Shown here: piece after piece, positions 1 through 64,000 of the stretch
Position numbering within the stretch: position 1 is the first letter of the stretch
Layout: each line of letters starts with the position of its first letter
Assembly (NCBI RefSeq): GCF_020164455.1
Contig: NZ_JAIQWW010000011.1
Location: 1-64,000, forward strand
Length of the DNA stretch: 64,000 bases
Source: Phyllobacterium chamaecytisi
GTDB taxonomy: Bacteria; Pseudomonadota; Alphaproteobacteria; Rhizobiales; Rhizobiaceae
Direction: 5' to 3'
The notes under the pieces: model-generated
Database searches by the model: none
What the model was told of the DNA's origin: nothing
The model's input: only the letters and a program-made list of their open reading frames with translations
Made by a program: the position numbers and the translations under genes

Positions 1-32
1 TTTAGATTGGACGCTTCAAGAGTGCTGATCTG

Positions 33-228
33 CCGGATGGCAATGCTGCTGTGCGTGGTTCGCCCTTCGACAAGCTCAGGATGAGGCTCACCATGAGGGA
101 AGTAGATTGATGGCAGGGAGCCCAGATACAGCAACGTTCCTATCGCGACGCGTCCGCTTATCGTGCAGCCCACCCACTTCCCTCATGGTGAGCTTGTCGA
201 ACCACGCACAGCAGCATTGCCATCCGGA
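33..228. repeat. Long inverted repeat, family R1, copy 1
   Basis: Outer arms 33-60 and 201-228 are mutually inverted, and the inner arms share a core that reads CCCTCATGGTGAGCTTGTCG on the right side (about 180-199). The left arm carries an extra 24 or so bases that partly duplicate the core. A second copy with the same core lies at 28002-28122. It is non-coding and lies just upstream of the thiamine pyrophosphokinase gene. Such dispersed palindromes are common in Brucellaceae and Phyllobacteriaceae; any function is unknown. Confidence 0.7.
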
Positions 229-280
229 CGGCTCACAGGCGCATCTATCCCCCCGTCCTCACGCATGCTATGGGCGATCC

Positions 281-916
281 ATGAGCAAATTCGTTATCCT
301 TCTTGGTGGAGTCATCCATGTTACCGATCGTCTCCTGCGTCTTGTAGCCGGGGCGCGGGTGCTCGCTGCCGATGGAGGAATCGCCCATGCAGCCCCGCTA
401 GGGCTCGAACCGGAACTTTGGCTTGGCGATTTCGATTCGACCTCGGCGGAGCTCGCAGCACAGTATGCCAAAGTTCCGCGGATGGAATTTCCGTCCGAGA
501 AGGACATGACCGACGGCGAACTCGCCCTGAACGAAGCCTACAGGCTGGGTGCGACTGAAGTTATTCTCTGCGGGGCTTTTGGCGGCGAGCGCACCGATCA
601 CGCACTGCTGCATTTGACCATGGCGACGCGGTATGCAGCCGAAGGGAGGAAGCTTGTTCTCTCGAGCGGTTATGAAGAGGCGCATCCTCTGGTTGCAGGC
701 GCCTATGACTTCGATTTTGTCGATGGAACCCTTTTCAGCATTGTTGCATTTTCGCAATTAAGCGGGCTTTTTATCCATGGCGCGCGCTGGCCGCTTGAAA
801 ATGTGGAACTTTCTTTCGGTTCATCGCTTACAGTGTCGAATGCCGTGCGTGGGAATCTCCACGTGTCAGTTCATTCGGGTAAAGCGATCCTTATCGCTGC
901 GCCGCAAATCGCCTGA
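281..916 (+). CDS. thiN: Thiamine pyrophosphokinase
   Basis: A 211-residue cytoplasmic enzyme that transfers pyrophosphate from ATP to thiamine to make thiamine diphosphate (EC 2.7.6.2). The family landmarks are in order: an LAADGG segment near the N-terminus, WLGDFDS, then EKDMTDGELAL and GAFGGERTDHAL, which carry the Asp residues that bind magnesium-ATP. The C-terminal thiamine-binding domain covers roughly the last 70 residues. The frame is open upstream, but that part lies in repeat R1, so the ATG at 281 is chosen; it gives the usual family length. In related genomes this gene follows thiamine ABC transporter genes, which would lie left of the window; no TPP riboswitch is visible in the 280 bases present. 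Confidence 0.9.
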   Translation: MSKFVILLGGVIHVTDRLLRLVAGARVLAADGGIAHAAPLGLEPELWLGDFDSTSAELAAQYAKVPRMEFPSEKDMTDGELALNEAYRLGATEVILCGAFGGERTDHALLHLTMATRYAAEGRKLVLSSGYEEAHPLVAGAYDFDFVDGTLFSIVAFSQLSGLFIHGARWPLENVELSFGSSLTVSNAVRGNLHVSVHSGKAILIAAPQIA

Positions 917-1009
917 CGCTTGTCAAATAAAAGCGGAAAGTGTAGTTGTTGGCAGCCAGCATTGGGGACGCAAGCTGATGAGTTTGGTTTTAAAACGGAG
1001 AGGTCTTCC

Positions 1010-1303
1010 ATGTTGAAAAGTTTATCCACGATTGCAGTCGCAGGGCTTTTGGCGCTCTCGGTTGCTGGTTGCACGACCAGTGATCAGCGCGTAGCCGGTT
1101 ATGGCGTTGGTGGTGCGGCACTCGGTGCGCTCGCCGGCGGTGCAATCACAGGTTCAGGTCGTGGCGCACTTGCAGGTGCGGCAATCGGTGGTGCTGGTGG
1201 TGCCTTGGTAGGCGCTGCAACAAACAACAACGATGGCCGCCGCTATTGCACTTACGAAAATCGCTATGGCGAACGCTACCGCGCGCCATGCCGCCGCTAT
1301 TAA
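1010..1303 (+). CDS. Glycine-zipper outer-membrane lipoprotein
   Basis: A 97-residue small lipoprotein. It has a signal peptide ending in the lipobox LSVAGC, then a glycine-rich stretch (GYGVGGAALGALAGG and a second block GAAIGGAGGALVGAA) that fits a glycine-zipper pair, and a short basic tail with two cysteines. The start at 1010 has a purine-rich ribosome site (GGAGAGG) seven bases upstream. It is a paralogue of the next gene: same lipobox, same two zipper blocks and a similar YCxYxxRxGxxYxAxC tail. Each gene has its own terminator, so they are probably separate transcripts. The family (related to 17 kDa surface antigens and YmgG/SlyB types) is thought to act in envelope integrity; the exact role is unknown. 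Confidence 0.85.
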   Translation: MLKSLSTIAVAGLLALSVAGCTTSDQRVAGYGVGGAALGALAGGAITGSGRGALAGAAIGGAGGALVGAATNNNDGRRYCTYENRYGERYRAPCRRY

Positions 1304-1326
1304 TTGCATTAAGCTAGAAAAGAGAT

Positions 1327-1354
1327 GGGGCCGGAAATTTCCGGCCCGTTTTTT
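1327..1354 (+). terminator. Rho-independent terminator
   Basis: A GGGCCGGAAATTTCCGGCCC-type stem is followed by a run of seven T. It closes the first lipoprotein gene 24 bases after its stop. Confidence 0.85.
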
Positions 1355-1456
1355 TCGCGGCTGCCAATCTTCCGGGCAACTCCCAGCGATCTTTCTTCTG
1401 CCGCATTATCTACGCAGAGTTTGGCTCGTATTATTTCGATGTGAGAGGATTTTAAG

Positions 1457-1774
1457 ATGACAATTCGTTTAACTGCAATTGCGGTTTCTGCACTTCTGGC
1501 CCTATCTGTAGCCGGTTGCGCGACGAGTGAGCAAAATCAACGTGCCGGGACGGGCGCTTTGATCGGCGGCGGCGTTGGTGCGCTGGCTGGCCAAGCTCTT
1601 GGACATGATACGAAGAGCACCGTCGTTGGTGCAGCAGGCGGCGCCCTTCTTGGTGCAGCCATCGGAACCGCAACGACCCCGAGAGGACAAAGCGGCAACT
1701 ATTGCCGTTACCAGCGGCGTGACGGATCCATCTACGAGGCTCGTTGCGAAGGCAATGGCGGCGGTGGTTACTAA
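1457..1774 (+). CDS. Glycine-zipper outer-membrane lipoprotein (paralogue)
   Basis: A 105-residue lipoprotein with signal peptide and lipobox LSVAGC at about residues 16-21. Two glycine-zipper blocks follow (GALIGGGVGALAGQALG and GAAGGALLGAAIG), then a CRYQRRDGSIYEARC tail and a terminal GNGGGGY. It closely resembles the preceding gene, which points to a tandem duplication. The mature protein should be anchored by its N-terminal lipid in the outer membrane. No enzymatic motif is visible. Confidence 0.85.
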   Translation: MTIRLTAIAVSALLALSVAGCATSEQNQRAGTGALIGGGVGALAGQALGHDTKSTVVGAAGGALLGAAIGTATTPRGQSGNYCRYQRRDGSIYEARCEGNGGGGY

Positions 1775-1813
1775 TCGTAACCGATCGATTTAGAGCTTTT
1801 GTATAGGTACAGC

Positions 1814-1834
1814 AGGCCGGAAATTCCGGCCTGT
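1814..1834 (+). terminator. Rho-independent terminator
   Basis: The stem CAGGCCGGAAATTCCGGCCTG precedes TTTTG. It has the same core as the terminator of the upstream paralogue, which supports duplication of the whole unit. Confidence 0.75.
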
Positions 1835-1925
1835 TTTGCTTTATGACATTTGACAGCGGCAACAATCTCGCCGACAAGCACGGCAATCTTCGATCGTGGC
1901 TTCATTTCCAGAACTGTAAACTTGT

Positions 1926-3740
1926 ATGGCTCCCCCTCTTCTCCGTCTTGACCAGATAGCGCTGACTTTTGGTGGCACGCCGCTGTTGAGCGACGCGGCC
2001 ATCTCCGTCAGCGAAAACGATCGCATTGCGCTGGTCGGCCGCAATGGATCGGGTAAATCGACGCTGCTGAAAATTGCCGCCGGATTTATCGCGCCGACCG
2101 ACGGCGAAGTGTTCAAGCATCCGGGTGTCACCGTGCGCTATCTGGCGCAGGCTCCCGATATGGAAGGCTTTGCCACCGTACGCGCCTACGTCGAAGCGGG
2201 CCTTGGGCCGGCTGACGATCTCTACCGGGTCAGCTATCTGCTCGAACATCTCGGCCTCACTGGCGAGGAAGAGCCGGACAATCTTTCCGGTGGCGAAACA
2301 CGCCGTGCTGCGCTGGCCAAGGTGCTGGCGCCGCAACCCGACATTCTGTTGCTCGACGAGCCGACCAACCATCTGGATCTCACTACCATCGAGTGGCTGG
2401 AAGACGAGTTGCGCCAGATACGTTCCGCGATCGTGGTTATTTCCCATGACAGGCGCTTTTTGGAAAACGTCAGCCGTTCGACCATCTGGCTGGATCGCGG
2501 TGTGACCAAACGGCTCGAGCAGGGCTTCGGCGCTTTTGAGGAATGGCGTGACAAGGTTCTCGAAGAGGAAGAGCGCGACTTGCATAAGCTCGGGCGACAG
2601 ATCGTGCGGGAAGAGCATTGGCTGCGCTATGGCGTGACGGCCCGGCGCAAGCGCAATATGCGGCGGCTTGGCGATCTGCAATCCATGCGCAGCGAGTTTC
2701 GCAATCATCGCGGCGCGCAAGGCAAGGCGGTGCTGAAAGCCAGCGATGCGAGAGAGTCCGGCAAGCTTGTCATAGAGGCGGAACACCTCGTCAAAGCCTA
2801 TGGCGAGCGGGTGCTGGTCAATGATTTTTCAACGCGGATACAGCGTGGAAATTGTGTGGGATTCGTCGGCCCCAACGGGGCAGGCAAGACGACACTGCTG
2901 TCGATGCTGACCGGGGTGCTCGCGCCGGATAGCGGCTTCGTCAAGCTCGGCACCAATCTTGAGATCGCCATCCTCGACCAGAAGCGCGACAGTCTTAATC
3001 TCGAGCAGACGCTGTCTGACTATCTGACCGACGGGCGCGGCGAGAATGTCATCGTCAATGGCGAGCAACGCCACGTCGCATCCTATATGAAGGACTTCTT
3101 GTTCCAACCAGAGCAACTGCGCACGCCCATCCGCGAGCTTTCCGGCGGTGAGAGAGCGCGGCTCATGCTGGCGCGAGTACTTGCCCGTCCGGCCAATCTT
3201 CTGGTGCTCGATGAGCCGACCAACGATCTCGACATGGAAACGCTCGATCTGTTGCAGGAACTGGTAGCCGGCTTCGCGGGTACCGTCCTTCTTGTCAGCC
3301 ATGACCGCGATTTTCTCGACCGGACGGTGACGTCGGTGATCGCTCCGGAAGGCAATGGTCGCTGGCTCGAATATGCTGGCGGCTATACGGACATGCTGGC
3401 GCAGCGCAAGGAAGCTGCGTTGGCGACGCGCAAGGAATTGAAAGCTGCAAAGCCCGCCGCTGGTTCGGTGGAAAAGGCGCTACCGGTACAGCGGGAAGAG
3501 AAGCGCAAGCTTTCCTATAAGCAGAAGTTCGCGCTGGAAACTTTACCGGGAAAGATTGAAGCGCTGCACGCTGAGATTGCAACGCTGGAGAAAAAGCTGG
3601 CAGATCCGCAACTCTTCGCCAAGGACGCGGCGCAGTTCAACAAGACGGTCGATGAAATCAGCAAGAAGCGCCATAGCCTCGAAACTTACGAGCATGAATG
3701 GCTCGAACTTGAAATGCTACGGGAAGAAATCGAAGGCTAA
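1926..3740 (+). CDS. uup: ABC-F family ATPase, Uup type
   Basis: A 604-residue soluble protein with two ABC domains and no membrane segment. Domain 1 has Walker A GRNGSGKST (about residues 38-46), signature LSGGETRRA and Walker B ILLLDEPTNHLD. Domain 2 has GPNGAGKTT, LSGGERARL and LLVLDEPTNDLD. A charged linker joins them. The last 90 or so residues form a coiled coil (LETLPGKIEALHAEIATLEKK region), which is the Uup hallmark. Uup proteins act on the ribosome and are linked to transposon excision and DNA structure metabolism. The stop codon overlaps the end of convergent zapA by four bases. No strong ribosome site precedes the ATG. Confidence 0.9.
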   Translation: MAPPLLRLDQIALTFGGTPLLSDAAISVSENDRIALVGRNGSGKSTLLKIAAGFIAPTDGEVFKHPGVTVRYLAQAPDMEGFATVRAYVEAGLGPADDLYRVSYLLEHLGLTGEEEPDNLSGGETRRAALAKVLAPQPDILLLDEPTNHLDLTTIEWLEDELRQIRSAIVVISHDRRFLENVSRSTIWLDRGVTKRLEQGFGAFEEWRDKVLEEEERDLHKLGRQIVREEHWLRYGVTARRKRNMRRLGDLQSMRSEFRNHRGAQGKAVLKASDARESGKLVIEAEHLVKAYGERVLVNDFSTRIQRGNCVGFVGPNGAGKTTLLSMLTGVLAPDSGFVKLGTNLEIAILDQKRDSLNLEQTLSDYLTDGRGENVIVNGEQRHVASYMKDFLFQPEQLRTPIRELSGGERARLMLARVLARPANLLVLDEPTNDLDMETLDLLQELVAGFAGTVLLVSHDRDFLDRTVTSVIAPEGNGRWLEYAGGYTDMLAQRKEAALATRKELKAAKPAAGSVEKALPVQREEKRKLSYKQKFALETLPGKIEALHAEIATLEKKLADPQLFAKDAAQFNKTVDEISKKRHSLETYEHEWLELEMLREEIEG

Positions 3741-4102
3741 TTCGCCTTTGGCGCGAGCTTGGTTGCAAGCGTCTCGATACGGGTCGTAACCTCGGACAGC
3801 ACGCCGGTTATCGCAGCGTCATTGTTATCGGCCTTGGCCAAGGCCTCGTCGCGGCTCTTGCGCAGAGCTTCCGCCTCGTTTTCAAGACCCTTGACCCGCA
3901 TCTGCAATTCGCTGAGCTCATCCATGACCATGATGCCGGCCATGACAGTCAGGCGCAGATCTCCGATTTCGCCAAAAGACGATTTGAGATGCGTGACATA
4001 GCGGTCAAAGCGCTCGGCAAGGCCTGTCAGGTGCTGTTCCTGGCCTTCGTCGCAGGCCATTCTGTAGGCTTTGCCGTCGATCGTAACTGTTACCGTGGCC
4101 AT
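3737..4102 (-). CDS. zapA: Cell division protein ZapA
   Basis: A 121-residue cytoplasmic protein. It starts MATVTVTIDGKAYRMACDEGQE, which is the ZapA N-terminal strand pattern, continues with the LTVMAGIMVMDELSEL helix and ends in a long coiled coil (about residues 65-115). ZapA binds FtsZ and cross-links protofilaments at the Z-ring. It lies downstream of the DUF4164 gene on the same strand, and the two are separated by about 80 bases filled by a repeat element. The gene ends inside the uup stop region, so the two genes converge tail to tail. Confidence 0.9.
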   Translation of the reverse strand: MATVTVTIDGKAYRMACDEGQEQHLTGLAERFDRYVTHLKSSFGEIGDLRLTVMAGIMVMDELSELQMRVKGLENEAEALRKSRDEALAKADNNDAAITGVLSEVTTRIETLATKLAPKAN

Positions 4103-4125
4103 GGTATGTTTCTTCCCGGTTTAAC

Positions 4126-4186
4126 TCTTTGTTTTGTCGCATTTCCCGACGGAAAACCGCCTCACACTTTTCCTGGAAATACTTAG
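4126..4186 (-). repeat. Short dispersed element, family R2, in the zapA leader
   Basis: Read on the minus strand, it begins CTAAGTATTTCCAGG, continues with AAAAGTGTG and GCGGTTTTCCGTC, and ends in GCGACAAAACAAAG. The same blocks in the same order occur in the element at 27221-27326. It lies between the DUF4164 stop and zapA, and its CTAAG end supplies the TAA stop codon of the DUF4164 gene. It looks like one end of the R2 element, so it is probably a truncated copy. Confidence 0.65.
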
Positions 4187-4455
4187 CGATCGAGGACAGT
4201 ACGGATGGATTCCATCGCAGCCACGAGACGGCGCGAAACTTCCTTGTTTGCCGCCTCCAGGCGCTCGGCCCGTCCTTCCGAAGCATCGAGTTCCTGGGCC
4301 AGCTTGCGCCGGTCCATGTTCATGCGCTGCACTTCTTCTTCGGCCTCGGCAAAATCGCCTTCGTGCTCCAGACGTGCGTCGACCGCGTCCTCGAGCGAGG
4401 CCAAAGCTTTTCCCAGTCTTTCAAGAACCTGTTTGAGGGTGGCTTCCGATGCCAT
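4183..4455 (-). CDS. DUF4164 coiled-coil protein
   Basis: A 90-residue, highly charged protein predicted to be almost entirely coiled coil (repeating L, A and E/R heptads from residue 5 to 85). It matches the small alphaproteobacterial DUF4164 family found just upstream of zapA. No membrane segment, signal peptide or catalytic motif is visible. Its position suggests it is made with ZapA and may assist it or form a division-associated coiled coil; that is inference. Its stop codon lies in the terminal bases of repeat R2. Confidence 0.75.
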   Translation of the reverse strand: MASEATLKQVLERLGKALASLEDAVDARLEHEGDFAEAEEEVQRMNMDRRKLAQELDASEGRAERLEAANKEVSRRLVAAMESIRTVLDR

Positions 4456-4749
4456 TTCAATGCTTCCCCATGTGTCAATCTTTTTAAACGAATCGCAAAA
4501 AGAAGAACAGCTTATCTTGGAGAGTCTAAGGGTTACATCAACGCCACGTCAATCAATCCGCGCCGTCATGGTCCAGTCATGCACCGATAATAATCTCGTG
4601 CGACGAATGACCCGTTTGTCGACGGGCCCATTTTGCCTTAGGTTTTATTGACTCCCTGAAGACACCTGCTATGTGTCGCGTGCCTTTTGGATATTGTCTG
4701 ACCGGCGTCCAGAGACGGCATCTCCTTTCCTCTTCGAAAGACGGTGAAC
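4456..4749. other. Divergent intergenic region, DUF4164/zapA versus tkt
   Basis: This 294-base gap should hold the promoters of the minus-strand DUF4164-zapA unit and the plus-strand tkt unit. A CGTTTGTCGACGGG dyad sits near 4614. I see no convincing gene, and no structure I can assign to 6S RNA, which lies next to zapA in many bacteria. Confidence 0.4.
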
Positions 4750-6735
4750 ATGACCAATTCTGAGAAATCCAACCAAATGGCCAATGCAATCCGCTTCCTT
4801 TCGGCGGATGCGGTGGAAAAAGCTAATTCGGGCCATCCCGGCCTTCCCATGGGCGCAGCCGATATTGCGACCGTGCTTTTCACCCGCTTCCTCAAGTTCG
4901 ATCCGAAGGCGCCGCATTGGCCCGACCGCGATCGTTTCGTGCTTTCGGCTGGCCATGGCTCGATGCTGCTCTATTCGCTTCTGTACCTCACAGGTTACGA
5001 AGACATCACCATCGAGCAGATCGAGAATTTCCGGCAGCTTGGCTCGCGTACGGCCGGCCATCCGGAATATGGCCATGCCGCCGGTATCGAAACCACGACA
5101 GGTCCTCTTGGTCAGGGTCTTGGCAATTCCGTAGGCATGGCGCTTTCCGAGCGCATCATGAATGCGCATTTCGGCGACGATCTGGTCGACCATCATACCT
5201 ATGTCATCGTTGGCGATGGCTGTTTGATGGAAGGCATCAGCCAGGAGGCGATCGCGCTTGCCGGCCATCTCAAGCTGAACAAGTTGATCGTTTTCTGGGA
5301 TCACAACAATATTTCGATCGACGGTCCGGTTACCCTCGCCGACAACACCGATCAATGTGCCCGCGTCGAAGCTTCAGGCTGGAATTCCATAAGCGTCGAC
5401 GGTCACGATCAGGATGCGATTGCCGCTGCAATCGAGAAGGCACACAAGTCCGATAAGCCGACATTCATTGCATGCAAGACGACAATCGGCTTTGGTGCGC
5501 CGACGAAGGCTGGTACCAACAAGGTTCATGGGTCGCCGCTTGGGGCCGAAGAACTCGCCGGCGCGCGCAAGGCGCTGGGCTGGACGGCGGAGCCTTTCGT
5601 TGTCCCTGCCGACATTCTCAATGACTGGCGTGCCGCGGGTCAGCGTTCCAATAAGGAACACAAGGCCTGGGACGAGCGCTTGGCCAAAGCCGATTCGACT
5701 ATCCGTGCCGAGTGGGATCGCCGTTTGAGTGGTGATTTGCCGGATAATTTCGAAGCAACTATTTCGGCCTACAAAAAGAAGCTTTCCGAAGACAAGCCCA
5801 AGGTTGCGACCCGCAAGGCTTCCGAGATGGCGCTCGAAGTCATCAACGGGATTGTGCCGGAAACGATTGGCGGTTCCGCAGATCTGACAGGTTCCAACAA
5901 TACCAAGACCAGCCAGACCAGCAACATCACTCCTGAGGATTACGGTCAGCGCTACGTGCATTATGGCATTCGCGAGCATGGGATGGCTGCAGCGATGAAC
6001 GGTATCTCGCTGCACGGCGGCCTCATTCCCTATTCGGGGACGTTCCTGACGTTCTCCGATTACGCACGCGGCGCCATGCGGCTTTCCAGCCTGATGGGCA
6101 TTCGCGTGGTCTATGTCATGACACATGACTCGATTGGTCTCGGTGAAGACGGGCCGACACATCAGCCGGTCGAACATCTTGCCGCTCTGCGTGCCATCCC
6201 CAATAATTACGTTTTCCGCCCGGCCGACGTCGTTGAAACGGCGGAATGCTGGGAATTGGCACTCAAGTCACGCAAAACGCCGTCGACAATCGCTTTGACC
6301 CGCCAGAATCTTCCGGCGGTTCGCACGGAATATATCGCGGAGAATATGTGCGCCTATGGTGCCTATGAGCTCGCAGCGGCGAGCGGCAAGGCCGAAGTCA
6401 CCATCTTCGCGACAGGTTCGGAAGTCGAAATCGCTCTCAATGCCCGCACGAAACTGGAAGAAGACGGCCATCCGACGCGTGTCGTCTCCGTTCCCTGCTT
6501 CGAACTTTTTGAACAGACGAGCGACGAGTACAAACGCGTCATCCTCGGTGACGCGCCGGTGAAGATTGCGGTCGAAGCTGCCATCCGCATGGGCTGGGAC
6601 AGGTTCATCGGTATCGATGGCATCTTTGTCGGGATGACCGGCTTTGGTGCCAGCGGCCCGATCGAAGCACTGTACGAGCACTTCGGTATCACCGCGGATC
6701 ATATCGTCGCAGCGGCGGAAGCCAAGTTGAAATAA
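4750..6735 (+). CDS. tkt: Transketolase
   Basis: A 661-residue thiamine-diphosphate enzyme of the pentose phosphate pathway. It moves two-carbon ketol units between sugar phosphates (EC 2.2.1.1). Visible landmarks are the N-terminal [14 protein letters not shown], the [19 protein letters not shown] loop, the ThDP/Mg motif GDGCLMEG with the downstream [10 protein letters not shown], and the C-terminal-half [11 protein letters not shown] with the catalytic glutamate. The length is normal. A GTG lies two codons upstream at 4744, but the ATG at 4750 is the more likely start. It heads a run of same-strand central-carbon genes, with gap 57 bases downstream. Confidence 0.95.
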
Positions 6736-6792
6736 TCCAGACCATTCCTGCATAATCCATTCAAGGGCCCCAAAACCCAGGGAGACATACAA

Positions 6793-7800
6793 ATGACAGT
6801 TCGCGTTGCAATCAACGGATTTGGCCGCATCGGCCGCAACGTTCTTCGCGCCATTGTGGAATCCGGCCGCACCGACATCGAGGTCGTTGCGATCAACGAT
6901 CTCGGCCCGGTCGAGACCAACGCCCATCTGATGCGCTATGACAGCGTCCACGGCCGTTTCCCCGGAACCGTGACGGTTGATGGCGACACGATTGACGTGG
7001 GTCGTGGACCGATCAAGGTCACTGCCGTGCGCAACCCTGTCGAATTGCCGTGGAAAGAACTCAACGTCGATATCGCGCTCGAGTGCACCGGTATCTTCAC
7101 TGCGCGTGACAAGGCCGCTGCTCATCTTGAAGCCGGTGCAAAGCGGGTCATCGTTTCGGCGCCTGCCGATGGTGCCGACCTGACGGTCGTCTTCGGCGTC
7201 AATGACCACAAACTGACGAAAGACCACATGGTCATTTCGAATGCGTCCTGCACGACGAATTGCCTTGCGCCGGTCGCCTACGTTCTCAACGAAGCCGTCG
7301 GCATCGATCATGGATTCATGACCACGATCCACAGCTACACCGGCGACCAGCCAACGCTCGACACGATGCACAAGGATCTCTATCGCGGCCGTGCTGCAGC
7401 CCTGTCGATGATCCCGACCTCGACCGGTGCGGCCAAGGCTGTGGGCCTCGTTCTTCCTGAACTCAATGGCAAGCTGGACGGTACTTCAATCCGCGTTCCG
7501 ACCCCGAATGTTTCGGTTGTGGATTTCAAGTTCGTCGCCAAGAAGCCAACGACGGTTGCGGAGATCAATGACGCCATCAAGTCGGCTGCCAACGGCAAGC
7601 TCAAGGGTATCCTTGGCTATACAGACGAGCCGAATGTTTCGATCGACTTCAATCACGACCCGCATTCTTCTGTGTTCCACATCAGCCAGACCAAGGTTCT
7701 GGAGGGCACATTCGTGCGCGTTCTGTCCTGGTACGACAACGAGTGGGGCTTCTCGAACCGGATGGCTGATACTGCTGTGGCTTTCGGCAAGGTTATATAA
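6793..7800 (+). CDS. gap: Glyceraldehyde-3-phosphate dehydrogenase, type I
   Basis: A 335-residue NAD(P)-dependent enzyme that converts glyceraldehyde 3-phosphate to 1,3-bisphosphoglycerate. The Rossmann motif [14 protein letters not shown] opens the protein. The catalytic cysteine is Cys153 in [12 protein letters not shown], and the C-terminal [11 protein letters not shown] is intact. A ribosome site GGAGA lies twelve bases upstream of the ATG. It lies between tkt and pgk on the same strand, but is separated from pgk by a 176-base repeat element that could split or process the transcript. Confidence 0.95.
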
Positions 7801-7827
7801 TTTATAGTGCGACAGTAGATGCCGATT

Positions 7828-8003
7828 ATCTCTCCCCTTGTGGGAGAGAAAGCGATTTCAGCATCTTGAGCCCTTCGCTCAAGTGCTAGAAATCGCCAGA
7901 GAGGGGATTTTTTAATTGAACTACCCCCTCACTTGGATTTTCTAAGAATTTGGCAAAGCGGCTAAATTCAAGAAAATCCTTTCTCTCCCACAAGGGGAGA
8001 GAT
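7828..8003. repeat. Inverted-repeat element between gap and pgk
   Basis: Perfect 25-base inverted arms at 7828-7852 and 7979-8003 bound a 176-base element. Nested dyads lie inside: GCGATTTC with GAAATCGC, CTTGAG with CTCAAG, and an imperfect pair around GGATTTTCT and AGAAAATCC. The RNA would fold into a multi-branched structure between gap and pgk. No coding frame is evident. It resembles small non-autonomous repeats of rhizobia. Confidence 0.8.
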
Positions 8004-8042
8004 ATGCACCGCACCAGCCATTTCTGCGACGAGGATAAAACC

Positions 8043-9239
8043 ATGACTGTTTTCAAGACGCTAGATGATGCTGATGTCTCTGGAAAACGCGTGCTCGTGC
8101 GCGTTGATCTGAATGTTCCCGTAGCACATGGCGAAGTAACCGATGCTACCCGCATTGAGCGGGTTGCGCCGACCATTCTTGAACTGTCGAAAAAGGGTGC
8201 GAAAGTCATTCTGCTCGCCCATTTCGGCCGCCCGAAGGATGGTCCGACACCGGAATTCTCGCTGAAGCCGATAGCGCAGGCGGTATCGAAGGTTATAGGT
8301 CACAGCGTTCAATTTGCCGAAGACAGTGTTGGCGACAAGGCTGCGGAAGCGGTTGCCAGACTGAAAAATGGCGACATTCTGCTTCTGGAAAACACCCGCT
8401 TCCACAAGGGCGAGGAAAAGAACGATCAGGCTTATGTGGAAGCGCTGGCCGCGCTTGGCGATGTCTACGTGAATGACGCATTCTCGGCTGCTCACCGTGC
8501 CCATGCGTCAACCGAGGGGCTTGCGCGCGTGCTCCCCGCCTATGCGGGACGCACGATGGAGGCAGAACTTCAGGCGCTGGAGAAGGGCTTGGGCAATCCA
8601 AAACGCCCGGTCGTCGCCATTGTCGGCGGCGCCAAGGTGTCTTCCAAGCTCGACCTTCTCGGCAACCTCGTTCAAAAGGTCGATGCGCTGGTTATTGGTG
8701 GCGGCATGGCCAATACGTTTCTCGCCGCGCAGGGCGTGAATGTGGGGAAATCCCTGTGCGAGCACGATCTTGCCGCGACCGCGCGGGAAATCATGGCCAA
8801 GGCGAATGCCGCCAATTGCACCATCATCCTGCCTGTGGATGCCATCGTTGCCTGGCATTTTGAGGCTAGCGCACCGTTCCATGCTTACGGTCTTGATGCC
8901 ATTCCAGATGACGGCATGATTCTCGATGTCGGCCCGCAATCGATCGAGCGCATCAAGGGCGCCATCGACGATGCTTCCACACTGGTGTGGAATGGGCCGC
9001 TCGGGGCCTTCGAATTGCATCCGTTCGATCATGCCACGGTTGCCGCTGCGCGTCATGTGGCCGCGCGGACGAAGGCGGGCCACCTCGTGTCGGTCGCCGG
9101 CGGAGGCGATACCGTCGCTGCTCTCAATCATGCTGGTGTTGCAGACGATTTCAGCTATGTTTCGACTGCAGGAGGAGCATTTCTTGAATGGATGGAGGGC
9201 AAGCCTCTCCCCGGCGTAGATGCTTTGAAGAAACGATAG
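8043..9239 (+). CDS. pgk: Phosphoglycerate kinase
   Basis: A 398-residue glycolytic enzyme that makes ATP from 1,3-bisphosphoglycerate. It opens with [12 protein letters not shown], the typical N-terminal signature, followed by the substrate-binding LLAHFGRPK and the [13 protein letters not shown] block. The C-terminal nucleotide domain has [23 protein letters not shown] and [12 protein letters not shown]. The ATG at 8043 is chosen because the family begins here; the frame upstream runs through the repeat. The gene ends 174 bases before the aldolase gene. Confidence 0.95.
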
Positions 9240-9413
9240 ATATTTATCCCTATCGAGGACAAGTCGCCCGCTACAGTTAACGAACAACAGAAAATGTTAT
9301 CTCTCTAAATCGGTTGAAAAAATTTCAATCGTTTCAATAAGTTGGTGTATAGTTCCGTTTGTCATTTGCTTCTGCTATGGCCCACGCTGTGGGAAAATGG
9401 AGTGATATAACTG

Positions 9414-10439
9414 ATGAGCGAACGCCTGGAAGATATCGCGATTGCAATGGTTGCCGGCGGCAAGGGTCTGCTTGCTGCTGATGAAAGTACAGGAACAATC
9501 AAGAAGCGGTTCGACACGATCGGACTTGAATCGACCGCCGATAGCCGGCGGGACTATCGCGAAATGCTGTTTCGCTCCGATGAAGCGATGAAGGATTACA
9601 TCTCCGGGGTCATTCTTTACGACGAGACCATTCGGCAAAGTGCCAAGGATGGCACGCCGTTCGTCAAACTTCTCCAAGCTGATGGCTGCATTCCCGGCAT
9701 CAAGGTCGATGCGGGTGCAAAGCCACTTGCCGGTTTCACCGATGAGACGATCACTGAAGGTCTCGACGGACTGCGCGAACGGCTTGGCGAATATTACAAG
9801 CTTGGTGCGCGCTTTGCCAAATGGCGCGGCGTGATCGGTATTGCCGACGGTATCCCGACCTGGGGTGCTGTCAAGCAGAACGCGCAGGCGCTGGCACGCT
9901 ATGCCGCGCTGTGCCAGGAGGCCGGTATCGTGCCGATCGTCGAGCCGGAAGTGCTGATGGACGGCAAGCCTGCGACGCATTCCATCGAACGCTGCTACGA
10001 AGTCACGGAATGGGTTCTGAAGACGGTTTTCGATGAACTCTATGATGCGCGCGTTGTGCTGGAAGGCATGATTCTCAAGCCCAACATGGTCATCGACGGC
10101 AAGAATGCCCGCAAGGCTTCGGTCGAGCAGGTAGCCGAACAAACCGTGCGGCTGTTGAGATCAACCGTCCCGGCGGCAGTTCCAGGCATCACGTTCCTTT
10201 CTGGTGGCCAGAATGACGAGGAAGCCACTGCGCATCTTTCGGCGATGAATGCCAATTACACGCTGCCATGGAAGCTCTCGTTCTCTTATGGCCGTGCACT
10301 GCAGGCGGCTGCCTTGAGCGCCTGGAATGGAAAACCCGAGAACGTTGCAGCGGGCCAGAGAGCCTTTACCCACCGCGCGAAGATGAACAGTCTTGCCGCA
10401 ATGGGCGGCTGGAAAAAAGACCTCGAGAAAGCAGCTTAA
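9414..10439 (+). CDS. Fructose-bisphosphate aldolase, class I
   Basis: A 341-residue metal-independent aldolase that splits fructose 1,6-bisphosphate. It follows the animal-type class I pattern: LLAADESTGTIKKRF near the N-terminus, Lys98 in GIKVDAG, Lys136 in FAKWRGV, Glu176 and Glu178 in IVEPEV, and the Schiff-base lysine Lys222 in LEGMILKPNMV. The C-terminal FLSGGQ phosphate loop and SFSYGRALQ are present. It is last in the tkt-gap-pgk-aldolase run and is followed by a strong terminator. A small dyad (TTGAAA-AAA-TTTCAA, 9314-9328) lies in the pgk-aldolase gap and could be a regulator site. Confidence 0.93.
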   Translation: MSERLEDIAIAMVAGGKGLLAADESTGTIKKRFDTIGLESTADSRRDYREMLFRSDEAMKDYISGVILYDETIRQSAKDGTPFVKLLQADGCIPGIKVDAGAKPLAGFTDETITEGLDGLRERLGEYYKLGARFAKWRGVIGIADGIPTWGAVKQNAQALARYAALCQEAGIVPIVEPEVLMDGKPATHSIERCYEVTEWVLKTVFDELYDARVVLEGMILKPNMVIDGKNARKASVEQVAEQTVRLLRSTVPAAVPGITFLSGGQNDEEATAHLSAMNANYTLPWKLSFSYGRALQAAALSAWNGKPENVAAGQRAFTHRAKMNSLAAMGGWKKDLEKAA

Positions 10440-10470
10440 GCGTTTTTTATCCAAAAACGTATCTGATGGA

Positions 10471-10501
10471 GCCCGGGCTGGACAATCAGCCCGGGTTTTT
10501 T
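10471..10501 (+). terminator. Rho-independent terminator of the aldolase gene
   Basis: The stem GCCCGGGCTG/CAGCCCGGG has a six-base loop and is followed by six T. Confidence 0.9.
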
Positions 10502-10570
10502 GCGCACCATTTGCCCGCCGGGATTTGTAACGGAAACATTTATGCGTGGAAATCCAATGTGTTATTGTAG

Positions 10571-10600
10571 CATTTATGCATTCAGGCGAATGCATAAATG
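10571..10600. promoter_or_regulatory. Perfect 13-bp dyad before the GDSL hydrolase
   Basis: CATTTATGCATTC, spacer AGGC, GAATGCATAAATG: perfect 13-base arms ending 23 bases before the start codon. It has no T-run, so it is not a terminator. A partial copy of the half-site (CATTTATGCG) lies upstream near 10537. It is probably an operator or a leader hairpin next to the ribosome site. Confidence 0.55.
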
Positions 10601-10623
10601 GCACGGGAGGTATTTGCCTGCTA

Positions 10624-11373
10624 ATGAAACCTTCGCCCTTCCATCCGCTGCTCAGCTGGCTGCTCTACCCTGTTTACGCGTGGCAGGGCACGAGCGTGCG
10701 GCGGAAAACAGAGCGTATGCTGCCGCCAAGCAACCTGCCCATAGGTGAGATAGCCGGCAAGGACCCGGCAATCAGGCTGCTGGTGATTGGCGATTCTTCC
10801 GCTGCCGGTGTTGGCGTCACGGATGCATGGCAGGGCCTTTGCGTGCGGCTTGCGGTGCATCTGCAGGGGCGGACCGGGCGCAAGATCATCTGGCGCACCG
10901 CGGGCTTCAATTCGGCGACGTCCGGCCAATTGCGCGATCACGTCGTGCCTAATCTAGAGCGCGGTATGTGGACCCATATCGTGCTGACGACCGGCACCAA
11001 CGACGCCAAGAACTTCCATTCACTGCCGCGCTTCAAGCGCGAGTTTGGCGGGCTGCTCTACGCGCTGAAGGCGAAGTGGCCGGAAGCCCATATCGTCTGG
11101 TCGAAGGTCATCGACTTTCGCGATGTGCCCGCCATGCCGCCGCTGCTCGGGCGGATCCTTGAAGCAAGGGCGAGTGCAATCAACAGACTGGGTGAGCGGC
11201 TATGCCGCGAGCGCATGGCAATACCTGCGACGCGTCTGCCGATAGAGGGACCGGAAGGCTTTTCCAGCGACGGCTTCCATGCCTCGGCGCTTGGATATGA
11301 TGCCTGGGCAAAACATCTCGTGCCTTATATTCTCAACCTGGCAGAAGCGGAAAGCGATCCAGCGAATACCTAA
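10624..11373 (+). CDS. SGNH/GDSL-family hydrolase
   Basis: A 249-residue hydrolase of unknown substrate, probably an esterase, lipase or deacetylase. Block I is VIGDSSAAGVG with nucleophile Ser58, an oxyanion block is TTGTNDAKN, and the C-terminal block DGFHASALGYDAW provides the catalytic Asp and His. A hydrophobic stretch (LLSWLLYPVYAW, residues 9-20) near the N-terminus could be a membrane anchor. The ATG at 10624 is chosen because a GGAGGT site lies about 12 bases upstream and the family begins near here. It runs tail to tail with a small membrane protein gene, and the stops overlap. Confidence 0.85.
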   Translation: MKPSPFHPLLSWLLYPVYAWQGTSVRRKTERMLPPSNLPIGEIAGKDPAIRLLVIGDSSAAGVGVTDAWQGLCVRLAVHLQGRTGRKIIWRTAGFNSATSGQLRDHVVPNLERGMWTHIVLTTGTNDAKNFHSLPRFKREFGGLLYALKAKWPEAHIVWSKVIDFRDVPAMPPLLGRILEARASAINRLGERLCRERMAIPATRLPIEGPEGFSSDGFHASALGYDAWAKHLVPYILNLAEAESDPANT

Positions 11374-11534
11374 TAGCCCGCATGCCCGAGCAGAACGAGC
11401 GCGAACATCGCAAGAATGGCACCGGCGGCTATCTTCCAGAAATCACCGCGTTTTTTCAATCCCGGCCAGCCCAGTGGCTTGATGATGTGCAACGCCATCA
11501 TCAGGATCAGCACCAGAGGCAGGATTTTGGTCAT
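11370..11534 (-). CDS. Small conserved membrane protein (54 aa)
   Basis: A 54-residue minus-strand frame. It begins MTKILPLVLILMMALHIIKP, continues LGWPGLKKRGDFWKIAAGAI and ends LAMFALVLLGHAGY. Two hydrophobic helices (about residues 4-18 and 35-50) are joined by a basic loop, which gives a hairpin membrane topology. Its stop overlaps the stop of the GDSL hydrolase. No ligand motif is seen. The balanced hydrophobic and basic pattern, and my recollection of similar short proteins in related genomes, argue that it is real, but no function can be given. Confidence 0.6.
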   Translation of the reverse strand: MTKILPLVLILMMALHIIKPLGWPGLKKRGDFWKIAAGAILAMFALVLLGHAGY

Positions 11535-11656
11535 GAAGGCATTCTACCTGCGCGGATGATCGGTAAGCCGAGCAGTGGTCGATCAATGTGCGATTGTCAA
11601 TTCCACCTTTGACTCTGCGTGGCACATTAGGGATGCTCTGAGCCGGGAGGATACGG

Positions 11657-13564
11657 ATGACATCGCGATATCATGAAATCTATCAGGAATGGCAGGCCGA
11701 CCCGGAGGCATTCTGGGCTCATGCCGCCGTAGCGATCGATTGGATCCGGCCATGGGAAAAGGTCTTCGATCCCGACGGAGGCCCCTATGGCCGCTGGTAT
11801 GTGGGGGCTGAGTGCAACACTTGCTACAACGCCGTTGATCGCCATGTGGCGCAGGGGCGCGGCGATCAGCTTGCCCTCATCCACGACAGCGCGGTAACCG
11901 GGACCCAGCGCAAGATCACCTATGCGGAGCTTTTGAGCGATATCAATGCGCTGGCAGCAGTTCTGACAGACAAGGGCGTCAAAAAGGGCGACCGCGTGAT
12001 CATTTACATGGCCATGGTGCCGGAGGCGGTCACGGCAATGCTTGCCTGCGCTCGCATCGGGGCCGTGCATTCCGTGGTCTTTGGTGGCTTTGCCGCGCAC
12101 GAGCTTGCCACGCGCATCGATGACGCCAGGCCGGTTATGATCATTGCGACCTCGTGTGGCCTCGAACCTGGGCGGGTCGTCGCCTACAAGCCCATGCTCG
12201 ACAAGGCGATCGAACAGGCCAAGCACAAGGTCAGCGCCTGCCTGATCCTCGTTCGTCCCCAGCAGCCGCACGAGATGGTCGATGGGCGTGATTTCGACTA
12301 TGCGGAGGCGGTTGCCGCTGCGGCGGGACGTGAAGTGCCGTGCGCCACGCTGAAGGCGACGGACCCGCTGTATATTTTGTACACTTCCGGTACGACTGGC
12401 CAGCCCAAGGGCGTCGTGCGCGACAATGGCGGGCATCTGGTGGCGCTTGCCTGGTCCATGGGCGCGATCTATGACACAAGGCCGGGCGATGTGTTCTGGG
12501 CGGCTTCGGACATAGGCTGGGCCGTGGGCCATTCCTATATTGCCTATGCGCCTCTGTTCATCGGTGCGACGAGCATCGTCTATGAGGGCAAGCCGGTTGG
12601 AACGCCGGATGCGGGTACATTCTGGTGCGTTGTCTCCGAGCACAAGGTCAGGGTGCTGTTCACGGCACCGACGGCGTTTCGGGCCATCAAGAAGGAAGAT
12701 CCAAGAGGCGAGTTCATCGGCAAGCATGATATCTCGTCGCTGAAATACCTGTTCCTTGCCGGGGAGCGTGCCGACACCGACACGATCAAATGGGCGGAGG
12801 AAAAACTCGGCGTCCCGGTGATCGATCATTGGTGGCAGACAGAGAGTGGTTGGCCTATGGCGGCCAATCCGGCTGGGCTTGGTATGTTAACGGTCAAATA
12901 CGGTTCGCCGACAGTGCCGATGCCGGGCTACGATGTACAGGTGTTGGACGATGCGGGACATCCGGTGAAACGAGGCGAACTCGGCAATATCGTCGTCAAG
13001 CTGCCGTTGCCGCCCGCATGCCTGCCGACACTATGGAATGCCGACCAGCGTTTTCGCGAGGCTTACACCACCGAATTTCCGGGTTACTACAAGACTGCCG
13101 ATGCCGGCATCATCGATGAAGACGGTTATGTCTACATCATGAGCCGCACCGACGACATCATCAATGTCGCCGGCCATCGCCTCTCCACCGGCGCGATGGA
13201 GGAGGTGCTTTCAAGCCACCCGGACGTCGCCGAATGTGCTGTGATCGGCATTGCCGATCATTTGAAAGGGCAGGTGCCTTGCGGCTTCATCGTGCTCAAA
13301 TCGGGTGTGACGCGGGACGAGACCGAGATCGAACAGGATTGCGTCGCGTTGATTCGCGAGAAGATCGGTCCGATAGCGGCTTTCAAGACGGCACTGACGG
13401 CAAAGCGGCTGCCCAAAACGCGCTCCGGCAAGATTTTGCGGGGCACGATGCAGAAGATTGCCGATCAGGAGCCGTGGAACATGCCGGCCACGATCGATGA
13501 TCCCGCGATCCTCGACGAGATCAAGTTGGTGCTCAATGCGCGCGGGATCGGTGTCAAAAATTAA
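11657..13564 (+). CDS. prpE: Propionyl-CoA synthetase
   Basis: A 635-residue AMP-forming acyl-CoA synthetase that activates propionate to propionyl-CoA. It has the acetyl-CoA-synthetase N-terminal domain (residues 5-60), the adenylation loop YTSGTTGQPKGVVRDNGGH, whose last part is typical of PrpE rather than Acs, the WWQTESGWP substrate pocket and YYKTADAGIIDEDGY. The C-terminal KTRSGKILRGTM contains Lys592, the residue acetylated in the family. A GGGAGGAT site precedes the ATG. It stands alone between a divergent small membrane gene and a DUF1127 gene. Confidence 0.92.
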   Translation: MTSRYHEIYQEWQADPEAFWAHAAVAIDWIRPWEKVFDPDGGPYGRWYVGAECNTCYNAVDRHVAQGRGDQLALIHDSAVTGTQRKITYAELLSDINALAAVLTDKGVKKGDRVIIYMAMVPEAVTAMLACARIGAVHSVVFGGFAAHELATRIDDARPVMIIATSCGLEPGRVVAYKPMLDKAIEQAKHKVSACLILVRPQQPHEMVDGRDFDYAEAVAAAAGREVPCATLKATDPLYILYTSGTTGQPKGVVRDNGGHLVALAWSMGAIYDTRPGDVFWAASDIGWAVGHSYIAYAPLFIGATSIVYEGKPVGTPDAGTFWCVVSEHKVRVLFTAPTAFRAIKKEDPRGEFIGKHDISSLKYLFLAGERADTDTIKWAEEKLGVPVIDHWWQTESGWPMAANPAGLGMLTVKYGSPTVPMPGYDVQVLDDAGHPVKRGELGNIVVKLPLPPACLPTLWNADQRFREAYTTEFPGYYKTADAGIIDEDGYVYIMSRTDDIINVAGHRLSTGAMEEVLSSHPDVAECAVIGIADHLKGQVPCGFIVLKSGVTRDETEIEQDCVALIREKIGPIAAFKTALTAKRLPKTRSGKILRGTMQKIADQEPWNMPATIDDPAILDEIKLVLNARGIGVKN

Positions 13565-13584
13565 TCCCTACTCATGACACCCTC

Positions 13585-13602
13585 CTGACAGAAGGTTGTC
13601 AG
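13585..13602. promoter_or_regulatory. CTGACA-N6-TGTCAG dyad
   Basis: A perfect six-base dyad with a six-base spacer, 46 bases before the DUF1127 gene and after prpE. Its form suits a homodimeric repressor. The YafY-type regulator 1 kb downstream is one possible binder; this is inference. Confidence 0.45.
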
Positions 13603-13647
13603 TAGGGGTGTGCGATAGTGTCTCCGTAGTCAAAAGGAGACAGGGAT

Positions 13648-13947
13648 ATGACTTACGTTGATTTTGGCATTGCCCGCACAGTAAGGCGTCTGCTTTCGGA
13701 TTTCACAGCGTACCGTGAAGAAATGCGTACGGAGCGTCATATCAGTACGCTTCCCGAGCACATCCTGAAGGATATCGGCTGGCCGGATGCCTATGCCGAA
13801 CGCCTCGCACGTCGAGGCTCCATGAAAGAAAATGAGGCTGGCACGGAAAGTGCCAGCTCCGACCTCGCTCCATGGCAGCTTGGATGGCCGAAGGCTCGCC
13901 GGCCGAGAAAAGTCAGCAAATCGGGTTATTTCGGACTAGAATGCTGA
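13648..13947 (+). CDS. DUF1127 domain protein
   Basis: A 99-residue basic protein. The N-terminal 45 residues match DUF1127: an amphipathic helix (RRLLSDFTAYREEMRTERHI) and then the signature LPEHILKDIGW. The tail (residues 60-99) is polar and has no recognised domain. Short DUF1127 proteins in Agrobacterium and Rhodobacter affect phosphate/carbon metabolism and sRNA turnover; whether this longer version does so is unknown. The promoter region contains the CTGACA dyad. A GGAGACAGGG site precedes the ATG. Confidence 0.75.
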   Translation: MTYVDFGIARTVRRLLSDFTAYREEMRTERHISTLPEHILKDIGWPDAYAERLARRGSMKENEAGTESASSDLAPWQLGWPKARRPRKVSKSGYFGLEC

Positions 13948-13976
13948 GATAATCGGCAAAAATGGGAGCGAAAGAT

Positions 13977-14576
13977 ATGGAGCAGAAAAAGACGATCGGG
14001 TTCGTTTTCGTCGATAAATTCGCCGATTGGGAATTTGGATTGCTTTCGGGATCGGCGGTCGACTGGTTTGGCGCACGTACCGTAGCGCTGTCGCCGTCGA
14101 CCGGTCCGGTCAAATCCATTGGCGGCCTCAGACTGATGCCGGATCGCGGCGTCGCGCCTGAGGAAAATGCCGACCTCGATGCGGTTGCAGTCATCGGCGC
14201 CGAGACCTGGCCGAGCGAGGATGCTCCTGACATTGCGCCCTTATTGAGCGCCACACTGGCCCGCGGCGGTATCGTTGGCGGCATTTGCGGCGGGACGTTG
14301 GCTTTGGCTCGCGCCGGGCTTTTTGAAGGGCGAAAACATACGAGCAATGGCGCCGGCTGGATACAGTCAAAGATAAGCGACTACCCGGGATCTTCACTCT
14401 ACCAGGACGTTCCCCATGCGGTGCGGGACGCGCACATTGTCAGTGCTCCAGGGTCTGCACCCGGTACATTCACGACCAATTTCCTCGAAGCTCTCTACCC
14501 CGAAAAGGCCGGACAGGTTGCGGAGATGCGCGAATTCATCGCCAGAGAGTATAGGACCGACAATGCGCAGGGCTGA
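13977..14576 (+). CDS. DJ-1/PfpI-family protein
   Basis: A 199-residue class I glutamine-amidotransferase-like protein of the DJ-1/PfpI superfamily. The nucleophile elbow GGICGGTLALA contains Cys104, and Glu19 in DWEFGLLSG is at the position that tunes the cysteine in this fold. Family members include YajL-like, ThiJ-like and stress-related hydrolases; the precise activity cannot be given. The ATG at 13977 is preferred over 13962 because GGGAGCG lies eight bases before it. It overlaps the downstream YafY-type regulator by 14 bases, so the two are co-translated, which suggests the regulator controls this unit. Confidence 0.75.
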   Translation: MEQKKTIGFVFVDKFADWEFGLLSGSAVDWFGARTVALSPSTGPVKSIGGLRLMPDRGVAPEENADLDAVAVIGAETWPSEDAPDIAPLLSATLARGGIVGGICGGTLALARAGLFEGRKHTSNGAGWIQSKISDYPGSSLYQDVPHAVRDAHIVSAPGSAPGTFTTNFLEALYPEKAGQVAEMREFIAREYRTDNAQG

Positions 14577-15273
14577 CCGCCTTTTCCAGATTGTGCAGAA
14601 GCTGCGTGGCGGGCGCCTGGTAACCGCGCGTCAGCTTGCCGAAAAGCTCGAGGTTTCCGAGCGCACGATCTATCGTGATATCGCTGACCTGCAATCGACC
14701 GGCGTGCCGATTGATGGTGAGGCCGGCGTCGGCTACATCCTGCGCGAGGGTTTCGATCTGCCGCCACTGATGTTTACGCGCGATGAAGTTGTGGCGCTTG
14801 TCGCCGGTGCGCGGCTGATTACGGCTTGGGGTGGTGCATCCATGGCCCGCGCTGCGGAAGAAGCCATCATCAAGATCGGCGCCGTTCTGCCCAAAGAAGA
14901 GCGCCCGCGCATTACGAATACCCATGTTCACTCGACCAGTTATAACATCAGTGACAATGACCGGGCACTCATTGATCTTGCGGAAAACGCTGCGGAACAG
15001 TGCCGCATTCTATCGATCACTTACACTGATCTCGACGGTAATGAGAGTGCCCGTGACATCCGGCCGCTCGGGTTATGGTTCTGGGGCAAAGTGTGGACAT
15101 TGATCAGCTGGTGCGAGCTGCGCAATGATTTTCGTACGTTCCGCATTGACCGGATCGCCAAGGTCGAGAAGATCGACCGGATTTTCCGCCAGGAGCGCGG
15201 CAAAACCCTGGCGGATTTCTACCGGCGTGTAGAGCTGAGCGAGACGCCGGACAACAAGGCTCGTGCGTCATAA
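14563..15273 (+). CDS. YafY-type WYL/HTH transcriptional regulator
   Basis: A 236-residue DNA-binding protein. Residues 1-55 form a DeoR-like winged helix (RRADRLFQIVQKLRGG, then the recognition region VSERTIYRDIADLQSTGVPI). The C-terminal part is a WYL-type ligand domain (about 120-225) with LEYTD-like ITYTDLDGNES and the RPLGLWFWGKVWTLISWCE core. Family members sense small molecules or nucleic acids and often repress adjacent stress genes. It shares an operon with the PfpI gene, and the stop is followed at once by a bidirectional terminator. The dyad at 13585 is a possible target. Confidence 0.85.
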   Translation: MRRADRLFQIVQKLRGGRLVTARQLAEKLEVSERTIYRDIADLQSTGVPIDGEAGVGYILREGFDLPPLMFTRDEVVALVAGARLITAWGGASMARAAEEAIIKIGAVLPKEERPRITNTHVHSTSYNISDNDRALIDLAENAAEQCRILSITYTDLDGNESARDIRPLGLWFWGKVWTLISWCELRNDFRTFRIDRIAKVEKIDRIFRQERGKTLADFYRRVELSETPDNKARAS

Positions 15274-15301
15274 AAAAGCCCGGCATTGCCGGGCTTTTTT
15301 T
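15274..15301. terminator. Bidirectional terminator, yafY-like gene and trcR
   Basis: The stem AAGCCCGGCATTGCCGGGCTT is flanked by A-run and T-run, between convergent genes; it can serve both strands. Confidence 0.9.
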
Positions 15302-15316
15302 CGGTTTTTGTAAAGT

Positions 15317-16012
15317 CTATTCTTCGTCTTCGTTTTCCTGATGGCCCTTGAGGGACGACAGCTTGGCGAATACCTTGTCGGCGTCGAGCTCCTGGTCCTC
15401 TTCGCGGACCGTTGGCTGAATGTCGAGGTTTTCGGTTGCCGATGCGGGGAGCAGCGTATCGCCGCCTTCGCCGGGCTGCTGTACCGGCCGGCCGCGGGAC
15501 GAGCGCTCCACCTCGATGTCCAGATCAATCTGCGAGGACAGGCCGAGGGTGACCGGATCCATCGGCTGAAGGTTGTTTGAATTCCAGTGCGTACGGTTGC
15601 GGATCTGTTCGATGGTGGATTTCGTCGTGCCGATCAGGCGCGAGATCTGCGCATCCTTCAATTCCGGGTGGTTGCGAACCAGCCAGAGAATGGCATTCGG
15701 GCGATCCTGGCGCTTCGATAGCGGTGTATACCGCGGACCCTTGCGCTTGGTTTCCGGAACGCGAACCTTCGGCTCCAGAATTTTCAGCTTGTAGTTAGCA
15801 TCAGCCTCGCCCTTGGCAATTTCCTCGCGCGACAACTGGCCAGTGATCAACGGATCAAGGCCCTTGATGCCCTGGGCGGATTCGCCATCGGCAATCGCCT
15901 TCACTTCGAGCGGATGCAGCTTGCAGAATGCAGCGATCTGATCGAAGGACAGCGCAGTATTGTCGACAAGCCAGACGGCCGTTGCCTTTGGCATTAGAAG
16001 CTGGGTGGCCAT
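15317..16012 (-). CDS. trcR: Cell-cycle transcriptional regulator TrcR (DUF1013)
   Basis: A 231-residue protein of the alphaproteobacterial DUF1013 family, whose Caulobacter member TrcR is tied to CtrA-linked cell-cycle transcription. It begins MATQLLMPKATAVWLVDNTALSFDQIAAFC and has an HTH-like core at about 100-135 (DAQISRLIGTTKSTIEQIRNRTHW). The C-terminal 60 residues are acidic and low in complexity, ending GHQENEDEE. The start at 16012 has a GAGGAC site upstream; the frame upstream of it has no family similarity. It stands alone, with its promoter facing the PHO-box region. Confidence 0.88.
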   Translation of the reverse strand: MATQLLMPKATAVWLVDNTALSFDQIAAFCKLHPLEVKAIADGESAQGIKGLDPLITGQLSREEIAKGEADANYKLKILEPKVRVPETKRKGPRYTPLSKRQDRPNAILWLVRNHPELKDAQISRLIGTTKSTIEQIRNRTHWNSNNLQPMDPVTLGLSSQIDLDIEVERSSRGRPVQQPGEGGDTLLPASATENLDIQPTVREEDQELDADKVFAKLSSLKGHQENEDEE

Positions 16013-16163
16013 AGATATAGTCCTCTCGTTCGTCCGCTCCGGGGGCGCGGGACGTGGGTTCAACCACAATTTCCGGGAATTCGGCGCCTATATAGCGTTA
16101 TTTTGTTCGATGAGCAAGAATCGGTTTCGATCACAACCGGGTACAACCGGGCGTTTCATCAAA

Positions 16164-16181
16164 CTGTCACGAAACCGTCAT
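16164..16181 (+). promoter_or_regulatory. PHO box (PhoB-binding site)
   Basis: CTGTCAC-GAAA-CCGTCAT: two 7-base direct repeats with a 4-base spacer. It matches the consensus CTGTCAT-N4-CTGTCAT at 12 of 14 positions. It lies 60 bases before the phytase-like gene, a suitable distance for activation under phosphate limitation. Confidence 0.75.
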
Positions 16182-16240
16182 TCCATTGCAATGCGGCTAG
16201 GCGAACCATCCTCCAACAAAAACAGGAGGTTTACAAAAAC

Positions 16241-18439
16241 ATGTCGCGCAAATCGCTCTATATTGGGCTCTGGACTGCCCTCGCAGCATCCGTTGCCCTT
16301 CCAGCCGCTGCTGAACCGGTTTTCAACCGTATTGCAAGTTTCCCTGTCGCCGACAATCTGCCGAAGGATGCGGACAAGTCGAAGCCGACATCGTCGGAAA
16401 TCATCACTGCATCGGAAGATGGCAAGACGCTGATCTATTCCGACAGCCCCTATGGTGCCATCGGCTTCGTTGACATCACCGATCCGGCCAAGCCGCTGGC
16501 GGGCGGAATCATCAAGGTCGAGGGCGAGCCGACGTCGGTTGCGACCGTTGGCGGAAACGTTCTGGCCGCTGTCAATACGTCCGAAAGCAAAACCAATCCA
16601 TCGGGACGACTCGATGTCATTGATATTGCCACACGCAAGGTCAACGCGACCTGCGACCTCGGCGGACAGCCGGATTCGGTAGCGATCTCCCCCGACAAGA
16701 CTTTTGCCGCCGTGGTCATCGAGAACGAGCGCGACGAAGAATTGAATGACGGCGAAATACCGCAGATGCCCTCGGGCAACCTCAAGATATTCTCGCTGAA
16801 AGACGGCGCCCCGGATTGCGTAACGATGAAAACGGTGGACTTGACCGGCCTTTCAGAGATTGCACCGTCGGACGCGGAACCGGAATTCGTTTCGATCAAC
16901 AGTCAGAATCAGATTGCGGTGACCCTGCAGGAGAACAATCATATCGCTGTTGTCGATGCCGCGACCGGTAAGATCGTCAGCCATTTCTCCGCAGGTACCG
17001 TCGATCTGGACAAGATCGATGTGAAGAACGATGGAGCTTTCAAGTTCGATGGCAGCATGAAGGGTGTGCTGCGCGAGCCGGACACCGTCAAGTGGCTCGA
17101 CAATGATCGCTTCGTTGTCGCCAATGAAGGCGACTACAAAGGTGGTTCGCGCAGTTTCACCATCTTCACGAAGGACGGCAAGGTGGCCTACGAGTCCGGC
17201 CCGTCGCTCGAATACAAGATTGCGGAAGCTGGACATTATCCGGACAAGCGCAACAAAAAGGGTGTTGAGCTCGAAGGAGCCGAATTCGCCAAGTTTGGCG
17301 ATACTCCATATCTCTTCGTTGCCAGCGAACGCGGATCCATGGTCGGTGTTTACAAGGATACGGGCGCTGATCCGGAATTCGTTCAGCTTCTGCCCTCAGG
17401 CATTGGACCGGAAGGCGTTCTTGCGATCCCGTCGCGTAATCTTCTGATTACGGCGAATGAAACGGACCTCGTCGAAGATGGCGGTGCCCGGTCGCATGTC
17501 ATGATCTATGAGCTCAAGGATCAGAAGCCCAATTATCCGCTCATCGTCTCGTCAACGAAAGATGATGGGACGCCTGTCGGCTGGGGCGCGCTATCTGGTC
17601 TCGTCGGTGACCTGAAGGAATCCGGCAAGCTCTATGCCGTATCGGATTCGATTTATTATTCCGCGCCGACAATTTATACGATCGATGCCAAGCAGACGCC
17701 GGCAAAAATCACTAACGCATTGGTGGTCAAACGTGGCGGCCAGGCAGCCCAGAAGCTCGATCTTGAAGGTATCACTACCGATGGCGACGGCGGTTTCTGG
17801 CTTGCCAACGAGGGCGATCAGGCGAAGCTTGTCCCGCATGCGATCCTCAATGTGAACGACAAGGGCGAAATCAAGAAAGAAATCGCGCTGCCGGACGACC
17901 TGCTGCCAAACCAGATCCGCTACGGTCTCGAAGGCATCACCCGTGTTGGCGAAGGCGATGACGCTGTGCTCTGGATGCCGATCCAGCGCGAATGGAAGGA
18001 CGACGAAAAGGGTTTCGTCAAGCTCCTGCGCTATGACATCAAGAAGAAGGAATGGAGCGCAGTTTCCTATCCGCTCGACAAGACTGAAAAGGGTTGGGTG
18101 GGGCTGTCCGAAATCACTGCGCATGATGGCCAGCTTTACATCATCGAACGCGACAATCAGGTCGGTGCAAACGCCGTCAACAAGCGCTTGTATCGCGTGG
18201 CGCTTGACGGGCTGAAGCCTGCCAAGATCGGCGAAAAGCTTCCAGTGGTCGAGAAGACGCTGGCCCATGACTTCATGGGTGATCTCAAGGCCAGCAATGG
18301 CTATGTCGCCGAGAAGCTTGAAGGCTTTACCGTCGACTCCGACGGCAATGGTTATGCGGTGACCGACAATGATGGTGTCGACGGTTCGTCCGGCGAAACC
18401 ATGTTCTTCAATATCGGTAAGGTTCAGGCAACAAACTGA
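16241..18439 (+). CDS. Secreted esterase-like/phytase-like protein
   Basis: A 732-residue exported protein. The signal peptide is MSRKSLYIGLWTALAASVALPAAA. The N-terminal half has WD/YVTN-like beta-propeller repeats (SGRLDVIDIATRK, VTLQENNHIAVVDAATGKI), and the C-terminal part (about 430-725) carries the 'esterase-like activity of phytase' pattern with LEGITTDGDGGFWLANEGDQ, YGLEGITRVGEGDDAVLW and LEGFTVDSDGNGYAVTDNDG. Family members hydrolyse phosphoesters or esters in the periplasm. The AGGAGGT site is strong. A PHO box upstream implies induction by phosphate starvation, in agreement with a phosphate-scavenging role. The exact substrate is unknown. Confidence 0.82.
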   Translation: MSRKSLYIGLWTALAASVALPAAAEPVFNRIASFPVADNLPKDADKSKPTSSEIITASEDGKTLIYSDSPYGAIGFVDITDPAKPLAGGIIKVEGEPTSVATVGGNVLAAVNTSESKTNPSGRLDVIDIATRKVNATCDLGGQPDSVAISPDKTFAAVVIENERDEELNDGEIPQMPSGNLKIFSLKDGAPDCVTMKTVDLTGLSEIAPSDAEPEFVSINSQNQIAVTLQENNHIAVVDAATGKIVSHFSAGTVDLDKIDVKNDGAFKFDGSMKGVLREPDTVKWLDNDRFVVANEGDYKGGSRSFTIFTKDGKVAYESGPSLEYKIAEAGHYPDKRNKKGVELEGAEFAKFGDTPYLFVASERGSMVGVYKDTGADPEFVQLLPSGIGPEGVLAIPSRNLLITANETDLVEDGGARSHVMIYELKDQKPNYPLIVSSTKDDGTPVGWGALSGLVGDLKESGKLYAVSDSIYYSAPTIYTIDAKQTPAKITNALVVKRGGQAAQKLDLEGITTDGDGGFWLANEGDQAKLVPHAILNVNDKGEIKKEIALPDDLLPNQIRYGLEGITRVGEGDDAVLWMPIQREWKDDEKGFVKLLRYDIKKKEWSAVSYPLDKTEKGWVGLSEITAHDGQLYIIERDNQVGANAVNKRLYRVALDGLKPAKIGEKLPVVEKTLAHDFMGDLKASNGYVAEKLEGFTVDSDGNGYAVTDNDGVDGSSGETMFFNIGKVQATN

Positions 18440-18460
18440 GCCGCTTTTACCGGGCTTTCG

Positions 18461-18500
18461 CGTCCATCCTCCCGAACAGGAGGGTGGACGTCTTCTTTTC
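18461..18500 (+). terminator. Rho-independent terminator
   Basis: A 12-base stem (18461-18472 with 18479-18490, one wobble pair) and six-base loop are followed by TCTTCTTTTC. It closes the phytase-like gene and overlaps the end of the convergent oxidoreductase gene. Confidence 0.75.
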
Positions 18501-19503
18501 AATCAACATCGAGCACGATCTTGCCGATATGGTGACCGTCTTCGATGCGTTCATGGGCTCGCCAGGCCTCATGCAGCGGGTAGACCATGTCGATCACCGG
18601 CGCTACACGGCGCTCCACCAGCAGGGGCCATACTTTGAGCTCGAGTTCGCGTGCGATCCCCGCCTTGAACTCGACCGGACGATTGCGAAGAGTGGACCCG
18701 GTATGGGTCAGACGCTTTACCATCAGTTTCGATATGTCCGTTGTGACTTTGGCGCCGTTCAGGAAGGCAATCTGCACAATACGGCCATCGAGCGCTGCGG
18801 CCTCATAATTGCGCTCCGTATAATCGCCACCCACCATATCGAGAGTGAGGTTGACACCCTTGCCGCCAGTCGCCTCCTTGACCGCCTCGACGAAGTCTTC
18901 ATTGCGATAATTGATAGCCCGGTCAGCACCGAGCTTCTGACAGGCTTCGCATTTCTCATCCGAACCTGCAGTGGTGATTACCGTGACGCCAAATGCCTTG
19001 GCCAGCTGGATTGCCGTGGTACCTATTCCGGACGATCCGCCATGCACGAGGAAGGTTTCGCCGCTCTGCAAGCCGCCGCGCTCGAACACGTTGTGCCAGA
19101 CGGTGAAATAGGTTTCCGGAATTGCTGCGGCCTCAATGAAGCCGTAGCCCGCAGGGATCGGCAATGCGTTGGTTTCATGTACCACACAATATTGGGCATA
19201 ACCCCCGCCGGCAACGAGCGCCGTTACTCGCTCGCCCATGCGAAAACGAGTGACGCCTTCGCCAACCGCGACGACATCGCCGGCGATTTCCAGACCAGGA
19301 ATATCGGACGCGCCGGCCGGCGGGGGATAGTGACCTTGCCGTTGCAGCACATCGGGCCGGTTGACGCCGGCTGCGCGTACCTTGACGAGAAGCTCGCCGG
19401 CTTTCGGCTCCGGAACGACGCGCTCGCCCGGCTTGAGGACCAGGGGACCGCCCGGCGCGGTGATTTCGATCGCCGTCATCGTCGTCGGAATTGTTTCGGC
19501 CAT
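18499..19503 (-). CDS. NAD(P)H-quinone oxidoreductase, zinc-free MDR family
   Basis: A 334-residue cytoplasmic oxidoreductase of the quinone oxidoreductase/PIG3-like branch of the medium-chain dehydrogenase superfamily. It has the GroES-like domain (AAGVNRPDVLQRQGHYPPP, IPGLEIAGDVVAVG), no zinc-binding cysteine cluster, and the NADPH Rossmann segment VHGGSSGIGTTAIQLAKAFG. A GAGGGAGAT site precedes the ATG at 19503. It transfers electrons from NADPH to quinones or enones; the physiological acceptor is not evident. It is divergent from the DUF1192 gene. Confidence 0.88.
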   Translation of the reverse strand: MAETIPTTMTAIEITAPGGPLVLKPGERVVPEPKAGELLVKVRAAGVNRPDVLQRQGHYPPPAGASDIPGLEIAGDVVAVGEGVTRFRMGERVTALVAGGGYAQYCVVHETNALPIPAGYGFIEAAAIPETYFTVWHNVFERGGLQSGETFLVHGGSSGIGTTAIQLAKAFGVTVITTAGSDEKCEACQKLGADRAINYRNEDFVEAVKEATGGKGVNLTLDMVGGDYTERNYEAAALDGRIVQIAFLNGAKVTTDISKLMVKRLTHTGSTLRNRPVEFKAGIARELELKVWPLLVERRVAPVIDMVYPLHEAWRAHERIEDGHHIGKIVLDVD

Positions 19504-19599
19504 GGTTGATCTCCCTCTGGATTGATTCGCCGGAATGGTTTGCAATTCCAAGCAGTTGGGCTGTATCCTCGAACACTAGGACGACAAGTGGAGGAAATA

Positions 19600-19785
19600 A
19601 TGTCACTTTTCGACGAAGAACCAAGGCGCAAGATTGTTCACGACATCGGGCAGGACTTGTCGCTGTTATCGGTTGCCGAACTTGACGAGCGGATTGTTCT
19701 GCTGCGTTCCGAGACCACACGTCTTGAGGAAGAGCGGTCACGCAAGGGTGATAGCAAGGTCGCTGCCGAGGCGCTGTTCCGCTGA
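19600..19785 (+). CDS. DUF1192 protein
   Basis: A 61-residue acidic and basic helical protein beginning MSLFDEEPRRKIVHDIGQDL and containing LSVAELDERIVLLRSE, the conserved core of the alphaproteobacterial DUF1192 family. It is probably one helical hairpin or coiled coil. The GGAG site at 19591 supports the ATG at 19600. It lies divergently from the quinone oxidoreductase gene. The function of the family is unknown. Confidence 0.8.
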   Translation: MSLFDEEPRRKIVHDIGQDLSLLSVAELDERIVLLRSETTRLEEERSRKGDSKVAAEALFR

Positions 19786-19791
19786 GCCGAC

Positions 19792-20065
19792 TAGAGCGGA
19801 GAACATTCAAATGGAACCAGTTCTGTTTCACAGATGGCGAGACAATCCACGCGGAAGGTGGCGAGGCCGATGTTTATCCATCGGACGAAGCCGCCTGACA
19901 AAGTGGGTGTCCGCCAGCCGGAAACCCGAAGGGCCGGGTGAATTTGGCTCAAATCCATCGGACTTTGGCTTCGTCCGATGGAAAGGCATCGGCCTCGCCA
20001 AACCCCTCGACCTTGAACCAAATTCCCTCCAGCAGAACGATTCCATTTGGACGTTCTCCGCTCTA
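19792..20065. mobile_element. MITE-like element with terminal inverted repeats
   Basis: A 274-base non-coding element bounded by inverted ends of about 25 bases (TAGAGCGGAGAAC at the left, its complement GTTCTCCGCTCTA at the right). Further internal inverted pairs include GGCGAGGCCGATG with CATCGGCCTCGCC and CCATCGGACGAAGCC with GGCTTCGTCCGATGG. TA at both edges fits a TA target, which suggests a non-autonomous relative of IS630/Tc1-type elements. No transposase frame is present. It fills most of the gap between DUF1192 and the MFS gene. Confidence 0.75.
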
Positions 20066-20168
20066 AGTTTTGCGGGTGACCTAAAATCTCCGCATTGCTG
20101 ATTGAGACGAAGTCATCACCAGCCTGCTCCAGGCTGGCTCCATTCCCCATTCGCTTGAAGGGTTTGCC

Positions 20169-21410
20169 GTGTTCCGTTCGTTCATTCAGGTCTTCGCGCT
20201 CCTCTGCGGCACCTCCTTCCTCGTTATGGCATCCGGTCTCCACGGATTGCTGTTGCCTTTGCGCGGCGGCGCGGAAGGTTTTTCAACGACGTCTCTCGGT
20301 CTTTTGGGAACAGCCTGGGCGGGTGGTTTCATCGCTTCCTGTCTGCTTGCGCCGCGGCTTGTGCGCCGTGTCGGGCACGTCCGGGCCTTCAGCGCCTTTG
20401 CATCGATCGCCGCGATTGTGGCGCTGCTTACGGGAATTCTCGTCGATTCGACCGCCTGGATCGTCCTTCGCGCTTTGACCGGCTTTGCCATGGCAGGTTC
20501 CTACATGGTGATCGAGAGCTGGTTGAACGAGCGCGCGACCAATGCCAATCGCGGGCAAATTTTCGGGCTGTATATGGTGGTGAATTTTGGTTCGATCACT
20601 GTCGGGCAGATGATGATCGGCTTCGGCGACGTGCATACGGGCACATTCTTCATGATGTCCGGCATTCTCTTTTGCCTGGCACTTATCCCGACCGCAATTT
20701 CCACGGCCAGCAGCCCGAAGCCACTGACCGAAGTGCAGCTCGATTTGAAGGCACTTTATCGCAATTCCCCGGTGGCGTTCCTCGGCTGTATTCTGATCGG
20801 CATTGCCAATGGTGCGTTCGGAACACTCGGCGCCGTTTATGGCGCGGCGACTGGCATATCGACCACTGAGATCGCTCTGATGATGAGCGCATCGGTCATG
20901 GGCGGTGCGCTGATGCAGATCCCGGTTGGCCGCATGTCGGATCGCACCGACAGGCGGTACGTGCTGGCTTTCGTCGGCGGTGCTGCGGCGCTGATCGGCC
21001 TGTTGATCTTCCTGATTGCACCCAGGCATGCCACGACCATTCTGATCATGACCGCGATCTATGGCGGCCTCGCCTATACGCTCTACCCGGTGGCTGTTGC
21101 CCATGCGAATGATTTTTCGGATCAGCAAAGCTTCATCAAGGTCACAAGCGGACTGTTGCTGCTCTATGGTTTTGGCACCATGATTGGGCCGATACTCGGC
21201 GCCTGGGCCATGGAAAGCGTTGCGCCTGAGGGTCTATTTGCCATCACGGCGCTGGCGCATATTTCGATCATGGCTCACGCGATTATAAGGTCACGAATGC
21301 GCGCACCCGTGCCGATCGAACTGCGCGACAACTTCCAGACGGTTCATTCCGAACGCGTAACGCCCGAAGGGGTGAGGCTGGATCCGCGTGCCGAGACGCT
21401 GCCCGAATAG
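20169..21410 (+). CDS. MFS transporter, YcaD-like
   Basis: A 413-residue inner-membrane protein with about twelve hydrophobic segments and no signal peptide. Characteristic parts are GGFIASCLLAPRLVRRVGHVRAF (loop 2-3 motif A), RALTGFAMAGSYMVIESWLNE (helix 4) and IPVGRMSDRTDRRYVL (motif A of the second half). The ESWLNERATNANRG stretch is typical of the YcaD/DHA1-like group. The substrate is unknown. The start is a GTG with AAGGG upstream. A small ArsR-family regulator follows by 56 bases on the same strand. Confidence 0.82.
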   Translation: MFRSFIQVFALLCGTSFLVMASGLHGLLLPLRGGAEGFSTTSLGLLGTAWAGGFIASCLLAPRLVRRVGHVRAFSAFASIAAIVALLTGILVDSTAWIVLRALTGFAMAGSYMVIESWLNERATNANRGQIFGLYMVVNFGSITVGQMMIGFGDVHTGTFFMMSGILFCLALIPTAISTASSPKPLTEVQLDLKALYRNSPVAFLGCILIGIANGAFGTLGAVYGAATGISTTEIALMMSASVMGGALMQIPVGRMSDRTDRRYVLAFVGGAAALIGLLIFLIAPRHATTILIMTAIYGGLAYTLYPVAVAHANDFSDQQSFIKVTSGLLLLYGFGTMIGPILGAWAMESVAPEGLFAITALAHISIMAHAIIRSRMRAPVPIELRDNFQTVHSERVTPEGVRLDPRAETLPE

Positions 21411-21466
21411 TTCGGTCCGGTACGAAATCCGTTGACATTGCCGCTGGTTTAAAATGACTATTCTGG

Positions 21467-21730
21467 ATGGTCGAAACGGATGCCTTTGCAGCAATTTCTG
21501 ATCCAAACCGCCGCTATCTGCTCGAGGAGCTCAGACGCGGACCAAAAACTGTGAACGAACTGGCGACAGGCCTGCCGATTTCCCGTCCCGCCGTCTCACA
21601 ACACCTCAAGGCGCTGCTAGACGCGCGGCTGGTATCAGTCAAAGCCGAAGGCACGCGGCGGATCTATGCTGTCGATGACAACGGGTTCTTTCATCTGAAC
21701 CTGTGGCTCGACCAGTTCTGGAACGAGTAA
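21467..21730 (+). CDS. ArsR-family HTH regulator (small)
   Basis: An 87-residue winged-helix protein. The wHTH runs from about residue 8 to 75: AISDPNRRYLLEELRRG, TVNELATGLPISRPAVSQHLKALLDARLV and a wing at VKAEGTRRIYAV. It has no CxC metal motif, so it is not a classical arsenic or metal sensor; it resembles the SdpR/BigR-like minimal group. Because it follows the MFS gene and ends with a terminator, it may regulate that transporter. Confidence 0.8.
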   Translation: MVETDAFAAISDPNRRYLLEELRRGPKTVNELATGLPISRPAVSQHLKALLDARLVSVKAEGTRRIYAVDDNGFFHLNLWLDQFWNE

Positions 21731-21744
21731 TCCGCTGAAAAGCA

Positions 21745-21783
21745 AAAACCCGGCTCACCGCCTATGCGGGAACCGGGTTTTTT
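21745..21783 (+). terminator. Rho-independent terminator
   Basis: The stem AACCCGG/CCGGGTT with a loop containing a second small stem (CCGCctatGCGG) is followed by a T-run. It closes the ArsR gene. Confidence 0.8.
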
Positions 21784-21845
21784 CTGGCTGCCAGTACAAC
21801 GCTTCTTCAAGCTATCGACTGGAATTCTGCGGCCCTTCCGGGTCG

Positions 21846-22025
21846 TTAGTGGTGAGTGACGGCTGCTTTCAGTCTTTCAATCTGCTCTTTGAGCACCAGC
21901 TTGCGTCGTTTCATATTACTGATCGTCAGGTCGTCGGAGGCGGGACTTAACAGCGCGTCGGAAATTTCCTTTTCGAGCGCTCCATGCTTACGTTCAAGCG
22001 TTTCAAGATGAGACTCAATGGCCAT
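21846..22025 (-). CDS. YdcH/DUF465 small protein
   Basis: A 59-residue minus-strand protein beginning MAIESHLETLERKHGALEKE and ending IERLKAAVTHH. It has the DUF465 pattern: a first helix with paired charges, then SDDLTISNMKRRKLVLKEQI, where the KRRKL(V)LK(E/D) signature marks the family. It is a helical hairpin of about 60 residues that probably forms oligomers. A paralogue (22252-22455) lies divergently 226 bases away. The function is unknown; members are abundant, and are reported to be stress-linked in some bacteria. Confidence 0.8.
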   Translation of the reverse strand: MAIESHLETLERKHGALEKEISDALLSPASDDLTISNMKRRKLVLKEQIERLKAAVTHH

Positions 22026-22251
22026 CCGGCTTCTCCCTTGGTTGGTTTCGTCACGTATGCATGCTCTGCTTGCCAGGCAGCAAGTTTATGACAGAGCCGT
22101 GACACTGTGCCATCACTTTAAGCAATTGTCGAATTTGTTTCGTAGGATTTTCTTGTTCCTTGAAATATGATATGGCGACGTGCTGGCGAGGACAGGTTGT
22201 CCACAACCAGAGACGCGATTCTTTTTACAGCGAAATACCGGGAATCACTGC

Positions 22252-22455
22252 ATGTCCGACCAGGATCAGGCTGACATTCGATTGGCAGTCGCAAGATTAA
22301 AACAGGAGCATCTGGATTTCGATGCCGCCATACAAGCAATGATCCAGGTTGGCTGCGACCAGCTTCGTATCCAGCGAATGAAGAAGAAGAAGCTCATCAT
22401 CAAAGACAAGCTCATCGAGCTTGAAGACAAGATCACTCCCGACATTATCGCCTGA
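22252..22455 (+). CDS. YdcH/DUF465 small protein (paralogue)
   Basis: A 67-residue helical protein with the DUF465 core: [16 protein letters not shown], then [23 protein letters not shown]. It shares the hairpin layout and basic signature with the divergent neighbour at 21846-22025. The start at 22252 is the only in-frame ATG that fits the family length. purE begins 88 bases downstream. No motif for catalysis or membrane insertion is visible. Confidence 0.8.
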
Positions 22456-22543
22456 CCTTAAACCTTGTTTTGCAGTTCCGTCGCCAGCTTGCGGCGGTCC
22501 GTCTTTTCCGTTAATTCCTCCCGACAGATTTACAGGATGCTCA

Positions 22544-23041
22544 ATGGCTGACAAACGCGCCGATGTTGCAATCATCATGGGAAGCCAGTCGGATTGGGCA
22601 ACCATGCGTCACACTGCCGAAACGCTCGACAGTCTCGGCATCTCTCACGATGACCGCATTGTTTCCGCGCACAGAACGCCTGACAGGCTCGTAAGCTTCG
22701 CCAAAGGCGCGCGAGACGCCGGTTTCAAGGTGATTATCGCGGGCGCAGGAGGGGCTGCTCACTTGCCGGGGATGGCCGCATCGATGACGGCGTTGCCCGT
22801 GTTTGGCGTGCCGGTGGAATCCAAGGCGCTTTCCGGGCAGGATTCACTCCTGTCGATCGTGCAGATGCCAGCCGGCATCCCTGTTGGCACATTGGCGATC
22901 GGCCGGGCCGGCGCGGTCAATGCCGCTCTGCTGGCCGCTGCGGTTCTTAGCCTGAACGATGCCGCGCTGGCAAAGCGGCTGGACGATTTCCGCAAGGCAC
23001 AAAGCGACAAGGTCGCGTTGAGACCTTCTGACGAGGCGTAA
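22544..23041 (+). CDS. purE: N5-carboxyaminoimidazole ribonucleotide mutase
   Basis: A 165-residue purine enzyme that converts N5-CAIR to CAIR. It carries the class I PurE landmarks: IIMGSQSDW near the N-terminus, [10 protein letters not shown] with the catalytic His, and [14 protein letters not shown]. The downstream [36 protein letters not shown] is also typical. It is followed after two bases by purK, the usual pair, so they are translationally coupled. Confidence 0.95.
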
Positions 23042-23043
23042 GC

Positions 23044-24117
23044 ATGATTTCTCCAGGATCAACGATCGGTATTATCGGTGGCGGTCAGCTTGGTCGTATG
23101 CTTGCAATGGCAGCGGCTCGGCTCGGGTACAAAACGATCATTCTCGAACCGCAGGAGAATTGTCCGGCGGCGCAAGTCGCAAACGACCATATCGTTGCGG
23201 CCTATGACGATCCGAATGCGCTTGAACAGCTTGCCGAACTTAGCGACGTCATCACCTATGAATTTGAAAATGTTCCTGTCGATTCGGCCGAAATACTCAG
23301 TGAAATCAAACCTGTGTTTCCATCGCCCCTCGCCTTGAAAGTCTCGCAGGACCGCGTCAGCGAAAAACGCTTCCTTAACAATGCGGGGATCCAGACGACA
23401 CAATGGCTCAGTGTCGAGAACGAGGGCGATCTTGAAGCGGCTCTGTTGGCCTTCGGCGGCAAAGGCATCCTCAAGTCACGTCGTTTCGGCTATGACGGCA
23501 AGGGACAGGTCAAGTTTTCCGGTAAAAAAGGTGAGGACGCCAAAAAAGGATTCGCTGCCATTGGCAGCGTTCCCTCCATACTGGAAGCGCTGGTCGATTT
23601 TGTCTGTGAAATTTCCGTCATCGCGGCGCGGGATGAGGCTGGCAATATAAAGACTTATGACATCACCGAGAACGTCCACAAGAATGGAATTCTTGCGACC
23701 TCGACGGTGCCGGTCTCTGTGTCATCGACCGTTGCGGGCCTTGCCGCCGATGCAGCCCGTAAGCTGTTGGAAGGCTTGAAGTATGTGGGCGTTGCCGGCA
23801 TGGAATTCTTCGTGCTTGCCAATGGGACTGTACTGGCGAATGAGTTTGCCCCGCGCGTGCACAATTCCGGTCACTGGACTGAAGCGGCCTGCGCCGTATC
23901 GCAATTCGAACAGCATATCAGGGCAATCACGGGTCTGCCGCTCGGTGATACGAGGCGGCATTCCGATTGTGTCATGGAGAACCTGATCGGTGACGATATC
24001 GCAAAAGTTCCGGAAATCCTCAAGGAAACCGGCGCTGTCCTGCAACTCTATGGCAAGGCGGAAGCACGTCCTGGCCGCAAGATGGGCCATGTGACGCGGA
24101 TCACGAAACGCCTCTAG
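23044..24117 (+). CDS. purK: N5-carboxyaminoimidazole ribonucleotide synthetase
   Basis: A 357-residue ATP-grasp enzyme that carboxylates AIR with bicarbonate and ATP to N5-CAIR. The N-terminal GIIGGGQLGRMLAMAAARLGY is the pre-ATP-grasp Rossmann-like motif. The ATP-grasp core has SRRFGYDGKGQ, and the C-terminus has EFAPRVHNSGHWTEAAC, the PurK metal and substrate signature. It starts two bases after the purE stop. Length and motifs are complete. Confidence 0.95.
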   Translation: MISPGSTIGIIGGGQLGRMLAMAAARLGYKTIILEPQENCPAAQVANDHIVAAYDDPNALEQLAELSDVITYEFENVPVDSAEILSEIKPVFPSPLALKVSQDRVSEKRFLNNAGIQTTQWLSVENEGDLEAALLAFGGKGILKSRRFGYDGKGQVKFSGKKGEDAKKGFAAIGSVPSILEALVDFVCEISVIAARDEAGNIKTYDITENVHKNGILATSTVPVSVSSTVAGLAADAARKLLEGLKYVGVAGMEFFVLANGTVLANEFAPRVHNSGHWTEAACAVSQFEQHIRAITGLPLGDTRRHSDCVMENLIGDDIAKVPEILKETGAVLQLYGKAEARPGRKMGHVTRITKRL

Positions 24118-24173
24118 CGATAAATAAATGCGTGATTCCCCGATGAATCATGCCATGAATCGTGAGCCGGGTG

Positions 24174-24202
24174 TTGACAATACAGGTAATCCTTGGCTAT
24201 TT
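24174..24202 (+). promoter_or_regulatory. Sigma70-type promoter of rpmJ
   Basis: TTGACA (24174-24179), a 17-base spacer and CTATTT (24197-24202). The -35 box is perfect and the spacing ideal. It lies in the purK-rpmJ gap. Confidence 0.55.
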
Positions 24203-24219
24203 CCCCGCAACGTGTTTAC

Positions 24220-24246
24220 GGCGCGCTTTTTAGGCGCGCTTTTTAT
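24220..24246 (+). terminator. Terminator-like hairpin in the rpmJ leader
   Basis: GCGCGC-N7-GCGCGC, both halves self-complementary, followed by TTTTTATT. It lies after the promoter and 38 bases before the rpmJ start, so it could attenuate rpmJ instead of closing purK. Confidence 0.5.
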
Positions 24247-24283
24247 TGGTGCCCGGTTTCGGGCGAAAGATACCGGTGCTGAA

Positions 24284-24409
24284 ATGAAGATCAAGAACTC
24301 CCTTAAAGCCCTGAAGGGCCGTCATCGTGATAATCAGCTGGTCCGTCGCAAGGGCCGCATCTATATCATCAACAAGACTGCTCCGCGTTTCAAAGCGCGC
24401 CAGGGCTGA
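24284..24409 (+). CDS. rpmJ: 50S ribosomal protein L36 (bL36), cysteine-free type
   Basis: A 41-residue basic ribosomal protein beginning [20 protein letters not shown]. It lacks the four zinc-binding Cys/His ligands of the classical C+ type and so belongs to the zinc-independent C- form, which is the usual one in alphaproteobacteria. It has its own promoter and a leader hairpin. It lies between purK and the TPR protein gene. Confidence 0.93.
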
Positions 24410-24471
24410 TATTACCCGTCTCACGGTTATTTGCATTTGACGTTTCGCTGATACGGATTACCATTCGTATC

Positions 24472-25077
24472 ATGCGGAACGTTGTTGTATTTTCAGCTAT
24501 TTTTTTACTTGGCTTGCCGGCAATTGCCACCGCGCAGGATCCACTCCCGCCGCCGCAACAGGCCGCCTTGCCCAACCAGACACTGGCTGAAAAGCGCGCA
24601 GCAAGATTGGATGATCTGTTTGCCTCGTTGAAGCGCGAAAGCAACGAAGTCAAGGCGGCGCGCATCGCCTCATTGATACAGGCGCAATGGCAGAATTCCG
24701 GTAGTCCCACTATTGACCTGATGATGGGCTGGGCCGCTAAGGCCATGGAAGAAAAGAAGTATTCGGTCGCGCTGGATTTTCTCGACCAGGTCGTCGTTAT
24801 GAAGCCGGACTATGCCGAAGGCTGGAACAGACGCGCAACCCTCAATTTTCTGGTGAACGACTACGGGCGTTCGATGGCGGATATCCAGAAGACACTGGCA
24901 CTTGAACCGCGGCATTTCGGGGCAATGGCCGGCATGGCGGCGATCCTCAAGGATACCGGCCGCAAGGAAGCCGCCTTACAGGCTTTCGAGCGCGTTCTGA
25001 CGGTCTATCCGATGATGCGCGAGGCGCAGAAGCAGGCGGGTGAACTGGCCGACGAATTGACTGGCCAGCGGACGTAA
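24472..25077 (+). CDS. Exported TPR-repeat protein
   Basis: A 201-residue protein with a signal peptide (MRNVVVFSAIFLLGLPAIATA, cleavage before QDPL). The mature part contains about three tetratricopeptide repeats: AARIASLIQAQWQNSG region, AMEEKKYSVALDFLDQVVVMKPDYAEGWNRRATLNFLVNDYGRSMADIQKTLALEPRH in full repeat register, and a final KDTGRKEAALQAFERVLTVYP. TPRs mediate protein contacts; the partner is unknown. It is a single gene, convergent with pyk across a hairpin-rich gap. Confidence 0.75.
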   Translation: MRNVVVFSAIFLLGLPAIATAQDPLPPPQQAALPNQTLAEKRAARLDDLFASLKRESNEVKAARIASLIQAQWQNSGSPTIDLMMGWAAKAMEEKKYSVALDFLDQVVVMKPDYAEGWNRRATLNFLVNDYGRSMADIQKTLALEPRHFGAMAGMAAILKDTGRKEAALQAFERVLTVYPMMREAQKQAGELADELTGQRT

Positions 25078-25176
25078 CGCACGTCGCCACAACCAATTTT
25101 CCTGCATAAGTAGAAAAACGTGCGCCAGAATCGATGATTCTTGCATCGGAATCGGTGGTTCTTATGTAGGAATCCG

Positions 25177-25214
25177 GTCATTGCGTTCCGGTTTTTGGCC
25201 CGAACGCAATGACC
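25177..25214. terminator. Hairpin in the convergent gap between TPR gene and pyk
   Basis: Perfect 13-base arms GGTCATTGCGTTC (25177-25189) and GAACGCAATGACC (25202-25214) flank a 12-base loop. It lies between convergent genes. No T-run is present, so it may act as an RNA-stabilising stem or a two-way stop; the assignment is uncertain. Confidence 0.4.
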
Positions 25215-25228
25215 ATCCTCCACCTCTC

Positions 25229-25337
25229 CGTCATCCTCGGGCTTGACCCGAGGACCCGCACTTTTGAAGAAACAAGAACCCAGCGCTTCTATTTTGAAGG
25301 TTCCAATGGGTCCTCGGGTCAAGCCCGAGGATGACGG
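25229..25337. repeat. REP-like inverted repeat
   Basis: Thirty-base arms at 25229-25258 and 25308-25337 are perfectly inverted; the core CCTCGGGCTTGACCCGAGG is itself a hairpin. This is the widespread alphaproteobacterial 'CGGGCTTGACCCGAG' repeat. It lies at the end of pyk on the convergent side. Confidence 0.8.
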
Positions 25338-25347
25338 AGCGAGGAGC

Positions 25348-26784
25348 TCAGATACCCGTCAGCCCATCTGATCCGATGTAGGCGATGCGCAACATATTGG
25401 TCGAACCGGGCGTACGCAGTGGCACGCCGGCCGAGATGATGATGCGATCCCCTGGATTGCCGAACTCTTCCTGGTAGGCGATGTGACAGGCGCGATCGAC
25501 CATGTCGTCGAGGTCGCTGGCATCCTCAGTTACAACGCAGTGCAATCCCCAGACGAGAGAGAGCTTGCGCGCCGTTTCGACAACCGGAGAAAGCGCGATG
25601 ATCGGCAAGAGCGGCCGCTCGCGTGCCGCGCGCAGTCCGGTCGTGCCGGATGCGGTGTAGGTAACGATGGCCGAGAGGTTGAGCGTTTCTGCGATCTGGC
25701 GCGCCGCCAGTGAAATCGCATCGGCGCCCGTCGCGTTCGGCTCGGGACGCTGGGCGTGAATGATGCCCGGGTAGTTCGGATCGCGCTCGACCTCCTCGGC
25801 GATGCGCGCCATGGTCGATACGGCTTCGACCGGATAGGCGCCAGCGGCGGACTCGGCCGAAAGCATGACTGCATCGGCGCCTTCGAATACGGCTGTCGCA
25901 ACGTCCGAAACCTCGGCTCTCGTCGGAACGGCTGCCGTGATCATGGACTCAAGCATCTGCGTGGCGACGACGACTGGCTTACCTGCTCTGCGGCAGGCAC
26001 GGATGATCTGCTTCTGGATACCGGGAACCGTCTCCAGCGGCATTTCAACACCGAGATCGCCGCGGGCAACCATGAGCGCGTCAGAGAGCTCGATGATCTC
26101 TTCGAGGCGGGTGACGGCCTGCGGCTTTTCGATCTTCGACAGCAAGGCAACGCGGCCGCGCGAGATCTTGCGTACTTCGGCAAGATCCTCCGGCCGCTGG
26201 ATAAACGACAGGGCAACCCAGTCGACTTCCTCCTGCAGGACGGCATCGAGGTCGCGCCGGTCCTTTTCGGTGAGGGCGCTGACGCCGAGCGTCGTATCAG
26301 GCAGGCTGACGCCCTTCTTGTCGGAAATCTTCGTTCCGGAAACGACACGGCAGCGAATGTGCTTGCCATCGGAAGCTTCCGCCACCAGCGCGAGCTTGCC
26401 ATCGTCGATCAAAAGGCGGTGACCCGGCTCAACAGCTTCGAGAATTTCCGGATGGGGCAGGAATACGCGGGTATTGTCGCCCGGCGTGTCATTGTCGTCG
26501 AGCGTGAAGGTCTGCCCTGCAACAAGGTCGGCCTTGCCGTCCTTGAACTTGCCAACGCGCAGCTTCGGCCCCTGCAGGTCGGCGAGAATGCCGATCGGCC
26601 GTCCCACTTCCTTTTCGACATTGCGCAGGCGGCGCACAAGTTCCCGCATCAGGTCATGGCTGGCATGGCTCATGTTGATGCGGAACACGTCCGCGCCGGC
26701 TTCGAACAGCTTGCGGATCATGGCTTCGTCGGAGGAAGCGGGACCCAGTGTGGCTAAAATTTTGACCTTGCGGCGGCGTCTCAT
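25348..26784 (-). CDS. pyk: Pyruvate kinase
   Basis: A 478-residue glycolytic enzyme that makes pyruvate and ATP from phosphoenolpyruvate. It starts RRRRKVKILATLGPASSD and has the active-site FRINMSHASHD, the metal site region LLSKIEKPQAV, MVARGDLGVEMP, the KPVVVATQMLESM loop and a C-terminal allosteric domain. Its ATG overlaps the stop of the upstream DUF1036 gene (ATGA), so the pair forms an operon. Both are read towards the REP-like repeat. Confidence 0.95.
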   Translation of the reverse strand: MRRRRKVKILATLGPASSDEAMIRKLFEAGADVFRINMSHASHDLMRELVRRLRNVEKEVGRPIGILADLQGPKLRVGKFKDGKADLVAGQTFTLDDNDTPGDNTRVFLPHPEILEAVEPGHRLLIDDGKLALVAEASDGKHIRCRVVSGTKISDKKGVSLPDTTLGVSALTEKDRRDLDAVLQEEVDWVALSFIQRPEDLAEVRKISRGRVALLSKIEKPQAVTRLEEIIELSDALMVARGDLGVEMPLETVPGIQKQIIRACRRAGKPVVVATQMLESMITAAVPTRAEVSDVATAVFEGADAVMLSAESAAGAYPVEAVSTMARIAEEVERDPNYPGIIHAQRPEPNATGADAISLAARQIAETLNLSAIVTYTASGTTGLRAARERPLLPIIALSPVVETARKLSLVWGLHCVVTEDASDLDDMVDRACHIAYQEEFGNPGDRIIISAGVPLRTPGSTNMLRIAYIGSDGLTGI

Positions 26785-27260
26785 GGAGCGGGGGTATCCG
26801 TTACGATTGGAGAGGAGGGGGGATTTTCTTCCGTAAGCTGGACCATCCAGCTTGTCTGCTCGCCGGTATCGTATTCCTGGAATCCGGAGCGCTGGAAGCC
26901 GCGCGCGAAACAGTCATTGATACCGGTAATCTTGAATTGGTTTTCGGCGACGCACATGTTCACCCTGCCATCCCAGCGCCCGCCACTCTGCGCGTCTTCG
27001 GCGTAGAGATAATAATAGCGCGAAGTCAGCGGTCCGACCACAAGCGTTGTGCAGGAGGACGCATTGACGTGCCACCAGCCCTCGGTGACCCAGCCGGATT
27101 TGGCCCGGTAACCGAGCGCGACGCCGACGAGATTTTGCGTTGTGTTGCAGACGCGAAAATCGGCATGGGCTTTCTCAGGCGCAAAAAAACTGCCCGCAAT
27201 GAAAATGAATAAAAAAGCCGCTAGAGCATTTCCGTTTTTCTTCGAAATACCGAACTGCAC
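26781..27260 (-). CDS. DUF1036 exported protein
   Basis: A 159-residue protein if the GTG at 27260 is the start. The signal-like segment KKNGNALAAFLFIFIAGSFFAPEKAHA is followed by the DUF1036 domain DFRVCNTTQNLVGVALGYR, GWWHVNASSCTTLVVGPL and YYYLYAEDAQSGGRW with paired cysteines. The function of the family is unknown; members are periplasmic. The frame is open 42 codons further upstream, but that stretch reads through repeat R2. The first residues after the GTG are encoded by the element, so the original start may have been replaced by it. It overlaps pyk by four bases. Confidence 0.7.
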   Translation of the reverse strand: MQFGISKKNGNALAAFLFIFIAGSFFAPEKAHADFRVCNTTQNLVGVALGYRAKSGWVTEGWWHVNASSCTTLVVGPLTSRYYYLYAEDAQSGGRWDGRVNMCVAENQFKITGINDCFARGFQRSGFQEYDTGEQTSWMVQLTEENPPSSPIVTDTPAP

Positions 27261-27326
27261 CAGCCGTTTGTTGTTACGCAATTCCGGACGCAAAACCGCT
27301 GCACACTTTTGCTGGAATTGCTTTAG
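27221..27326 (-). mobile_element. R2 element (about 106 bp) over the DUF1036 N-terminus
   Basis: Imperfect inverted ends: CTAGAGCATTTCC at 27221 and GGAATTGCTTTAG at 27326. On the minus strand it runs CTAAAGCAATTCCAGC, AAAAGTGTGCAGCGG, TTTTGCGTCCGG and AATTGCG, the layout of a repeat common in Brucellaceae; a truncated relative is at 4126-4186. It has no coding capacity of its own, but contributes the start and first codons of the DUF1036 gene. Confidence 0.7.
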
Positions 27327-27687
27327 AAAGCCGCCCAATCGCGTCCGCTGATGCAGTTCAGCGTGGAATATAGACCACTTGCGCAATATTGCCTCCGTAC
27401 ATCGTGGTCACCCTTTTCGGCAGTTTCTTGTGCATTGTCAACGCAACCACGTAGAGTTCCTGCAACACTAAGACAAAAGAATGATGCCTGTGGTGAGAGC
27501 AATGCTGTGAAAGACAAAAAACAACCCTTGTTCGGTTTGAAAGACCTTCGTTGATTGCTAATTTCCCGTTGCCGGTTCCGCCACGGCAATCAGCACAAGC
27601 AGCTGTTCTTGACGCAATGAATCGCTACTCCAATATGTATGGAGCCAGGCATCTGGCCCCGAACCAGACCCGATCGAGGACGTTTAA
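27327..27687. other. Intergenic region upstream of DUF1244
   Basis: A 361-base gap with no convincing gene. A candidate promoter for the DUF1244 gene is TTGACG at 27609-27614, a 17-base spacer and AATATG at 27632-27637. A minus-strand frame ending RDWAAF stops at the R2 edge; it shows no family resemblance. Confidence 0.4.
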
Positions 27688-27993
27688 ATGAGCAATCTTA
27701 CTGACGACCAGCGCATTGCGCTCGAAGCCGCCGTTTTTCGCCGGCTTGTGGAGCATTTGCGAACCCGCAGCGATGTGCAGAATATCGACCTGATGAATCT
27801 GGCGGGGTTCTGCCGCAACTGCCTGTCGAACTGGTACCGCGAAGCGGCTGAAGCGTCTGGCGAAGAGCTTTCCAAGGATGAATCGCGCGAAATCATCTAT
27901 GGCGAACCCTATGCGGAATGGCAGGCCAAGCATCAGCGCGAGGCCAGCGATGCACAGAAAGCAGCTTTTGAGACGAACAAGCCCGCACATTGA
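27688..27993 (+). CDS. DUF1244 protein
   Basis: A 101-residue protein of the DUF1244 family, known in rhizobia as SMc04008-like. The conserved core is VEHLRTRSDVQNIDLMNLAGFCRNCLSNWYREAAE, with two close cysteines (FCRNC), then DESREIIYGEPYAEWQAKHQ. It is probably a small helical protein; the function is unknown. A YGEPY motif and an acidic tail complete it. It lies upstream of gapR, separated from it by repeat R1 copy 2. Confidence 0.82.
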   Translation: MSNLTDDQRIALEAAVFRRLVEHLRTRSDVQNIDLMNLAGFCRNCLSNWYREAAEASGEELSKDESREIIYGEPYAEWQAKHQREASDAQKAAFETNKPAH

Positions 27994-28001
27994 GGGGGCT
28001 G

Positions 28002-28122
28002 TGCGTGGTTCGACAAGCTCACCATGAGGGTGGTAGCGATTGCAATACCCATCGTCAACGGTGCAGAATCCCGGTCCCGCTTTGACACGACCTCCCTCAT
28101 GGTGAGCTTGTCGAACCACGCA
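28002..28122. repeat. Long inverted repeat, family R1, copy 2
   Basis: Perfect 29-base arms at 28002-28030 and 28094-28122; the core TGAGCTTGTCGAACCACGCA also occurs at 188-207 of copy 1. It lies between DUF1244 and gapR. It is non-coding. Confidence 0.85.
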
Positions 28123-28233
28123 TAACCAGACGGATCCGACTCAATTGTCTTGACTCATCATGCACTGGTCGGGCATCGGAACCCCTCGCGCGACCGGTCT
28201 TGAGTCGCAAGATGAACTTTTACGGAGCGAGAG

Positions 28234-28503
28234 ATGAGCATGGATGATTTGGCAGCACAGGGTGGCGTCGAAGGTGTGGCTGCGGCAGAGCTTCGGCAGT
28301 TCATCGAGCGCATCGAGCGTCTGGAAGAGGAAAAGACAACGCTCCAGGACGATATCAAGGAAGTGATGGCCGAAGCCAAGGGCCGCGGTTACGACACCAA
28401 GATCATCCGCACGATTGTCCGTCTGCGCAAGAAGGACGCCAACGAGCGCAAGGAAGAAGAAGCGATCCTTGAATTGTATATGAATGCGCTCGGGATGGTA
28501 TGA
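28234..28503 (+). CDS. gapR: Nucleoid-associated protein GapR (DUF2312)
   Basis: An 89-residue basic coiled-coil protein matching GapR in length and motifs: [22 protein letters not shown], then [29 protein letters not shown] and a C-terminal ELYMNALGM. GapR binds over-twisted, AT-rich DNA ahead of replication forks and aids topoisomerases in alphaproteobacteria. It ends the conserved left part of the window; the accessory loci begin about 100 bases further right. Confidence 0.92.
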
Positions 28504-28604
28504 CTACTCGAGTCTCTGCTGCAAGCATACGCTCCAGCCTTCGAGGCCGTTTCCGCAATCGCAGGTGCCTTTCTGCTATGGCTGGGTAGAACCCCATCGG
28601 CTAT

Positions 28605-29498
28605 CTATGCCGTTTGATAGCGTGGTGCTGCTGTCAACGCAGTTGTAAGGTGGCTCGTCATCAACAGGGCAGCTTTCTGTTGGTCGCCGACGGATATTGC
28701 GTCAAGAATGGTGACATGCTCGTGGCACCAATCCCGAACGCGTCGACGGTTGGTGTACCCGCCAAACTCCAATAGGCGGCGCAACCGGTTCTGTTGCTGT
28801 ATCGCCTGCAGAAAGAAGATGTTCCCGCTGAATTCAGCAACCATTTCGTGAAATTGCGCATCTGTTTCAAAAAGCTGGCGGGGATCTACGGTCGTGATAT
28901 CAGGATGCGCTTCAAGGTAAAGATGCTGAAGACGCGATCGTTCGAGGGCCGCAGCATCGAAGCGAAACGTTTTAAGCAAAATCCCTGCCGGCTCGATCGT
29001 CTTACGGAAGTCATAGCTGTTACGCAGAGCCACCTGCGTATCAAGGGTAGGAAGAAAGATCCAACCCCGGCCGCTGTTCCTGGCGATCAACCCGTCGTTG
29101 ACTAGATGCGCAATCGTACGCTGCAAGAGAATCCTGTCGACACCATAGCGGCGGCTGATTTCAGTCTGTGTGATCGTTTCGTTGAGCTGGCCAGAAAGCC
29201 GGTCTTCTACTATGCGGGTATAGAGATCTTGATCGGCCGTAGACGGAATTTCGACTTCCAACCGGTGAAGCTCTTCGGGCGGGGCTTTGAGGAAAAATCC
29301 CTGATTCTTGATTGCCTCAACCGCGCCACGCTCGGCAAGTAAGGTGAGTGCGGACCGTATCGGTGTCCTGGAGACGCCGAGCAGGTCACCAAGCTGCTGT
29401 TCGCGCAGGTGATGGCCAGGTTCGAAGCGCGCTTCGCGCGCAACATCAAGAATTTGATTGGCGAGCCGATATCGGCTCTGACGCGCATTGTTCGCCAT
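28605..29498 (-). CDS. GntR-family regulator with two winged-helix domains
   Basis: A 297-residue DNA-binding protein. The first wHTH (about residues 8-70) is classical GntR: LREQQLGDLLGVSRTPIRSALTLLAERGAV. A second winged-helix-like segment follows at about 95-155 (TITQTEISRRYGVDRILLQRTIAHLVNDGLIARNSGRGW), then a helical FCD-like effector domain (about 160-285). The tandem HTH is unusual for this family. A GTG at 29510 is an alternative start. It is divergent from the locus A importer, and two near-identical motifs in the shared promoter (29538-29551 and 29742-29755) are likely operators. Confidence 0.8.
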   Translation of the reverse strand: MANNARQSRYRLANQILDVAREARFEPGHHLREQQLGDLLGVSRTPIRSALTLLAERGAVEAIKNQGFFLKAPPEELHRLEVEIPSTADQDLYTRIVEDRLSGQLNETITQTEISRRYGVDRILLQRTIAHLVNDGLIARNSGRGWIFLPTLDTQVALRNSYDFRKTIEPAGILLKTFRFDAAALERSRLQHLYLEAHPDITTVDPRQLFETDAQFHEMVAEFSGNIFFLQAIQQQNRLRRLLEFGGYTNRRRVRDWCHEHVTILDAISVGDQQKAALLMTSHLTTALTAAPRYQTA

Positions 29499-29533
29499 TT
29501 CAGGGTCCACTTAGTACGAGTAGTGCCGAGCTT

Positions 29534-29551
29534 ATACAATTGTATTGATAG
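29534..29551. promoter_or_regulatory. Operator-like site O1
   Basis: The palindrome ATACAATTGTAT (29534-29545) overlaps AATTGTATTGATAG (29538-29551). It lies about 35 bases before the GntR start. The 14-base motif recurs at 29742 with one mismatch. Confidence 0.55.
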
Positions 29552-29741
29552 AATTCACAAGCGGATCGCGTGTCGACCGTCCCAGTTGGCATAGGAAAAA
29601 TGTGTTATTTCCGCCCGACAACCTGACATGATCAAGCGGAAATGCTCATTTTGAGGCAAAAAGGCACATTCTTGCCCAAATATTAGGCAAAGCCATTGAA
29701 TGCGCAATTTTACGCACTTCCGACTTGACAGCTCCTGAATG

Positions 29742-29755
29742 AATTGTATTGTTAG
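29742..29755 (+). promoter_or_regulatory. Operator-like site O2
   Basis: AATTGTATTGTTAG, 13 of 14 bases identical with O1 in the same orientation, 46 bases before the importer operon start. It is probably bound by the divergent GntR regulator. Confidence 0.55.
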
Positions 29756-29801
29756 TAACATAAAGTGCAATATTAGTCACGCAGAAAAATGAGGGAAGCT
29801 A

Positions 29802-30611
29802 ATGAACAAGACAACGATTGCTGCATTTGCCTTGACGTTGTGCGCCGCCACGCCCGTGGCTGCTGCGGAACTGCCTGCAACCGGTTTGGTCGAGGATGGA
29901 TCATTGACATATGGCGTTGCTGCTACCTTTGCGCCGTTCGAATTTCAGAAGGGCGGACAGCTTACGGGTTTTGACATCGATATGATCCAGGCGCTGGCCA
30001 AGAAACTCAATGGCCAGGCCAAGGCGATGAACATGGAGTTCAAAGGTCTGATACCCGCGCTCAGCGGCGGCCGGATCGATCTCATCAACTCGGCGATGTA
30101 TATGAATGCCAAGCGCGCCGAGCAGGTCGACTTCATTCCGTATCTCAAAATCGGCAATCAGGTCATTGTTCAGGCGGGCAATCCGGCAAAAATAACAGGG
30201 CGGGATGACTCTCTCTGTGGCAAGACGATTTCGGTGACGCTCGGCGGGATTCAGGAGAACCAGGCTCGCGCCGACGATGAGCGCTGCAAGGCAAAGGGCC
30301 TCGACGGCGTCAAGGTCCTGACATTCCCGACCGCGCAGGATTCCGCGCTGACGTTGCGGCAGGGTCGGGCGGATGCCACCTTCGACTCCACACCCGGTGC
30401 CGTTGTCCTGCAAACCGAGGTGCCGGGCGTTTATGAAACGGTCGGAGCCGAGTTCGAATCGGATACCAGCATCGGCATGGCAACACGCAAGGGCGATACA
30501 GCGGTACAGGGCGCAATAAAGGCGGCGCTCGAGGAGATCGTTGCTGACGGAACGTACAAGCAACTGATCGAAAAATGGAAACTTCCGGCCTCCGTATCGA
30601 TCTTCAACTGA
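29802..30611 (+). CDS. Amino-acid-type ABC transporter, substrate-binding protein (locus A)
   Basis: A 269-residue periplasmic binding protein of family 3 (polar amino acids, opines, ectoines). A signal peptide (MNKTTIAAFALTLCAATPVAAA) precedes LTYGVAATFAPFEFQKGGQLTGFDIDMIQALAKKLNG, the family signature. Two cysteines (in DDSLCGKT and DERCKAKG) could pair. It starts the operon with the permease 24 bases downstream. The substrate is unknown, and the genes that follow suggest an amino-acid derivative. Confidence 0.87.
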   Translation: MNKTTIAAFALTLCAATPVAAAELPATGLVEDGSLTYGVAATFAPFEFQKGGQLTGFDIDMIQALAKKLNGQAKAMNMEFKGLIPALSGGRIDLINSAMYMNAKRAEQVDFIPYLKIGNQVIVQAGNPAKITGRDDSLCGKTISVTLGGIQENQARADDERCKAKGLDGVKVLTFPTAQDSALTLRQGRADATFDSTPGAVVLQTEVPGVYETVGAEFESDTSIGMATRKGDTAVQGAIKAALEEIVADGTYKQLIEKWKLPASVSIFN

Positions 30612-30635
30612 CATGCATTAGAGAAGGAGAGCGGG

Positions 30636-31364
30636 ATGTCACTCGAACTCGTCTTCGACTACCTGGTTTCGCCCGCTTTCTTTCACGGTGCGATGCTTAC
30701 GCTCCTGATTACAGCGACATCGCTTCTATTCGGAATTATCGTCGGTCTCGTCGTGGCGCTCCTGCAGGAATCGCGCTTCCGCTTTCTGCAGGGGTCGACG
30801 CTGGTCTATCTCTGGCTCTTCCGCGGCACGCCCGTCCTGTTCCAGATCATATTCATTTACAATGTTCTGCCCACCTTCGGAATCCGGCTTTCGGCTTTCG
30901 TCAGTGCCGTCATCGCGCTGTCGCTGAATGAAGGCGCCTACATGGCCGAAATCATTCGCTCCGGGTTACAGGCCGTGAAGAAAGGCCAGCGGACAGCCGG
31001 TCTGGCGCTCGGTATGACGCGGGCTGCCGTCATGCGCTATATCGTGATCCCGCAGGCTGCACGTATCATCCTTCCACCAATTGGCAATCAGATGATCGGC
31101 ATGCTGAAGACGAGCGCTCTCGTTTCTGTCGTCGCGGTCGAGGAACTGCTGCTCGTTGCCAACCAGACGGCGAGCTCGAATTTCCGCTATTTCGAAGCAT
31201 TGACTGCGGCGGGTATCTACTATCTGGCGCTGACCACTCTGTTCATGGTGTTTCAATACTTCCTCGAACGATCACTTGACCCCAAGCGAGCCCGTCGAAG
31301 CCAAAAGTCGGTCCCCCTTCTTGATCGGCTGACGCTCATCACCCAGCAAACCGAATCCCGGTGA
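30636..31364 (+). CDS. Amino-acid-type ABC transporter, permease (locus A)
   Basis: A 242-residue inner-membrane permease of the HisM/GlnP family with about five membrane segments. The N-terminal GAMLTLLITATSLLFGIIVGL is the first. The cytoplasmic EAA loop reads LNEGAYMAEIIRSGLQAVKKGQRTAGLALGMTRAAVMRYIVIPQAARIILPP. It is the only permease gene in the operon, so it should work as a homodimer. The stop lies just ahead of the ATPase gene. Confidence 0.88.
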   Translation: MSLELVFDYLVSPAFFHGAMLTLLITATSLLFGIIVGLVVALLQESRFRFLQGSTLVYLWLFRGTPVLFQIIFIYNVLPTFGIRLSAFVSAVIALSLNEGAYMAEIIRSGLQAVKKGQRTAGLALGMTRAAVMRYIVIPQAARIILPPIGNQMIGMLKTSALVSVVAVEELLLVANQTASSNFRYFEALTAAGIYYLALTTLFMVFQYFLERSLDPKRARRSQKSVPLLDRLTLITQQTESR

Positions 31365-31375
31365 AGGAGAAAGCC

Positions 31376-32125
31376 ATGACAACGTCTGTTCAGCCGCCAC
31401 TCCTCGAATTGATGGGCGTCCATAAGAGCTTCGGGCACTACGCGGTGCTCAAGGCATGCAGCCTCGACGTAAAGAGCCGGGAAACCGTCGTCATAATCGG
31501 GCCTTCGGGATCCGGGAAGTCCACGCTCCTGCGCTGCGTCAATCTTCTTGAGCCACCGGATAGCGGTAATATCTTCTTCGATGGCGCAGATATTACCTCT
31601 GATTTGCGCAACGCTACTGAAATTCGCCGCCATATCGGGATGGTTTTCCAAAATTTCGAACTGTTCCAGCATTTGTCGGCAGTCGAGAATATCATGCTTG
31701 CGCCGATGAAGGTGTCGGGTATCAGCCGGGCGGACGCCCACGACATCGCGACCGATCTGCTGCGCAAGGTCCACATTCCCGAAAAAGCGGATTTCTTTCC
31801 TGACGAGCTGTCGGGTGGCCAGCAGCAACGCATTGCAATTGCCCGCGCGCTCGCCATGAAGCCCAAGCTCATGCTCTACGACGAGCCAACCTCCGCCCTC
31901 GACCCGGAAATGATCCGAGAAGTTCTGGACGTAATGGCGGAACTCAGCAGCGAGGGCATGACGAGCATTGTTGTCACACATGAAATGGGTTTTGCCAAAC
32001 GCGCTGCCGATCAAATCGTCTTCATGGAGAACGGCGAAGTCATCGAGAACGCGTCCAGCGAAGAGTTTTTCGGCGGCACCGTGAACGAGCGCGCGCGGCG
32101 GTTTCTCGATCAGATACTGCACTAA
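31376..32125 (+). CDS. Amino-acid-type ABC transporter, ATPase (locus A)
   Basis: A 249-residue cytoplasmic ATPase of the GlnQ/HisP group. It has Walker A GPSGSGKST, Q-loop MVFQNFELF, signature [16 protein letters not shown], Walker [15 protein letters not shown] and an H-loop VVTHEMGFA. The ATG at 31376 is chosen over an upstream GTG because GAAGGAG lies seven bases before it. The stop is 14 bases before the M20 peptidase gene, so import and hydrolysis are co-transcribed. Confidence 0.9.
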   Translation: MTTSVQPPLLELMGVHKSFGHYAVLKACSLDVKSRETVVIIGPSGSGKSTLLRCVNLLEPPDSGNIFFDGADITSDLRNATEIRRHIGMVFQNFELFQHLSAVENIMLAPMKVSGISRADAHDIATDLLRKVHIPEKADFFPDELSGGQQQRIAIARALAMKPKLMLYDEPTSALDPEMIREVLDVMAELSSEGMTSIVVTHEMGFAKRAADQIVFMENGEVIENASSEEFFGGTVNERARRFLDQILH

Positions 32126-32139
32126 CCGGAAGAATATAC

Positions 32140-33297
32140 ATGTCCCAGATGCCCGACACCGCGCGCATGAAGCGCGAACTCGCCGAAATCATCAGTATCC
32201 GCACGGAAAACCCGCCAGGCCGGGAAGCCGATGCCGCGGTCTACGTCCAGAACCTCCTCGTGGCGGCTGGCTTTGATGTTTCGCTGACGGAATACAAACC
32301 CGGCCGTTTCAACGTCGAGGCGCGGCTTGAAAACGGTCTTGGCCCAGTCTTCGCCTTTAATACCCACATGGATACCGTGCCGGCAGGAGAGGGGTGGAGT
32401 TCCGACCCTTTCCAGCTTCGCGAGGCCGATGGCAAGCTCTTCGGCCGCGGCGCATGCGATTGCAAGGGACCCCTGATCGCGATGGTGGAAGCCCTGCGGA
32501 TGCTGGCTTCCGAGCGTCAGTCCTGGTCCGGCACGCTGCTCGGCGTCTTCGTCGGTGACGAGGAGATCGCGAGTGAGGGAGCAAAATTCTATGCAGCGGG
32601 CAAGCCGAAGATTGACTTCACTGTTGTCGGCGAGCCGACGTCAAACACGACATTCTCCGCCCACAAGGGAAGTTTGCGCCCGGTTGTCCGCGTGTACGGC
32701 GTGTCCGCTCATTCGGGCACACCTCATCTTGGAGAGAACGCTATTTACCGGGCGGCCCAGCTCCTCGGAATGATCGAGACCCACCACGATAAAGTAGTGC
32801 GTCTCCGCGCTCATCCACTGGTCGGGGAGGCCAGTCTCACAGTAACCCGCATTTGGGGCGGCCATGCAGACAATGTGCTGCCGGGCGCTTGCGATCTGCT
32901 GCTTGACCGCCGGATGGTCCCGGGCGAGGACGAAGAGGCTGTAAAAAAGGAGATCGCCGATCTGCTGCTGGCGGCCAATCGGCGATTTGGCTTGCGCGCC
33001 GAGATCGTCGAATACAGGGCGACCACTGGCAGCGCGACCGAAACGGCAGGCGATGCCACAATAGTGCAGGCAAGCCTCGCCGCGTGCAGGGCCCATGGGA
33101 TCTCGACGCCAGGCCCGTTCGGGTTTCAGGGAGGCTGCGATCTCGTCCACTTCCGGGAACTCGGTGCACAGGGAACGGTGATAGGGCCCGGCACTCTATC
33201 TGTCGCTCACAAGCCGGATGAATTCGTGCCGGTTGATGAATTCGTCACGGCGGCCCTCATCTATCGTGACGTCGCGAAGTCAATGCTCTCGGCTTAG
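32140..33297 (+). CDS. M20-family amidohydrolase (ArgE/DapE type)
   Basis: A 385-residue zinc-dependent deacylase or peptidase. The metal and catalytic motifs are in order: FNTHMDTVP (His and Asp), GRGACDCKGPLIA, VGDEEIASEGAKF (catalytic Glu pair), VVGEPTS, and the C-terminal AHKPDEFV with the last His. A dimerisation lid lies at about 180-290 (GSLRPVVRVYGVSAHSG). Relatives remove acyl groups from N-acyl amino acids, including the N-acetyl-diaminobutyrate step of ectoine breakdown. It follows the importer ATPase and abuts the enolase-superfamily gene. The substrate is unknown. Confidence 0.85.
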   Translation: MSQMPDTARMKRELAEIISIRTENPPGREADAAVYVQNLLVAAGFDVSLTEYKPGRFNVEARLENGLGPVFAFNTHMDTVPAGEGWSSDPFQLREADGKLFGRGACDCKGPLIAMVEALRMLASERQSWSGTLLGVFVGDEEIASEGAKFYAAGKPKIDFTVVGEPTSNTTFSAHKGSLRPVVRVYGVSAHSGTPHLGENAIYRAAQLLGMIETHHDKVVRLRAHPLVGEASLTVTRIWGGHADNVLPGACDLLLDRRMVPGEDEEAVKKEIADLLLAANRRFGLRAEIVEYRATTGSATETAGDATIVQASLAACRAHGISTPGPFGFQGGCDLVHFRELGAQGTVIGPGTLSVAHKPDEFVPVDEFVTAALIYRDVAKSMLSA

Positions 33298-34398
33298 ATG
33301 ATGCGCGCCTCACTTTATCGCACCTCGCTTCGCTACGGCGGCGGTCTTATGCTTCACACGGCCTCGTCGGGTCCTGTTGACGGCTTGGACACCCTACACC
33401 TGCGATTGCAGGACAAGGAAATCACGGCGGTGGGCGAGGTTCGCATCAACATCGCCTACCTGAACGGAATGGCGGCCGAAACTGTCGAGTGTGAGGCAGT
33501 AGGGCTGTTGGAGTGTGTTGACTGGACGAAGGATGCCGAACGCCTTCTAACAGACCTCGCGATGACCGATGGCGTGAGTGCACCGGTGCGGATGCTTGTT
33601 GATATCGCGCTCCACGATTTCTTGGCAAGGCGGGACCGTATTCCGCTTGCGGCATGGCTCGGCGCTGATTGCATCCGATCGGTCTCATATCCCACCAACC
33701 AGACGCTCTTCATTTCTTCAGCCGGGCGCTTCCTGTCGCAGGCAGAGAGCTACGTGTCGCGCGGGTTCCGCGATCTGAAGGTGCGTGTCGGCTCTGCCGG
33801 ATTTGACGATGACGTTGCGCGGCTGGTTGCACTCCGCGAGCGGTTCGGCGGGGACATCAAGCTTGCGATCGATGCGAATGGAGCGTGGAGCGCTGACGAG
33901 GCTGTGGAAAATCTGTCAGCGCTGGCGGGATTCGAACTGGCCTATGTCGAGCAGCCGGTGGCCGCCGGGGACTGGGATGTGCTGAACAGGCTCGCCGAGA
34001 CGAGCCCCATCCCTCTGATGCTGGACGAGAGCGTTGCAGGCCAGGCTGATGTTGACACCGTAATCAGGTCGAAAGGCAGACTTTGGGCCCATCTCAAGCT
34101 TGTAAAGCTGGGCGGGATAGCCCCCACGCGGGCGGCTGCGGATCGGCTGCGTGCGGCCGGCATTCCGTTCATGATCGGTCAGATGAACGAAGGGGGCATA
34201 GCGACGGCTGCTGCCTTGCATCTTGCCTGCGCCGTTGGTCCGCATTTTGCCGAACTCTATGGCGCAGACGGCCTGGAGAACGATCCGGCGAGCGGTCTCA
34301 TCTACGCGCAAGGCCGGGTGGGCAGTAGTGCCGCGCCGGGCTTGGGATTGACATTCGAAGCATCAAAGACGCGTCTCATCAGGGAGTTTTCAGCATGA
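33298..34398 (+). CDS. Enolase-superfamily enzyme (muconate cycloisomerase-like)
   Basis: A 366-residue (beta/alpha)7-barrel enzyme of the MLE subgroup. The metal ligands are Asp192 (DANGAW), Glu218 (YVEQP) and Asp243 (LDES). The general bases differ from the norm: Lys161 in LKVRVG is followed by Arg163 where KxK enzymes have a second lysine, while Lys267 in HLKLVK is present. This suggests one-sided proton chemistry (epimerase, dehydratase or cycloisomerase with altered stereochemistry). It starts directly after the M20 stop and overlaps the M24 gene by four bases (ATGA). The reaction is unassigned. Confidence 0.8.
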   Translation: MMRASLYRTSLRYGGGLMLHTASSGPVDGLDTLHLRLQDKEITAVGEVRINIAYLNGMAAETVECEAVGLLECVDWTKDAERLLTDLAMTDGVSAPVRMLVDIALHDFLARRDRIPLAAWLGADCIRSVSYPTNQTLFISSAGRFLSQAESYVSRGFRDLKVRVGSAGFDDDVARLVALRERFGGDIKLAIDANGAWSADEAVENLSALAGFELAYVEQPVAAGDWDVLNRLAETSPIPLMLDESVAGQADVDTVIRSKGRLWAHLKLVKLGGIAPTRAAADRLRAAGIPFMIGQMNEGGIATAAALHLACAVGPHFAELYGADGLENDPASGLIYAQGRVGSSAAPGLGLTFEASKTRLIREFSA

Positions 34399-35573
34399 AC
34401 ATATCCAGCGGTGTTGTGCAGGGACAGGAATCTGCCTTTCCCAAGGAGGAATATGAGCGCCGGCAGGCGCGGGCGCGCGAAAACCTTGCCGCTGCAGGTA
34501 TCGACGCGCTCGTTGTCACGGGTCCGGAGAACATCTTCTATCTGACAGGTCAACAGACCCCCGGATACTACACGTTTCAGGCGCTGGTGCTTCCTGCCGC
34601 CGGAGATCCGGTCTTCGTCATCCGCCAACTCGAATATTTCAATTTCATCGCCAACACTTTCATTCCGGATGCGGAGGTTTATCAGGATGGCGACGAGCCC
34701 GTCTCGTTCCTGGTGGCGGTCATCGAAAAACGCGGTCTTGCCTCAAAGCGGGTCGCGATCGATAAGCGTGGCTGGTTCCTTCCGATAGCCGTCTACGAAG
34801 CGCTGCAGGCCCGATTGGGAGCGATTCATGACGGTGCCGGGTTGATCGAGAGCCTTCGCGCCGTCAAGTCTTCTCTCGAGGTCGAAAAGCTCGAGCGTGC
34901 CGCCAGCTATGTCGATAAGGGAATGCGGGCGGGGCTTGCCGCAGTCCGGATAGGAGCCAGCGAAAACGATCTCGTCGCGGCAATGATGGGGGCGGCAATC
35001 AGTGCCGGTTCTGAATATCTCGGTATGGAGCCGCTCGTTTCCGTCGGCCCGCGCACGGGAGTCCCCCATGGTACATGGCGCCGGCGCGAGATCGAAGCGG
35101 GCGATCCCGCCTTCCTCGAGATGGCGGCTTGCCATGACCGGTATCACGCTGCCCTCATGCGCTCCGCCTGGATCGGCTCTCCTCCAAAGGAAGCCGCCGA
35201 CATGATGAAGACTTGCCAGGAGGCGCTGCAGGTTGCACTCGATGCTATTCGCCCGGGCGTACCGTGCGAGGGTCCGCATATCGCCTGCCAGAAGGTGATC
35301 GACGCGGCCGGCTATACCGACAATTTCCGCAAGCGCCTTGGCTACAGTGTCGGAATCTCGTTTGCACCTGACTGGGGCGAGGGTGCCATCCTCAGCCTCA
35401 ACGCTGGCGTGAAGACCGAGTTGCAGCCGGGAATGACATTTCACCTTCCTCCGGCGCTTCGCATCTACGGGCGCTTCACAGTCGGTGTCAGCGAAACCAT
35501 CGTCGTCACTGAAACCGGATATCGCGCTCTCGGCAGCATCGGCCGCGAACTGCTTGAAGTTGCAGATCACTGA
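34395..35573 (+). CDS. M24-family hydrolase, creatinase/ectoine-hydrolase-like
   Basis: A 392-residue 'pita-bread' hydrolase. The N-terminal creatinase domain holds VTGPENIFYLTG. The metal ligands of aminopeptidase P are absent: the DxGxxxxGYxxD segment is replaced by FLEMAACHDRYHAAL. Creatinase-type residues remain: His225 (GVPHGTW), Glu242 (FLEMA) and Glu367 (VSETIVV). LGYSVGISFAPDWGEG closely resembles the ectoine hydrolase DoeA/EutD family. It should therefore hydrolyse a cyclic amidine, amide or ureido-type bond without metal. It overlaps the previous gene by four bases, so it belongs to the same operon. Confidence 0.8.
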   Translation: MNISSGVVQGQESAFPKEEYERRQARARENLAAAGIDALVVTGPENIFYLTGQQTPGYYTFQALVLPAAGDPVFVIRQLEYFNFIANTFIPDAEVYQDGDEPVSFLVAVIEKRGLASKRVAIDKRGWFLPIAVYEALQARLGAIHDGAGLIESLRAVKSSLEVEKLERAASYVDKGMRAGLAAVRIGASENDLVAAMMGAAISAGSEYLGMEPLVSVGPRTGVPHGTWRRREIEAGDPAFLEMAACHDRYHAALMRSAWIGSPPKEAADMMKTCQEALQVALDAIRPGVPCEGPHIACQKVIDAAGYTDNFRKRLGYSVGISFAPDWGEGAILSLNAGVKTELQPGMTFHLPPALRIYGRFTVGVSETIVVTETGYRALGSIGRELLEVADH

Positions 35574-35592
35574 ACACGAAAGGGAAAGAAAA

Positions 35593-36516
35593 ATGAAAGA
35601 CATCAGCGAAACGCGGGCCCGGCTCAAGGGCATTTTCAACATCACCGTTACGCCCTTCAGCAAGGACGGGGCGATCGACCGCGCGGGGCTTTCCCGCAGC
35701 ATCGAGCGAGTCATCGGGCTGGGGTTCGACGGCGTTCTCATTGGTGGGACGTATGGTGAGTTTCCGGCGATGTCGACGGAGGAACGGGCCGATGTTTTCC
35801 GCCATGTCATGGATGTCGTTGGCGACCGCGTCCCTGTGATGCTGTGCAGCGCCCACTCCGATGTCCGGGTTGTGCGCGATCTGACGAAACTCGCCGGTGA
35901 TCTCGGCGGCCTGCCTATGGTGACCCCGCCTTACGTTTCGGAAGTCACGGACGGGCAGATCGTCTCATTCTTCCGCGATATGGCGCCCCTGTCGAAGACG
36001 GGTATTCTCGTCTACAACGCACCAGGCATCGGCATCACCCTGTCGCCAACCCTGCTCGAACAACTCGCCGACATCGGCAATGTCGCCGGTATCAAACAGG
36101 GTGACTTGAACCCGACCGCGATAGATCAGATTGCCAATCGGCTTGGTGGTCGCCTTCGGCTTTTCTGCGCCTCGGATCTCGCTTTTCTCGGACCGGTTAT
36201 GGCTGGGTTTGATGGCATCAGCTCCACGAACAGCTGCGCATTGCCGGAACTTATTCTCGCGACGTACCGCGCACTGGAGAAAGGCGACGCTGCGGCGGCC
36301 CGTGACCTTCATCAGCTCTGGTATCCATTCCGTGCGCTCGCGCGCAAGCACGGCCAGCCGCAGACAACGAAGGCTGCAATGAACCTTCGCGGGTTCGATG
36401 GTGGCTCCGTCAGGCAGCCGCTACGGGACCTCGACGAAGCTGTCCATAATGAGATTTCCGCTGTTCTCGATAGCCTTGCCGGTGATACCCGGACAAAGGT
36501 GACGCTCGCCGCCTAA
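35593..36516 (+). CDS. Dihydrodipicolinate synthase-family lyase
   Basis: A 307-residue class I aldolase/lyase fold of the DapA/NanA family. Schiff-base Lys168 (AGIKQGD) and the tyrosine Tyr141 (LVYNAPG) are present. The usual GTTGE is GGTYGEFPAM here. The C-terminal region (RKHGQPQTTKAAMNLRGF) is typical of non-DapA members. The family includes sialate lyase, KDG aldolases and hydroxyproline-pathway deaminases. It is the last gene of the importer operon and ends at a terminator. It probably cleaves or dehydrates the 2-oxo acid product. Confidence 0.85.
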   Translation: MKDISETRARLKGIFNITVTPFSKDGAIDRAGLSRSIERVIGLGFDGVLIGGTYGEFPAMSTEERADVFRHVMDVVGDRVPVMLCSAHSDVRVVRDLTKLAGDLGGLPMVTPPYVSEVTDGQIVSFFRDMAPLSKTGILVYNAPGIGITLSPTLLEQLADIGNVAGIKQGDLNPTAIDQIANRLGGRLRLFCASDLAFLGPVMAGFDGISSTNSCALPELILATYRALEKGDAAAARDLHQLWYPFRALARKHGQPQTTKAAMNLRGFDGGSVRQPLRDLDEAVHNEISAVLDSLAGDTRTKVTLAA

Positions 36517-36540
36517 GTTCGTTTTCTTCTAACGCATACG

Positions 36541-36578
36541 AAAAACGCCCGGCATTCGCATGCGGGGCGCTTTTTTAT
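36541..36578. terminator. Terminator at the end of the importer operon
   Basis: CGCCC-loop-GGGCG with A-run on the left and T-run on the right, between the convergent lyase and aminotransferase genes. It may serve both. Confidence 0.75.
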
Positions 36579-36593
36579 TGCTGCGTGCTTGGC

Positions 36594-37811
36594 TCACGCG
36601 ACCCTGCGGTCGCGAAGTTTACCGCAGGCCCCCACAATACGATCGCAGGCAGTGCGCAATGTTTCGGTGTCGATTGCGTAGGCAATGCGAATGTGTCCGG
36701 GCGCGCCGAAGGCTGAGCCGTGGACCACACCCACATGAACTTCCTCGATCAGATAGGCCGCAAAATCCAGGTCACTGGAAATCATCCGGCCATCCGGGCG
36801 GTATTTCCCGATGAGGCCCGAACAATCGGCAAAGACATAAAACGCGCCTTCGGGAACGTCCGCATCAAGGCAAGTCAGGCCCTGAAGCGAATCAAGGACG
36901 ATGTCGCGGCGTTCCCGCAGTACCTTCATCCATTCGGTCATGAAGCTGGTGCCACCGTCGAGTGCCGCGATGGCCGCCTGCTGGCTGATCGAACTTGGGT
37001 TGGACGTACTTTGGGATTGAAGTATCTGCATGGCATCGATCAGCCATTCCGGGCCTCCGGCATAGCCGACACGCCACCCCGTCATCGAGTAACCTTTCGA
37101 CAATCCGTTGACCGTTAGAACGCGTGGCCTCAGCTGTGGCTCCACGGCTGCTGGAGTCGCGAAATCGCAGTCGTACCGGACGTGTTCGTAAATGTCGTCG
37201 GCGAGAATGAGGACGGTATCATGAGGTAGCAGTACATCCGTCAGAGCTTTCATTTCTGCCGGACTGTAGACCGCTCCGGTCGGGTTGTTGGGAGAGTTGA
37301 GAACAACCCAGCGGGTCCGCTCCGTGAGAGCGTTCTGCAGCGCCTGCGCTGTCAGTTTCCACCCGTCTTCCCTTGGGCAGGAAACGACTACAGGTTCGCC
37401 GCCGGCGAGCCGGATCATGTCGGGATACGAGACCCAATAGGGCGCTGGCACGATAACCTCATCGCCATCAGAGAGCGTAGCGAGAAAAGCGTTGAAGATG
37501 AGCTGCTTGGCTCCGGCTCCGGCAATGACTTCCGACGGCCCGTAGGACAGGCCGTTTTCAGTTGTGAATTTTCTACATATTGCTGCCCGAAGTTCCCTCG
37601 TACCGGCTACCGCGGTATATTTCGTGTTACCGTTGCGGATTGCCGCGATGCCTGCCTCGCAGACAGCAGCCGGCGTTGCAAAATCGAGTTCGCCTTCGCC
37701 GAGATTGATGACGCTGTGTCCAGCGGCGGCAAGCGCACGTACCTTATTGGAGATCTCCGCGGTTGGCGACGAGCCGACGAGACTCATTCGAGGGGCAAGC
37801 AGTGGGTGCAT
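36594..37811 (-). CDS. Class I/II pyridoxal-phosphate aminotransferase
   Basis: A 405-residue aspartate-aminotransferase-fold enzyme of subgroup I-gamma. It has INLGEGELDFATP near the N-terminus, the SPNNPTGAVYS substrate segment, DDIYEHVRY and the PLP lysine Lys239 in NGLSKGYSMTGWRVGYAGG. The ATG at 37811 is preferred to a TTG at 37817. It is divergent from the glutaminase gene across an AT-rich region with the dyad TATCAATTGATA. It could remove or add the amino group of the locus A substrate or product. Confidence 0.85.
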   Translation of the reverse strand: MHPLLAPRMSLVGSSPTAEISNKVRALAAAGHSVINLGEGELDFATPAAVCEAGIAAIRNGNTKYTAVAGTRELRAAICRKFTTENGLSYGPSEVIAGAGAKQLIFNAFLATLSDGDEVIVPAPYWVSYPDMIRLAGGEPVVVSCPREDGWKLTAQALQNALTERTRWVVLNSPNNPTGAVYSPAEMKALTDVLLPHDTVLILADDIYEHVRYDCDFATPAAVEPQLRPRVLTVNGLSKGYSMTGWRVGYAGGPEWLIDAMQILQSQSTSNPSSISQQAAIAALDGGTSFMTEWMKVLRERRDIVLDSLQGLTCLDADVPEGAFYVFADCSGLIGKYRPDGRMISSDLDFAAYLIEEVHVGVVHGSAFGAPGHIRIAYAIDTETLRTACDRIVGACGKLRDRRVA

Positions 37812-37846
37812 TGACAAATTCCTGTGTTGCGTCGTTCTTTACATTG

Positions 37847-37858
37847 TATCAATTGATA
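37847..37858. promoter_or_regulatory. Dyad TATCAATTGATA in the divergent region
   Basis: A 12-base perfect palindrome within CATTGTATCAATTGATATA. It shares ATTGTAT and AATTG blocks with operator-like sites O1 and O2. It lies between the aminotransferase and the glutaminase gene, so one regulator could control both transcription units. Confidence 0.45.
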
Positions 37859-37976
37859 TATATTGTGCAATTATAAATCACCAAACGTTGGCGGAATTTA
37901 TGGTGTAGTGGGGTCATGAAGATCTCGTAATTGCTCATATTGATGTAGCAAAGACGATTCTGGTTCGGAGTGATGA

Positions 37977-39203
37977 ATGGGTCTTCTCCTGGTCGAGCAC
38001 AATATTGCGGAGCCCGCTCTCTACGGGGCCGCCGCCGCAGCTGTGGCATCCGCGAGGCAGTGCCGAATGATGCATCTGCCGGCACGTTTCGATACCGGTC
38101 AGCATGCCGACGCGGTCCAGCACGTTGTCGCAGCAGGCGGGCTGGCGGCCAGCGGTCTTTGCTGGTTCGAACGCCTGAACGGGCAACCCGTTTCGTCTGC
38201 GGCCACCGTCGACGACATCGTGGCGGCCGCCAAGCAGGCAGAGGTGGTTGTTCCAGTTCATCCGCGATTTGTCGACACTCCAGTGCTTGTCCGTCTGCTC
38301 ACACGATCGGCTGCCGATTCCGGAATCAGAGTCGAGGCTATCCATATCGAAAGGGACGGGAATGCTCTGCGCGAGCGCGGGACGGGGTTGCCAGTCGCAT
38401 GGCGGGATTCGTTCGGGCGCATTACGGCCTTCGATCGCTCCTCCGTTGGCGGCCAGACATCGCTGCAGATTGGACTGATTGGCTCTGAGAGCGATCACCG
38501 CGATGTCTATCCCGCTGCCCTGGCCAGTCTTGCCGATGCGGCCGACGCACTCTCGGTGGATCTTGATATCCGGTTCGTCGATCCGATGTCGCTTGCCGGG
38601 CCTAACGATTGTGCGGAATTGCAAACCCTTTCCGGCATCCTTTTGCCCGGCGGGGCGGCGATGAAGAACGTTCCCGGTCAGATCGAGGCCGCCGCTGCAA
38701 GTCTCGCCTCCGGCCTACCTACAGTCGGTCTTTGTCTTGGAATGCAGACCATGGCGACCGCGATCGCATGGCGCGCCTTTGGCAGGGGAACCGCCAACCT
38801 CGCTGAGGCCGACCCCGACGCGGCGATCAAGACGTTTGTCCCGCTGGAGGGACAAAGTGGCCCAGACGGCGAATCCCTTCCGGACCACAGAACCGGGGAG
38901 TGGATGACACGGGTTGTTGACGGAACGCAGCTGTCGCTCATTCTGCCGATGACAACTCCGGTTCGTTACAACCACCGCTTCCGGCTCGATCCGCAGTTGC
39001 TTCCGGCCCTCCGGCTGGCGGGGATGCAGGTGTCAGCCGAGGGCTTCGGCGGGGCGATCGTCGATGCGATCGAGGATCGCGACCACCCGTTTTTCATCGG
39101 TATGCAGGGTCATCCAGAGCTGAGTTCAAGCGATCGCAAGCCCCACGCGCTGTTGACGGCATTTCTTGTGGCAGCGCGAGAACACAAACCACGAACGGAA
39201 TGA
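37977..39203 (+). CDS. Orphan CTP-synthase-type glutaminase with unknown N-terminal domain
   Basis: A 408-residue protein. Residues about 165-405 form a class I glutamine amidotransferase of the PyrG C-terminal type: ILLPGGAAMKNVPGQ, nucleophile Cys253 in GLCLGMQ, VRYNHRF (compare RYRHRYEV of CTP synthase) and the His379/Glu381 pair in the segment PFFIGMQGHPEL, which continues with SSSDRKP. The amidoligase (synthase) domain of CTP synthase is absent. Residues 1-165 show no recognised motif; this part is Ala-rich with alternating beta and helix patterns. It may supply ammonia to an unknown acceptor in the N-terminal domain or to a partner. The SDR gene follows by 19 bases. GGAG precedes the ATG. 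Confidence 0.75.
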   Translation: MGLLLVEHNIAEPALYGAAAAAVASARQCRMMHLPARFDTGQHADAVQHVVAAGGLAASGLCWFERLNGQPVSSAATVDDIVAAAKQAEVVVPVHPRFVDTPVLVRLLTRSAADSGIRVEAIHIERDGNALRERGTGLPVAWRDSFGRITAFDRSSVGGQTSLQIGLIGSESDHRDVYPAALASLADAADALSVDLDIRFVDPMSLAGPNDCAELQTLSGILLPGGAAMKNVPGQIEAAAASLASGLPTVGLCLGMQTMATAIAWRAFGRGTANLAEADPDAAIKTFVPLEGQSGPDGESLPDHRTGEWMTRVVDGTQLSLILPMTTPVRYNHRFRLDPQLLPALRLAGMQVSAEGFGGAIVDAIEDRDHPFFIGMQGHPELSSSDRKPHALLTAFLVAAREHKPRTE

Positions 39204-39221
39204 AGACAAGGAAATCTTGAC

Positions 39222-40004
39222 ATGGATCTCAATATCAAGGGCCGCACGGCGCTTGTGCTCGGCTCCAGCCAGGGGCTGGGCCTCGCTGTCGCACGCAATC
39301 TCGCGGGTGAGGGGGCGTCGGTCATTCTCGTTGGGCGATCTGGCGAGCGCCTTGAGGCAGCTGCCGCAATCGTCCGGGCTCAAACCAGTGAAGAGGTGAG
39401 AACCGAGGTTGTCGATTTTTCGGATTCTGATGCTCTCGACAGGTGGTTGACGTGGATCACTGATTACAGGGTCGACATCCTTGTCAACAACGGAGGCGGA
39501 CCACCGCCCGGACCGGTTGCTGGAGTTACAGCCGATGTCTGGCGCAAGCAATTCGATACCATGGTCAATGCCCCGTTTCGCGTCACGACCGCGATCCTGC
39601 CGGGCATGCGCGATAGAACGTGGGGGCGTATCATCAACATTGTCTCATCCGGGGTCGTTCAGCCGATCGCGAATCTTGGCATCTCGAACACACTCCGTCT
39701 CTCGATTATTGGCTGGGCAAAAACACTGGCTGCCGAGGTTGCATCAGACGGGGTTACCGTCAATTCCGTCATCCCCGGCCGAATCCATACCTCTCGGGTT
39801 GACCAGCTTGACAAGGCGGCGGCGGACAGAACCGGAACGACGCAGGATGCGATCGCCGAGTCGTCCCGCGCAGCGATACCAATCGGGCGGTACGGAAGAC
39901 CGGAGGAGTTCGCAGATGCCGTTGCGTTTCTTGCCAGCGAGCGAGCCAGTTACATCACCGGCACGACCTTGCGTGTCGACGGCGGGATGGTTCGGAGCGT
40001 GTGA
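39222..40004 (+). CDS. Atypical short-chain dehydrogenase/reductase
   Basis: A 260-residue Rossmann-fold protein. The cofactor loop GSSQGLGLA (NADPH-type), NNGGG at 89-93 and Ser143 in VSSG are present. Alignment with the canonical YxxxK places Ser155 and Arg159 there (NLGISNTLRLSIIGWAKTLA). The usual catalytic Tyr and Lys are therefore replaced. A group of FabG-like SDRs with this change occurs in rhizobia. The C-terminus (ASYITGTTLRVDGGMVRSV) is complete. It is co-directional with the glutaminase gene. Confidence 0.8.
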   Translation: MDLNIKGRTALVLGSSQGLGLAVARNLAGEGASVILVGRSGERLEAAAAIVRAQTSEEVRTEVVDFSDSDALDRWLTWITDYRVDILVNNGGGPPPGPVAGVTADVWRKQFDTMVNAPFRVTTAILPGMRDRTWGRIINIVSSGVVQPIANLGISNTLRLSIIGWAKTLAAEVASDGVTVNSVIPGRIHTSRVDQLDKAAADRTGTTQDAIAESSRAAIPIGRYGRPEEFADAVAFLASERASYITGTTLRVDGGMVRSV

Positions 40005-40108
40005 TCTCCCGCAGAATGGTAGCGACCACCGGGGTAGACGAACGCGTCTGGCTCAGGGCGTGAATGACCGATCAGGCCAGACCCAATATTTCCGACACGG
40101 AGCTGGTC

Positions 40109-41866
40109 TCATGTGCGGCGCGGCTGCATGCATTCGATGATGACAAACATGATGATAACGATCAGAAGCACGACCACCGCTGCGGCCGCGAGGGTAGGGT
40201 TCACTTGCAGTGTAATGTCATCCCACATTTGCTTTGGAAGGGTCGTCTTCAGGCCACCACCCAGAAAGATCGCGACTGTGAGTTCCTGAAAAGATTGCAG
40301 GAAACCGGTGACAAATCCAACGACAACACCGCTCCGTACCAGCGGAAGTGTAACACGGCGCACCACCTGGAACCGATTGGCCCCGAGCGTCGACGCGACC
40401 TGATCCAATCGCCAGTCATGACCCTTGAAGGTAGCCAAAAGAATAACAAATACGATTGGCATGGCAATAACAGTGTGGCCAATGACAATCGAGATATCCG
40501 TCGCGATCAGTTGCAGCTGTGCAAAAAGATAAAAGAGTGAAATTGCAATTACGATGGGCGGGACTACCATCGGCGCCATGAAAAGCAGAAAAGCGAAGCC
40601 GGCAAGTCTGCTGCTGGATTTGGCAAGCGCGAAAGCGGCAAAAGAGGCGATAACCAGCGTCAATGCTGCTGCGACGATGCCGATCGCGAACGACCGTAGT
40701 GTCGCTGACACCCAGAGCGGCGAGGCTGCGTAGGCCTCGAACCAGCGGATGCCAAGACCTTTTGGCGGAAAAGACAGGAATGAGCCTTCTGTGAACGCCA
40801 TCGGGATAAAGGCGATGATCGGGAAGAGCAGGATGGCGATAACCAGCGTGCAATAGGCGGAAAGCAGCTTCCTTGCTGGCAATCCCCGTATAGTCCGGCC
40901 ATATACTTCTCCTACCCTGGAGAAGAACCCACCGACCCTCTTGGTCAAAGCGATACCGAAAAGTCTCAATTTGCCCTCGGCCGATCCGGCCGTTTGTCCA
41001 CCGGACATCGTTGAAAGACCAAAGATACGATCATAAAGAAAAATGGTGAGTAGTGCAGCGGCAATAAGCACGACCGCCAGCGCACTTCCAAGCTGCCAGT
41101 TCTGCAACTGCTGTATCTGCGTGATGATCAACTGGCTGATCATCGTTTCCTGCCGGCCGCCAACCAGGGCCGGCGTGATGAAGAAGCCGAGGGCGGAGAT
41201 GAACACCAGTAGACCGGCCGTGGCAACGCCACGCATGCACAGGGGCAGATAGATTTGCCAGAATGCCTGTGGCGCGCTGGCGCCAAGCGTCATGGCTGCC
41301 ATGGTGAGGCGCTTGTCGACGGTGTTCATTACCGGCAGCATGGTGACGACGGTCAATGGCAGCATCGTATGAATCATGGCGAAGAGAACCGTAGTGCGGC
41401 TGAAGAGCAGATCATCGCCGCCAGGTAAGCCGAGGTTCGACATGACCAGTGCGACGACACCATTGCGGCCAAGCAGAACCAGCCATGAGAAATTGAGGAC
41501 CAGCGGACTTGTCCAGAAGGGAAGCAGGATGAACATCAGCGCTATCCGCTGGCGGCGTGCCGGCTGCTGCGAAAGCCAGTAGGCGAGGGGATATCCCAAG
41601 AGCAGGCAGAGTACCGTCACCTGGAAGGCGATCATGAACGTTGTTCCCAAGACGCGGGAATAAACCTTCGACCCGAAAAGCTTCACATAGGCTGATACTC
41701 CAAAGTCGCCGGTTGCTCTCTCAACGAAGCTGATAGACATCATCTGCAAAGTGGGCAGAAGGAAAAATGCGAGCAGAAAGACAATTCCGGGTACCACCAG
41801 CCAGAATGCACTGCCTCTCCGCGACGTATGATTTGACGCTGGGGCCGCTATCGCGAGGTCTGCCAT
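40109..41866 (-). CDS. ABC transporter permease, fused two-domain (locus B)
   Basis: A 585-residue inner-membrane protein with two complete permease domains (about residues 20-285 and 310-580), as in PotB fused to PotC. Each has six or so membrane segments, and the EAA loop of each is visible (TLGASAPQAFWQIYLPLCMRG and STLGANRFQVVRRVTLPLVRSG). The linker at 290-330 is charged. The frame is unbroken. The ATG at 41866 is chosen over an upstream one. It lies downstream of the binding protein and ATPase genes and is the last gene of the operon. Confidence 0.85.
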   Translation of the reverse strand: MADLAIAAPASNHTSRRGSAFWLVVPGIVFLLAFFLLPTLQMMSISFVERATGDFGVSAYVKLFGSKVYSRVLGTTFMIAFQVTVLCLLLGYPLAYWLSQQPARRQRIALMFILLPFWTSPLVLNFSWLVLLGRNGVVALVMSNLGLPGGDDLLFSRTTVLFAMIHTMLPLTVVTMLPVMNTVDKRLTMAAMTLGASAPQAFWQIYLPLCMRGVATAGLLVFISALGFFITPALVGGRQETMISQLIITQIQQLQNWQLGSALAVVLIAAALLTIFLYDRIFGLSTMSGGQTAGSAEGKLRLFGIALTKRVGGFFSRVGEVYGRTIRGLPARKLLSAYCTLVIAILLFPIIAFIPMAFTEGSFLSFPPKGLGIRWFEAYAASPLWVSATLRSFAIGIVAAALTLVIASFAAFALAKSSSRLAGFAFLLFMAPMVVPPIVIAISLFYLFAQLQLIATDISIVIGHTVIAMPIVFVILLATFKGHDWRLDQVASTLGANRFQVVRRVTLPLVRSGVVVGFVTGFLQSFQELTVAIFLGGGLKTTLPKQMWDDITLQVNPTLAAAAVVVLLIVIIMFVIIECMQPRRT

Positions 41867-41988
41867 TTGTTGTTCACTCACTTTTCGGACGCGGTGCCGG
41901 GCGGTAACTCGTGCCACCCGGCTGATCGCATGTCGATTGGTGCCGCGGGAAGCGTGGGTTCAGATCTTCCGGCCCGACTATTCGGGGA

Positions 41989-43053
41989 CTACTGCAGGAG
42001 GAATTCCTGCATCCTTTCAGCCATCGCGTCATAATTCTTGCCCCACCAAGCGGTGTTCATTTCGAAGAGGCTCTTGATGTTGTCGGGTGCAGTCGGCAGA
42101 ACCGCGGCGCGCTCTGCAGAGAGGAAGTTGAAGGCTTTGCTGTTGGAAGGCCCATTGGCAACTATGGTGGAATACGCGGCCTGGTGCTCTGGCTGCATGC
42201 AGAATTTTACAAACTGCTGCGCCAGTGCGAGACGAGGTGTGCCCTCGGGGATGGACCAGCCGTCGACGCTGTAGCAGCCTTGGAAGAGAATCTTCAACGG
42301 TGCGCCGCCGGCAATAGCCGCATAAGCACGTGCAGACCAGGTGTCTGACATGTCAACTTCGCCGTTCTGGAGGATCTGTGTATTCTGGGCACCGCTTGTC
42401 CACCAGACATTCACATGTTCGCGGATCTTTTCAAGCGAGGCAAATGCGCGGTCCACATCGATCGGATAGATATCTGCGGGCTTGACGCCATCAGCAAGCA
42501 GCGCGACTTCAAGAAGACCCCAAGGGTCCTTGTAGAGCGCACGACGGCCGGGGAATTTTTCGACATCCCAGAAATCCGGCCAGCTTTGCGGGTCCTTGCC
42601 GTCGAACTTATCCGTGCGATAGGCCATCGCGATTGCGAAGACAGAAAACCCAAGCCAGTTCGATGTCAGCATGCCCGGAAGGATATCCTTGCCGTCGGCT
42701 TCGGATATGCCGAGTGGCGCGAGATAGTTCTTTTCGTTCGTCAGCCGAACGACATGGTCAGGTGTGACCATCGATACGTCCCATATGTAGGATTTTGTAT
42801 CAACCAGCAGCTTGAATTGAGTGACCGGGTCCGGATCGTGGGCAACTCCCACCACCTTGATCCCGGTCTCCTTCTCAAAGGGTTCGTAGAAGGCTTTCTT
42901 GATGGCCTCTCCAGGCGCGCCGCCGACATCAGATACAGTGATCTGCTCCGCCGCGAAGGCACCGCGGGTGAAGATTGCCGGGACGGCGAGAGCGCCAACA
43001 GCAACACCTGCCTGCAGAACGTTGCGCCGCGTTATCTTGATCGTTTTTGACAT
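41989..43053 (-). CDS. ABC transporter substrate-binding protein, PotD/PotF-like
   Basis: A 354-residue exported binding protein. The leader ITRRNVLQAGVAVGALAVPAIF with adjacent arginines is Tat-like. The mature domain follows the spermidine/putrescine and iron-type solute-binding pattern (VYWTSG-like VNVWWTSGAQNT, WSARAYAAIAGG, GWSIPEGTPR, ALAQQFVKFCM). It lies between the ATPase and permease genes. The substrate cannot be named; polyamine-like or organic anion ligands are usual in this family. Confidence 0.82.
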   Translation of the reverse strand: MSKTIKITRRNVLQAGVAVGALAVPAIFTRGAFAAEQITVSDVGGAPGEAIKKAFYEPFEKETGIKVVGVAHDPDPVTQFKLLVDTKSYIWDVSMVTPDHVVRLTNEKNYLAPLGISEADGKDILPGMLTSNWLGFSVFAIAMAYRTDKFDGKDPQSWPDFWDVEKFPGRRALYKDPWGLLEVALLADGVKPADIYPIDVDRAFASLEKIREHVNVWWTSGAQNTQILQNGEVDMSDTWSARAYAAIAGGAPLKILFQGCYSVDGWSIPEGTPRLALAQQFVKFCMQPEHQAAYSTIVANGPSNSKAFNFLSAERAAVLPTAPDNIKSLFEMNTAWWGKNYDAMAERMQEFLLQ

Positions 43054-43134
43054 GAAGCTATTCCCCTTTTCTTGTGGTCTATTGATTTTGTCGTTGATTG
43101 TTCCCATTCAGTCCGGACTAGCCGGTGGGCGCTG

Positions 43135-44232
43135 CTAGCTCTTGAGATATTGCGATTGTCGCGGTTCCCAATTCAGGCCGACTTCGCTTCCAAGTTGAAG
43201 TAACTGCTGACCGGCCTGCCGCCGAACGGTGAAGACAGCCCCGCTACGAAGCGCAATCAGGACCCGGGTCTCAGATCCCGCATAGATCGATTCCGTGACA
43301 CAACCGGAGAGAAAGCAGTTGCCCGCCGCCACGAGGCTCATCTGTTCTGGGCGTATGATGAGAGCGCCACGTTCACCGTTGCTTGCCCGACAGCTGGGCG
43401 GTAGAGGCAGGACCCCCTCAGCAGTGACCAGTGTCATGCCCTCAACATGTCCGCGCAAGAGATTGGTGATCCCGATGAACTCTGCAGCAAATGTACTGGC
43501 CGGCCGCTCATAGATCTCCTCAGGCGTTCCGAGCTGCTCGATCCGGCCGGCATTCATCAGGCAGATACGGTCCGAAAGCGCGAGCGCCTCCTCCTGGTCA
43601 TGTGTCACGAACACGATCGTTGATTTCGTCTCGCGGTGGATCCGCTTGATCTCGATCTGCATGGTTTCGCGTAACTTGCGATCCAGAGCGGACAGGGACT
43701 CGTCCATCAAGATGATCGAGGGTTCATAAACCAGACATCGGGCCAAGGCGACGCGTTGCTGCTGGCCACCGGACAGTTCAAGCGGAAACCGTTTCTCGAA
43801 CTCCACGAGACCGACCATGGCAAGTGCGTTCTGCACCTTGGTTCGGATGAGTGCGGCATCAAGTTTCCGCATTTGCAGTGGAAATGCGACGTTTTCCTGC
43901 ACCGTCAGATGCGGAAAGAGCGCATAGTTCTGGAACACTACACCGATATCTCGCTTGTTAGCGGTTGTTTCGGTGTGATCTTTGCCATCGATGACAAGGC
44001 GTCCATTCGTCGGCTCAACAAGGCCACAAATGAGCTGGAGGAGGGTGGTCTTTCCCGAGCCGGACGGGCCAAGCAGGGTCAGCAACTCCCCCGATCGAAT
44101 CTTTAATTCGATTGGGTGCAGCGCCACAGAGGTGCCATAGCTTTTAGATAGGCCTTGGGCATGCAATTTGATTTCTGCACCTGATTTCCCGGTAGCAGAA
44201 GATGTAGCGACAATGTTGCCAGGCATGTGCAT
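43135..44232 (-). CDS. ABC transporter ATPase, PotA-like
   Basis: A 365-residue ATPase. Walker [11 protein letters not shown]-loop VVFQNYALF, signature [15 protein letters not shown], Walker [13 protein letters not shown] (Ser in place of the usual Pro) and H-loop [10 protein letters not shown] are followed by a C-terminal TOBE domain (about 275-360, [11 protein letters not shown]). It is the first gene of the transporter unit. A GGAGA site precedes the ATG at 44232. Confidence 0.88.
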
Positions 44233-44592
44233 TATCTATCTGTCTCCGGACCGCATTGCTTGCATCTGATGCCCTCTCGTCTAGCTGCGCACCGATCCGA
44301 GAACTATCGCTGCGGTCAGTAAGCCCCTTGTGCCGCCCTTAGTAAATTATCAAATTCGAGCCCAATGGTTAGATGATGCCTAATCATGAGGCGGCGACCA
44401 TAAATTAAGCAATTCGGCGGAGGGACATTTTCGTTTGCATCAAGGTTGTCCAATCAGCCGCCGAAACACGGTGTGCACAAATACGTAAGCAAGCGTCATG
44501 CCAGTCCCCCGGCCGTATCAAGTCATTACAGAGAATTGTTCTTCATCAGGATGATGGGAACTGTTGGGGCGGCTATAAACGCCTGCAGTCTC
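44233..44592. other. Intergenic region between the DUF1028 gene and the ABC ATPase gene
   Basis: 360 bases. It must hold the promoter of the transporter unit and the 3' end of the upstream operon. AT-rich blocks lie at about 44330-44440. I see no gene or structured RNA. Confidence 0.4.
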
Positions 44593-45267
44593 TCATTCGT
44601 CGCCCGGCACACCATAGCTGGGTGCTGCCGTTGGATCGATCGCACGCCGGACGTAATCTTCAATCTGCGGCTTGTAGATTCCCCAAAGTGCGGAGAGCTC
44701 TTCGATCGGACATCCGTCCGTCCAGTCAACGCGTAGATCTGCAACGGGCCAAGACACATCCTGGACCAGATAAAGACCCGCGGAATGAACTGGTCCTGCT
44801 TCGCCTCCTGCGGCGAGCCCGGCAGCCATTGCGGCAAGCAGGCGGTCACCAAGATGTCCCGATGACGCCTGAAGTGCCTCCAGCATCCTTTGGGGGACAA
44901 GCTTGGAGGCAAGAAGATTGCCGGCAGCAACTGCATTATCTCCCTCGACGGCGGCGTGGACACCAAGCGTCCGCTCGCCGGAAAAGACCGCCGTTTTCCC
45001 GTGGCGATCAACGATGGCGAGCTGGCGCCATTCTGCCGTTGGATAGCCAGAGAGCAAATCGGCCAGCGCTGCACGAGCCGATAACCCGCGTTCCATTAGT
45101 GCAAGCCCTCTCTGCCCGAGAGCTGGATCCGTCACGTTCTGGCTTGCCACAACGCCGATGCCGGCCTTCGCATGGGCACAACGCGCGGCAACGGCCGGCG
45201 AAGACGACGATATCGCAATTCCTAACATTCCGCTGTGGGGACATCTCGCTGCAATCGAGAAAGTCAT
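44593..45267 (-). CDS. DUF1028 protein, Ntn-hydrolase-like
   Basis: A 224-residue protein opening MTFSIAARCPHSGMLGIAIS, the DUF1028 signature. The following VASQNVTDPALGQRGLALMERG is also conserved. DUF1028 proteins have an Ntn-hydrolase-like fold, are often found near peptidases and RidA genes, and have no established reaction. It overlaps the RidA gene by four bases (ATGA), so they are translationally coupled. It is the last gene of its operon before the transporter. Confidence 0.8.
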   Translation of the reverse strand: MTFSIAARCPHSGMLGIAISSSSPAVAARCAHAKAGIGVVASQNVTDPALGQRGLALMERGLSARAALADLLSGYPTAEWRQLAIVDRHGKTAVFSGERTLGVHAAVEGDNAVAAGNLLASKLVPQRMLEALQASSGHLGDRLLAAMAAGLAAGGEAGPVHSAGLYLVQDVSWPVADLRVDWTDGCPIEELSALWGIYKPQIEDYVRRAIDPTAAPSYGVPGDE

Positions 45268-45692
45268 CGCTTGACCTCGTCGGGAATAACGGCGATGGCG
45301 TCGATCTCGACGACCCATTCAGGCCGCGCAAGAGCGGAAACAACGATACCGGTCGAGACTGGAAAGACGCCTTTAAGCCATCTGCCGACGACTCTGTAGA
45401 CCGCCTCGCGGTAACGAGGATCGATGATGTAGATCGTGATCTTGGCGATATGCTCGAGTTTCGAGCCCGCTTCGTCCAGCAGCATCTTGATGTTGGACAT
45501 CGCCTGCTCGGCCTGTCCGGCGGCATCACCGATCGCGACACTTTCGGAGGTATCGAGATTCTGTCCGATCTGCCCCCTCACGAACACCATGGTTCCGCGC
45601 GCCACCACCGTTTGGCACAAATCATTGTCGAGCTGCTGTTCGGGATAGGTATCCTTGGTATTGAACGAACGGATTCTCTTATGAACGACCAT
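45264..45692 (-). CDS. RidA/YjgF-family protein
   Basis: A 142-residue protein with the RidA fold: FVRGQIGQNLDTSE, DAAGQAEQAMSNIKMLLDEAG, AKITIYIIDPRYREAVYRVV and ALARPEWVVEIDAIAVIP. RidA members hydrolyse reactive enamine/imine intermediates; relatives act in pyrimidine (RutC) and nitro-aromatic degradation. The start at 45692 has a purine-rich site upstream. It lies between the flavin reductase and DUF1028 genes, which suggests that the pathway yields an enamine. Confidence 0.87.
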   Translation of the reverse strand: MVVHKRIRSFNTKDTYPEQQLDNDLCQTVVARGTMVFVRGQIGQNLDTSESVAIGDAAGQAEQAMSNIKMLLDEAGSKLEHIAKITIYIIDPRYREAVYRVVGRWLKGVFPVSTGIVVSALARPEWVVEIDAIAVIPDEVKR

Positions 45693-45703
45693 AGGGGATT
45701 TTC

Positions 45704-46261
45704 CTAAACACGATGATTTGCTGTTACGGGAGATCCGCTTTCGGGCAGACGTCCAAGGGTGCCATACGCTCGGTTGGAGTAGATGAGTGGTGAGCCGCTT
45801 TCTGCAGCCTCGACATCCATGACCTCGCCGATGAAAACGAAATGCGTACCAACCTGCAGGCTGCTCTGAAGCCGGCAATCAAAGGTGACCAAAGCATCTT
45901 CTATCCGCGGTTGGCCATTGTTGCTGATTTTCCAGCGCGTGCTGGCAAATTTGTCACCGTTGGGCAGTGCCACGCGTCCGGCAAAGCTGTCGGAAATCAT
46001 TGCCTGCCTATCTCTGAGAACATTGACGCAGAAGTAACGATTCTCAATGATGGCGGGTGCCGCCGAAACCTTGTGATGCATGCAGATCAAAAGCGTCGGG
46101 CGCTCGCCATCCGCCGACACCGACGACATGGATGATACGGTTGCACCGAATCGACCGGCCGCTCCATCCGTGGTGACGATATTGACGGTGCAGGCCGTCA
46201 GGGTCATACCGTTAAGGAATGCGCTGCGGATGTCCAGAGCAGCTAACGATGCGTTTTCCAT
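45704..46261 (-). CDS. Flavin reductase (HpaC-like)
   Basis: A 185-residue NAD(P)H:flavin reductase that supplies reduced FAD or FMN to the adjacent oxygenase. It has the family pattern FLNGMTLTACTVNIVTTDG, FGATVSSMSSVSADGERPTLLICM, YFCVNVL and HFVFIGEVMDVE. The CAGGAG site is strong. It is 36 bases downstream of the HpaB-type gene, which makes a two-component monooxygenase pair. Confidence 0.9.
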   Translation of the reverse strand: MENASLAALDIRSAFLNGMTLTACTVNIVTTDGAAGRFGATVSSMSSVSADGERPTLLICMHHKVSAAPAIIENRYFCVNVLRDRQAMISDSFAGRVALPNGDKFASTRWKISNNGQPRIEDALVTFDCRLQSSLQVGTHFVFIGEVMDVEAAESGSPLIYSNRAYGTLGRLPESGSPVTANHRV

Positions 46262-46297
46262 GATTGAACTCCTGAAGATGGGGTCGAAATCGAAGGG

Positions 46298-47821
46298 TTA
46301 TTCCGCAGCTGTACGGACGGCGGCATCCTTGCTGAACCACTGGCTGACTGCTTTGTCTCCGGAGGCGTGGTCGGTTTTGCCAAGGACCCTGTCCGACAGC
46401 CCTGCCGCCTTCCTGACGAAATCGAGCGGGCCGTCCCAATCGAAATTGCGATGAACGGCTGCGAGATGGGCGAAAGGCGGGGATTGGGCAAAGAGCTGGA
46501 ATGTCAGGCGATGGCCGGCATAATCGGAGTTCAGCATGTCGCGCGCAAAAGCGAGCAGCCTGCGGCGGTCGTCCGCTACCCAGTTCTCATTCACTGAATA
46601 GAATTTGTTGAGCCATGGTGCGGTTTCCGGTGCATCGAACGACGCCTTGTCCGGTGTGACGCAGATCTGTCCGCCGCACAATTCACGTGTGATGTGCATC
46701 ATCTCATGGAGCTGGGAGCAGGCTAGAACGCGGCCCGTGTAGAGCAGCGACTGGTTGGGCATCATCAAGCCACCAGGGCTGCGCTCGGGAAGTGATATCG
46801 CTGCCGTCAGGTGCGCGTTGATCCCTTCGCGGTAGACGGCGAGCGTGGACAGCTTTTCCTGAACAGCCTGCTGCTTATCGAGTCCTGTCTGACGCGCATT
46901 GAATAGAGCGGCGCCTATCATCATGTCCGCGAGCTTGAGATTTCGCTGAACGAAGGCGAAAGCCGAATAGCGATGCAGTGTCGCGCGGATGAAAGCTGCG
47001 GCCTTGGTGTGTCGATAGAAGAGCACGTTCTCCCACGGGATCAGAACGTCGTCGAAAATGACCAGCGTATCAACTTCGTCAAATTTGTTGGAGAGCGGAT
47101 AGTCGTCGGCGGGTGCGCGTCCCGCAAATCCGGTGCGGCAAATATACTTGAGACCGGGCGAGCCAAGTTCGCAAATAAAGCCAACTGCGTAATCCGAATA
47201 GGCGGCATTGCCCCAATTGGCGATTGTCGGCTTGGTGAAAGCCTGATTGGCATAGGCGGCAGCCGTTTCATATTTCGCGCCACGAACGATAATCCCCGCA
47301 TCGACCTCCTTGACGACGTGCAAGAGCATATCGGGGTCTTGCTCCTGCGGCGGCTTCGAACGGTCGCCTTTTGGGTCGGTATTTGCCGACACATGGAAAG
47401 GGTCGGCCCTGAGTACCTTGGCGATATGGGTCCGGATATTGGCGGAGAACTGAGGGTCCACCTCATTGAGCAGATCCTGACCATCGAACAGTGACCACAT
47501 TTCGCCAACAGTCTCGTCGCCGACGCGGGTGACGATACCTCCGATATCCTCGAGAACAGTGTCGGTTGCGCGTCGCTTGTCCCACCAATCGCCCTGTGTC
47601 AGCGGCAGCTTGTTGGCAACCGCATTCCATTCGCCGTCTTCCTCATAGGCCATTACATGACGGGTCTGCTCGTCATGCTGCATGTCATAGATCCGGGCCC
47701 GGATATCGACCAGCGGTTTGAACATCGGATGGGACGTCACGTCCTTGACGCGCTCACCATTCACGTAGACCTCGCGGCCATCCTGAATAGATGCCCTATA
47801 TTCCTCACCGGTTCTGATCAT
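46298..47821 (-). CDS. HpaB/PvcC-type flavin-dependent monooxygenase
   Basis: A 507-residue oxygenase of the 4-hydroxyphenylacetate 3-monooxygenase large-subunit family. It begins MIRTGEEYRASIQDGREVYVNGERVKDV, the usual opening, and has a long helical core with DEVDTLVIFDDVLIPWENVLFYRH, GLMMPNQSLLYTGRVL and ELCGGQICVTPDKASF. It uses reduced flavin from the downstream reductase to oxidise a ring substrate. A helical frame upstream of 47821 is not part of the family. The target need not be phenolic: the group includes pyrrole, indole and chlorophenol enzymes. Confidence 0.88.
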   Translation of the reverse strand: MIRTGEEYRASIQDGREVYVNGERVKDVTSHPMFKPLVDIRARIYDMQHDEQTRHVMAYEEDGEWNAVANKLPLTQGDWWDKRRATDTVLEDIGGIVTRVGDETVGEMWSLFDGQDLLNEVDPQFSANIRTHIAKVLRADPFHVSANTDPKGDRSKPPQEQDPDMLLHVVKEVDAGIIVRGAKYETAAAYANQAFTKPTIANWGNAAYSDYAVGFICELGSPGLKYICRTGFAGRAPADDYPLSNKFDEVDTLVIFDDVLIPWENVLFYRHTKAAAFIRATLHRYSAFAFVQRNLKLADMMIGAALFNARQTGLDKQQAVQEKLSTLAVYREGINAHLTAAISLPERSPGGLMMPNQSLLYTGRVLACSQLHEMMHITRELCGGQICVTPDKASFDAPETAPWLNKFYSVNENWVADDRRRLLAFARDMLNSDYAGHRLTFQLFAQSPPFAHLAAVHRNFDWDGPLDFVRKAAGLSDRVLGKTDHASGDKAVSQWFSKDAAVRTAAE

Positions 47822-47974
47822 CTCATATCCTTGGTCATGTTCGTCGCTTCGCTCCGAAGCAATTGCCAGGACTATTGCGGTTCTTGCCGACCTTGGAAAA
47901 TAATAGTTTCCGGGCCTTTGGTTAGTTGATTCCAATTCAGTGCATGCTGTCGCCATCGTCTTTCAACCGACAAA

Positions 47975-48015
47975 CATAAAAACAACGCTCCGCGACGATG
48001 CGCAGTCGCGGAGCG
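47975..48015 (-). terminator. Rho-independent terminator of the class II aldolase gene
   Basis: A perfect 11-base stem, CGCTCCGCGAC (47986-47996) with GTCGCGGAGCG (48005-48015), and an eight-base loop; on the minus strand it is followed by TTGTTTTTATG. It separates the aldolase gene from the monooxygenase operon. Confidence 0.8.
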
Positions 48016-48042
48016 GGAAATGGATGTATCGGGTTGAATAGC

Positions 48043-48786
48043 TCAGTCTCTGTAGGAAGGGTCTTCGCTGTCGAGGATTAGTTTCATTTCCTCAAAATGG
48101 GCGATTGAGAAATCCGAAATACCCTCCCAATCCTGAGCTGTTCTCTCCGCGATATCGTCGTCCAGAACGTTGAGAGGTTGGCCCGTTGAATATGCCTGAA
48201 CAAGGATCTGACAGGCGCGTTCGATCGTGTACATATCGTCAAACGCTTCACCGACCGTGCTTGCGACGACCATAACCCCGTGATTGCCCATCATCAACCG
48301 AGACCGGTTGCCTAACAAACCAGCGATGCGCGCGCCCTCAGCCTCGGTATCCGCCATGCCGCCGTACATCGTGTCGACGGCCATCCGGTTAAAGTAGCGT
48401 GCAGTGTTCTGGTCGATCGGCTTGATCTCTGGATCCTTGAGGGACGCAATCGTTGTCGTGAAAGGCGGGTGCAGGTGCATCGCAACGCGCGCCTGCGGCA
48501 TCAACCTGTGGATCTGGCCGTGAATTGACCAAGCGGTCGGATCGATGTCCGGTCGGGATTTGGCATCCGCATCGTCAGCGTCGAGCAGGAGCAAATCGCT
48601 TGCCTTAATTCTCGAGAAATGGCGCCATTTGGGGTTCAGCAGGAATTTCTTGCCGTCGCCGGAAACGGCTGCACTGAAATGATTGGCCACTGCTTCATGC
48701 AGGCCAAGCTTGGCGACAATCCGAAACAATGCGGCCAGATCGATCCGGAGCTGCTGTTCGTCTGGTGTTCTTGCAATCTGGTCCAT
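48043..48786 (-). CDS. Class II aldolase/adducin-family protein
   Basis: A 247-residue zinc-dependent enzyme of the fuculose aldolase/adducin fold. Metal-binding histidines are in AMHLHPPF and LLGNRSRLMMGNHGVMV. An N-terminal helical region (LRIDLAALFRIVAKLGLHEAVANHFSAA) matches the family. Relatives cleave or decarboxylate phosphorylated or hydroxy acids. The RBS AGAGGGATGAC is strong. It is followed by the terminator and then the monooxygenase operon. Confidence 0.82.
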   Translation of the reverse strand: MDQIARTPDEQQLRIDLAALFRIVAKLGLHEAVANHFSAAVSGDGKKFLLNPKWRHFSRIKASDLLLLDADDADAKSRPDIDPTAWSIHGQIHRLMPQARVAMHLHPPFTTTIASLKDPEIKPIDQNTARYFNRMAVDTMYGGMADTEAEGARIAGLLGNRSRLMMGNHGVMVVASTVGEAFDDMYTIERACQILVQAYSTGQPLNVLDDDIAERTAQDWEGISDFSIAHFEEMKLILDSEDPSYRD

Positions 48787-48929
48787 GTCATCCCTCTTCT
48801 AGGCTTGGTCCTGCAGGACTACATCAGTTCCGTCCGGTCGTTGTAAAATATGAAATTCAAGAGCTCTGCTTAGTTCGACCCTAAGGAAACAGGGGTCGAG
48901 CATCTGAGGTGAATGTGCCCCTTGTGTCG

Positions 48930-50081
48930 TCAGGTTTCGCAGAGACTTGCGATCAGGCGATCCATCATGGCATCGCATTTTGCAAGTTGTTCCAGCATGA
49001 TGAATTCGTTTGGGGTATGCCCTTGAGCCATTGAGCCTGGACCCAGGACAACAGTCGGAATTTCAAGCATGGATGCAAAAAGTCCAGCCTCAGTTCCGAA
49101 GGAAACCTTGGCAGTCGCCCCAGCTTTCGCGAGCCGAGCCACCGACGAGACCACCGGATCGGTTTCCTGGACAAGGAGACCAGGATAAGAATTCAGAACT
49201 TCGATTTCAATATGCGCCGCGGGAAACGAAGGTTGCATGATATCTACTGTGGTTTGGGCATCCTCTCGCAATTGGTCAAGGATCCGGCCCGGATCGTCCT
49301 GCGCGACATTGCGTATCTCGAAATCCACAAACGCCTTGTCGGCCACGATATTGAGTGTTTTGCCGCCGCTGATTATGCCGGCGTGGATGGTTGTATAGGG
49401 AATATCATAGTTACTGTCCCGCACGCCCGACTCTTCAAGGTCCCACTGTCGAGCACGCATCTTTCCGACAAAATCACAAGCCAGATGGATAGCATTGAGG
49501 TAGTTCGGTGCCATCGAGGAATGACCACCCACACCTTGGCAATGGGCGCGTGCGCTCACCTTCCCTTTGTGGCCCGTGACGACCTGCATCGACGTCGGTT
49601 CGCCTACGATACACAAGGCAGCCTTGAACTTTCTGCCCGCAAGATCTTCAAGCAAAGGTCGGATACCGACGCAACCGATCTCCTCGTCATAGGAAAAAGC
49701 GAGATGAAGTGGCCGGGAAAGCGAAGCCTGGCGCACCTTTGCCGCTGCAGCCAGCGCTGCAGCGAGGAAACCTTTCATATCTGTCGTTCCCCGCCCGAAC
49801 ACACGGTCGTTATCCTGAACCAGGGCAAACGGGTTCGTCGACCAATCCTGTCCGGACACCGGAACCACGTCCGTGTGGCCTGACAGGATGATGCCATTTC
49901 CCGTGTTTGGACCAATCGTTGCAAATAGGCTTGCCTTTCTGCCAGTCTCATCCGCAAGCAAGCGACATTCGAAGCCACACCCGGTCAAATATGATCGAAT
50001 AAAGTTGATAAGGGGTAGGTTTGTGTCGGCGCTGACCGTCGGGAATGCCACGAGCCGATCAAGAACTTCCAGTGTTTGCAC
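48930..50081 (-). CDS. argE: Acetylornithine deacetylase-family (ArgE) M20 hydrolase
   Basis: A 383-residue M20 metallohydrolase with the ArgE motifs: SGHTDVVPVSGQDWS, GRGTTDMKGFLAA, SYDEEIGCVGIRP (catalytic Glu pair), VVTGHKGKVSARAHCQG and the last metal histidine near GSMAQGHTPNEF. It removes N-acyl groups from amino acids such as N-acetylornithine. In an accessory catabolic locus the substrate is probably another N-acyl compound. The start codon is GTG with a good AGGAAAAT site. It is on the same strand as the LysR gene upstream. Confidence 0.82.
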   Translation of the reverse strand: MQTLEVLDRLVAFPTVSADTNLPLINFIRSYLTGCGFECRLLADETGRKASLFATIGPNTGNGIILSGHTDVVPVSGQDWSTNPFALVQDNDRVFGRGTTDMKGFLAAALAAAAKVRQASLSRPLHLAFSYDEEIGCVGIRPLLEDLAGRKFKAALCIVGEPTSMQVVTGHKGKVSARAHCQGVGGHSSMAPNYLNAIHLACDFVGKMRARQWDLEESGVRDSNYDIPYTTIHAGIISGGKTLNIVADKAFVDFEIRNVAQDDPGRILDQLREDAQTTVDIMQPSFPAAHIEIEVLNSYPGLLVQETDPVVSSVARLAKAGATAKVSFGTEAGLFASMLEIPTVVLGPGSMAQGHTPNEFIMLEQLAKCDAMMDRLIASLCET

Positions 50082-50194
50082 GATTTTCCTGCGAGATCAG
50101 ACTATGGATGGAGCGGTGTAAGATTATCTCACCGGCCATGTCGCTCCGAAATTAGAAAATACCGAAACTGGACTTAGCAAAAAACTTGGCAGCC

Positions 50195-51145
50195 CTATTT
50201 TGTTATCTTGCGGCGCCCCATCACCGGCGCCACCATCCCAGGTATATAGGCGTCGGAGATGAAGGATTGACAGTGCCGCTCGAACATTTCCACGAGACGG
50301 GATTTTCGGCTTTGCTTCAGCGAAACGACTCCGATCACCATCGGCTTGTGATCGCCCGAGAGAGGCACGCGCACGACGCGGCGTCCGTCCATGGCCATGT
50401 CTGAACGGGGTCGTACATTCATCAGTGTATAGCCGTAACCATTGGCAACCATGGTGCGGATGACATCCTGATGCGGTGAGCGCGTAGTGATCATCGGTTT
50501 GAGGCCGAGTGCCGTAAACAAATCAAGGAAATATTCCCGGCTTATGGGAAGATCCAGGAGTATCAGTGGCTCGTTGACCAGTTCCGTCAGGCTGATCGAG
50601 GAATGGCGGGCGAGGGGACTTGCCTCCCCAACAAGGACATGCGGGGGCAGGCTGGCTAGCGGCAGGAAATCGAAGCCGTCGGGTACCGAGAGATTGTAAG
50701 TGATGGCCGTATCGAGCTCGACACGTTCCAGTTTCTCCAGCAATTCTTCATGATTGCTTACAGTCTGAGCGATTTTTGTGGCGGGAAAAGCAGATGTGAA
50801 GGAATGAGATAGCTCCGGCATGATCATAGATGCGAGCGTCACGAGACAGCCAAGCGACAATTGTCCACGGATCTTGTCATTCACCTCGGAGGCAAGCGTG
50901 TACATATACTCGGCCTGCTGGACGAGAAGCTTTGCTTCGACAAGAAGGGTACGCCCGGCAGGGGTCAGTGACAGGCCCTTGGCGTGATGCCGTACGAAGA
51001 GCTGGGTTTCAAGCTCCTGCTCGAGATGGGTGATCGCGGTGGAAATCGATGGCTGGGAGATGCTGAGTCGTTCGGAAGCGAGAGTGATACTTCCGGTTTC
51101 AGCTGTGGCGATAAAATATTCAATCTGTCTGATCGTGTAGCGCAT
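50195..51145 (-). CDS. LysR-family transcriptional regulator
   Basis: A 316-residue regulator. The N-terminal winged helix (residues 1-65) is typical: MRYTIRQIEYFIATAETGSIT, LSISQPSISTAITHLEQELETQLFVRH. The effector domain (about 90-300) is of the PBP2 type. The ATG at 51145 has AGGAAAC upstream. It probably controls the locus B genes downstream in response to a pathway intermediate. Confidence 0.88.
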   Translation of the reverse strand: MRYTIRQIEYFIATAETGSITLASERLSISQPSISTAITHLEQELETQLFVRHHAKGLSLTPAGRTLLVEAKLLVQQAEYMYTLASEVNDKIRGQLSLGCLVTLASMIMPELSHSFTSAFPATKIAQTVSNHEELLEKLERVELDTAITYNLSVPDGFDFLPLASLPPHVLVGEASPLARHSSISLTELVNEPLILLDLPISREYFLDLFTALGLKPMITTRSPHQDVIRTMVANGYGYTLMNVRPRSDMAMDGRRVVRVPLSGDHKPMVIGVVSLKQSRKSRLVEMFERHCQSFISDAYIPGMVAPVMGRRKITK

Positions 51146-51359
51146 GTTTCCTGAGGTGACTCGAGCCAAATAAAAATTGTCCATACGAATGCTACACCGG
51201 AAAGCCCCTCACCTCAGGTTCTTTATAAACATGAAGCAAGGCGGTGTTCCGTATATGTTGCAGTGCAACAATAGAACGATTAAGCACGTCTGGTAAGGCG
51301 CACAATGATCTTATAGGGAAGACATCCCCAATATGTTCGTTGTCCGGATTATGGCTGAC

Positions 51360-52718
51360 TTAGGCGCGGCGCGCGGAGATCGTACGGTCACTTGCGTAGC
51401 GATTTTCCGGACGTTGCAGTCCGAGATTTTCCCGGAGGGTTTTTCCGGAATATTCCGTGCGGAAAAGTCCGCGGCGCTGAAGTTCGGGAATGACCTTCTG
51501 AGTGAAATCGGTCAAACTCTCCGGCAGTACGGGGAACGCTGCCATGAAACCATCACTAGCGCCCGATCCCACCCAATGCTCCATCTGATCGGCAACCTGT
51601 CTGCCAGTACCATAAAAGATGGCCTTGCTGCGGTTGTAACGCTTGCACACCTGACGCAGTGTCAATCCTTGTTGGATCAGCCCGACGATCTCCTCAAAGT
51701 AGACCTTATGGAAATTGGAGGATTTGGGAACGCGATTTTCCGGTACAGGCTCGTCCAAGGGAAGATCGGAGAGGTCTGTTTCGAGATCCGTTTTCATATA
51801 CATCAGGTTGACTTCTATCGGCACGAGCTCCTGCCATTCGGCCCATTTTTCGCGCGCCTGCTCTTCGCTTTCACCAATAACAATTGAGACGCCTGATAAT
51901 ATTTTGAGTTCATCCGCATGGCGGCCGAATTTTGCCATGCGTCCCTTTAGGTCGGCGTAAAAAGAGGTTGCTTCTTCAATGTTGGCACCCGTACCAAACA
52001 CTACTTCAGCGGTTTCGGCAGCCAATTCCTTACCGGCAGCCGAAGCACCCGCCTGAAATATCACCGGTCTGCCCTGTGGTGCGCGCGCCATATTGAGAGC
52101 ACCATAGACCTTGAAGAACTCGCCTTCATGATCAAGCACATGAAACTTAGATGGATCGAACATCCGCGCATTTTTCTTGTCATAGATGAAGGCGTCATCT
52201 TCCCAAGTATCCCACAGCGCTTGCACGATCTGGAAAGATTCGCGCGCCTTCTCGTAACGTTTGGCATGAGGCGGAAGGCGGTCGAGGCCGAAATTGCGTG
52301 CGGCATAGTCGTTGGCGCTGGTAACTACATTCCAGGCTGCCCGACCGTGACTGATGTGGTCCAGTGAAGCGAACAGCCGGGCGATATTGTATGGCTCATA
52401 GAAGCTCGTCGATGCCGTCGCACCAAGTCCGATATGAGATGTAGAGCCGGCAATGGCAGATAGAAGCGTGATCGGTTCCATCATGTTCATATAAAGGGGG
52501 GAACGGCTCCAAAAATCGAGATCATCGGTTCGGGCTGCAGGTGTGTCGGCCAGAAAAAAGAAATCCATCTTGCCGCGCTCGGCGGTCTGAACCACGTTGC
52601 GGAAATACTCGATATCGATTGCGGCGTTATCCTGTGCTCCTGCTGTCAGCCATGCCGCCGAATGATAGCCGTTTGCTTCGAACAAGCCCCCAAGCACCAT
52701 CTGTGTCTTACCAGTCAT
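51360..52718 (-). CDS. NtaA/SnaA/DszA-type flavin monooxygenase
   Basis: A 452-residue luciferase-like FMN-dependent oxygenase of the NtaA/SnaA/SoxA(DszA) family. Its hallmarks are GLFEANGYHSAAWL, DFFFLADTPA, FYEPYNIARLFASLDHISHGRAAWNVVTSAN and the NFGLDRLPPHAKRYEKARE segment. Relatives oxidise nitrilotriacetate, dibenzothiophene sulfone or pyrimidines with reduced FMN from a reductase; the flavin reductase of locus B may serve. It has a dyad 62 bases upstream (52780-52796). Confidence 0.88.
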   Translation of the reverse strand: MTGKTQMVLGGLFEANGYHSAAWLTAGAQDNAAIDIEYFRNVVQTAERGKMDFFFLADTPAARTDDLDFWSRSPLYMNMMEPITLLSAIAGSTSHIGLGATASTSFYEPYNIARLFASLDHISHGRAAWNVVTSANDYAARNFGLDRLPPHAKRYEKARESFQIVQALWDTWEDDAFIYDKKNARMFDPSKFHVLDHEGEFFKVYGALNMARAPQGRPVIFQAGASAAGKELAAETAEVVFGTGANIEEATSFYADLKGRMAKFGRHADELKILSGVSIVIGESEEQAREKWAEWQELVPIEVNLMYMKTDLETDLSDLPLDEPVPENRVPKSSNFHKVYFEEIVGLIQQGLTLRQVCKRYNRSKAIFYGTGRQVADQMEHWVGSGASDGFMAAFPVLPESLTDFTQKVIPELQRRGLFRTEYSGKTLRENLGLQRPENRYASDRTISARRA

Positions 52719-53152
52719 ATCTTGGCTCCGCTTATCATCTGCTCAGATCCAGGCTGCGCTTTTGCCCCCAATGTTATGACGACCATATGATGGTCGGAAA
52801 AGTGCTGTAAATTATGTTTTTCGATGTGGTGGGTTAGCGCCGACCTAAGTAGAGCAAAGACGGCTGGTTGTGTTGCCAATTCTGAAACTGGCTGGAGAGT
52901 GCCCTACCTCATGATATATTTCAGGTGGCGATTGCCTCGAACTGCTCTTGAGCGTAAGAAAAAAGTGGTGGCGCCCGCGCCAATTTCTTCGCCATAGGAC
53001 GCAAAACAGAGACTCCGCATCTGAGTCGACTGAATCAAGACCGCCCTACGACAGTGGCGCTTTTGAAGTGCGGAAAAGCACCTTGATATCCACCGCCGCG
53101 GAGGACTTCACTATTCCAGCGGCATGAGTGGGGTAGAAATCAAGCGGCTGGA
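52719..53152. other. Intergenic region before the NtaA-type gene
   Basis: 434 bases without a supportable gene. It holds a dyad CGACCAT-ATG-ATGGTCG at 52780-52796, 62 bases before the monooxygenase gene. The rest is unremarkable. Confidence 0.4.
52780..52796. promoter_or_regulatory. Operator-like dyad before the NtaA-type monooxygenase
   Basis: CGACCAT, spacer ATG, ATGGTCG: perfect 7-base arms. The size and position suit a regulator of the monooxygenase gene. Confidence 0.4.
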
Positions 53153-54583
53153 TTACGTCTCGGTCACGAATTTGGTTCTCAGAAATGCGTCGAGACCTTC
53201 CGTTCCGCTTTCCGAACCATAACCGGATTCATTGACGCCACCGAACGGCGTTTCGGGTGTTGAAACCATCATGTGATTGACACCAACAAGGCCGGCTTCA
53301 AGTTCAGTCTCGGTCTTTTGAGCCAGACTGCCGTTACGAGTGAAGACAAAGGAAGCCAGTCCATAGGGAAGCGAATTTGCACGTTCGATGACTTCATCGA
53401 AATTGTTAAAGGTCGTGGTCGGTGCTATCGGCCCGAATGGTTCTTCCGACATTATCCGCGCATTGTCCGGCACGTCTCGTAGAAGGGTGGGGGCGTAGAA
53501 GTAACCTTCATTGCCAAGGCGTTCGCCACCTGTAACGACTTTCGCGCCGGCGGATCGGGCATTACTTACAAGCGCATCCATGGCATCAAGCCGACGTGGT
53601 GCGATCATCGGGCCCATCTGAACGCCATGTTCAAGACCATTGCCCACTTTGATCTTGCCGGTGCGTGCCGCAAAGCCCTCAATGAAGCATTCATAAATGG
53701 AATCCTGGACATAGAAGCGCGTGGGTGAGGTGCAAACCTGGCCCGCATTGCGAAACTTGAACGCCACGACTGTGTCGAGCGTTTTTTCCAGGTCCGTGTC
53801 TTCATAAACAATGACGGGCGCGTGTCCGCCGAGTTCCATGGTACAGCGCTTCAGTGTGTCTGCTGCCTGCTTTTGCAAGAGCTTGCCAACGGCTGTCGAA
53901 CCCGTAAGCGAAACTTTCTTCGGGATGGGCGATGCAATCAAATAGGATGAAACGTCGGCCGGAACGCCGAAAACGATATTGAGAACCCCTGCGGGAAGTC
54001 CTGCGTCCTGAAAGCACCGCGCGAGGGCAACAGCGGTTCCGGGCGTCTCCTCGGCGGGCTTCAATATGATCGAACACCCTGCACCGAGAGCTCCGGAAAT
54101 TTTCCGAATTGTATTGCTGGCAGGAAAATTCCATGCGGCAAAGGCTACGACAGGTCCGACGGGCTCTTTGAAGATCATCTGGCGCACGCCGGGAATACGA
54201 GCAGGCACGATGCGCCCGTAGGCGCGCTTGCCTTCTTCACCGTACCAGCGGGTAGCATCGGCGGCGAATTGGACCTCGCCGAGCGATTCTGCAAGAGCCT
54301 TGCCATTCTCGATCGTCAATATGCGGGCGATGGCTTCCTTGCGCTGTTCAATCAATGATGCGGCTTTATCCATGATTGCCCATCGCTGCATGGCCGTCAT
54401 GGCTTTCCATACCTTGAAGCCCTTCAAGGAAGCGGAAAGCGCTCTGTCGAGGTCCTGCTGAGAGGCATGGGGAACACTCGCAATGACTTCTTCCGTAGCC
54501 GGGTTCACCAGATCTTCGGACTTGCCAGTCGACCCCTGACACCACACCCCATCAATCAAGAGTTCGATCTTTTCTTCGTACAT
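53153..54583 (-). CDS. NAD(P)-dependent aldehyde dehydrogenase (succinate-semialdehyde type)
   Basis: A 476-residue aldehyde dehydrogenase. The residues are Asn152 (WNFPASN), Glu250 (MELGGHAP) and nucleophile Cys284 (RNAGQVCTSPTRF). The VNPATEEVIASVPHAS opening and the GFKVWKAMTAMQRWAI segment match the succinate/glutarate-semialdehyde group, which includes the alpha-ketoglutarate semialdehyde enzyme of hydroxyproline breakdown. It is divergent from the locus C GntR regulator. The exact substrate is inferred. Confidence 0.85.
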   Translation of the reverse strand: MYEEKIELLIDGVWCQGSTGKSEDLVNPATEEVIASVPHASQQDLDRALSASLKGFKVWKAMTAMQRWAIMDKAASLIEQRKEAIARILTIENGKALAESLGEVQFAADATRWYGEEGKRAYGRIVPARIPGVRQMIFKEPVGPVVAFAAWNFPASNTIRKISGALGAGCSIILKPAEETPGTAVALARCFQDAGLPAGVLNIVFGVPADVSSYLIASPIPKKVSLTGSTAVGKLLQKQAADTLKRCTMELGGHAPVIVYEDTDLEKTLDTVVAFKFRNAGQVCTSPTRFYVQDSIYECFIEGFAARTGKIKVGNGLEHGVQMGPMIAPRRLDAMDALVSNARSAGAKVVTGGERLGNEGYFYAPTLLRDVPDNARIMSEEPFGPIAPTTTFNNFDEVIERANSLPYGLASFVFTRNGSLAQKTETELEAGLVGVNHMMVSTPETPFGGVNESGYGSESGTEGLDAFLRTKFVTET

Positions 54584-54668
54584 CTGCAGTTGATCCTTTC
54601 GATTTTAAAATTGACGCTCGCTCTTAATTGCGAGCCACAACCCGAGAATATCCACTTGACTCGTACAT

Positions 54669-54676
54669 TGTATACA
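54669..54676. promoter_or_regulatory. GntR/FCD operator-like core
   Basis: TGTATACA palindrome within CATTGTATACACTATGG, about 15 bases before the GntR start and 86 before the divergent dehydrogenase gene. It matches the usual TNGTATACNA-type FadR-subfamily sites, so autoregulation is likely. Confidence 0.5.
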
Positions 54677-54689
54677 CTATGGTGTCGAC

Positions 54690-55370
54690 ATGAATTTAGT
54701 TCGCATCCAGAAATTGTCGATTTCAATTCCCGAAAATCTCGCTGAGATTCTGGAAGAGGAAATCATCTACGGGCGTCTCAAATCGCGGGAGCGTCTGACG
54801 GAAGAAATGATCGCCGAGCGCTACGGCGTCAGCCGTTCTCCCGTACGTGAAGCGCTGCGCCTCCTAGAACGGGATGGTCTGGTCATACGCGAAGCCCGTC
54901 GCGGGATTTGGGTGGCGCCGCTTTCGCTCAAAGATTTCGACGAGGTCTATACTTGCCGGATCGAACTCGAAGGGCTTGCTGCCAAATACGCCGCGTTGTC
55001 CAATGACACAGAGCGCAAAGGAGAGTTTTCAGGCCTGCAGAATGAGCTTACGGACGCAATAAAGCGTAACGATGCAAAGCAGTTTTTTCTCGTTGACGTG
55101 CGTGGCTCGTTGCTGACTTACACACTAGCGGACAACAAGACGCTTACGCGCCTTCTCGGGGGATTGGAAAAGCAGGCTTTACGCTACCGCTTCCATGCGT
55201 ATCAGCAGAATCCGAATATCCTTCAGCTCTCCTTTGATGACACGGCGCGGATTTACGATGCAATCCGTGACGGCGACGCGGCCAAGGCCCAGGATCTCAC
55301 GGAGAATCTCATCCGCGAAATCTGGCAAAAAATGCGCGAAGGGATTCGCGGATCATTCGGTGCGGAATAG
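54690..55370 (+). CDS. GntR/FCD-family regulator
   Basis: A 226-residue regulator with a GntR winged helix (EIIYGRLKSRERLTEEMIAERYGVSRSPVREALRLLERDGLV, residues 25-68) and a C-terminal FCD ligand domain. Here the FCD domain has YTCRIELEGLAAKYAA and the DGDAAKAQDLTENLIREIW end. It probably governs the epimerase-importer operon and the divergent dehydrogenase. The stop lies eight bases before the epimerase ATG. Confidence 0.87.
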   Translation: MNLVRIQKLSISIPENLAEILEEEIIYGRLKSRERLTEEMIAERYGVSRSPVREALRLLERDGLVIREARRGIWVAPLSLKDFDEVYTCRIELEGLAAKYAALSNDTERKGEFSGLQNELTDAIKRNDAKQFFLVDVRGSLLTYTLADNKTLTRLLGGLEKQALRYRFHAYQQNPNILQLSFDDTARIYDAIRDGDAAKAQDLTENLIREIWQKMREGIRGSFGAE

Positions 55371-55378
55371 GCGGCATC

Positions 55379-56374
55379 ATGGTAACGGCGCTCAATTCCT
55401 CATTCAATGTCATCGATTCACACACTGCTGGTCATCCGACGAGGATGATACTAAGTGGCATTCCCGCACTGAAAGGCGACACCGTTCGCGAAAAGCGGGA
55501 TTACTTCCAAGCCAACTTCGATGCGCTTCGTTCAGGGCTCCTGCATGAACCCAGAGGTCATGCCGCAATGGTCGGGCTCGTGCCGGTTCCATCCGCCGTC
55601 GCCCACTATGGCGCTTTTTTCATCTCCTCGTATGTCTACCTCGACATGTGCGGACACGCGACAATGGGGCTGGCAAAAACGCTGGCTTTTACAGGGCAGT
55701 TGACTGCAGAGAGCGGCGATAATTTTACCCTCGAGACTCCCGCAGGCGTCGTCACAGTCGGACTTGCCTGGAGCATCGACGGCTCGCTGCAAAAAGTGAA
55801 CATAAAAAACGTTCCGACATATCTTGGCCTCGAGAACTTCAGATTCAGCGTTGACGGTGTCGGCGACCTATCGACGGACATCGTCTATGGAGGGATGTGG
55901 TACGCCCTGGTCGATGCCACTGCCCTCGGCTACGATCTCGCACCGGCCAATGCCTCGACGCTTATGCTTGCGGGCTCAAAAATCAAGAACGCCCTGAAAA
56001 CTGCGCTATCGGATATGCCGCTCTTTCAGGATGCGGCGACGCCGAGCGTCCTGTTCTATGCCGATGAGAGTGCCGACACTGCAACACACTTCCTTGTTCT
56101 GGAATCGAATAAATTTGACCGCTCGCCCTGCGGAACCGGCACATCGGCAAGGCTGACGCACCTTCTTCACACGGGCGCACTCCGCCGTGACCAGACATAT
56201 TTCGCCAAGAATATTTTTGGCAACAGGTTCGAAGCCAGATTTGCTGGCACTGCCACGGCAAACGGTCGTGAAGCAGTTGTGATCGAGATTGAAGGCAGCG
56301 CCTTCATTACCTCGCAGCAGAACATTTTCTTCGAAGCAGGTGACCCGCTCGCAGGCGGTTTTCTCTGCAGCTGA
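55379..56374 (+). CDS. Proline racemase-family epimerase
   Basis: A 331-residue enzyme of the proline racemase/4-hydroxyproline 2-epimerase family. Both catalytic cysteines are present, Cys91 (DMCGHATMG) and Cys251 (DRSPCGTGTSARL), so it should be a true racemase or epimerase; dehydratase members have Thr at one site. It inverts the alpha carbon of L-proline derivatives or similar amino acids through a two-base mechanism. It starts the operon after the GntR gene. No proline-binding specificity can be read. Confidence 0.87.
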   Translation: MVTALNSSFNVIDSHTAGHPTRMILSGIPALKGDTVREKRDYFQANFDALRSGLLHEPRGHAAMVGLVPVPSAVAHYGAFFISSYVYLDMCGHATMGLAKTLAFTGQLTAESGDNFTLETPAGVVTVGLAWSIDGSLQKVNIKNVPTYLGLENFRFSVDGVGDLSTDIVYGGMWYALVDATALGYDLAPANASTLMLAGSKIKNALKTALSDMPLFQDAATPSVLFYADESADTATHFLVLESNKFDRSPCGTGTSARLTHLLHTGALRRDQTYFAKNIFGNRFEARFAGTATANGREAVVIEIEGSAFITSQQNIFFEAGDPLAGGFLCS

Positions 56375-56407
56375 TTATCCAACAAACAAGAAAAAGGGGA
56401 ATAGAAA

Positions 56408-57250
56408 ATGAAACCGTTCAATCTTCGTTCAATTATAACCGCCGCAGTTGTGGGGCTTTCTTTGCTCACTGCTCCCATGACGTCGTATGCTGACGACGGC
56501 CCTTCCGTTGTGATCGATCAGATACGCTCATCGGGCGTTCTGAAAGTTCCCGTCATGACCGGAGAAGAGCCTGGCTATATCAAGGACCCAGCCACTGGCA
56601 AGTGGAGCGGCTTTTACTACGAGTTTCTCGAGGAAATCGCGACACAGCTCGGCGTCAAGCTTGAGCCCATCGAAACCACTTGGGGCAATCTTGCTGCCGA
56701 CTTTCAATCGAACAAGATTGATATTGCGATTGGCGTGAACCCCAATCCAAAGCGCGGCCTGGTTGTCGATTACCTGTGGGAACCATTGTTCACGGACGCA
56801 TGGGCCGTCCTCACGCCGAAGGGCAAACCCGTCAAGACCTGGGCCGAGTTGAACTCGCCGGATAAGACGGTTGTCGTCCAGAAGGGCAGCACCATGCAGA
56901 TCGTCGCCGAGGCGCTGCTTCCAAAGGCCAAGATCACGCCCGTCGAGGACCGGGGTCTGGCGTTGATGGAACTTCAGGCGGGACGTGCCGATGGCGTCGT
57001 GTTCGCTGTGTTCGACGCTCTTCAGATCACCAACAAGGATATAGGTGACGTTTCTCTGCCTGAGCCTATCCTTCGCAACCCGGCGACCTTGGCTGTTGCC
57101 CGTAAACCAGGCAATGCAGGATACATCAATTTCCTTACCAACTGGATCCAGCAGGAACGTTCACTTGGCCTTGCTCAGGGCAAGCTTGCGCGTGCCTGGG
57201 AAAGTCGCGGTATAGATCTGTCGATCCTCCCGGCAGGCTTCAGCTTCTAA
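56408..57250 (+). CDS. Amino-acid-type ABC transporter, substrate-binding protein (locus C)
   Basis: A 280-residue periplasmic binding protein of family 3. The signal peptide ends near MTSYADD, and VIDQIRSSGVLKVPVMTGEEPGYIKDP, VDYLWEPLFTDAWAVL and VVVQKGSTMQIVAEALLPKAK follow. The importer genes come next on the same strand. The ligand is probably the amino acid handled by the epimerase. Confidence 0.85.
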   Translation: MKPFNLRSIITAAVVGLSLLTAPMTSYADDGPSVVIDQIRSSGVLKVPVMTGEEPGYIKDPATGKWSGFYYEFLEEIATQLGVKLEPIETTWGNLAADFQSNKIDIAIGVNPNPKRGLVVDYLWEPLFTDAWAVLTPKGKPVKTWAELNSPDKTVVVQKGSTMQIVAEALLPKAKITPVEDRGLALMELQAGRADGVVFAVFDALQITNKDIGDVSLPEPILRNPATLAVARKPGNAGYINFLTNWIQQERSLGLAQGKLARAWESRGIDLSILPAGFSF

Positions 57251-57347
57251 TTTCTAACGGACCTGGCAGCCACACAAACGCGGCGGCCAGGTTCCCACTG
57301 GCGTCCAGTTGCGGCGCGACGTGCTTCGCACCCAGTGAGGACTTTAT

Positions 57348-58004
57348 ATGTTCGATTATACAGTCATAACCAACAATATAGGCCTGCTTTGGCAGGGTCT
57401 GCTGATGACGCTATATTTCACCGTCATCACAATCAGCGCCGGGCTGGTCCTGGGTCTGTTTATTGGATTGATCCAGCTCAGTACATTTCGTCCGCTCGTG
57501 ATTTTCGGTCAGATCTATGTCGAATTCTTCAGAAATATACCCCTGCTCGTCACGCTGCTGTGGGTCTACTACGCGTTTCCAATTTTTGCCGGCGTGAATG
57601 TAACGAAATTCTGGGCCGGTTTCATCGGCCTCAGCTGCTACGTTGGATCGTTCTACGCTGAGATTCTTCGAGCTGGGGTTCTTTCGGTTGATCCTGGACA
57701 GACGGATGCCGCGACAGCGATCGGCATGTCCTACGGGCAACGGATGCGCCGCATCATTCTTCCGCAAGCGTTCAAAAAGATGATCCCGCCGCTTGCCGGT
57801 CAGTCGATCATCCAGATGAAAAACACCACGCTGCTGTCGACCATCACCGTTCCAGACCTGCTCTACCAGGCTGGGTATATCAGCAGTTTCACATACCGGC
57901 CGATGGAGATCTACACCGCCGTCGGCGGTATCTTCCTGGTCATCCTCGTGCCGCTGACGCTCTTGTCCAGAAAACTCGAAAAAAGCGGAGCACTTGCGAA
58001 ATGA
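57348..58004 (+). CDS. Amino-acid-type ABC transporter, permease (locus C)
   Basis: A 218-residue permease with about five membrane segments. The EAA loop reads [46 protein letters not shown]. Only one permease gene is present, so it is likely to homodimerise. Its stop overlaps the ATPase start (ATGA). Confidence 0.88.
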
Positions 58005-58864
58005 ATATGCCATCGGCAACAAGTCCTGCGATTCATGAAAACGCCACCAGGGAAATCCTGCAACTCCACCGCATTTGCCTGCAGTTCGGTGCAAAGCATG
58101 TTCTCAAAGGTGTAGACCTTTCCGTTAAAGAAGGGGAAGTCGTTGTCCTGATCGGAGCCAGCGGTTCCGGCAAGACATCGCTCCTGCGTTGTATCAACCT
58201 CCTCAATACTCCAACAAGTGGAGGTATCGTCATTGATGAAGAGGTGCTTTTTCACAAGGAAGCCGGCGGTCAGCGGCAGACAATGATCTCGGCGCAGGAA
58301 ACAAACCGGATTCGTTCCAGTACCGGAATGGTCTTTCAACAATTCAATCTCTTTCCGCATATGACCGCACTTGAAAACGTCATGGAAGGCCCGGTGATCG
58401 TCAAGAAACAGTCCAAGGAGCAGGCATGTAAGAGAGCGCTTGAACTGCTTGGGCTCATGGGCCTTGAAGAGCACGTATCGAAATACCCGCGACAGCTTTC
58501 TGGTGGCCAGCAGCAGCGCGTGGCCATCGCACGGGCGATGGCAATGCAACCGAAAGTCATGTTGTTCGACGAACCCACATCTGCACTCGACCCGGAGCTG
58601 GTGGGTGAAGTCATGAAAGCCATGGTGGAGCTGGCAAAGCGCGGGATGACAATGGTGATCGTCACCCATGAACTGGGCTTTGCTTTCGAGATCGCTGACC
58701 GTGTCGTCTTTCTGGACCAAGGATTGGTCGCTGAGCAGGGGCCGCCCGACAAGATATTGCTGCACCCGGAGCACCCTCGTCTAAAAAGTTTCGTTGGACG
58801 TTTCCACGAGTCCGCCGATCTCCTTCGCCCATTTCTCGAAGCGCGTCAGGCAGAAAAAAGCTGA
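58001..58864 (+). CDS. Amino-acid-type ABC transporter, ATPase (locus C)
   Basis: A 287-residue ATPase of the GlnQ type. Walker A is GASGSGKTS, the Q-loop MVFQQFNLF, signature [15 protein letters not shown], Walker [15 protein letters not shown] and H-loop VVTHELGFA-like [12 protein letters not shown] 17-residue N-terminal extension and the tail after [14 protein letters not shown] are unremarkable. It overlaps the permease by four bases. Confidence 0.9.
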
Positions 58865-58968
58865 CGCTGCCCTGCCTTTCGAGCGCTAAACGAACTTGAA
58901 CCCGACAGCCTCGGGTTTGGCACAAGACATGTGGATTTGTATCCGCCGACCTTAAAGGAAGACCAACA

Positions 58969-60447
58969 ATGACACTGAGTTTCGATCCTTCCACTATCGA
59001 TATCCCCAAGGGTCATCATATCGACGGTCGGTATATCGATTTGCCTGGCGAAGACATCCGGGTTCTCAGACCTTCGGATCTGCAGTTAATGGGGATGATC
59101 ACCGATGGTGGGGAAGCGGCTGTCGACCTCGCGGTAGAGGCGGCGAAAGCCGGGCTGAAACACAGCGGCTGGACCAGGCTGGCTCCCCGCGAACGCGGCG
59201 CGGCCCTCATGCGCTTTGCCGCATTGATCGAAGAAAACGCAGTCTACCTTGGACAGCTGGAAGCGATGGGATCAAGCCGGCTTATATCGATGACCATCAC
59301 ACGCGATGCGGTCCGCACCGCCGGTGTCGTGCGCTACTACGCTGAATTCTGCGACAAGATCGAAGGAACTGTCACTGCTACGGATGGCAATTCACTCAGC
59401 CTGGTCAAAAACGAACCTTACGGCATCGTTGGCGCGATCGTTCCATGGAATTTCCCCATGATCACGGCTGCATGGAAATTCGCACCGGCTCTGGCCGCGG
59501 GCAATGCAGTCGTCATGAAGACATCGGAGCTGACACCGCATAGCCTGCTGGCACTGGCGGAACTCGCCGCGAATGCGGGTTTGCCGAGGGGGTTGTTCAA
59601 CGTTGTAAACGGCTATGGTCATACGACAGGCGCTGCGATTGTCCGTCATCCGGATATCCGCAAGATATCGTTCACCGGCTCAACCCAGACAGGCGCAGCG
59701 ATCATGTCACTCGCGGCGCAGTCGGGGATCAAGCCTGTCGTACTGGAGCTTGGCGGCAAAAGTCCGCAGCTCGTTTTGTCGGATGCCGGCGATCTCGATC
59801 TGGTTGCAACCAGGATAGCCGCTGCATTTATGGACAATGCGGGCCAGGTTTGTACTGCGGGTTCTCGTTTGATCGTCGAAGACAGGATATCGGATGAACT
59901 GATTTCGAAGATTGTCGCGCGGACCAAAGCAATTGCCGCGGGTCCGACCTGGGACGAGACTACGACCTTTGCTCCGATCATCAGCCAGAAGCAGCACGAC
60001 CGCATAGACACCATGGTTAGGCAAAGCATATCCGAGGGTGCGTCCGCCTTGGTCGGCGGTACAACGCTCGAAAGCCGTAACCAAGGCAACTTTTATGCGC
60101 CGACAATTCTGGAGAACGTATCGGAGACGAATGTCGGGTTCCGTGAGGAATTTTTTGGCCCGGTGCTTACCGTCAGCAGTTTTTCTGATCTGGATGAGGG
60201 GCTGGCGCAGGCCGCTCACCCAATATACGGCCTGGCCGCAAGTATTCACACGACTGATATCAAGAAGGCTCTGAAGGCGGCAGACGCGATCGAGTCGGGC
60301 ATGGTTTGGATTAACCAGCACGGGCGTGGGCCCGAATTCACCTATCCGGCCGGTGGTTTCAAAGGCTCGGGATTCGGTAAGGACATGGGCCGTGCAGGTA
60401 TCGAGGCTTTCCTTCGGCAAAAGGCAATCTGGGTCAACTACGGCTGA
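58969..60447 (+). CDS. Aldehyde dehydrogenase
   Basis: A 492-residue NAD(P)-dependent dehydrogenase with Asn161 (VPWNFPM), Lys184 (VMKTSE), Glu260 (LELGGKSP) and nucleophile Cys295 (NAGQVCTAGSR). It follows the importer genes. The neighbours (GMC oxidoreductase, aldolase) suggest it oxidises an aldehyde from the retro-aldol step or from GMC-catalysed alcohol oxidation. It is the second such enzyme in locus C; the first is at 53153-54583. Confidence 0.87.
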   Translation: MTLSFDPSTIDIPKGHHIDGRYIDLPGEDIRVLRPSDLQLMGMITDGGEAAVDLAVEAAKAGLKHSGWTRLAPRERGAALMRFAALIEENAVYLGQLEAMGSSRLISMTITRDAVRTAGVVRYYAEFCDKIEGTVTATDGNSLSLVKNEPYGIVGAIVPWNFPMITAAWKFAPALAAGNAVVMKTSELTPHSLLALAELAANAGLPRGLFNVVNGYGHTTGAAIVRHPDIRKISFTGSTQTGAAIMSLAAQSGIKPVVLELGGKSPQLVLSDAGDLDLVATRIAAAFMDNAGQVCTAGSRLIVEDRISDELISKIVARTKAIAAGPTWDETTTFAPIISQKQHDRIDTMVRQSISEGASALVGGTTLESRNQGNFYAPTILENVSETNVGFREEFFGPVLTVSSFSDLDEGLAQAAHPIYGLAASIHTTDIKKALKAADAIESGMVWINQHGRGPEFTYPAGGFKGSGFGKDMGRAGIEAFLRQKAIWVNYG

Positions 60448-60461
60448 ACGGAAGCATTCAA

Positions 60462-62150
60462 ATGCAGTATGATTTTATTATAGTGGGCGGTGGGTCCGCC
60501 GGTGCTGTCCTTGCCAGCCGGCTATCGGAAAGCGGTGCCAAACAGGTTGCGCTTTTCGAAGCGGGGCCAGATACGCTCCCAGACGATGTTCCCGACGTCA
60601 TTGCCGATAGCTATCCCGGGCTTTCGTATTTCGATCCCAAATACCATTGGACGGAGCTGCGCGTCTTCAACCGTTCGCCCAAACAGAATTCGCAAGTGGT
60701 AAAGTCCGCCAAGCTCGAGCAGGCCAGGGTGATGGGAGGCGGATCGAGTATCAACGGTCAGTTCGCGGTTCGCGGTTTGCCTCATGATTACGACGAATGG
60801 GAAAGCCTGGGTCTCGCCGGCTGGGGTTGGGACGGCATGCTGCCTTATCTCAAAAAGCTTGAGCGGGATCTCGACTTCAACGGTGAGCTCCACGGCAAGG
60901 CTGGCCGTATCCCCATACGCCGTGTCTTTCCCAAGGACTGGGCCGGGTTTACCAAGTCCGTCCTCAAAGTGACGGAAACGCAGTATCCGTACCGTGATGA
61001 TTATAATGGCAGCTTCGAAGACGGCTCGTTCCCACTCCCCCTCTCAAATGAAAACGACCGGCGTGTATCCACGGCCATAGGCTATCTCGACAAGCAGGTG
61101 CGGACACGCAAGAATTTACACATTTTTGCAAATGCGTTCGTTGAGGGCCTGATCAATGAAGGAACACAGATAACCGGTGTGAAGGTGAAGATCGATGGCC
61201 GGACGCAGGACTATAAAGCGAACGAGGTAATCGTTTCGGCAGGCGCGCTTCATTCGCCTGCAATTCTCTTGCGTGCCGGTATTGGACCGGCGGCACAGCT
61301 TGCCAAGCTTGGCATCAAGGTCATTGCAGATCGGCCCGGCGTTGGCGAAAACCTTACAGACCATCCCCATCTTGCGGTGGGTGCACATTTCAAAAAGACT
61401 GCCCGGCTTCGCCCCGGACAAAGGCGGCACATCTTTCTCGGCGTCCGCTACACCTCCAACCACGCGGACTGCCATCCCGGCGATATGCTGCTCATGCCCG
61501 TAAATCGCGCAGGTTGGCATCCTTTGGGCAAAGCCATGGGTGCGCTCAATGTCTGCGTCAACAAATCCTACTCGCGCGGCACGGTGACATTGAAAACGGC
61601 TTCGCCGACTGACGAGCCGATTGTCGATCTCAATCTGGCGTCGGACGGGCGGGACCTCATGCGCTTGGTGGATGGATTCAAGCGCCTCTACAAGATCATG
61701 GAAGCGCCTGACGTGCGCAGGCATGTGAACACGTGGTTTCTTGCCGGATACAGCGACGAGGCTCGCGCGCTGAGCGTGCGCAAGCCCTGGAACTGGATCA
61801 AGACGGCGACTGCTGCTTGGCTCTTCGATTATGCGCCATTCTTCCGCGAAACATTGTTGAAGCGGAAATTCGGGACCACCGAGCGCATGCACGCGATGAT
61901 GAAGAATGATGACCTGATTGCTGAATGGGTCAAGGAATCCGTGTGGTCGGGCTGGCATGTTTCCGGCACTTGCAAGATGGGCTCGGACGATGACCGCATG
62001 GCTGTTCTCGACGCCAAGTGCCGCGTTCGCGGCGTTCAGGGCCTGAGGGTCGTCGATGCATCGATCATGCCCACAATCGTGGCGGCAAACACAAATATCA
62101 CAACGATCGCGATTGCCGAAAAGGCAGCCGATCTCATTTTGGCCGATTGA
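60462..62150 (+). CDS. GMC-family FAD oxidoreductase (choline dehydrogenase-like)
   Basis: A 562-residue flavoprotein. The dinucleotide motif DFIIVGGGSAGAVLASRLSE opens it. Family signatures ARVMGGGSSINGQFAVRG and VSAGALHSPAILLRAGIGP are present, and the C-terminus has the catalytic His in SGWHVSGTCKMGS and Asn in VAANTNITTIAIAE. It oxidises an alcohol to an aldehyde or ketone with FAD. It starts 14 bases after the dehydrogenase stop. Confidence 0.88.
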   Translation: MQYDFIIVGGGSAGAVLASRLSESGAKQVALFEAGPDTLPDDVPDVIADSYPGLSYFDPKYHWTELRVFNRSPKQNSQVVKSAKLEQARVMGGGSSINGQFAVRGLPHDYDEWESLGLAGWGWDGMLPYLKKLERDLDFNGELHGKAGRIPIRRVFPKDWAGFTKSVLKVTETQYPYRDDYNGSFEDGSFPLPLSNENDRRVSTAIGYLDKQVRTRKNLHIFANAFVEGLINEGTQITGVKVKIDGRTQDYKANEVIVSAGALHSPAILLRAGIGPAAQLAKLGIKVIADRPGVGENLTDHPHLAVGAHFKKTARLRPGQRRHIFLGVRYTSNHADCHPGDMLLMPVNRAGWHPLGKAMGALNVCVNKSYSRGTVTLKTASPTDEPIVDLNLASDGRDLMRLVDGFKRLYKIMEAPDVRRHVNTWFLAGYSDEARALSVRKPWNWIKTATAAWLFDYAPFFRETLLKRKFGTTERMHAMMKNDDLIAEWVKESVWSGWHVSGTCKMGSDDDRMAVLDAKCRVRGVQGLRVVDASIMPTIVAANTNITTIAIAEKAADLILAD

Positions 62151-62169
62151 AATAACAAGGAAAATCAAG

Positions 62170-62952
62170 ATGCGTGCGAATAAAGTCAAAGATATCTGGG
62201 CAGCTGGCGGTGAGGTTATAACTGGCTGGCTCGGCATCCCCTCATCGATTTCGGCCGAACTGATGGCGCAGCAGGGCTGGGATGCCCTATGCGTGGATCT
62301 TCAACACGGCGCGACGGATTATGTCGATGCGGTTCCGATGCTTCAGGCAATTTCCACGACCGACACGACACCGTTCGTCCGTGTTCCCTGGAACGATCCT
62401 GCCATCATCGGCAAGGTGCTCGACGCCGGTGCGTATGGCGTGATCTGCCCTATGATCAACACAGCCGAGGAAGCCGACACTTTTGTTAAGGCGTGCCGGT
62501 ATTTTCCAAAGGGCGGTCGCAGCGTCGGGCCACTGCGCGCGTCGCTTTATGCTGGGGCCGATTATTTTCAGCATGCCAATGACACAATCATCACGATGGC
62601 GATGATCGAGAGCGAGCAGGCGGTCAAGAATCTGGAAGGCATCCTTGAGACCCCGAATCTCGACGCGATCTTCGTCGGTCCTTCGGATCTGGCAGTTACA
62701 TATGGTGAAGCGCCGGGTTTCGATCCTCGCTACCCGGTTGTCTATGAAGCAATCGAGTATATCGCCGCCAAGTGCAAGGAAGCAGGCGTGATCCCGGGTA
62801 TCCACTGCGGTTCGGTTGCCTATGGCGCCGACATGCGCAAGATGGGTTATCGTTTCATGGCCTATCTTTCGGATTTTCGCATGCTGCAACAAACTGTGGC
62901 TCGCGGACTACCGGCATTTCGCGCCGGAACGCCAAGCACAATGACGCCTTGA
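62170..62952 (+). CDS. HpcH/HpaI-family aldolase
   Basis: A 260-residue metal-dependent class II aldolase. It carries WDALCVDLQHGATD with the catalytic His46, Arg71 (FVRVPW), the metal glutamate in MIESEQAV, and DAIFVGPSDLAVTYG. It splits 4-hydroxy-2-oxo acids to pyruvate plus an aldehyde. It is co-directional with the GMC gene by 19 bases. The ATG at 62170 is chosen because the family starts here. It is followed by the FAD oxidase gene at 23 bases. Confidence 0.88.
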   Translation: MRANKVKDIWAAGGEVITGWLGIPSSISAELMAQQGWDALCVDLQHGATDYVDAVPMLQAISTTDTTPFVRVPWNDPAIIGKVLDAGAYGVICPMINTAEEADTFVKACRYFPKGGRSVGPLRASLYAGADYFQHANDTIITMAMIESEQAVKNLEGILETPNLDAIFVGPSDLAVTYGEAPGFDPRYPVVYEAIEYIAAKCKEAGVIPGIHCGSVAYGADMRKMGYRFMAYLSDFRMLQQTVARGLPAFRAGTPSTMTP

Positions 62953-62975
62953 ATGGGCGAGCCTGAGTCCATGTC

Positions 62976-64000
62976 ATGAATTCGAAAGTATCACCGCCCG
63001 ACGCCCGACGGGTCACCGTCATCGGTGCAGGTATCATCGGCGTATGTACGGCAAATTATCTACTCAAGCAGGGCTTTGCCGTCGATTTGGTAGACCCTGC
63101 GATCCCAGGCTCAGAGGAGCAATGCTCCTTTGGGAATGCGGGGGGTATCTGTCCCGGCTCATGCATTCCCAACTCGATGCCCGGTGTTTGGAAAAATGTA
63201 CCAAAATGGCTGATGGATCCTGAAGGCCCGCTGTTCGTGCGCCTGGCTTATTTGCCCCATGCACTACCGTGGCTGCTGCGCTTTCTTGTTTCCAGCCGCA
63301 AGTCCCGCGTCGAGGAAATATCAGCGGCCATGCGCTCGCTGCATCGCTATACGTTCGAATGCTACGAACCCTTGATCAGAGAAGCCGGGTGCGAAGACCT
63401 GTTGCACAAACGTGGCCAGCTCTTCGTTCATGAAAGTGCAGATGGCCCAGGAAAAGGTGCCTATGGTCTGGGTCTGCGGCGGGAGCACGGCGTTAATGTC
63501 CAGATACTGAATGCCGACGAAATCCGTCAGCTGGAACCCGCGTTGGCCCCGATCTTCAAAAGCGCGGTCTATCTGCCCGAGCAGGGTCAATGCCCGAATC
63601 CTGGCCGGTTGGTGGCAAAACTTGCCGAAAACGCGGTGCGCCACGGCGCGCGACTGGTGCGTGCACGAGTGATCGGCTTCGAGATGGCGGGAAATGGTCC
63701 CGTTGCTTTGAAACTGGAAGACGGTTCACGAATGCCGGTCGAAACTGTTGTGCTTGCCGCAGGGGCATGGTCGGCACACCTTGCAAAAATGCTTGGGGAT
63801 CACATTCCTTTCGAATCGGAGCGCGGCTACCATGTCACCGTGAAGGATGCCGATACGGGACTTCGCATCCAGACGATTTCAGCCGATCGTAAATTCGTCG
63901 CCTCACCGATGGAAGACGGTTTGCGCATTGCGGGAAACGTCGAGTTCGCCGGTTTGAATGCCCCTGCCAACATGGCGAGGGCAGACGTGCTTCTGAACCA
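62976..64000 (+). CDS. FAD-dependent D-amino-acid dehydrogenase/oxidase (DadA-like), partial
   Basis: A frame open to the window end: 341 codons without a stop, so the C-terminus is missing. The N-terminal RRVTVIGAGIIGVCTANYLLKQG is the FAD dinucleotide motif of DadA/DAO proteins. The next part has CSFGNAGGICPGSCIPNSMPG. The central TVVLAAGAWSAHLAKML and ERGYHVTV match the DadA fold. It should oxidise a D-amino acid to a 2-oxo acid. The epimerase, oxidase and aldolase together give a coherent route. Confidence 0.82.
   Translation, partial: MNSKVSPPDARRVTVIGAGIIGVCTANYLLKQGFAVDLVDPAIPGSEEQCSFGNAGGICPGSCIPNSMPGVWKNVPKWLMDPEGPLFVRLAYLPHALPWLLRFLVSSRKSRVEEISAAMRSLHRYTFECYEPLIREAGCEDLLHKRGQLFVHESADGPGKGAYGLGLRREHGVNVQILNADEIRQLEPALAPIFKSAVYLPEQGQCPNPGRLVAKLAENAVRHGARLVRARVIGFEMAGNGPVALKLEDGSRMPVETVVLAAGAWSAHLAKMLGDHIPFESERGYHVTVKDADTGLRIQTISADRKFVASPMEDGLRIAGNVEFAGLNAPANMARADVLLN

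Follow-up and report, generated by a model that had tools for sequence, protein, structure and literature searches.

The open reading frame at 37977-39203 (+) of the 64,000-nt stretch of DNA analysed here (the window), from a plant-associated bacterium, starts with ATG and encodes a 408-aa protein, named PyrGL (PyrG-like protein) here. We assign it to a family of class I glutaminases that derive from CTP synthase but do not qualify as CTP synthases themselves. Comparison demonstrates the common ancestry of its glutaminase half with CTP synthase, the retention of the catalytic triad, and a fixed company of neighbouring genes. Taking the sequence comparisons and the structural model together, we consider the chances about even that PyrGL is a re-tooled CTP synthase paralogue re-used as a catabolic omega-amide hydrolase. 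If true, an essential and tightly regulated biosynthetic enzyme would have been re-used through the loss of one half's chemistry. A literature search for the family, its locus tags and the cluster, in which the old tags of Agrobacterium fabrum C58 were guessed from position and few subscription papers were covered, returned no description of PyrGL or its cluster, in line with the initial annotation, which had regarded the protein as a candidate for something undescribed.

37977..39203, + strand: PyrGL, 408 aa (ORF list, translation, profile matches, alignment)
37977..38456, + strand: PyrGL N-half, residues 1-160, probable shrunken amidoligase remnant (fold and profile comparison)
38457..39203, + strand: CTP-synthase-type class I glutaminase domain, residues 161-408 (profiles, alignment)
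38733..38735, + strand: codon of the nucleophile C253 (translation, joint alignment)
39111..39119, + strand: codons of H379-P380-E381, including the catalytic His and Glu (translation, joint alignment)

A wrong frame or chance ORF was ruled out by the ATG-initiated frame, the stops present in its exact reverse frame, and a dN/dS of 0.19 against the copy of a congener (408 codons). By part, dN/dS was 0.30 for residues 1-160 and 0.14 for residues 161-408, values based on few changes (5 and 6 nonsynonymous, respectively). The nearest named match found by searching was that of Candidatus Phyllobacterium onerii, with 97% identity over the whole protein. The 6.36-Mb assembly also carries its own full-length PyrG elsewhere (546-aa frame, G000:C34).

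The glutaminase half keeps its triad and is changed at GTP-site positions

Residues 160-405 of PyrGL matched the CTP synthase glutaminase in NCBIfam (PRK05380, E 1.2e-34; PyrG, E 4.1e-31) and solved CTP synthases (E down to 3e-28), and PyrGL scored 61 bits against the class I glutamine amidotransferase profile PF00117 (Pfam GATase), above the gathering threshold of 22.8. C253, H379 and E381 aligned with the Cys, His and Glu of all 24 PyrG rows, and the triad was invariant in the 14 PyrGL rows of alignment A1. The earlier assignment of residues ~165-405 to a PyrG-type glutaminase with an intact triad thus stands, and the VRYNHRF motif is present as it had been described. With CTP synthase (PyrG, EC 6.3.4.2), PyrGL shares the domain order, the triad, the oxyanion-region GG, the LGMQ motif, and the equivalents of Glu403 and Arg470.

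To a joint glutaminase alignment, 16 PyrGL family rows, 24 PyrG rows and 4 stand-alone glutaminases contributed. Among the PyrGL rows the catalytic Cys and His were each conserved in 15/16 and the Glu in 16/16, and Q257, E277 and R334, which aligned with Gln383, Glu403 and Arg470 of CTP synthase, were each kept in 15/16. One member, L083, has lost the equivalents of Cys, His, Gln383 and Glu403, and the row lacking the Arg equivalent to Arg470 is L006. We take Gln383, Glu403 and Arg470 to have glutamine-site roles in CTP synthase. As these residues are kept, the substrate of PyrGL likely carries free alpha-amino and alpha-carboxyl groups.

Three positions whose residues take part in GTP action according to PMC8325340 and PMC9138612 differ from CTP synthase in every PyrGL row: that of Phe353 is Ala, Ser or Thr (16/16), that of Arg356 is not Arg (Lys in 4, other residues in 12), and that of Arg468 is Asn (16/16). 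PMC9138612 also places Arg470 at the GTP purine. The wing-motif Arg is retained in 16/16 rows, indicating that the GTP region of the family has not been wholly lost and that PyrGL may still respond to GTP. From these residue patterns, the glutaminase half of PyrGL seems to be freed from much of the GTP control. As a natural CTP-synthase-type glutaminase, PyrGL would offer a direct test of ideas on the GTP gating of CTP synthase.

In the glutaminase-half tree, PyrGL (16 rows, support 100/99), PyrG (24 rows, 99/96) and the stand-alone glutaminases (4 rows, 100/99) formed three separate groups, with seven long branches flagged, among them L006, L083 and L051. The stand-alone proteins were assigned by their form to NF004836/PRK06186 (CTP synthase C-terminal region-related (seleno)protein), which shares with PyrGL a PyrG-type glutaminase without a working synthase; unlike PyrGL, its model of 228 positions describes a stand-alone domain. 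Membership of PyrGL in PRK06186 was rejected on its score (63.9 vs a cut-off of 260 bits), the residue differences and the separate tree group. The four stand-alone rows (L086, L087, L088 and L036) keep the Cys, have V or Q for the catalytic His (4/4), and carry P at the first oxyanion Gly. An in-frame TAG was noticed in the genome match behind L088, and NF004836 is listed as including a selenoprotein in PMC13188914.

The class I glutamine amidotransferase fold is used for catabolic hydrolysis in PuuD/Peptidase C26, as is proposed here for PyrGL. PyrGL might accordingly be a gamma-glutamyl-conjugate hydrolase that splits a secondary amide, like PuuD acting on gamma-glutamyl-GABA, rather than a primary one; several homologues are annotated as gamma-glutamyl-gamma-aminobutyrate hydrolase family proteins, a weak Peptidase_C26 match is present, and putrescine degradation provides a similar catabolic context. 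However, PyrGL fell below both curated cut-offs (Peptidase_C26, 18.3 vs 20.5; PuuD model, 20.9 vs 266 bits), its glutaminase half is of the PyrG type, and the annotated cluster tables examined contained no gamma-glutamyl ligase. We therefore judge this function to be unlikely.

The N-terminal half is probably a shrunken remnant of the amidoligase domain

The first 165 residues had been read as an unknown domain fused to the glutaminase, which the comparisons with CTP synthase, at the level of remote homology, do not support. The N-half is 118-181 residues long in the 14 PyrGL rows, about half the length of the amidoligase of PyrG (about 287). Using a 17-row profile, which comprised four more distant rows (L006, L050, L051 and L083) and another alignment method, residues 3-89 were found to be collinear with the start of the PyrG amidoligase, over a stretch that opens with the first strand, includes the P-loop and ends past the GHYERF motif. 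This match had a score of 20.8 (program's P 0.033, probability 1.5%), which was reached by none of 150 column-shuffled and 200 block-shuffled controls; the reversed template scored 12.0. When profiles of ten other operon proteins were compared with PyrG, the ATPase gave 22.1, over 10 columns only, and the rest gave 9.3-16.4. Only the 17-row N-half profile separated from the shuffles, and the earlier comparisons were not significant: the 13-row profile against a 50-row PyrG profile gave P 0.11, with 12/200 column shuffles and 49/200 block shuffles scoring as high.

Fold comparison was based on a whole-chain AlphaFold2 model built from 5 sequences (pLDDT 76.7, pTM 0.79; below 50 in pLDDT at residues 363-381, which hold the catalytic His and Glu). 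In a Foldseek search of the PDB with this chain, full CTP synthase chains made up 46 of the best 50 of 1437 matches, with a query TM of 0.60-0.67 in 43 of these 46 listed rows; the other three were a yeast chain (0.59) and two incomplete human CTPS2 chains (0.57 and 0.51). The four listed glutaminase-only entries had a query TM of only 0.45-0.47. Since the TM is higher on full CTP synthase than on the glutaminase alone, it seems that residues of the N-half also superpose, in an arrangement like that of CTP synthase. Profile and model together make it probable that the N-half is what remains of the amidoligase domain of CTP synthase, shortened and catalytically dead.

We take Lys18 of E. coli PyrG to be the P-loop lysine for ATP and Asp72 to be the Mg-binding aspartate. 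Facing these two residues are Y16 and G60 of PyrGL, respectively, in both the 13-row and the 17-row registers, which disagree between the helix and the GHYERF motif. By this remote alignment, the lysine position is Y in 8, F in 4, D in 1 and L in 1 of the 14 A1 rows, and the aspartate position is Gly in 14/14. Hence the N-half probably lacks the known mode of ATP and Mg binding, although the loss of these residues, while probable, is read from remote homology. PyrGL also scored far below the CTP synthase equivalog cut-offs (120 vs 308 and 108.2 vs 462.75 bits), and the earlier statement that PyrGL holds no working synthase is upheld. A separately encoded synthase domain was looked for by a PyrG family search of the genome (E<=0.001), and the amidoligase half was found only within the full PyrG.

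Alternatively, PyrGL might be an ATP-independent amidotransferase that retains the ammonia tunnel and delivers ammonia from glutamine to an acceptor, bound either by a partner enzyme of the operon or by the remodelled N-half. Conservation extends to the N-half (34% mean pairwise identity, vs 46% in the C-half), with Q48 present in 14/14 rows and position 49 being H in 12/14 and Y in 2/14, and the 13-row alignment pairs Q48-H49 with the Gln-His pair of PyrG that holds His57, the ammonia-gate residue according to PMC9138612 and PMC8325340. In the better-scoring 17-row alignment, however, Q48-H49 are displaced by five columns, and it is D45 that is paired with the gate His; as the match appears in one of two alignments, an ammonia gate in PyrGL is not established. 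The model of the lone N-half has low confidence at residues 39-52, the ATP/Mg residues are absent from the N-half, and why a catabolic operon linked to an importer should require amination is not evident, so that such an activity appears quite unlikely.

The initial annotation viewed the N-half as a new domain, without kinship to CTP synthase and joined to a captured glutaminase; in favour of this is the failure of the region to find matches by itself. Residues 1-160 of the window's PyrGL had no Pfam match; among the N-halves of the 13 members scanned, one other matched DUF5703 (E 0.0016) and one Cupin_6 (E 0.022). The 13-row profile found nothing better than E 0.49 among PDB sequences, and the N-half modelled alone had no Foldseek match at E<=0.001 in the PDB or among viral structures. 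By E-value, KaiC, the T7 gp4 helicase and a diphthine synthase outranked CTP synthase for the lone N-half, yet CTP synthase had the highest query TM (0.48) among the 50 matches listed. Against the collinear 17-row profile, the whole-chain superposition on CTP synthase and the PyrG domain order, an unrelated new domain is very unlikely.

PyrGL lies in a conserved importer and hydrolase cluster

To compare the neighbours of PyrGL, 18 loci were used (the window; L032-L035, L037-L043, L047 with L084, L048, L049, L051, L083 and L085); among them, L032 nearly duplicates the window, and L040 and L041 nearly duplicate each other. The genes of the window that belong to this cluster are as follows.

28605..29510, - strand: GntR-family regulator (stop-to-stop frame matched by the C58 GntR; start not set)
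29802..30611, + strand: family 3 solute-binding protein, core (profile, locus comparison)
30636..31364, + strand: amino-acid ABC transporter permease, core (named from annotated homologues)
31361..32125, + strand: amino-acid ABC transporter ATPase, core (named from annotated homologues)
32140..33297, + strand: M20 ArgE/DapE-family deacylase, core (above the TIGR01910 cut-off)
33298..34398, + strand: mandelate racemase/muconate lactonizing enzyme (MLE) family protein, core (profile, locus comparison)
34395..35573, + strand: M24 creatinase/ectoine-hydrolase-like protein, core (profiles, locus comparison)
35593..36516, + strand: DHDPS-family class I aldolase, accessory (internal ATG start, which fits a 307-aa annotated homologue)
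36594..37817, - strand: aspartate-type PLP aminotransferase, accessory, divergent from PyrGL (profiles, locus comparison)
39222..40004, + strand: SDR oxidoreductase, next gene downstream of PyrGL, accessory and not in all clusters (profiles)

The solute-binding protein, permease, ATPase, M20, MLE and M24 genes accompany PyrGL in 17/18 loci, the exception being L083, which lacks the company of M20, MLE and M24; this recurrence agrees with the catabolic setting proposed earlier from the window alone. The GntR regulator is present in 16/18 loci; L085, a whole 8.9-kb contig that cuts PyrGL, shows none. The aminotransferase (leaving out a 122-bit match in L083) and the DHDPS protein each occur in 12/18. 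In their place, A. fabrum C58 and R. lusitanum carry VOC, GhrA and D-amino-acid transaminase genes; in L034, the aminotransferase is accompanied by VOC and GhrA. In a plasmid collection, the best 30 records for PyrGL were, as compared by eye, the same 30 as for MLE (E<=1e-30) and for M24 (at least 72% identity); they comprise 19 from Agrobacterium (much alike), 8 from Pantoea, 2 from Shinella and 1 from Rhizobium. PyrGL marks an uncharacterised catabolic operon of the A. fabrum C58 At plasmid, Pantoea, Shinella and other bacteria.

A non-catalytic role of PyrGL as a sensor, binding a glutamine-like ligand to regulate the operon or transporter, is highly unlikely. In its favour are the absence of Cys and His from L083 and the altered GTP-site residues of every row; against it, all 14 A1 rows and L051, which all lie in clusters, keep an intact triad, and a GntR regulator is already at hand in 16/18 loci.

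Relatives of the M24 protein (34395-35573) are labelled Xaa-Pro peptidase; by eye, the usual metal-ligand pattern of M24 peptidases seems broken in it, and it looks nearer to creatinase or ectoine hydrolase. Compared with ectoine catabolism (DoeA/EutD), this protein resembles ectoine hydrolase but stays below the cut-off (289 vs 575 bits), and the solute-binding protein of the window stays below that of EhuB (70 vs 191).

A 7-mer shared by two intergenic stretches was noticed by eye as ATACAAT and then counted over all 7-mers, with A+T content uncontrolled.

29534..29545, no strand: ATACAATTGTAT palindrome in the GntR/SBP (solute-binding protein) intergenic region, putative operator (7-mer counts)
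29743-29749, no strand: further half-site in the GntR/SBP intergenic region (7-mer counts)
37843..37849, + strand: ATTGTAT half-site in the aminotransferase/PyrGL intergenic region, putative shared operator (7-mer counts)

Over 10 loci, ATACAAT/ATTGTAT had 14 copies inside the GntR/SBP and aminotransferase/PyrGL intergenic stretches and 6 outside; no 7-mer had a higher inside/outside ratio, and only two others, each seen twice, equalled it. Of its 8 copies in the window, 4 lie within the two stretches. The 7-mer lies inside these stretches in 7/10 loci, and the overlapping AATACAA in 8/10; ATACAAT/ATTGTAT is absent from those of L034, L035 and L048, where, as elsewhere, some bounds were set roughly. 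Its presence in both promoter stretches suggests that PyrGL and the importer operon may answer to one regulator.

The family is rare and often labelled CTP synthase

Within the class, at least 3 of 385 genomes gave a match to the N-half profile, and within the phylum at least 2 of 398 did so, the window's own included in each; these counts are lower bounds, with at most 9 candidates scored per genome. Among 199 relatives, at least 5, own genome included, had a match covering the N-half. PyrGL loci occur in Rhizobiales, Azospirillum, Burkholderia and Pantoea. The initial annotation had called PyrG-like glutaminases without the amidoligase rare; this is partly right, as the PyrGL family itself is rare, but NF004836/PRK06186 exists and stand-alone relatives were present in 3 of 60 phylum genomes. 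PyrGL is distinct from those included in the tree.

In public records, PyrGL homologues go by the name of CTP synthase or of gamma-glutamyl-gamma-aminobutyrate hydrolase family protein. The A. fabrum C58 At-plasmid copy (L037:12001-13224; ATU_RS26150, WP_010974704.1) is annotated as CTP synthase, a name left unsupported by the apparent loss of the synthase residues, and several such public names are likely misannotations. The initial annotation had set two findings against its own reading. The first, an N-terminal part that matches a known domain, was encountered at the level of remote homology; of the second, homologues annotated as CTP synthases with the synthase domain encoded elsewhere, the annotations were encountered, while the genome search showed no separate amidoligase half.

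One member, at L083:8567-9982 (genome G902), lies outside the operon, and both of its halves look dead; it may have a non-catalytic role, and shows that a family member can persist without the catalytic residues.

A predicted amide-splitting step and its sister clusters

PyrGL most likely acts, as judged from its residues and gene company, as a catabolic omega-amide hydrolase of a glutamine-like compound in an undescribed pathway. In the course we propose, the amidoligase half of a CTP synthase ancestor would have shrunk and lost its ATP/Mg chemistry, while the glutaminase half would have stayed active and lost much of its GTP control. An imported amino-acid derivative may be processed by M24, MLE and M20, after which PyrGL would set ammonia free from a side-chain amide without GTP gating, the substrate being glutamine or, with higher likelihood, an intermediate resembling it. 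The acid product could then be transaminated and split or reduced by one of two accessory sets, either the aminotransferase, DHDPS-type aldolase and SDR or the D-amino-acid transaminase and hydroxyacid dehydrogenase. The N-half might serve as a scaffold, lid, selector or regulator. More specifically, and only tentatively, as something possible that we would not call probable, the CTP synthase paralogue would split an amide in an undescribed, often plasmid-borne pathway that breaks down a glutamine-like compound of plant or microbial origin, perhaps resembling a lactam or an opine. The dead synthase half would then act as a substrate-selecting lid, and an anabolic enzyme gated by nucleotides would have given rise to a catabolic one that needs none. 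Opines, N-acetylglutaminylglutamine amide, hydroxyglutamate and methyleneglutamine could each be a candidate substrate.

M24 proteins 54-55% identical to that of the window lie in other clusters together with PxpABC (5-oxoprolinase) genes (L089, L090 and L092). These share with the PyrGL clusters the M24 gene and, in L089 and L092, the company of VOC and D-amino-acid transaminase; they differ in holding PxpABC and a Zn-dependent hydrolase, and the annotations of the stretches examined include neither an MLE nor a CTP-synthase-like gene. The VOC proteins of A. tumefaciens AF1/95 and Salipiger are 92% and 81% identical to the C58 copy, and their D-amino-acid transaminases 60% and 59%; the Salipiger aminotransferase is 64% identical to that of the window (partial frame), and the hydroxyacid dehydrogenases of sister and PyrGL clusters are only 27-28% alike. 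L090 carries hydantoin-type genes. In a Methylobacterium cluster, such genes accompany a protein with a type 1 glutamine amidotransferase domain. The PxpABC clusters hint at an amide or lactam step, and the compounds handled by the putative sister pathway and by that of PyrGL may be related, with an ATP-driven lactamase acting as the opening enzyme in the one and PyrGL in the other. An M24 protein of 41% identity adjoins an ectoine transporter gene.

Outside the conserved cluster, a neighbouring group at 40109-47956 (-) of the window contains DUF1028 and RidA-family proteins and, by eye, ABC transporter genes and flavin-reductase-like and 4-hydroxyphenylacetate-hydroxylase-like frames.
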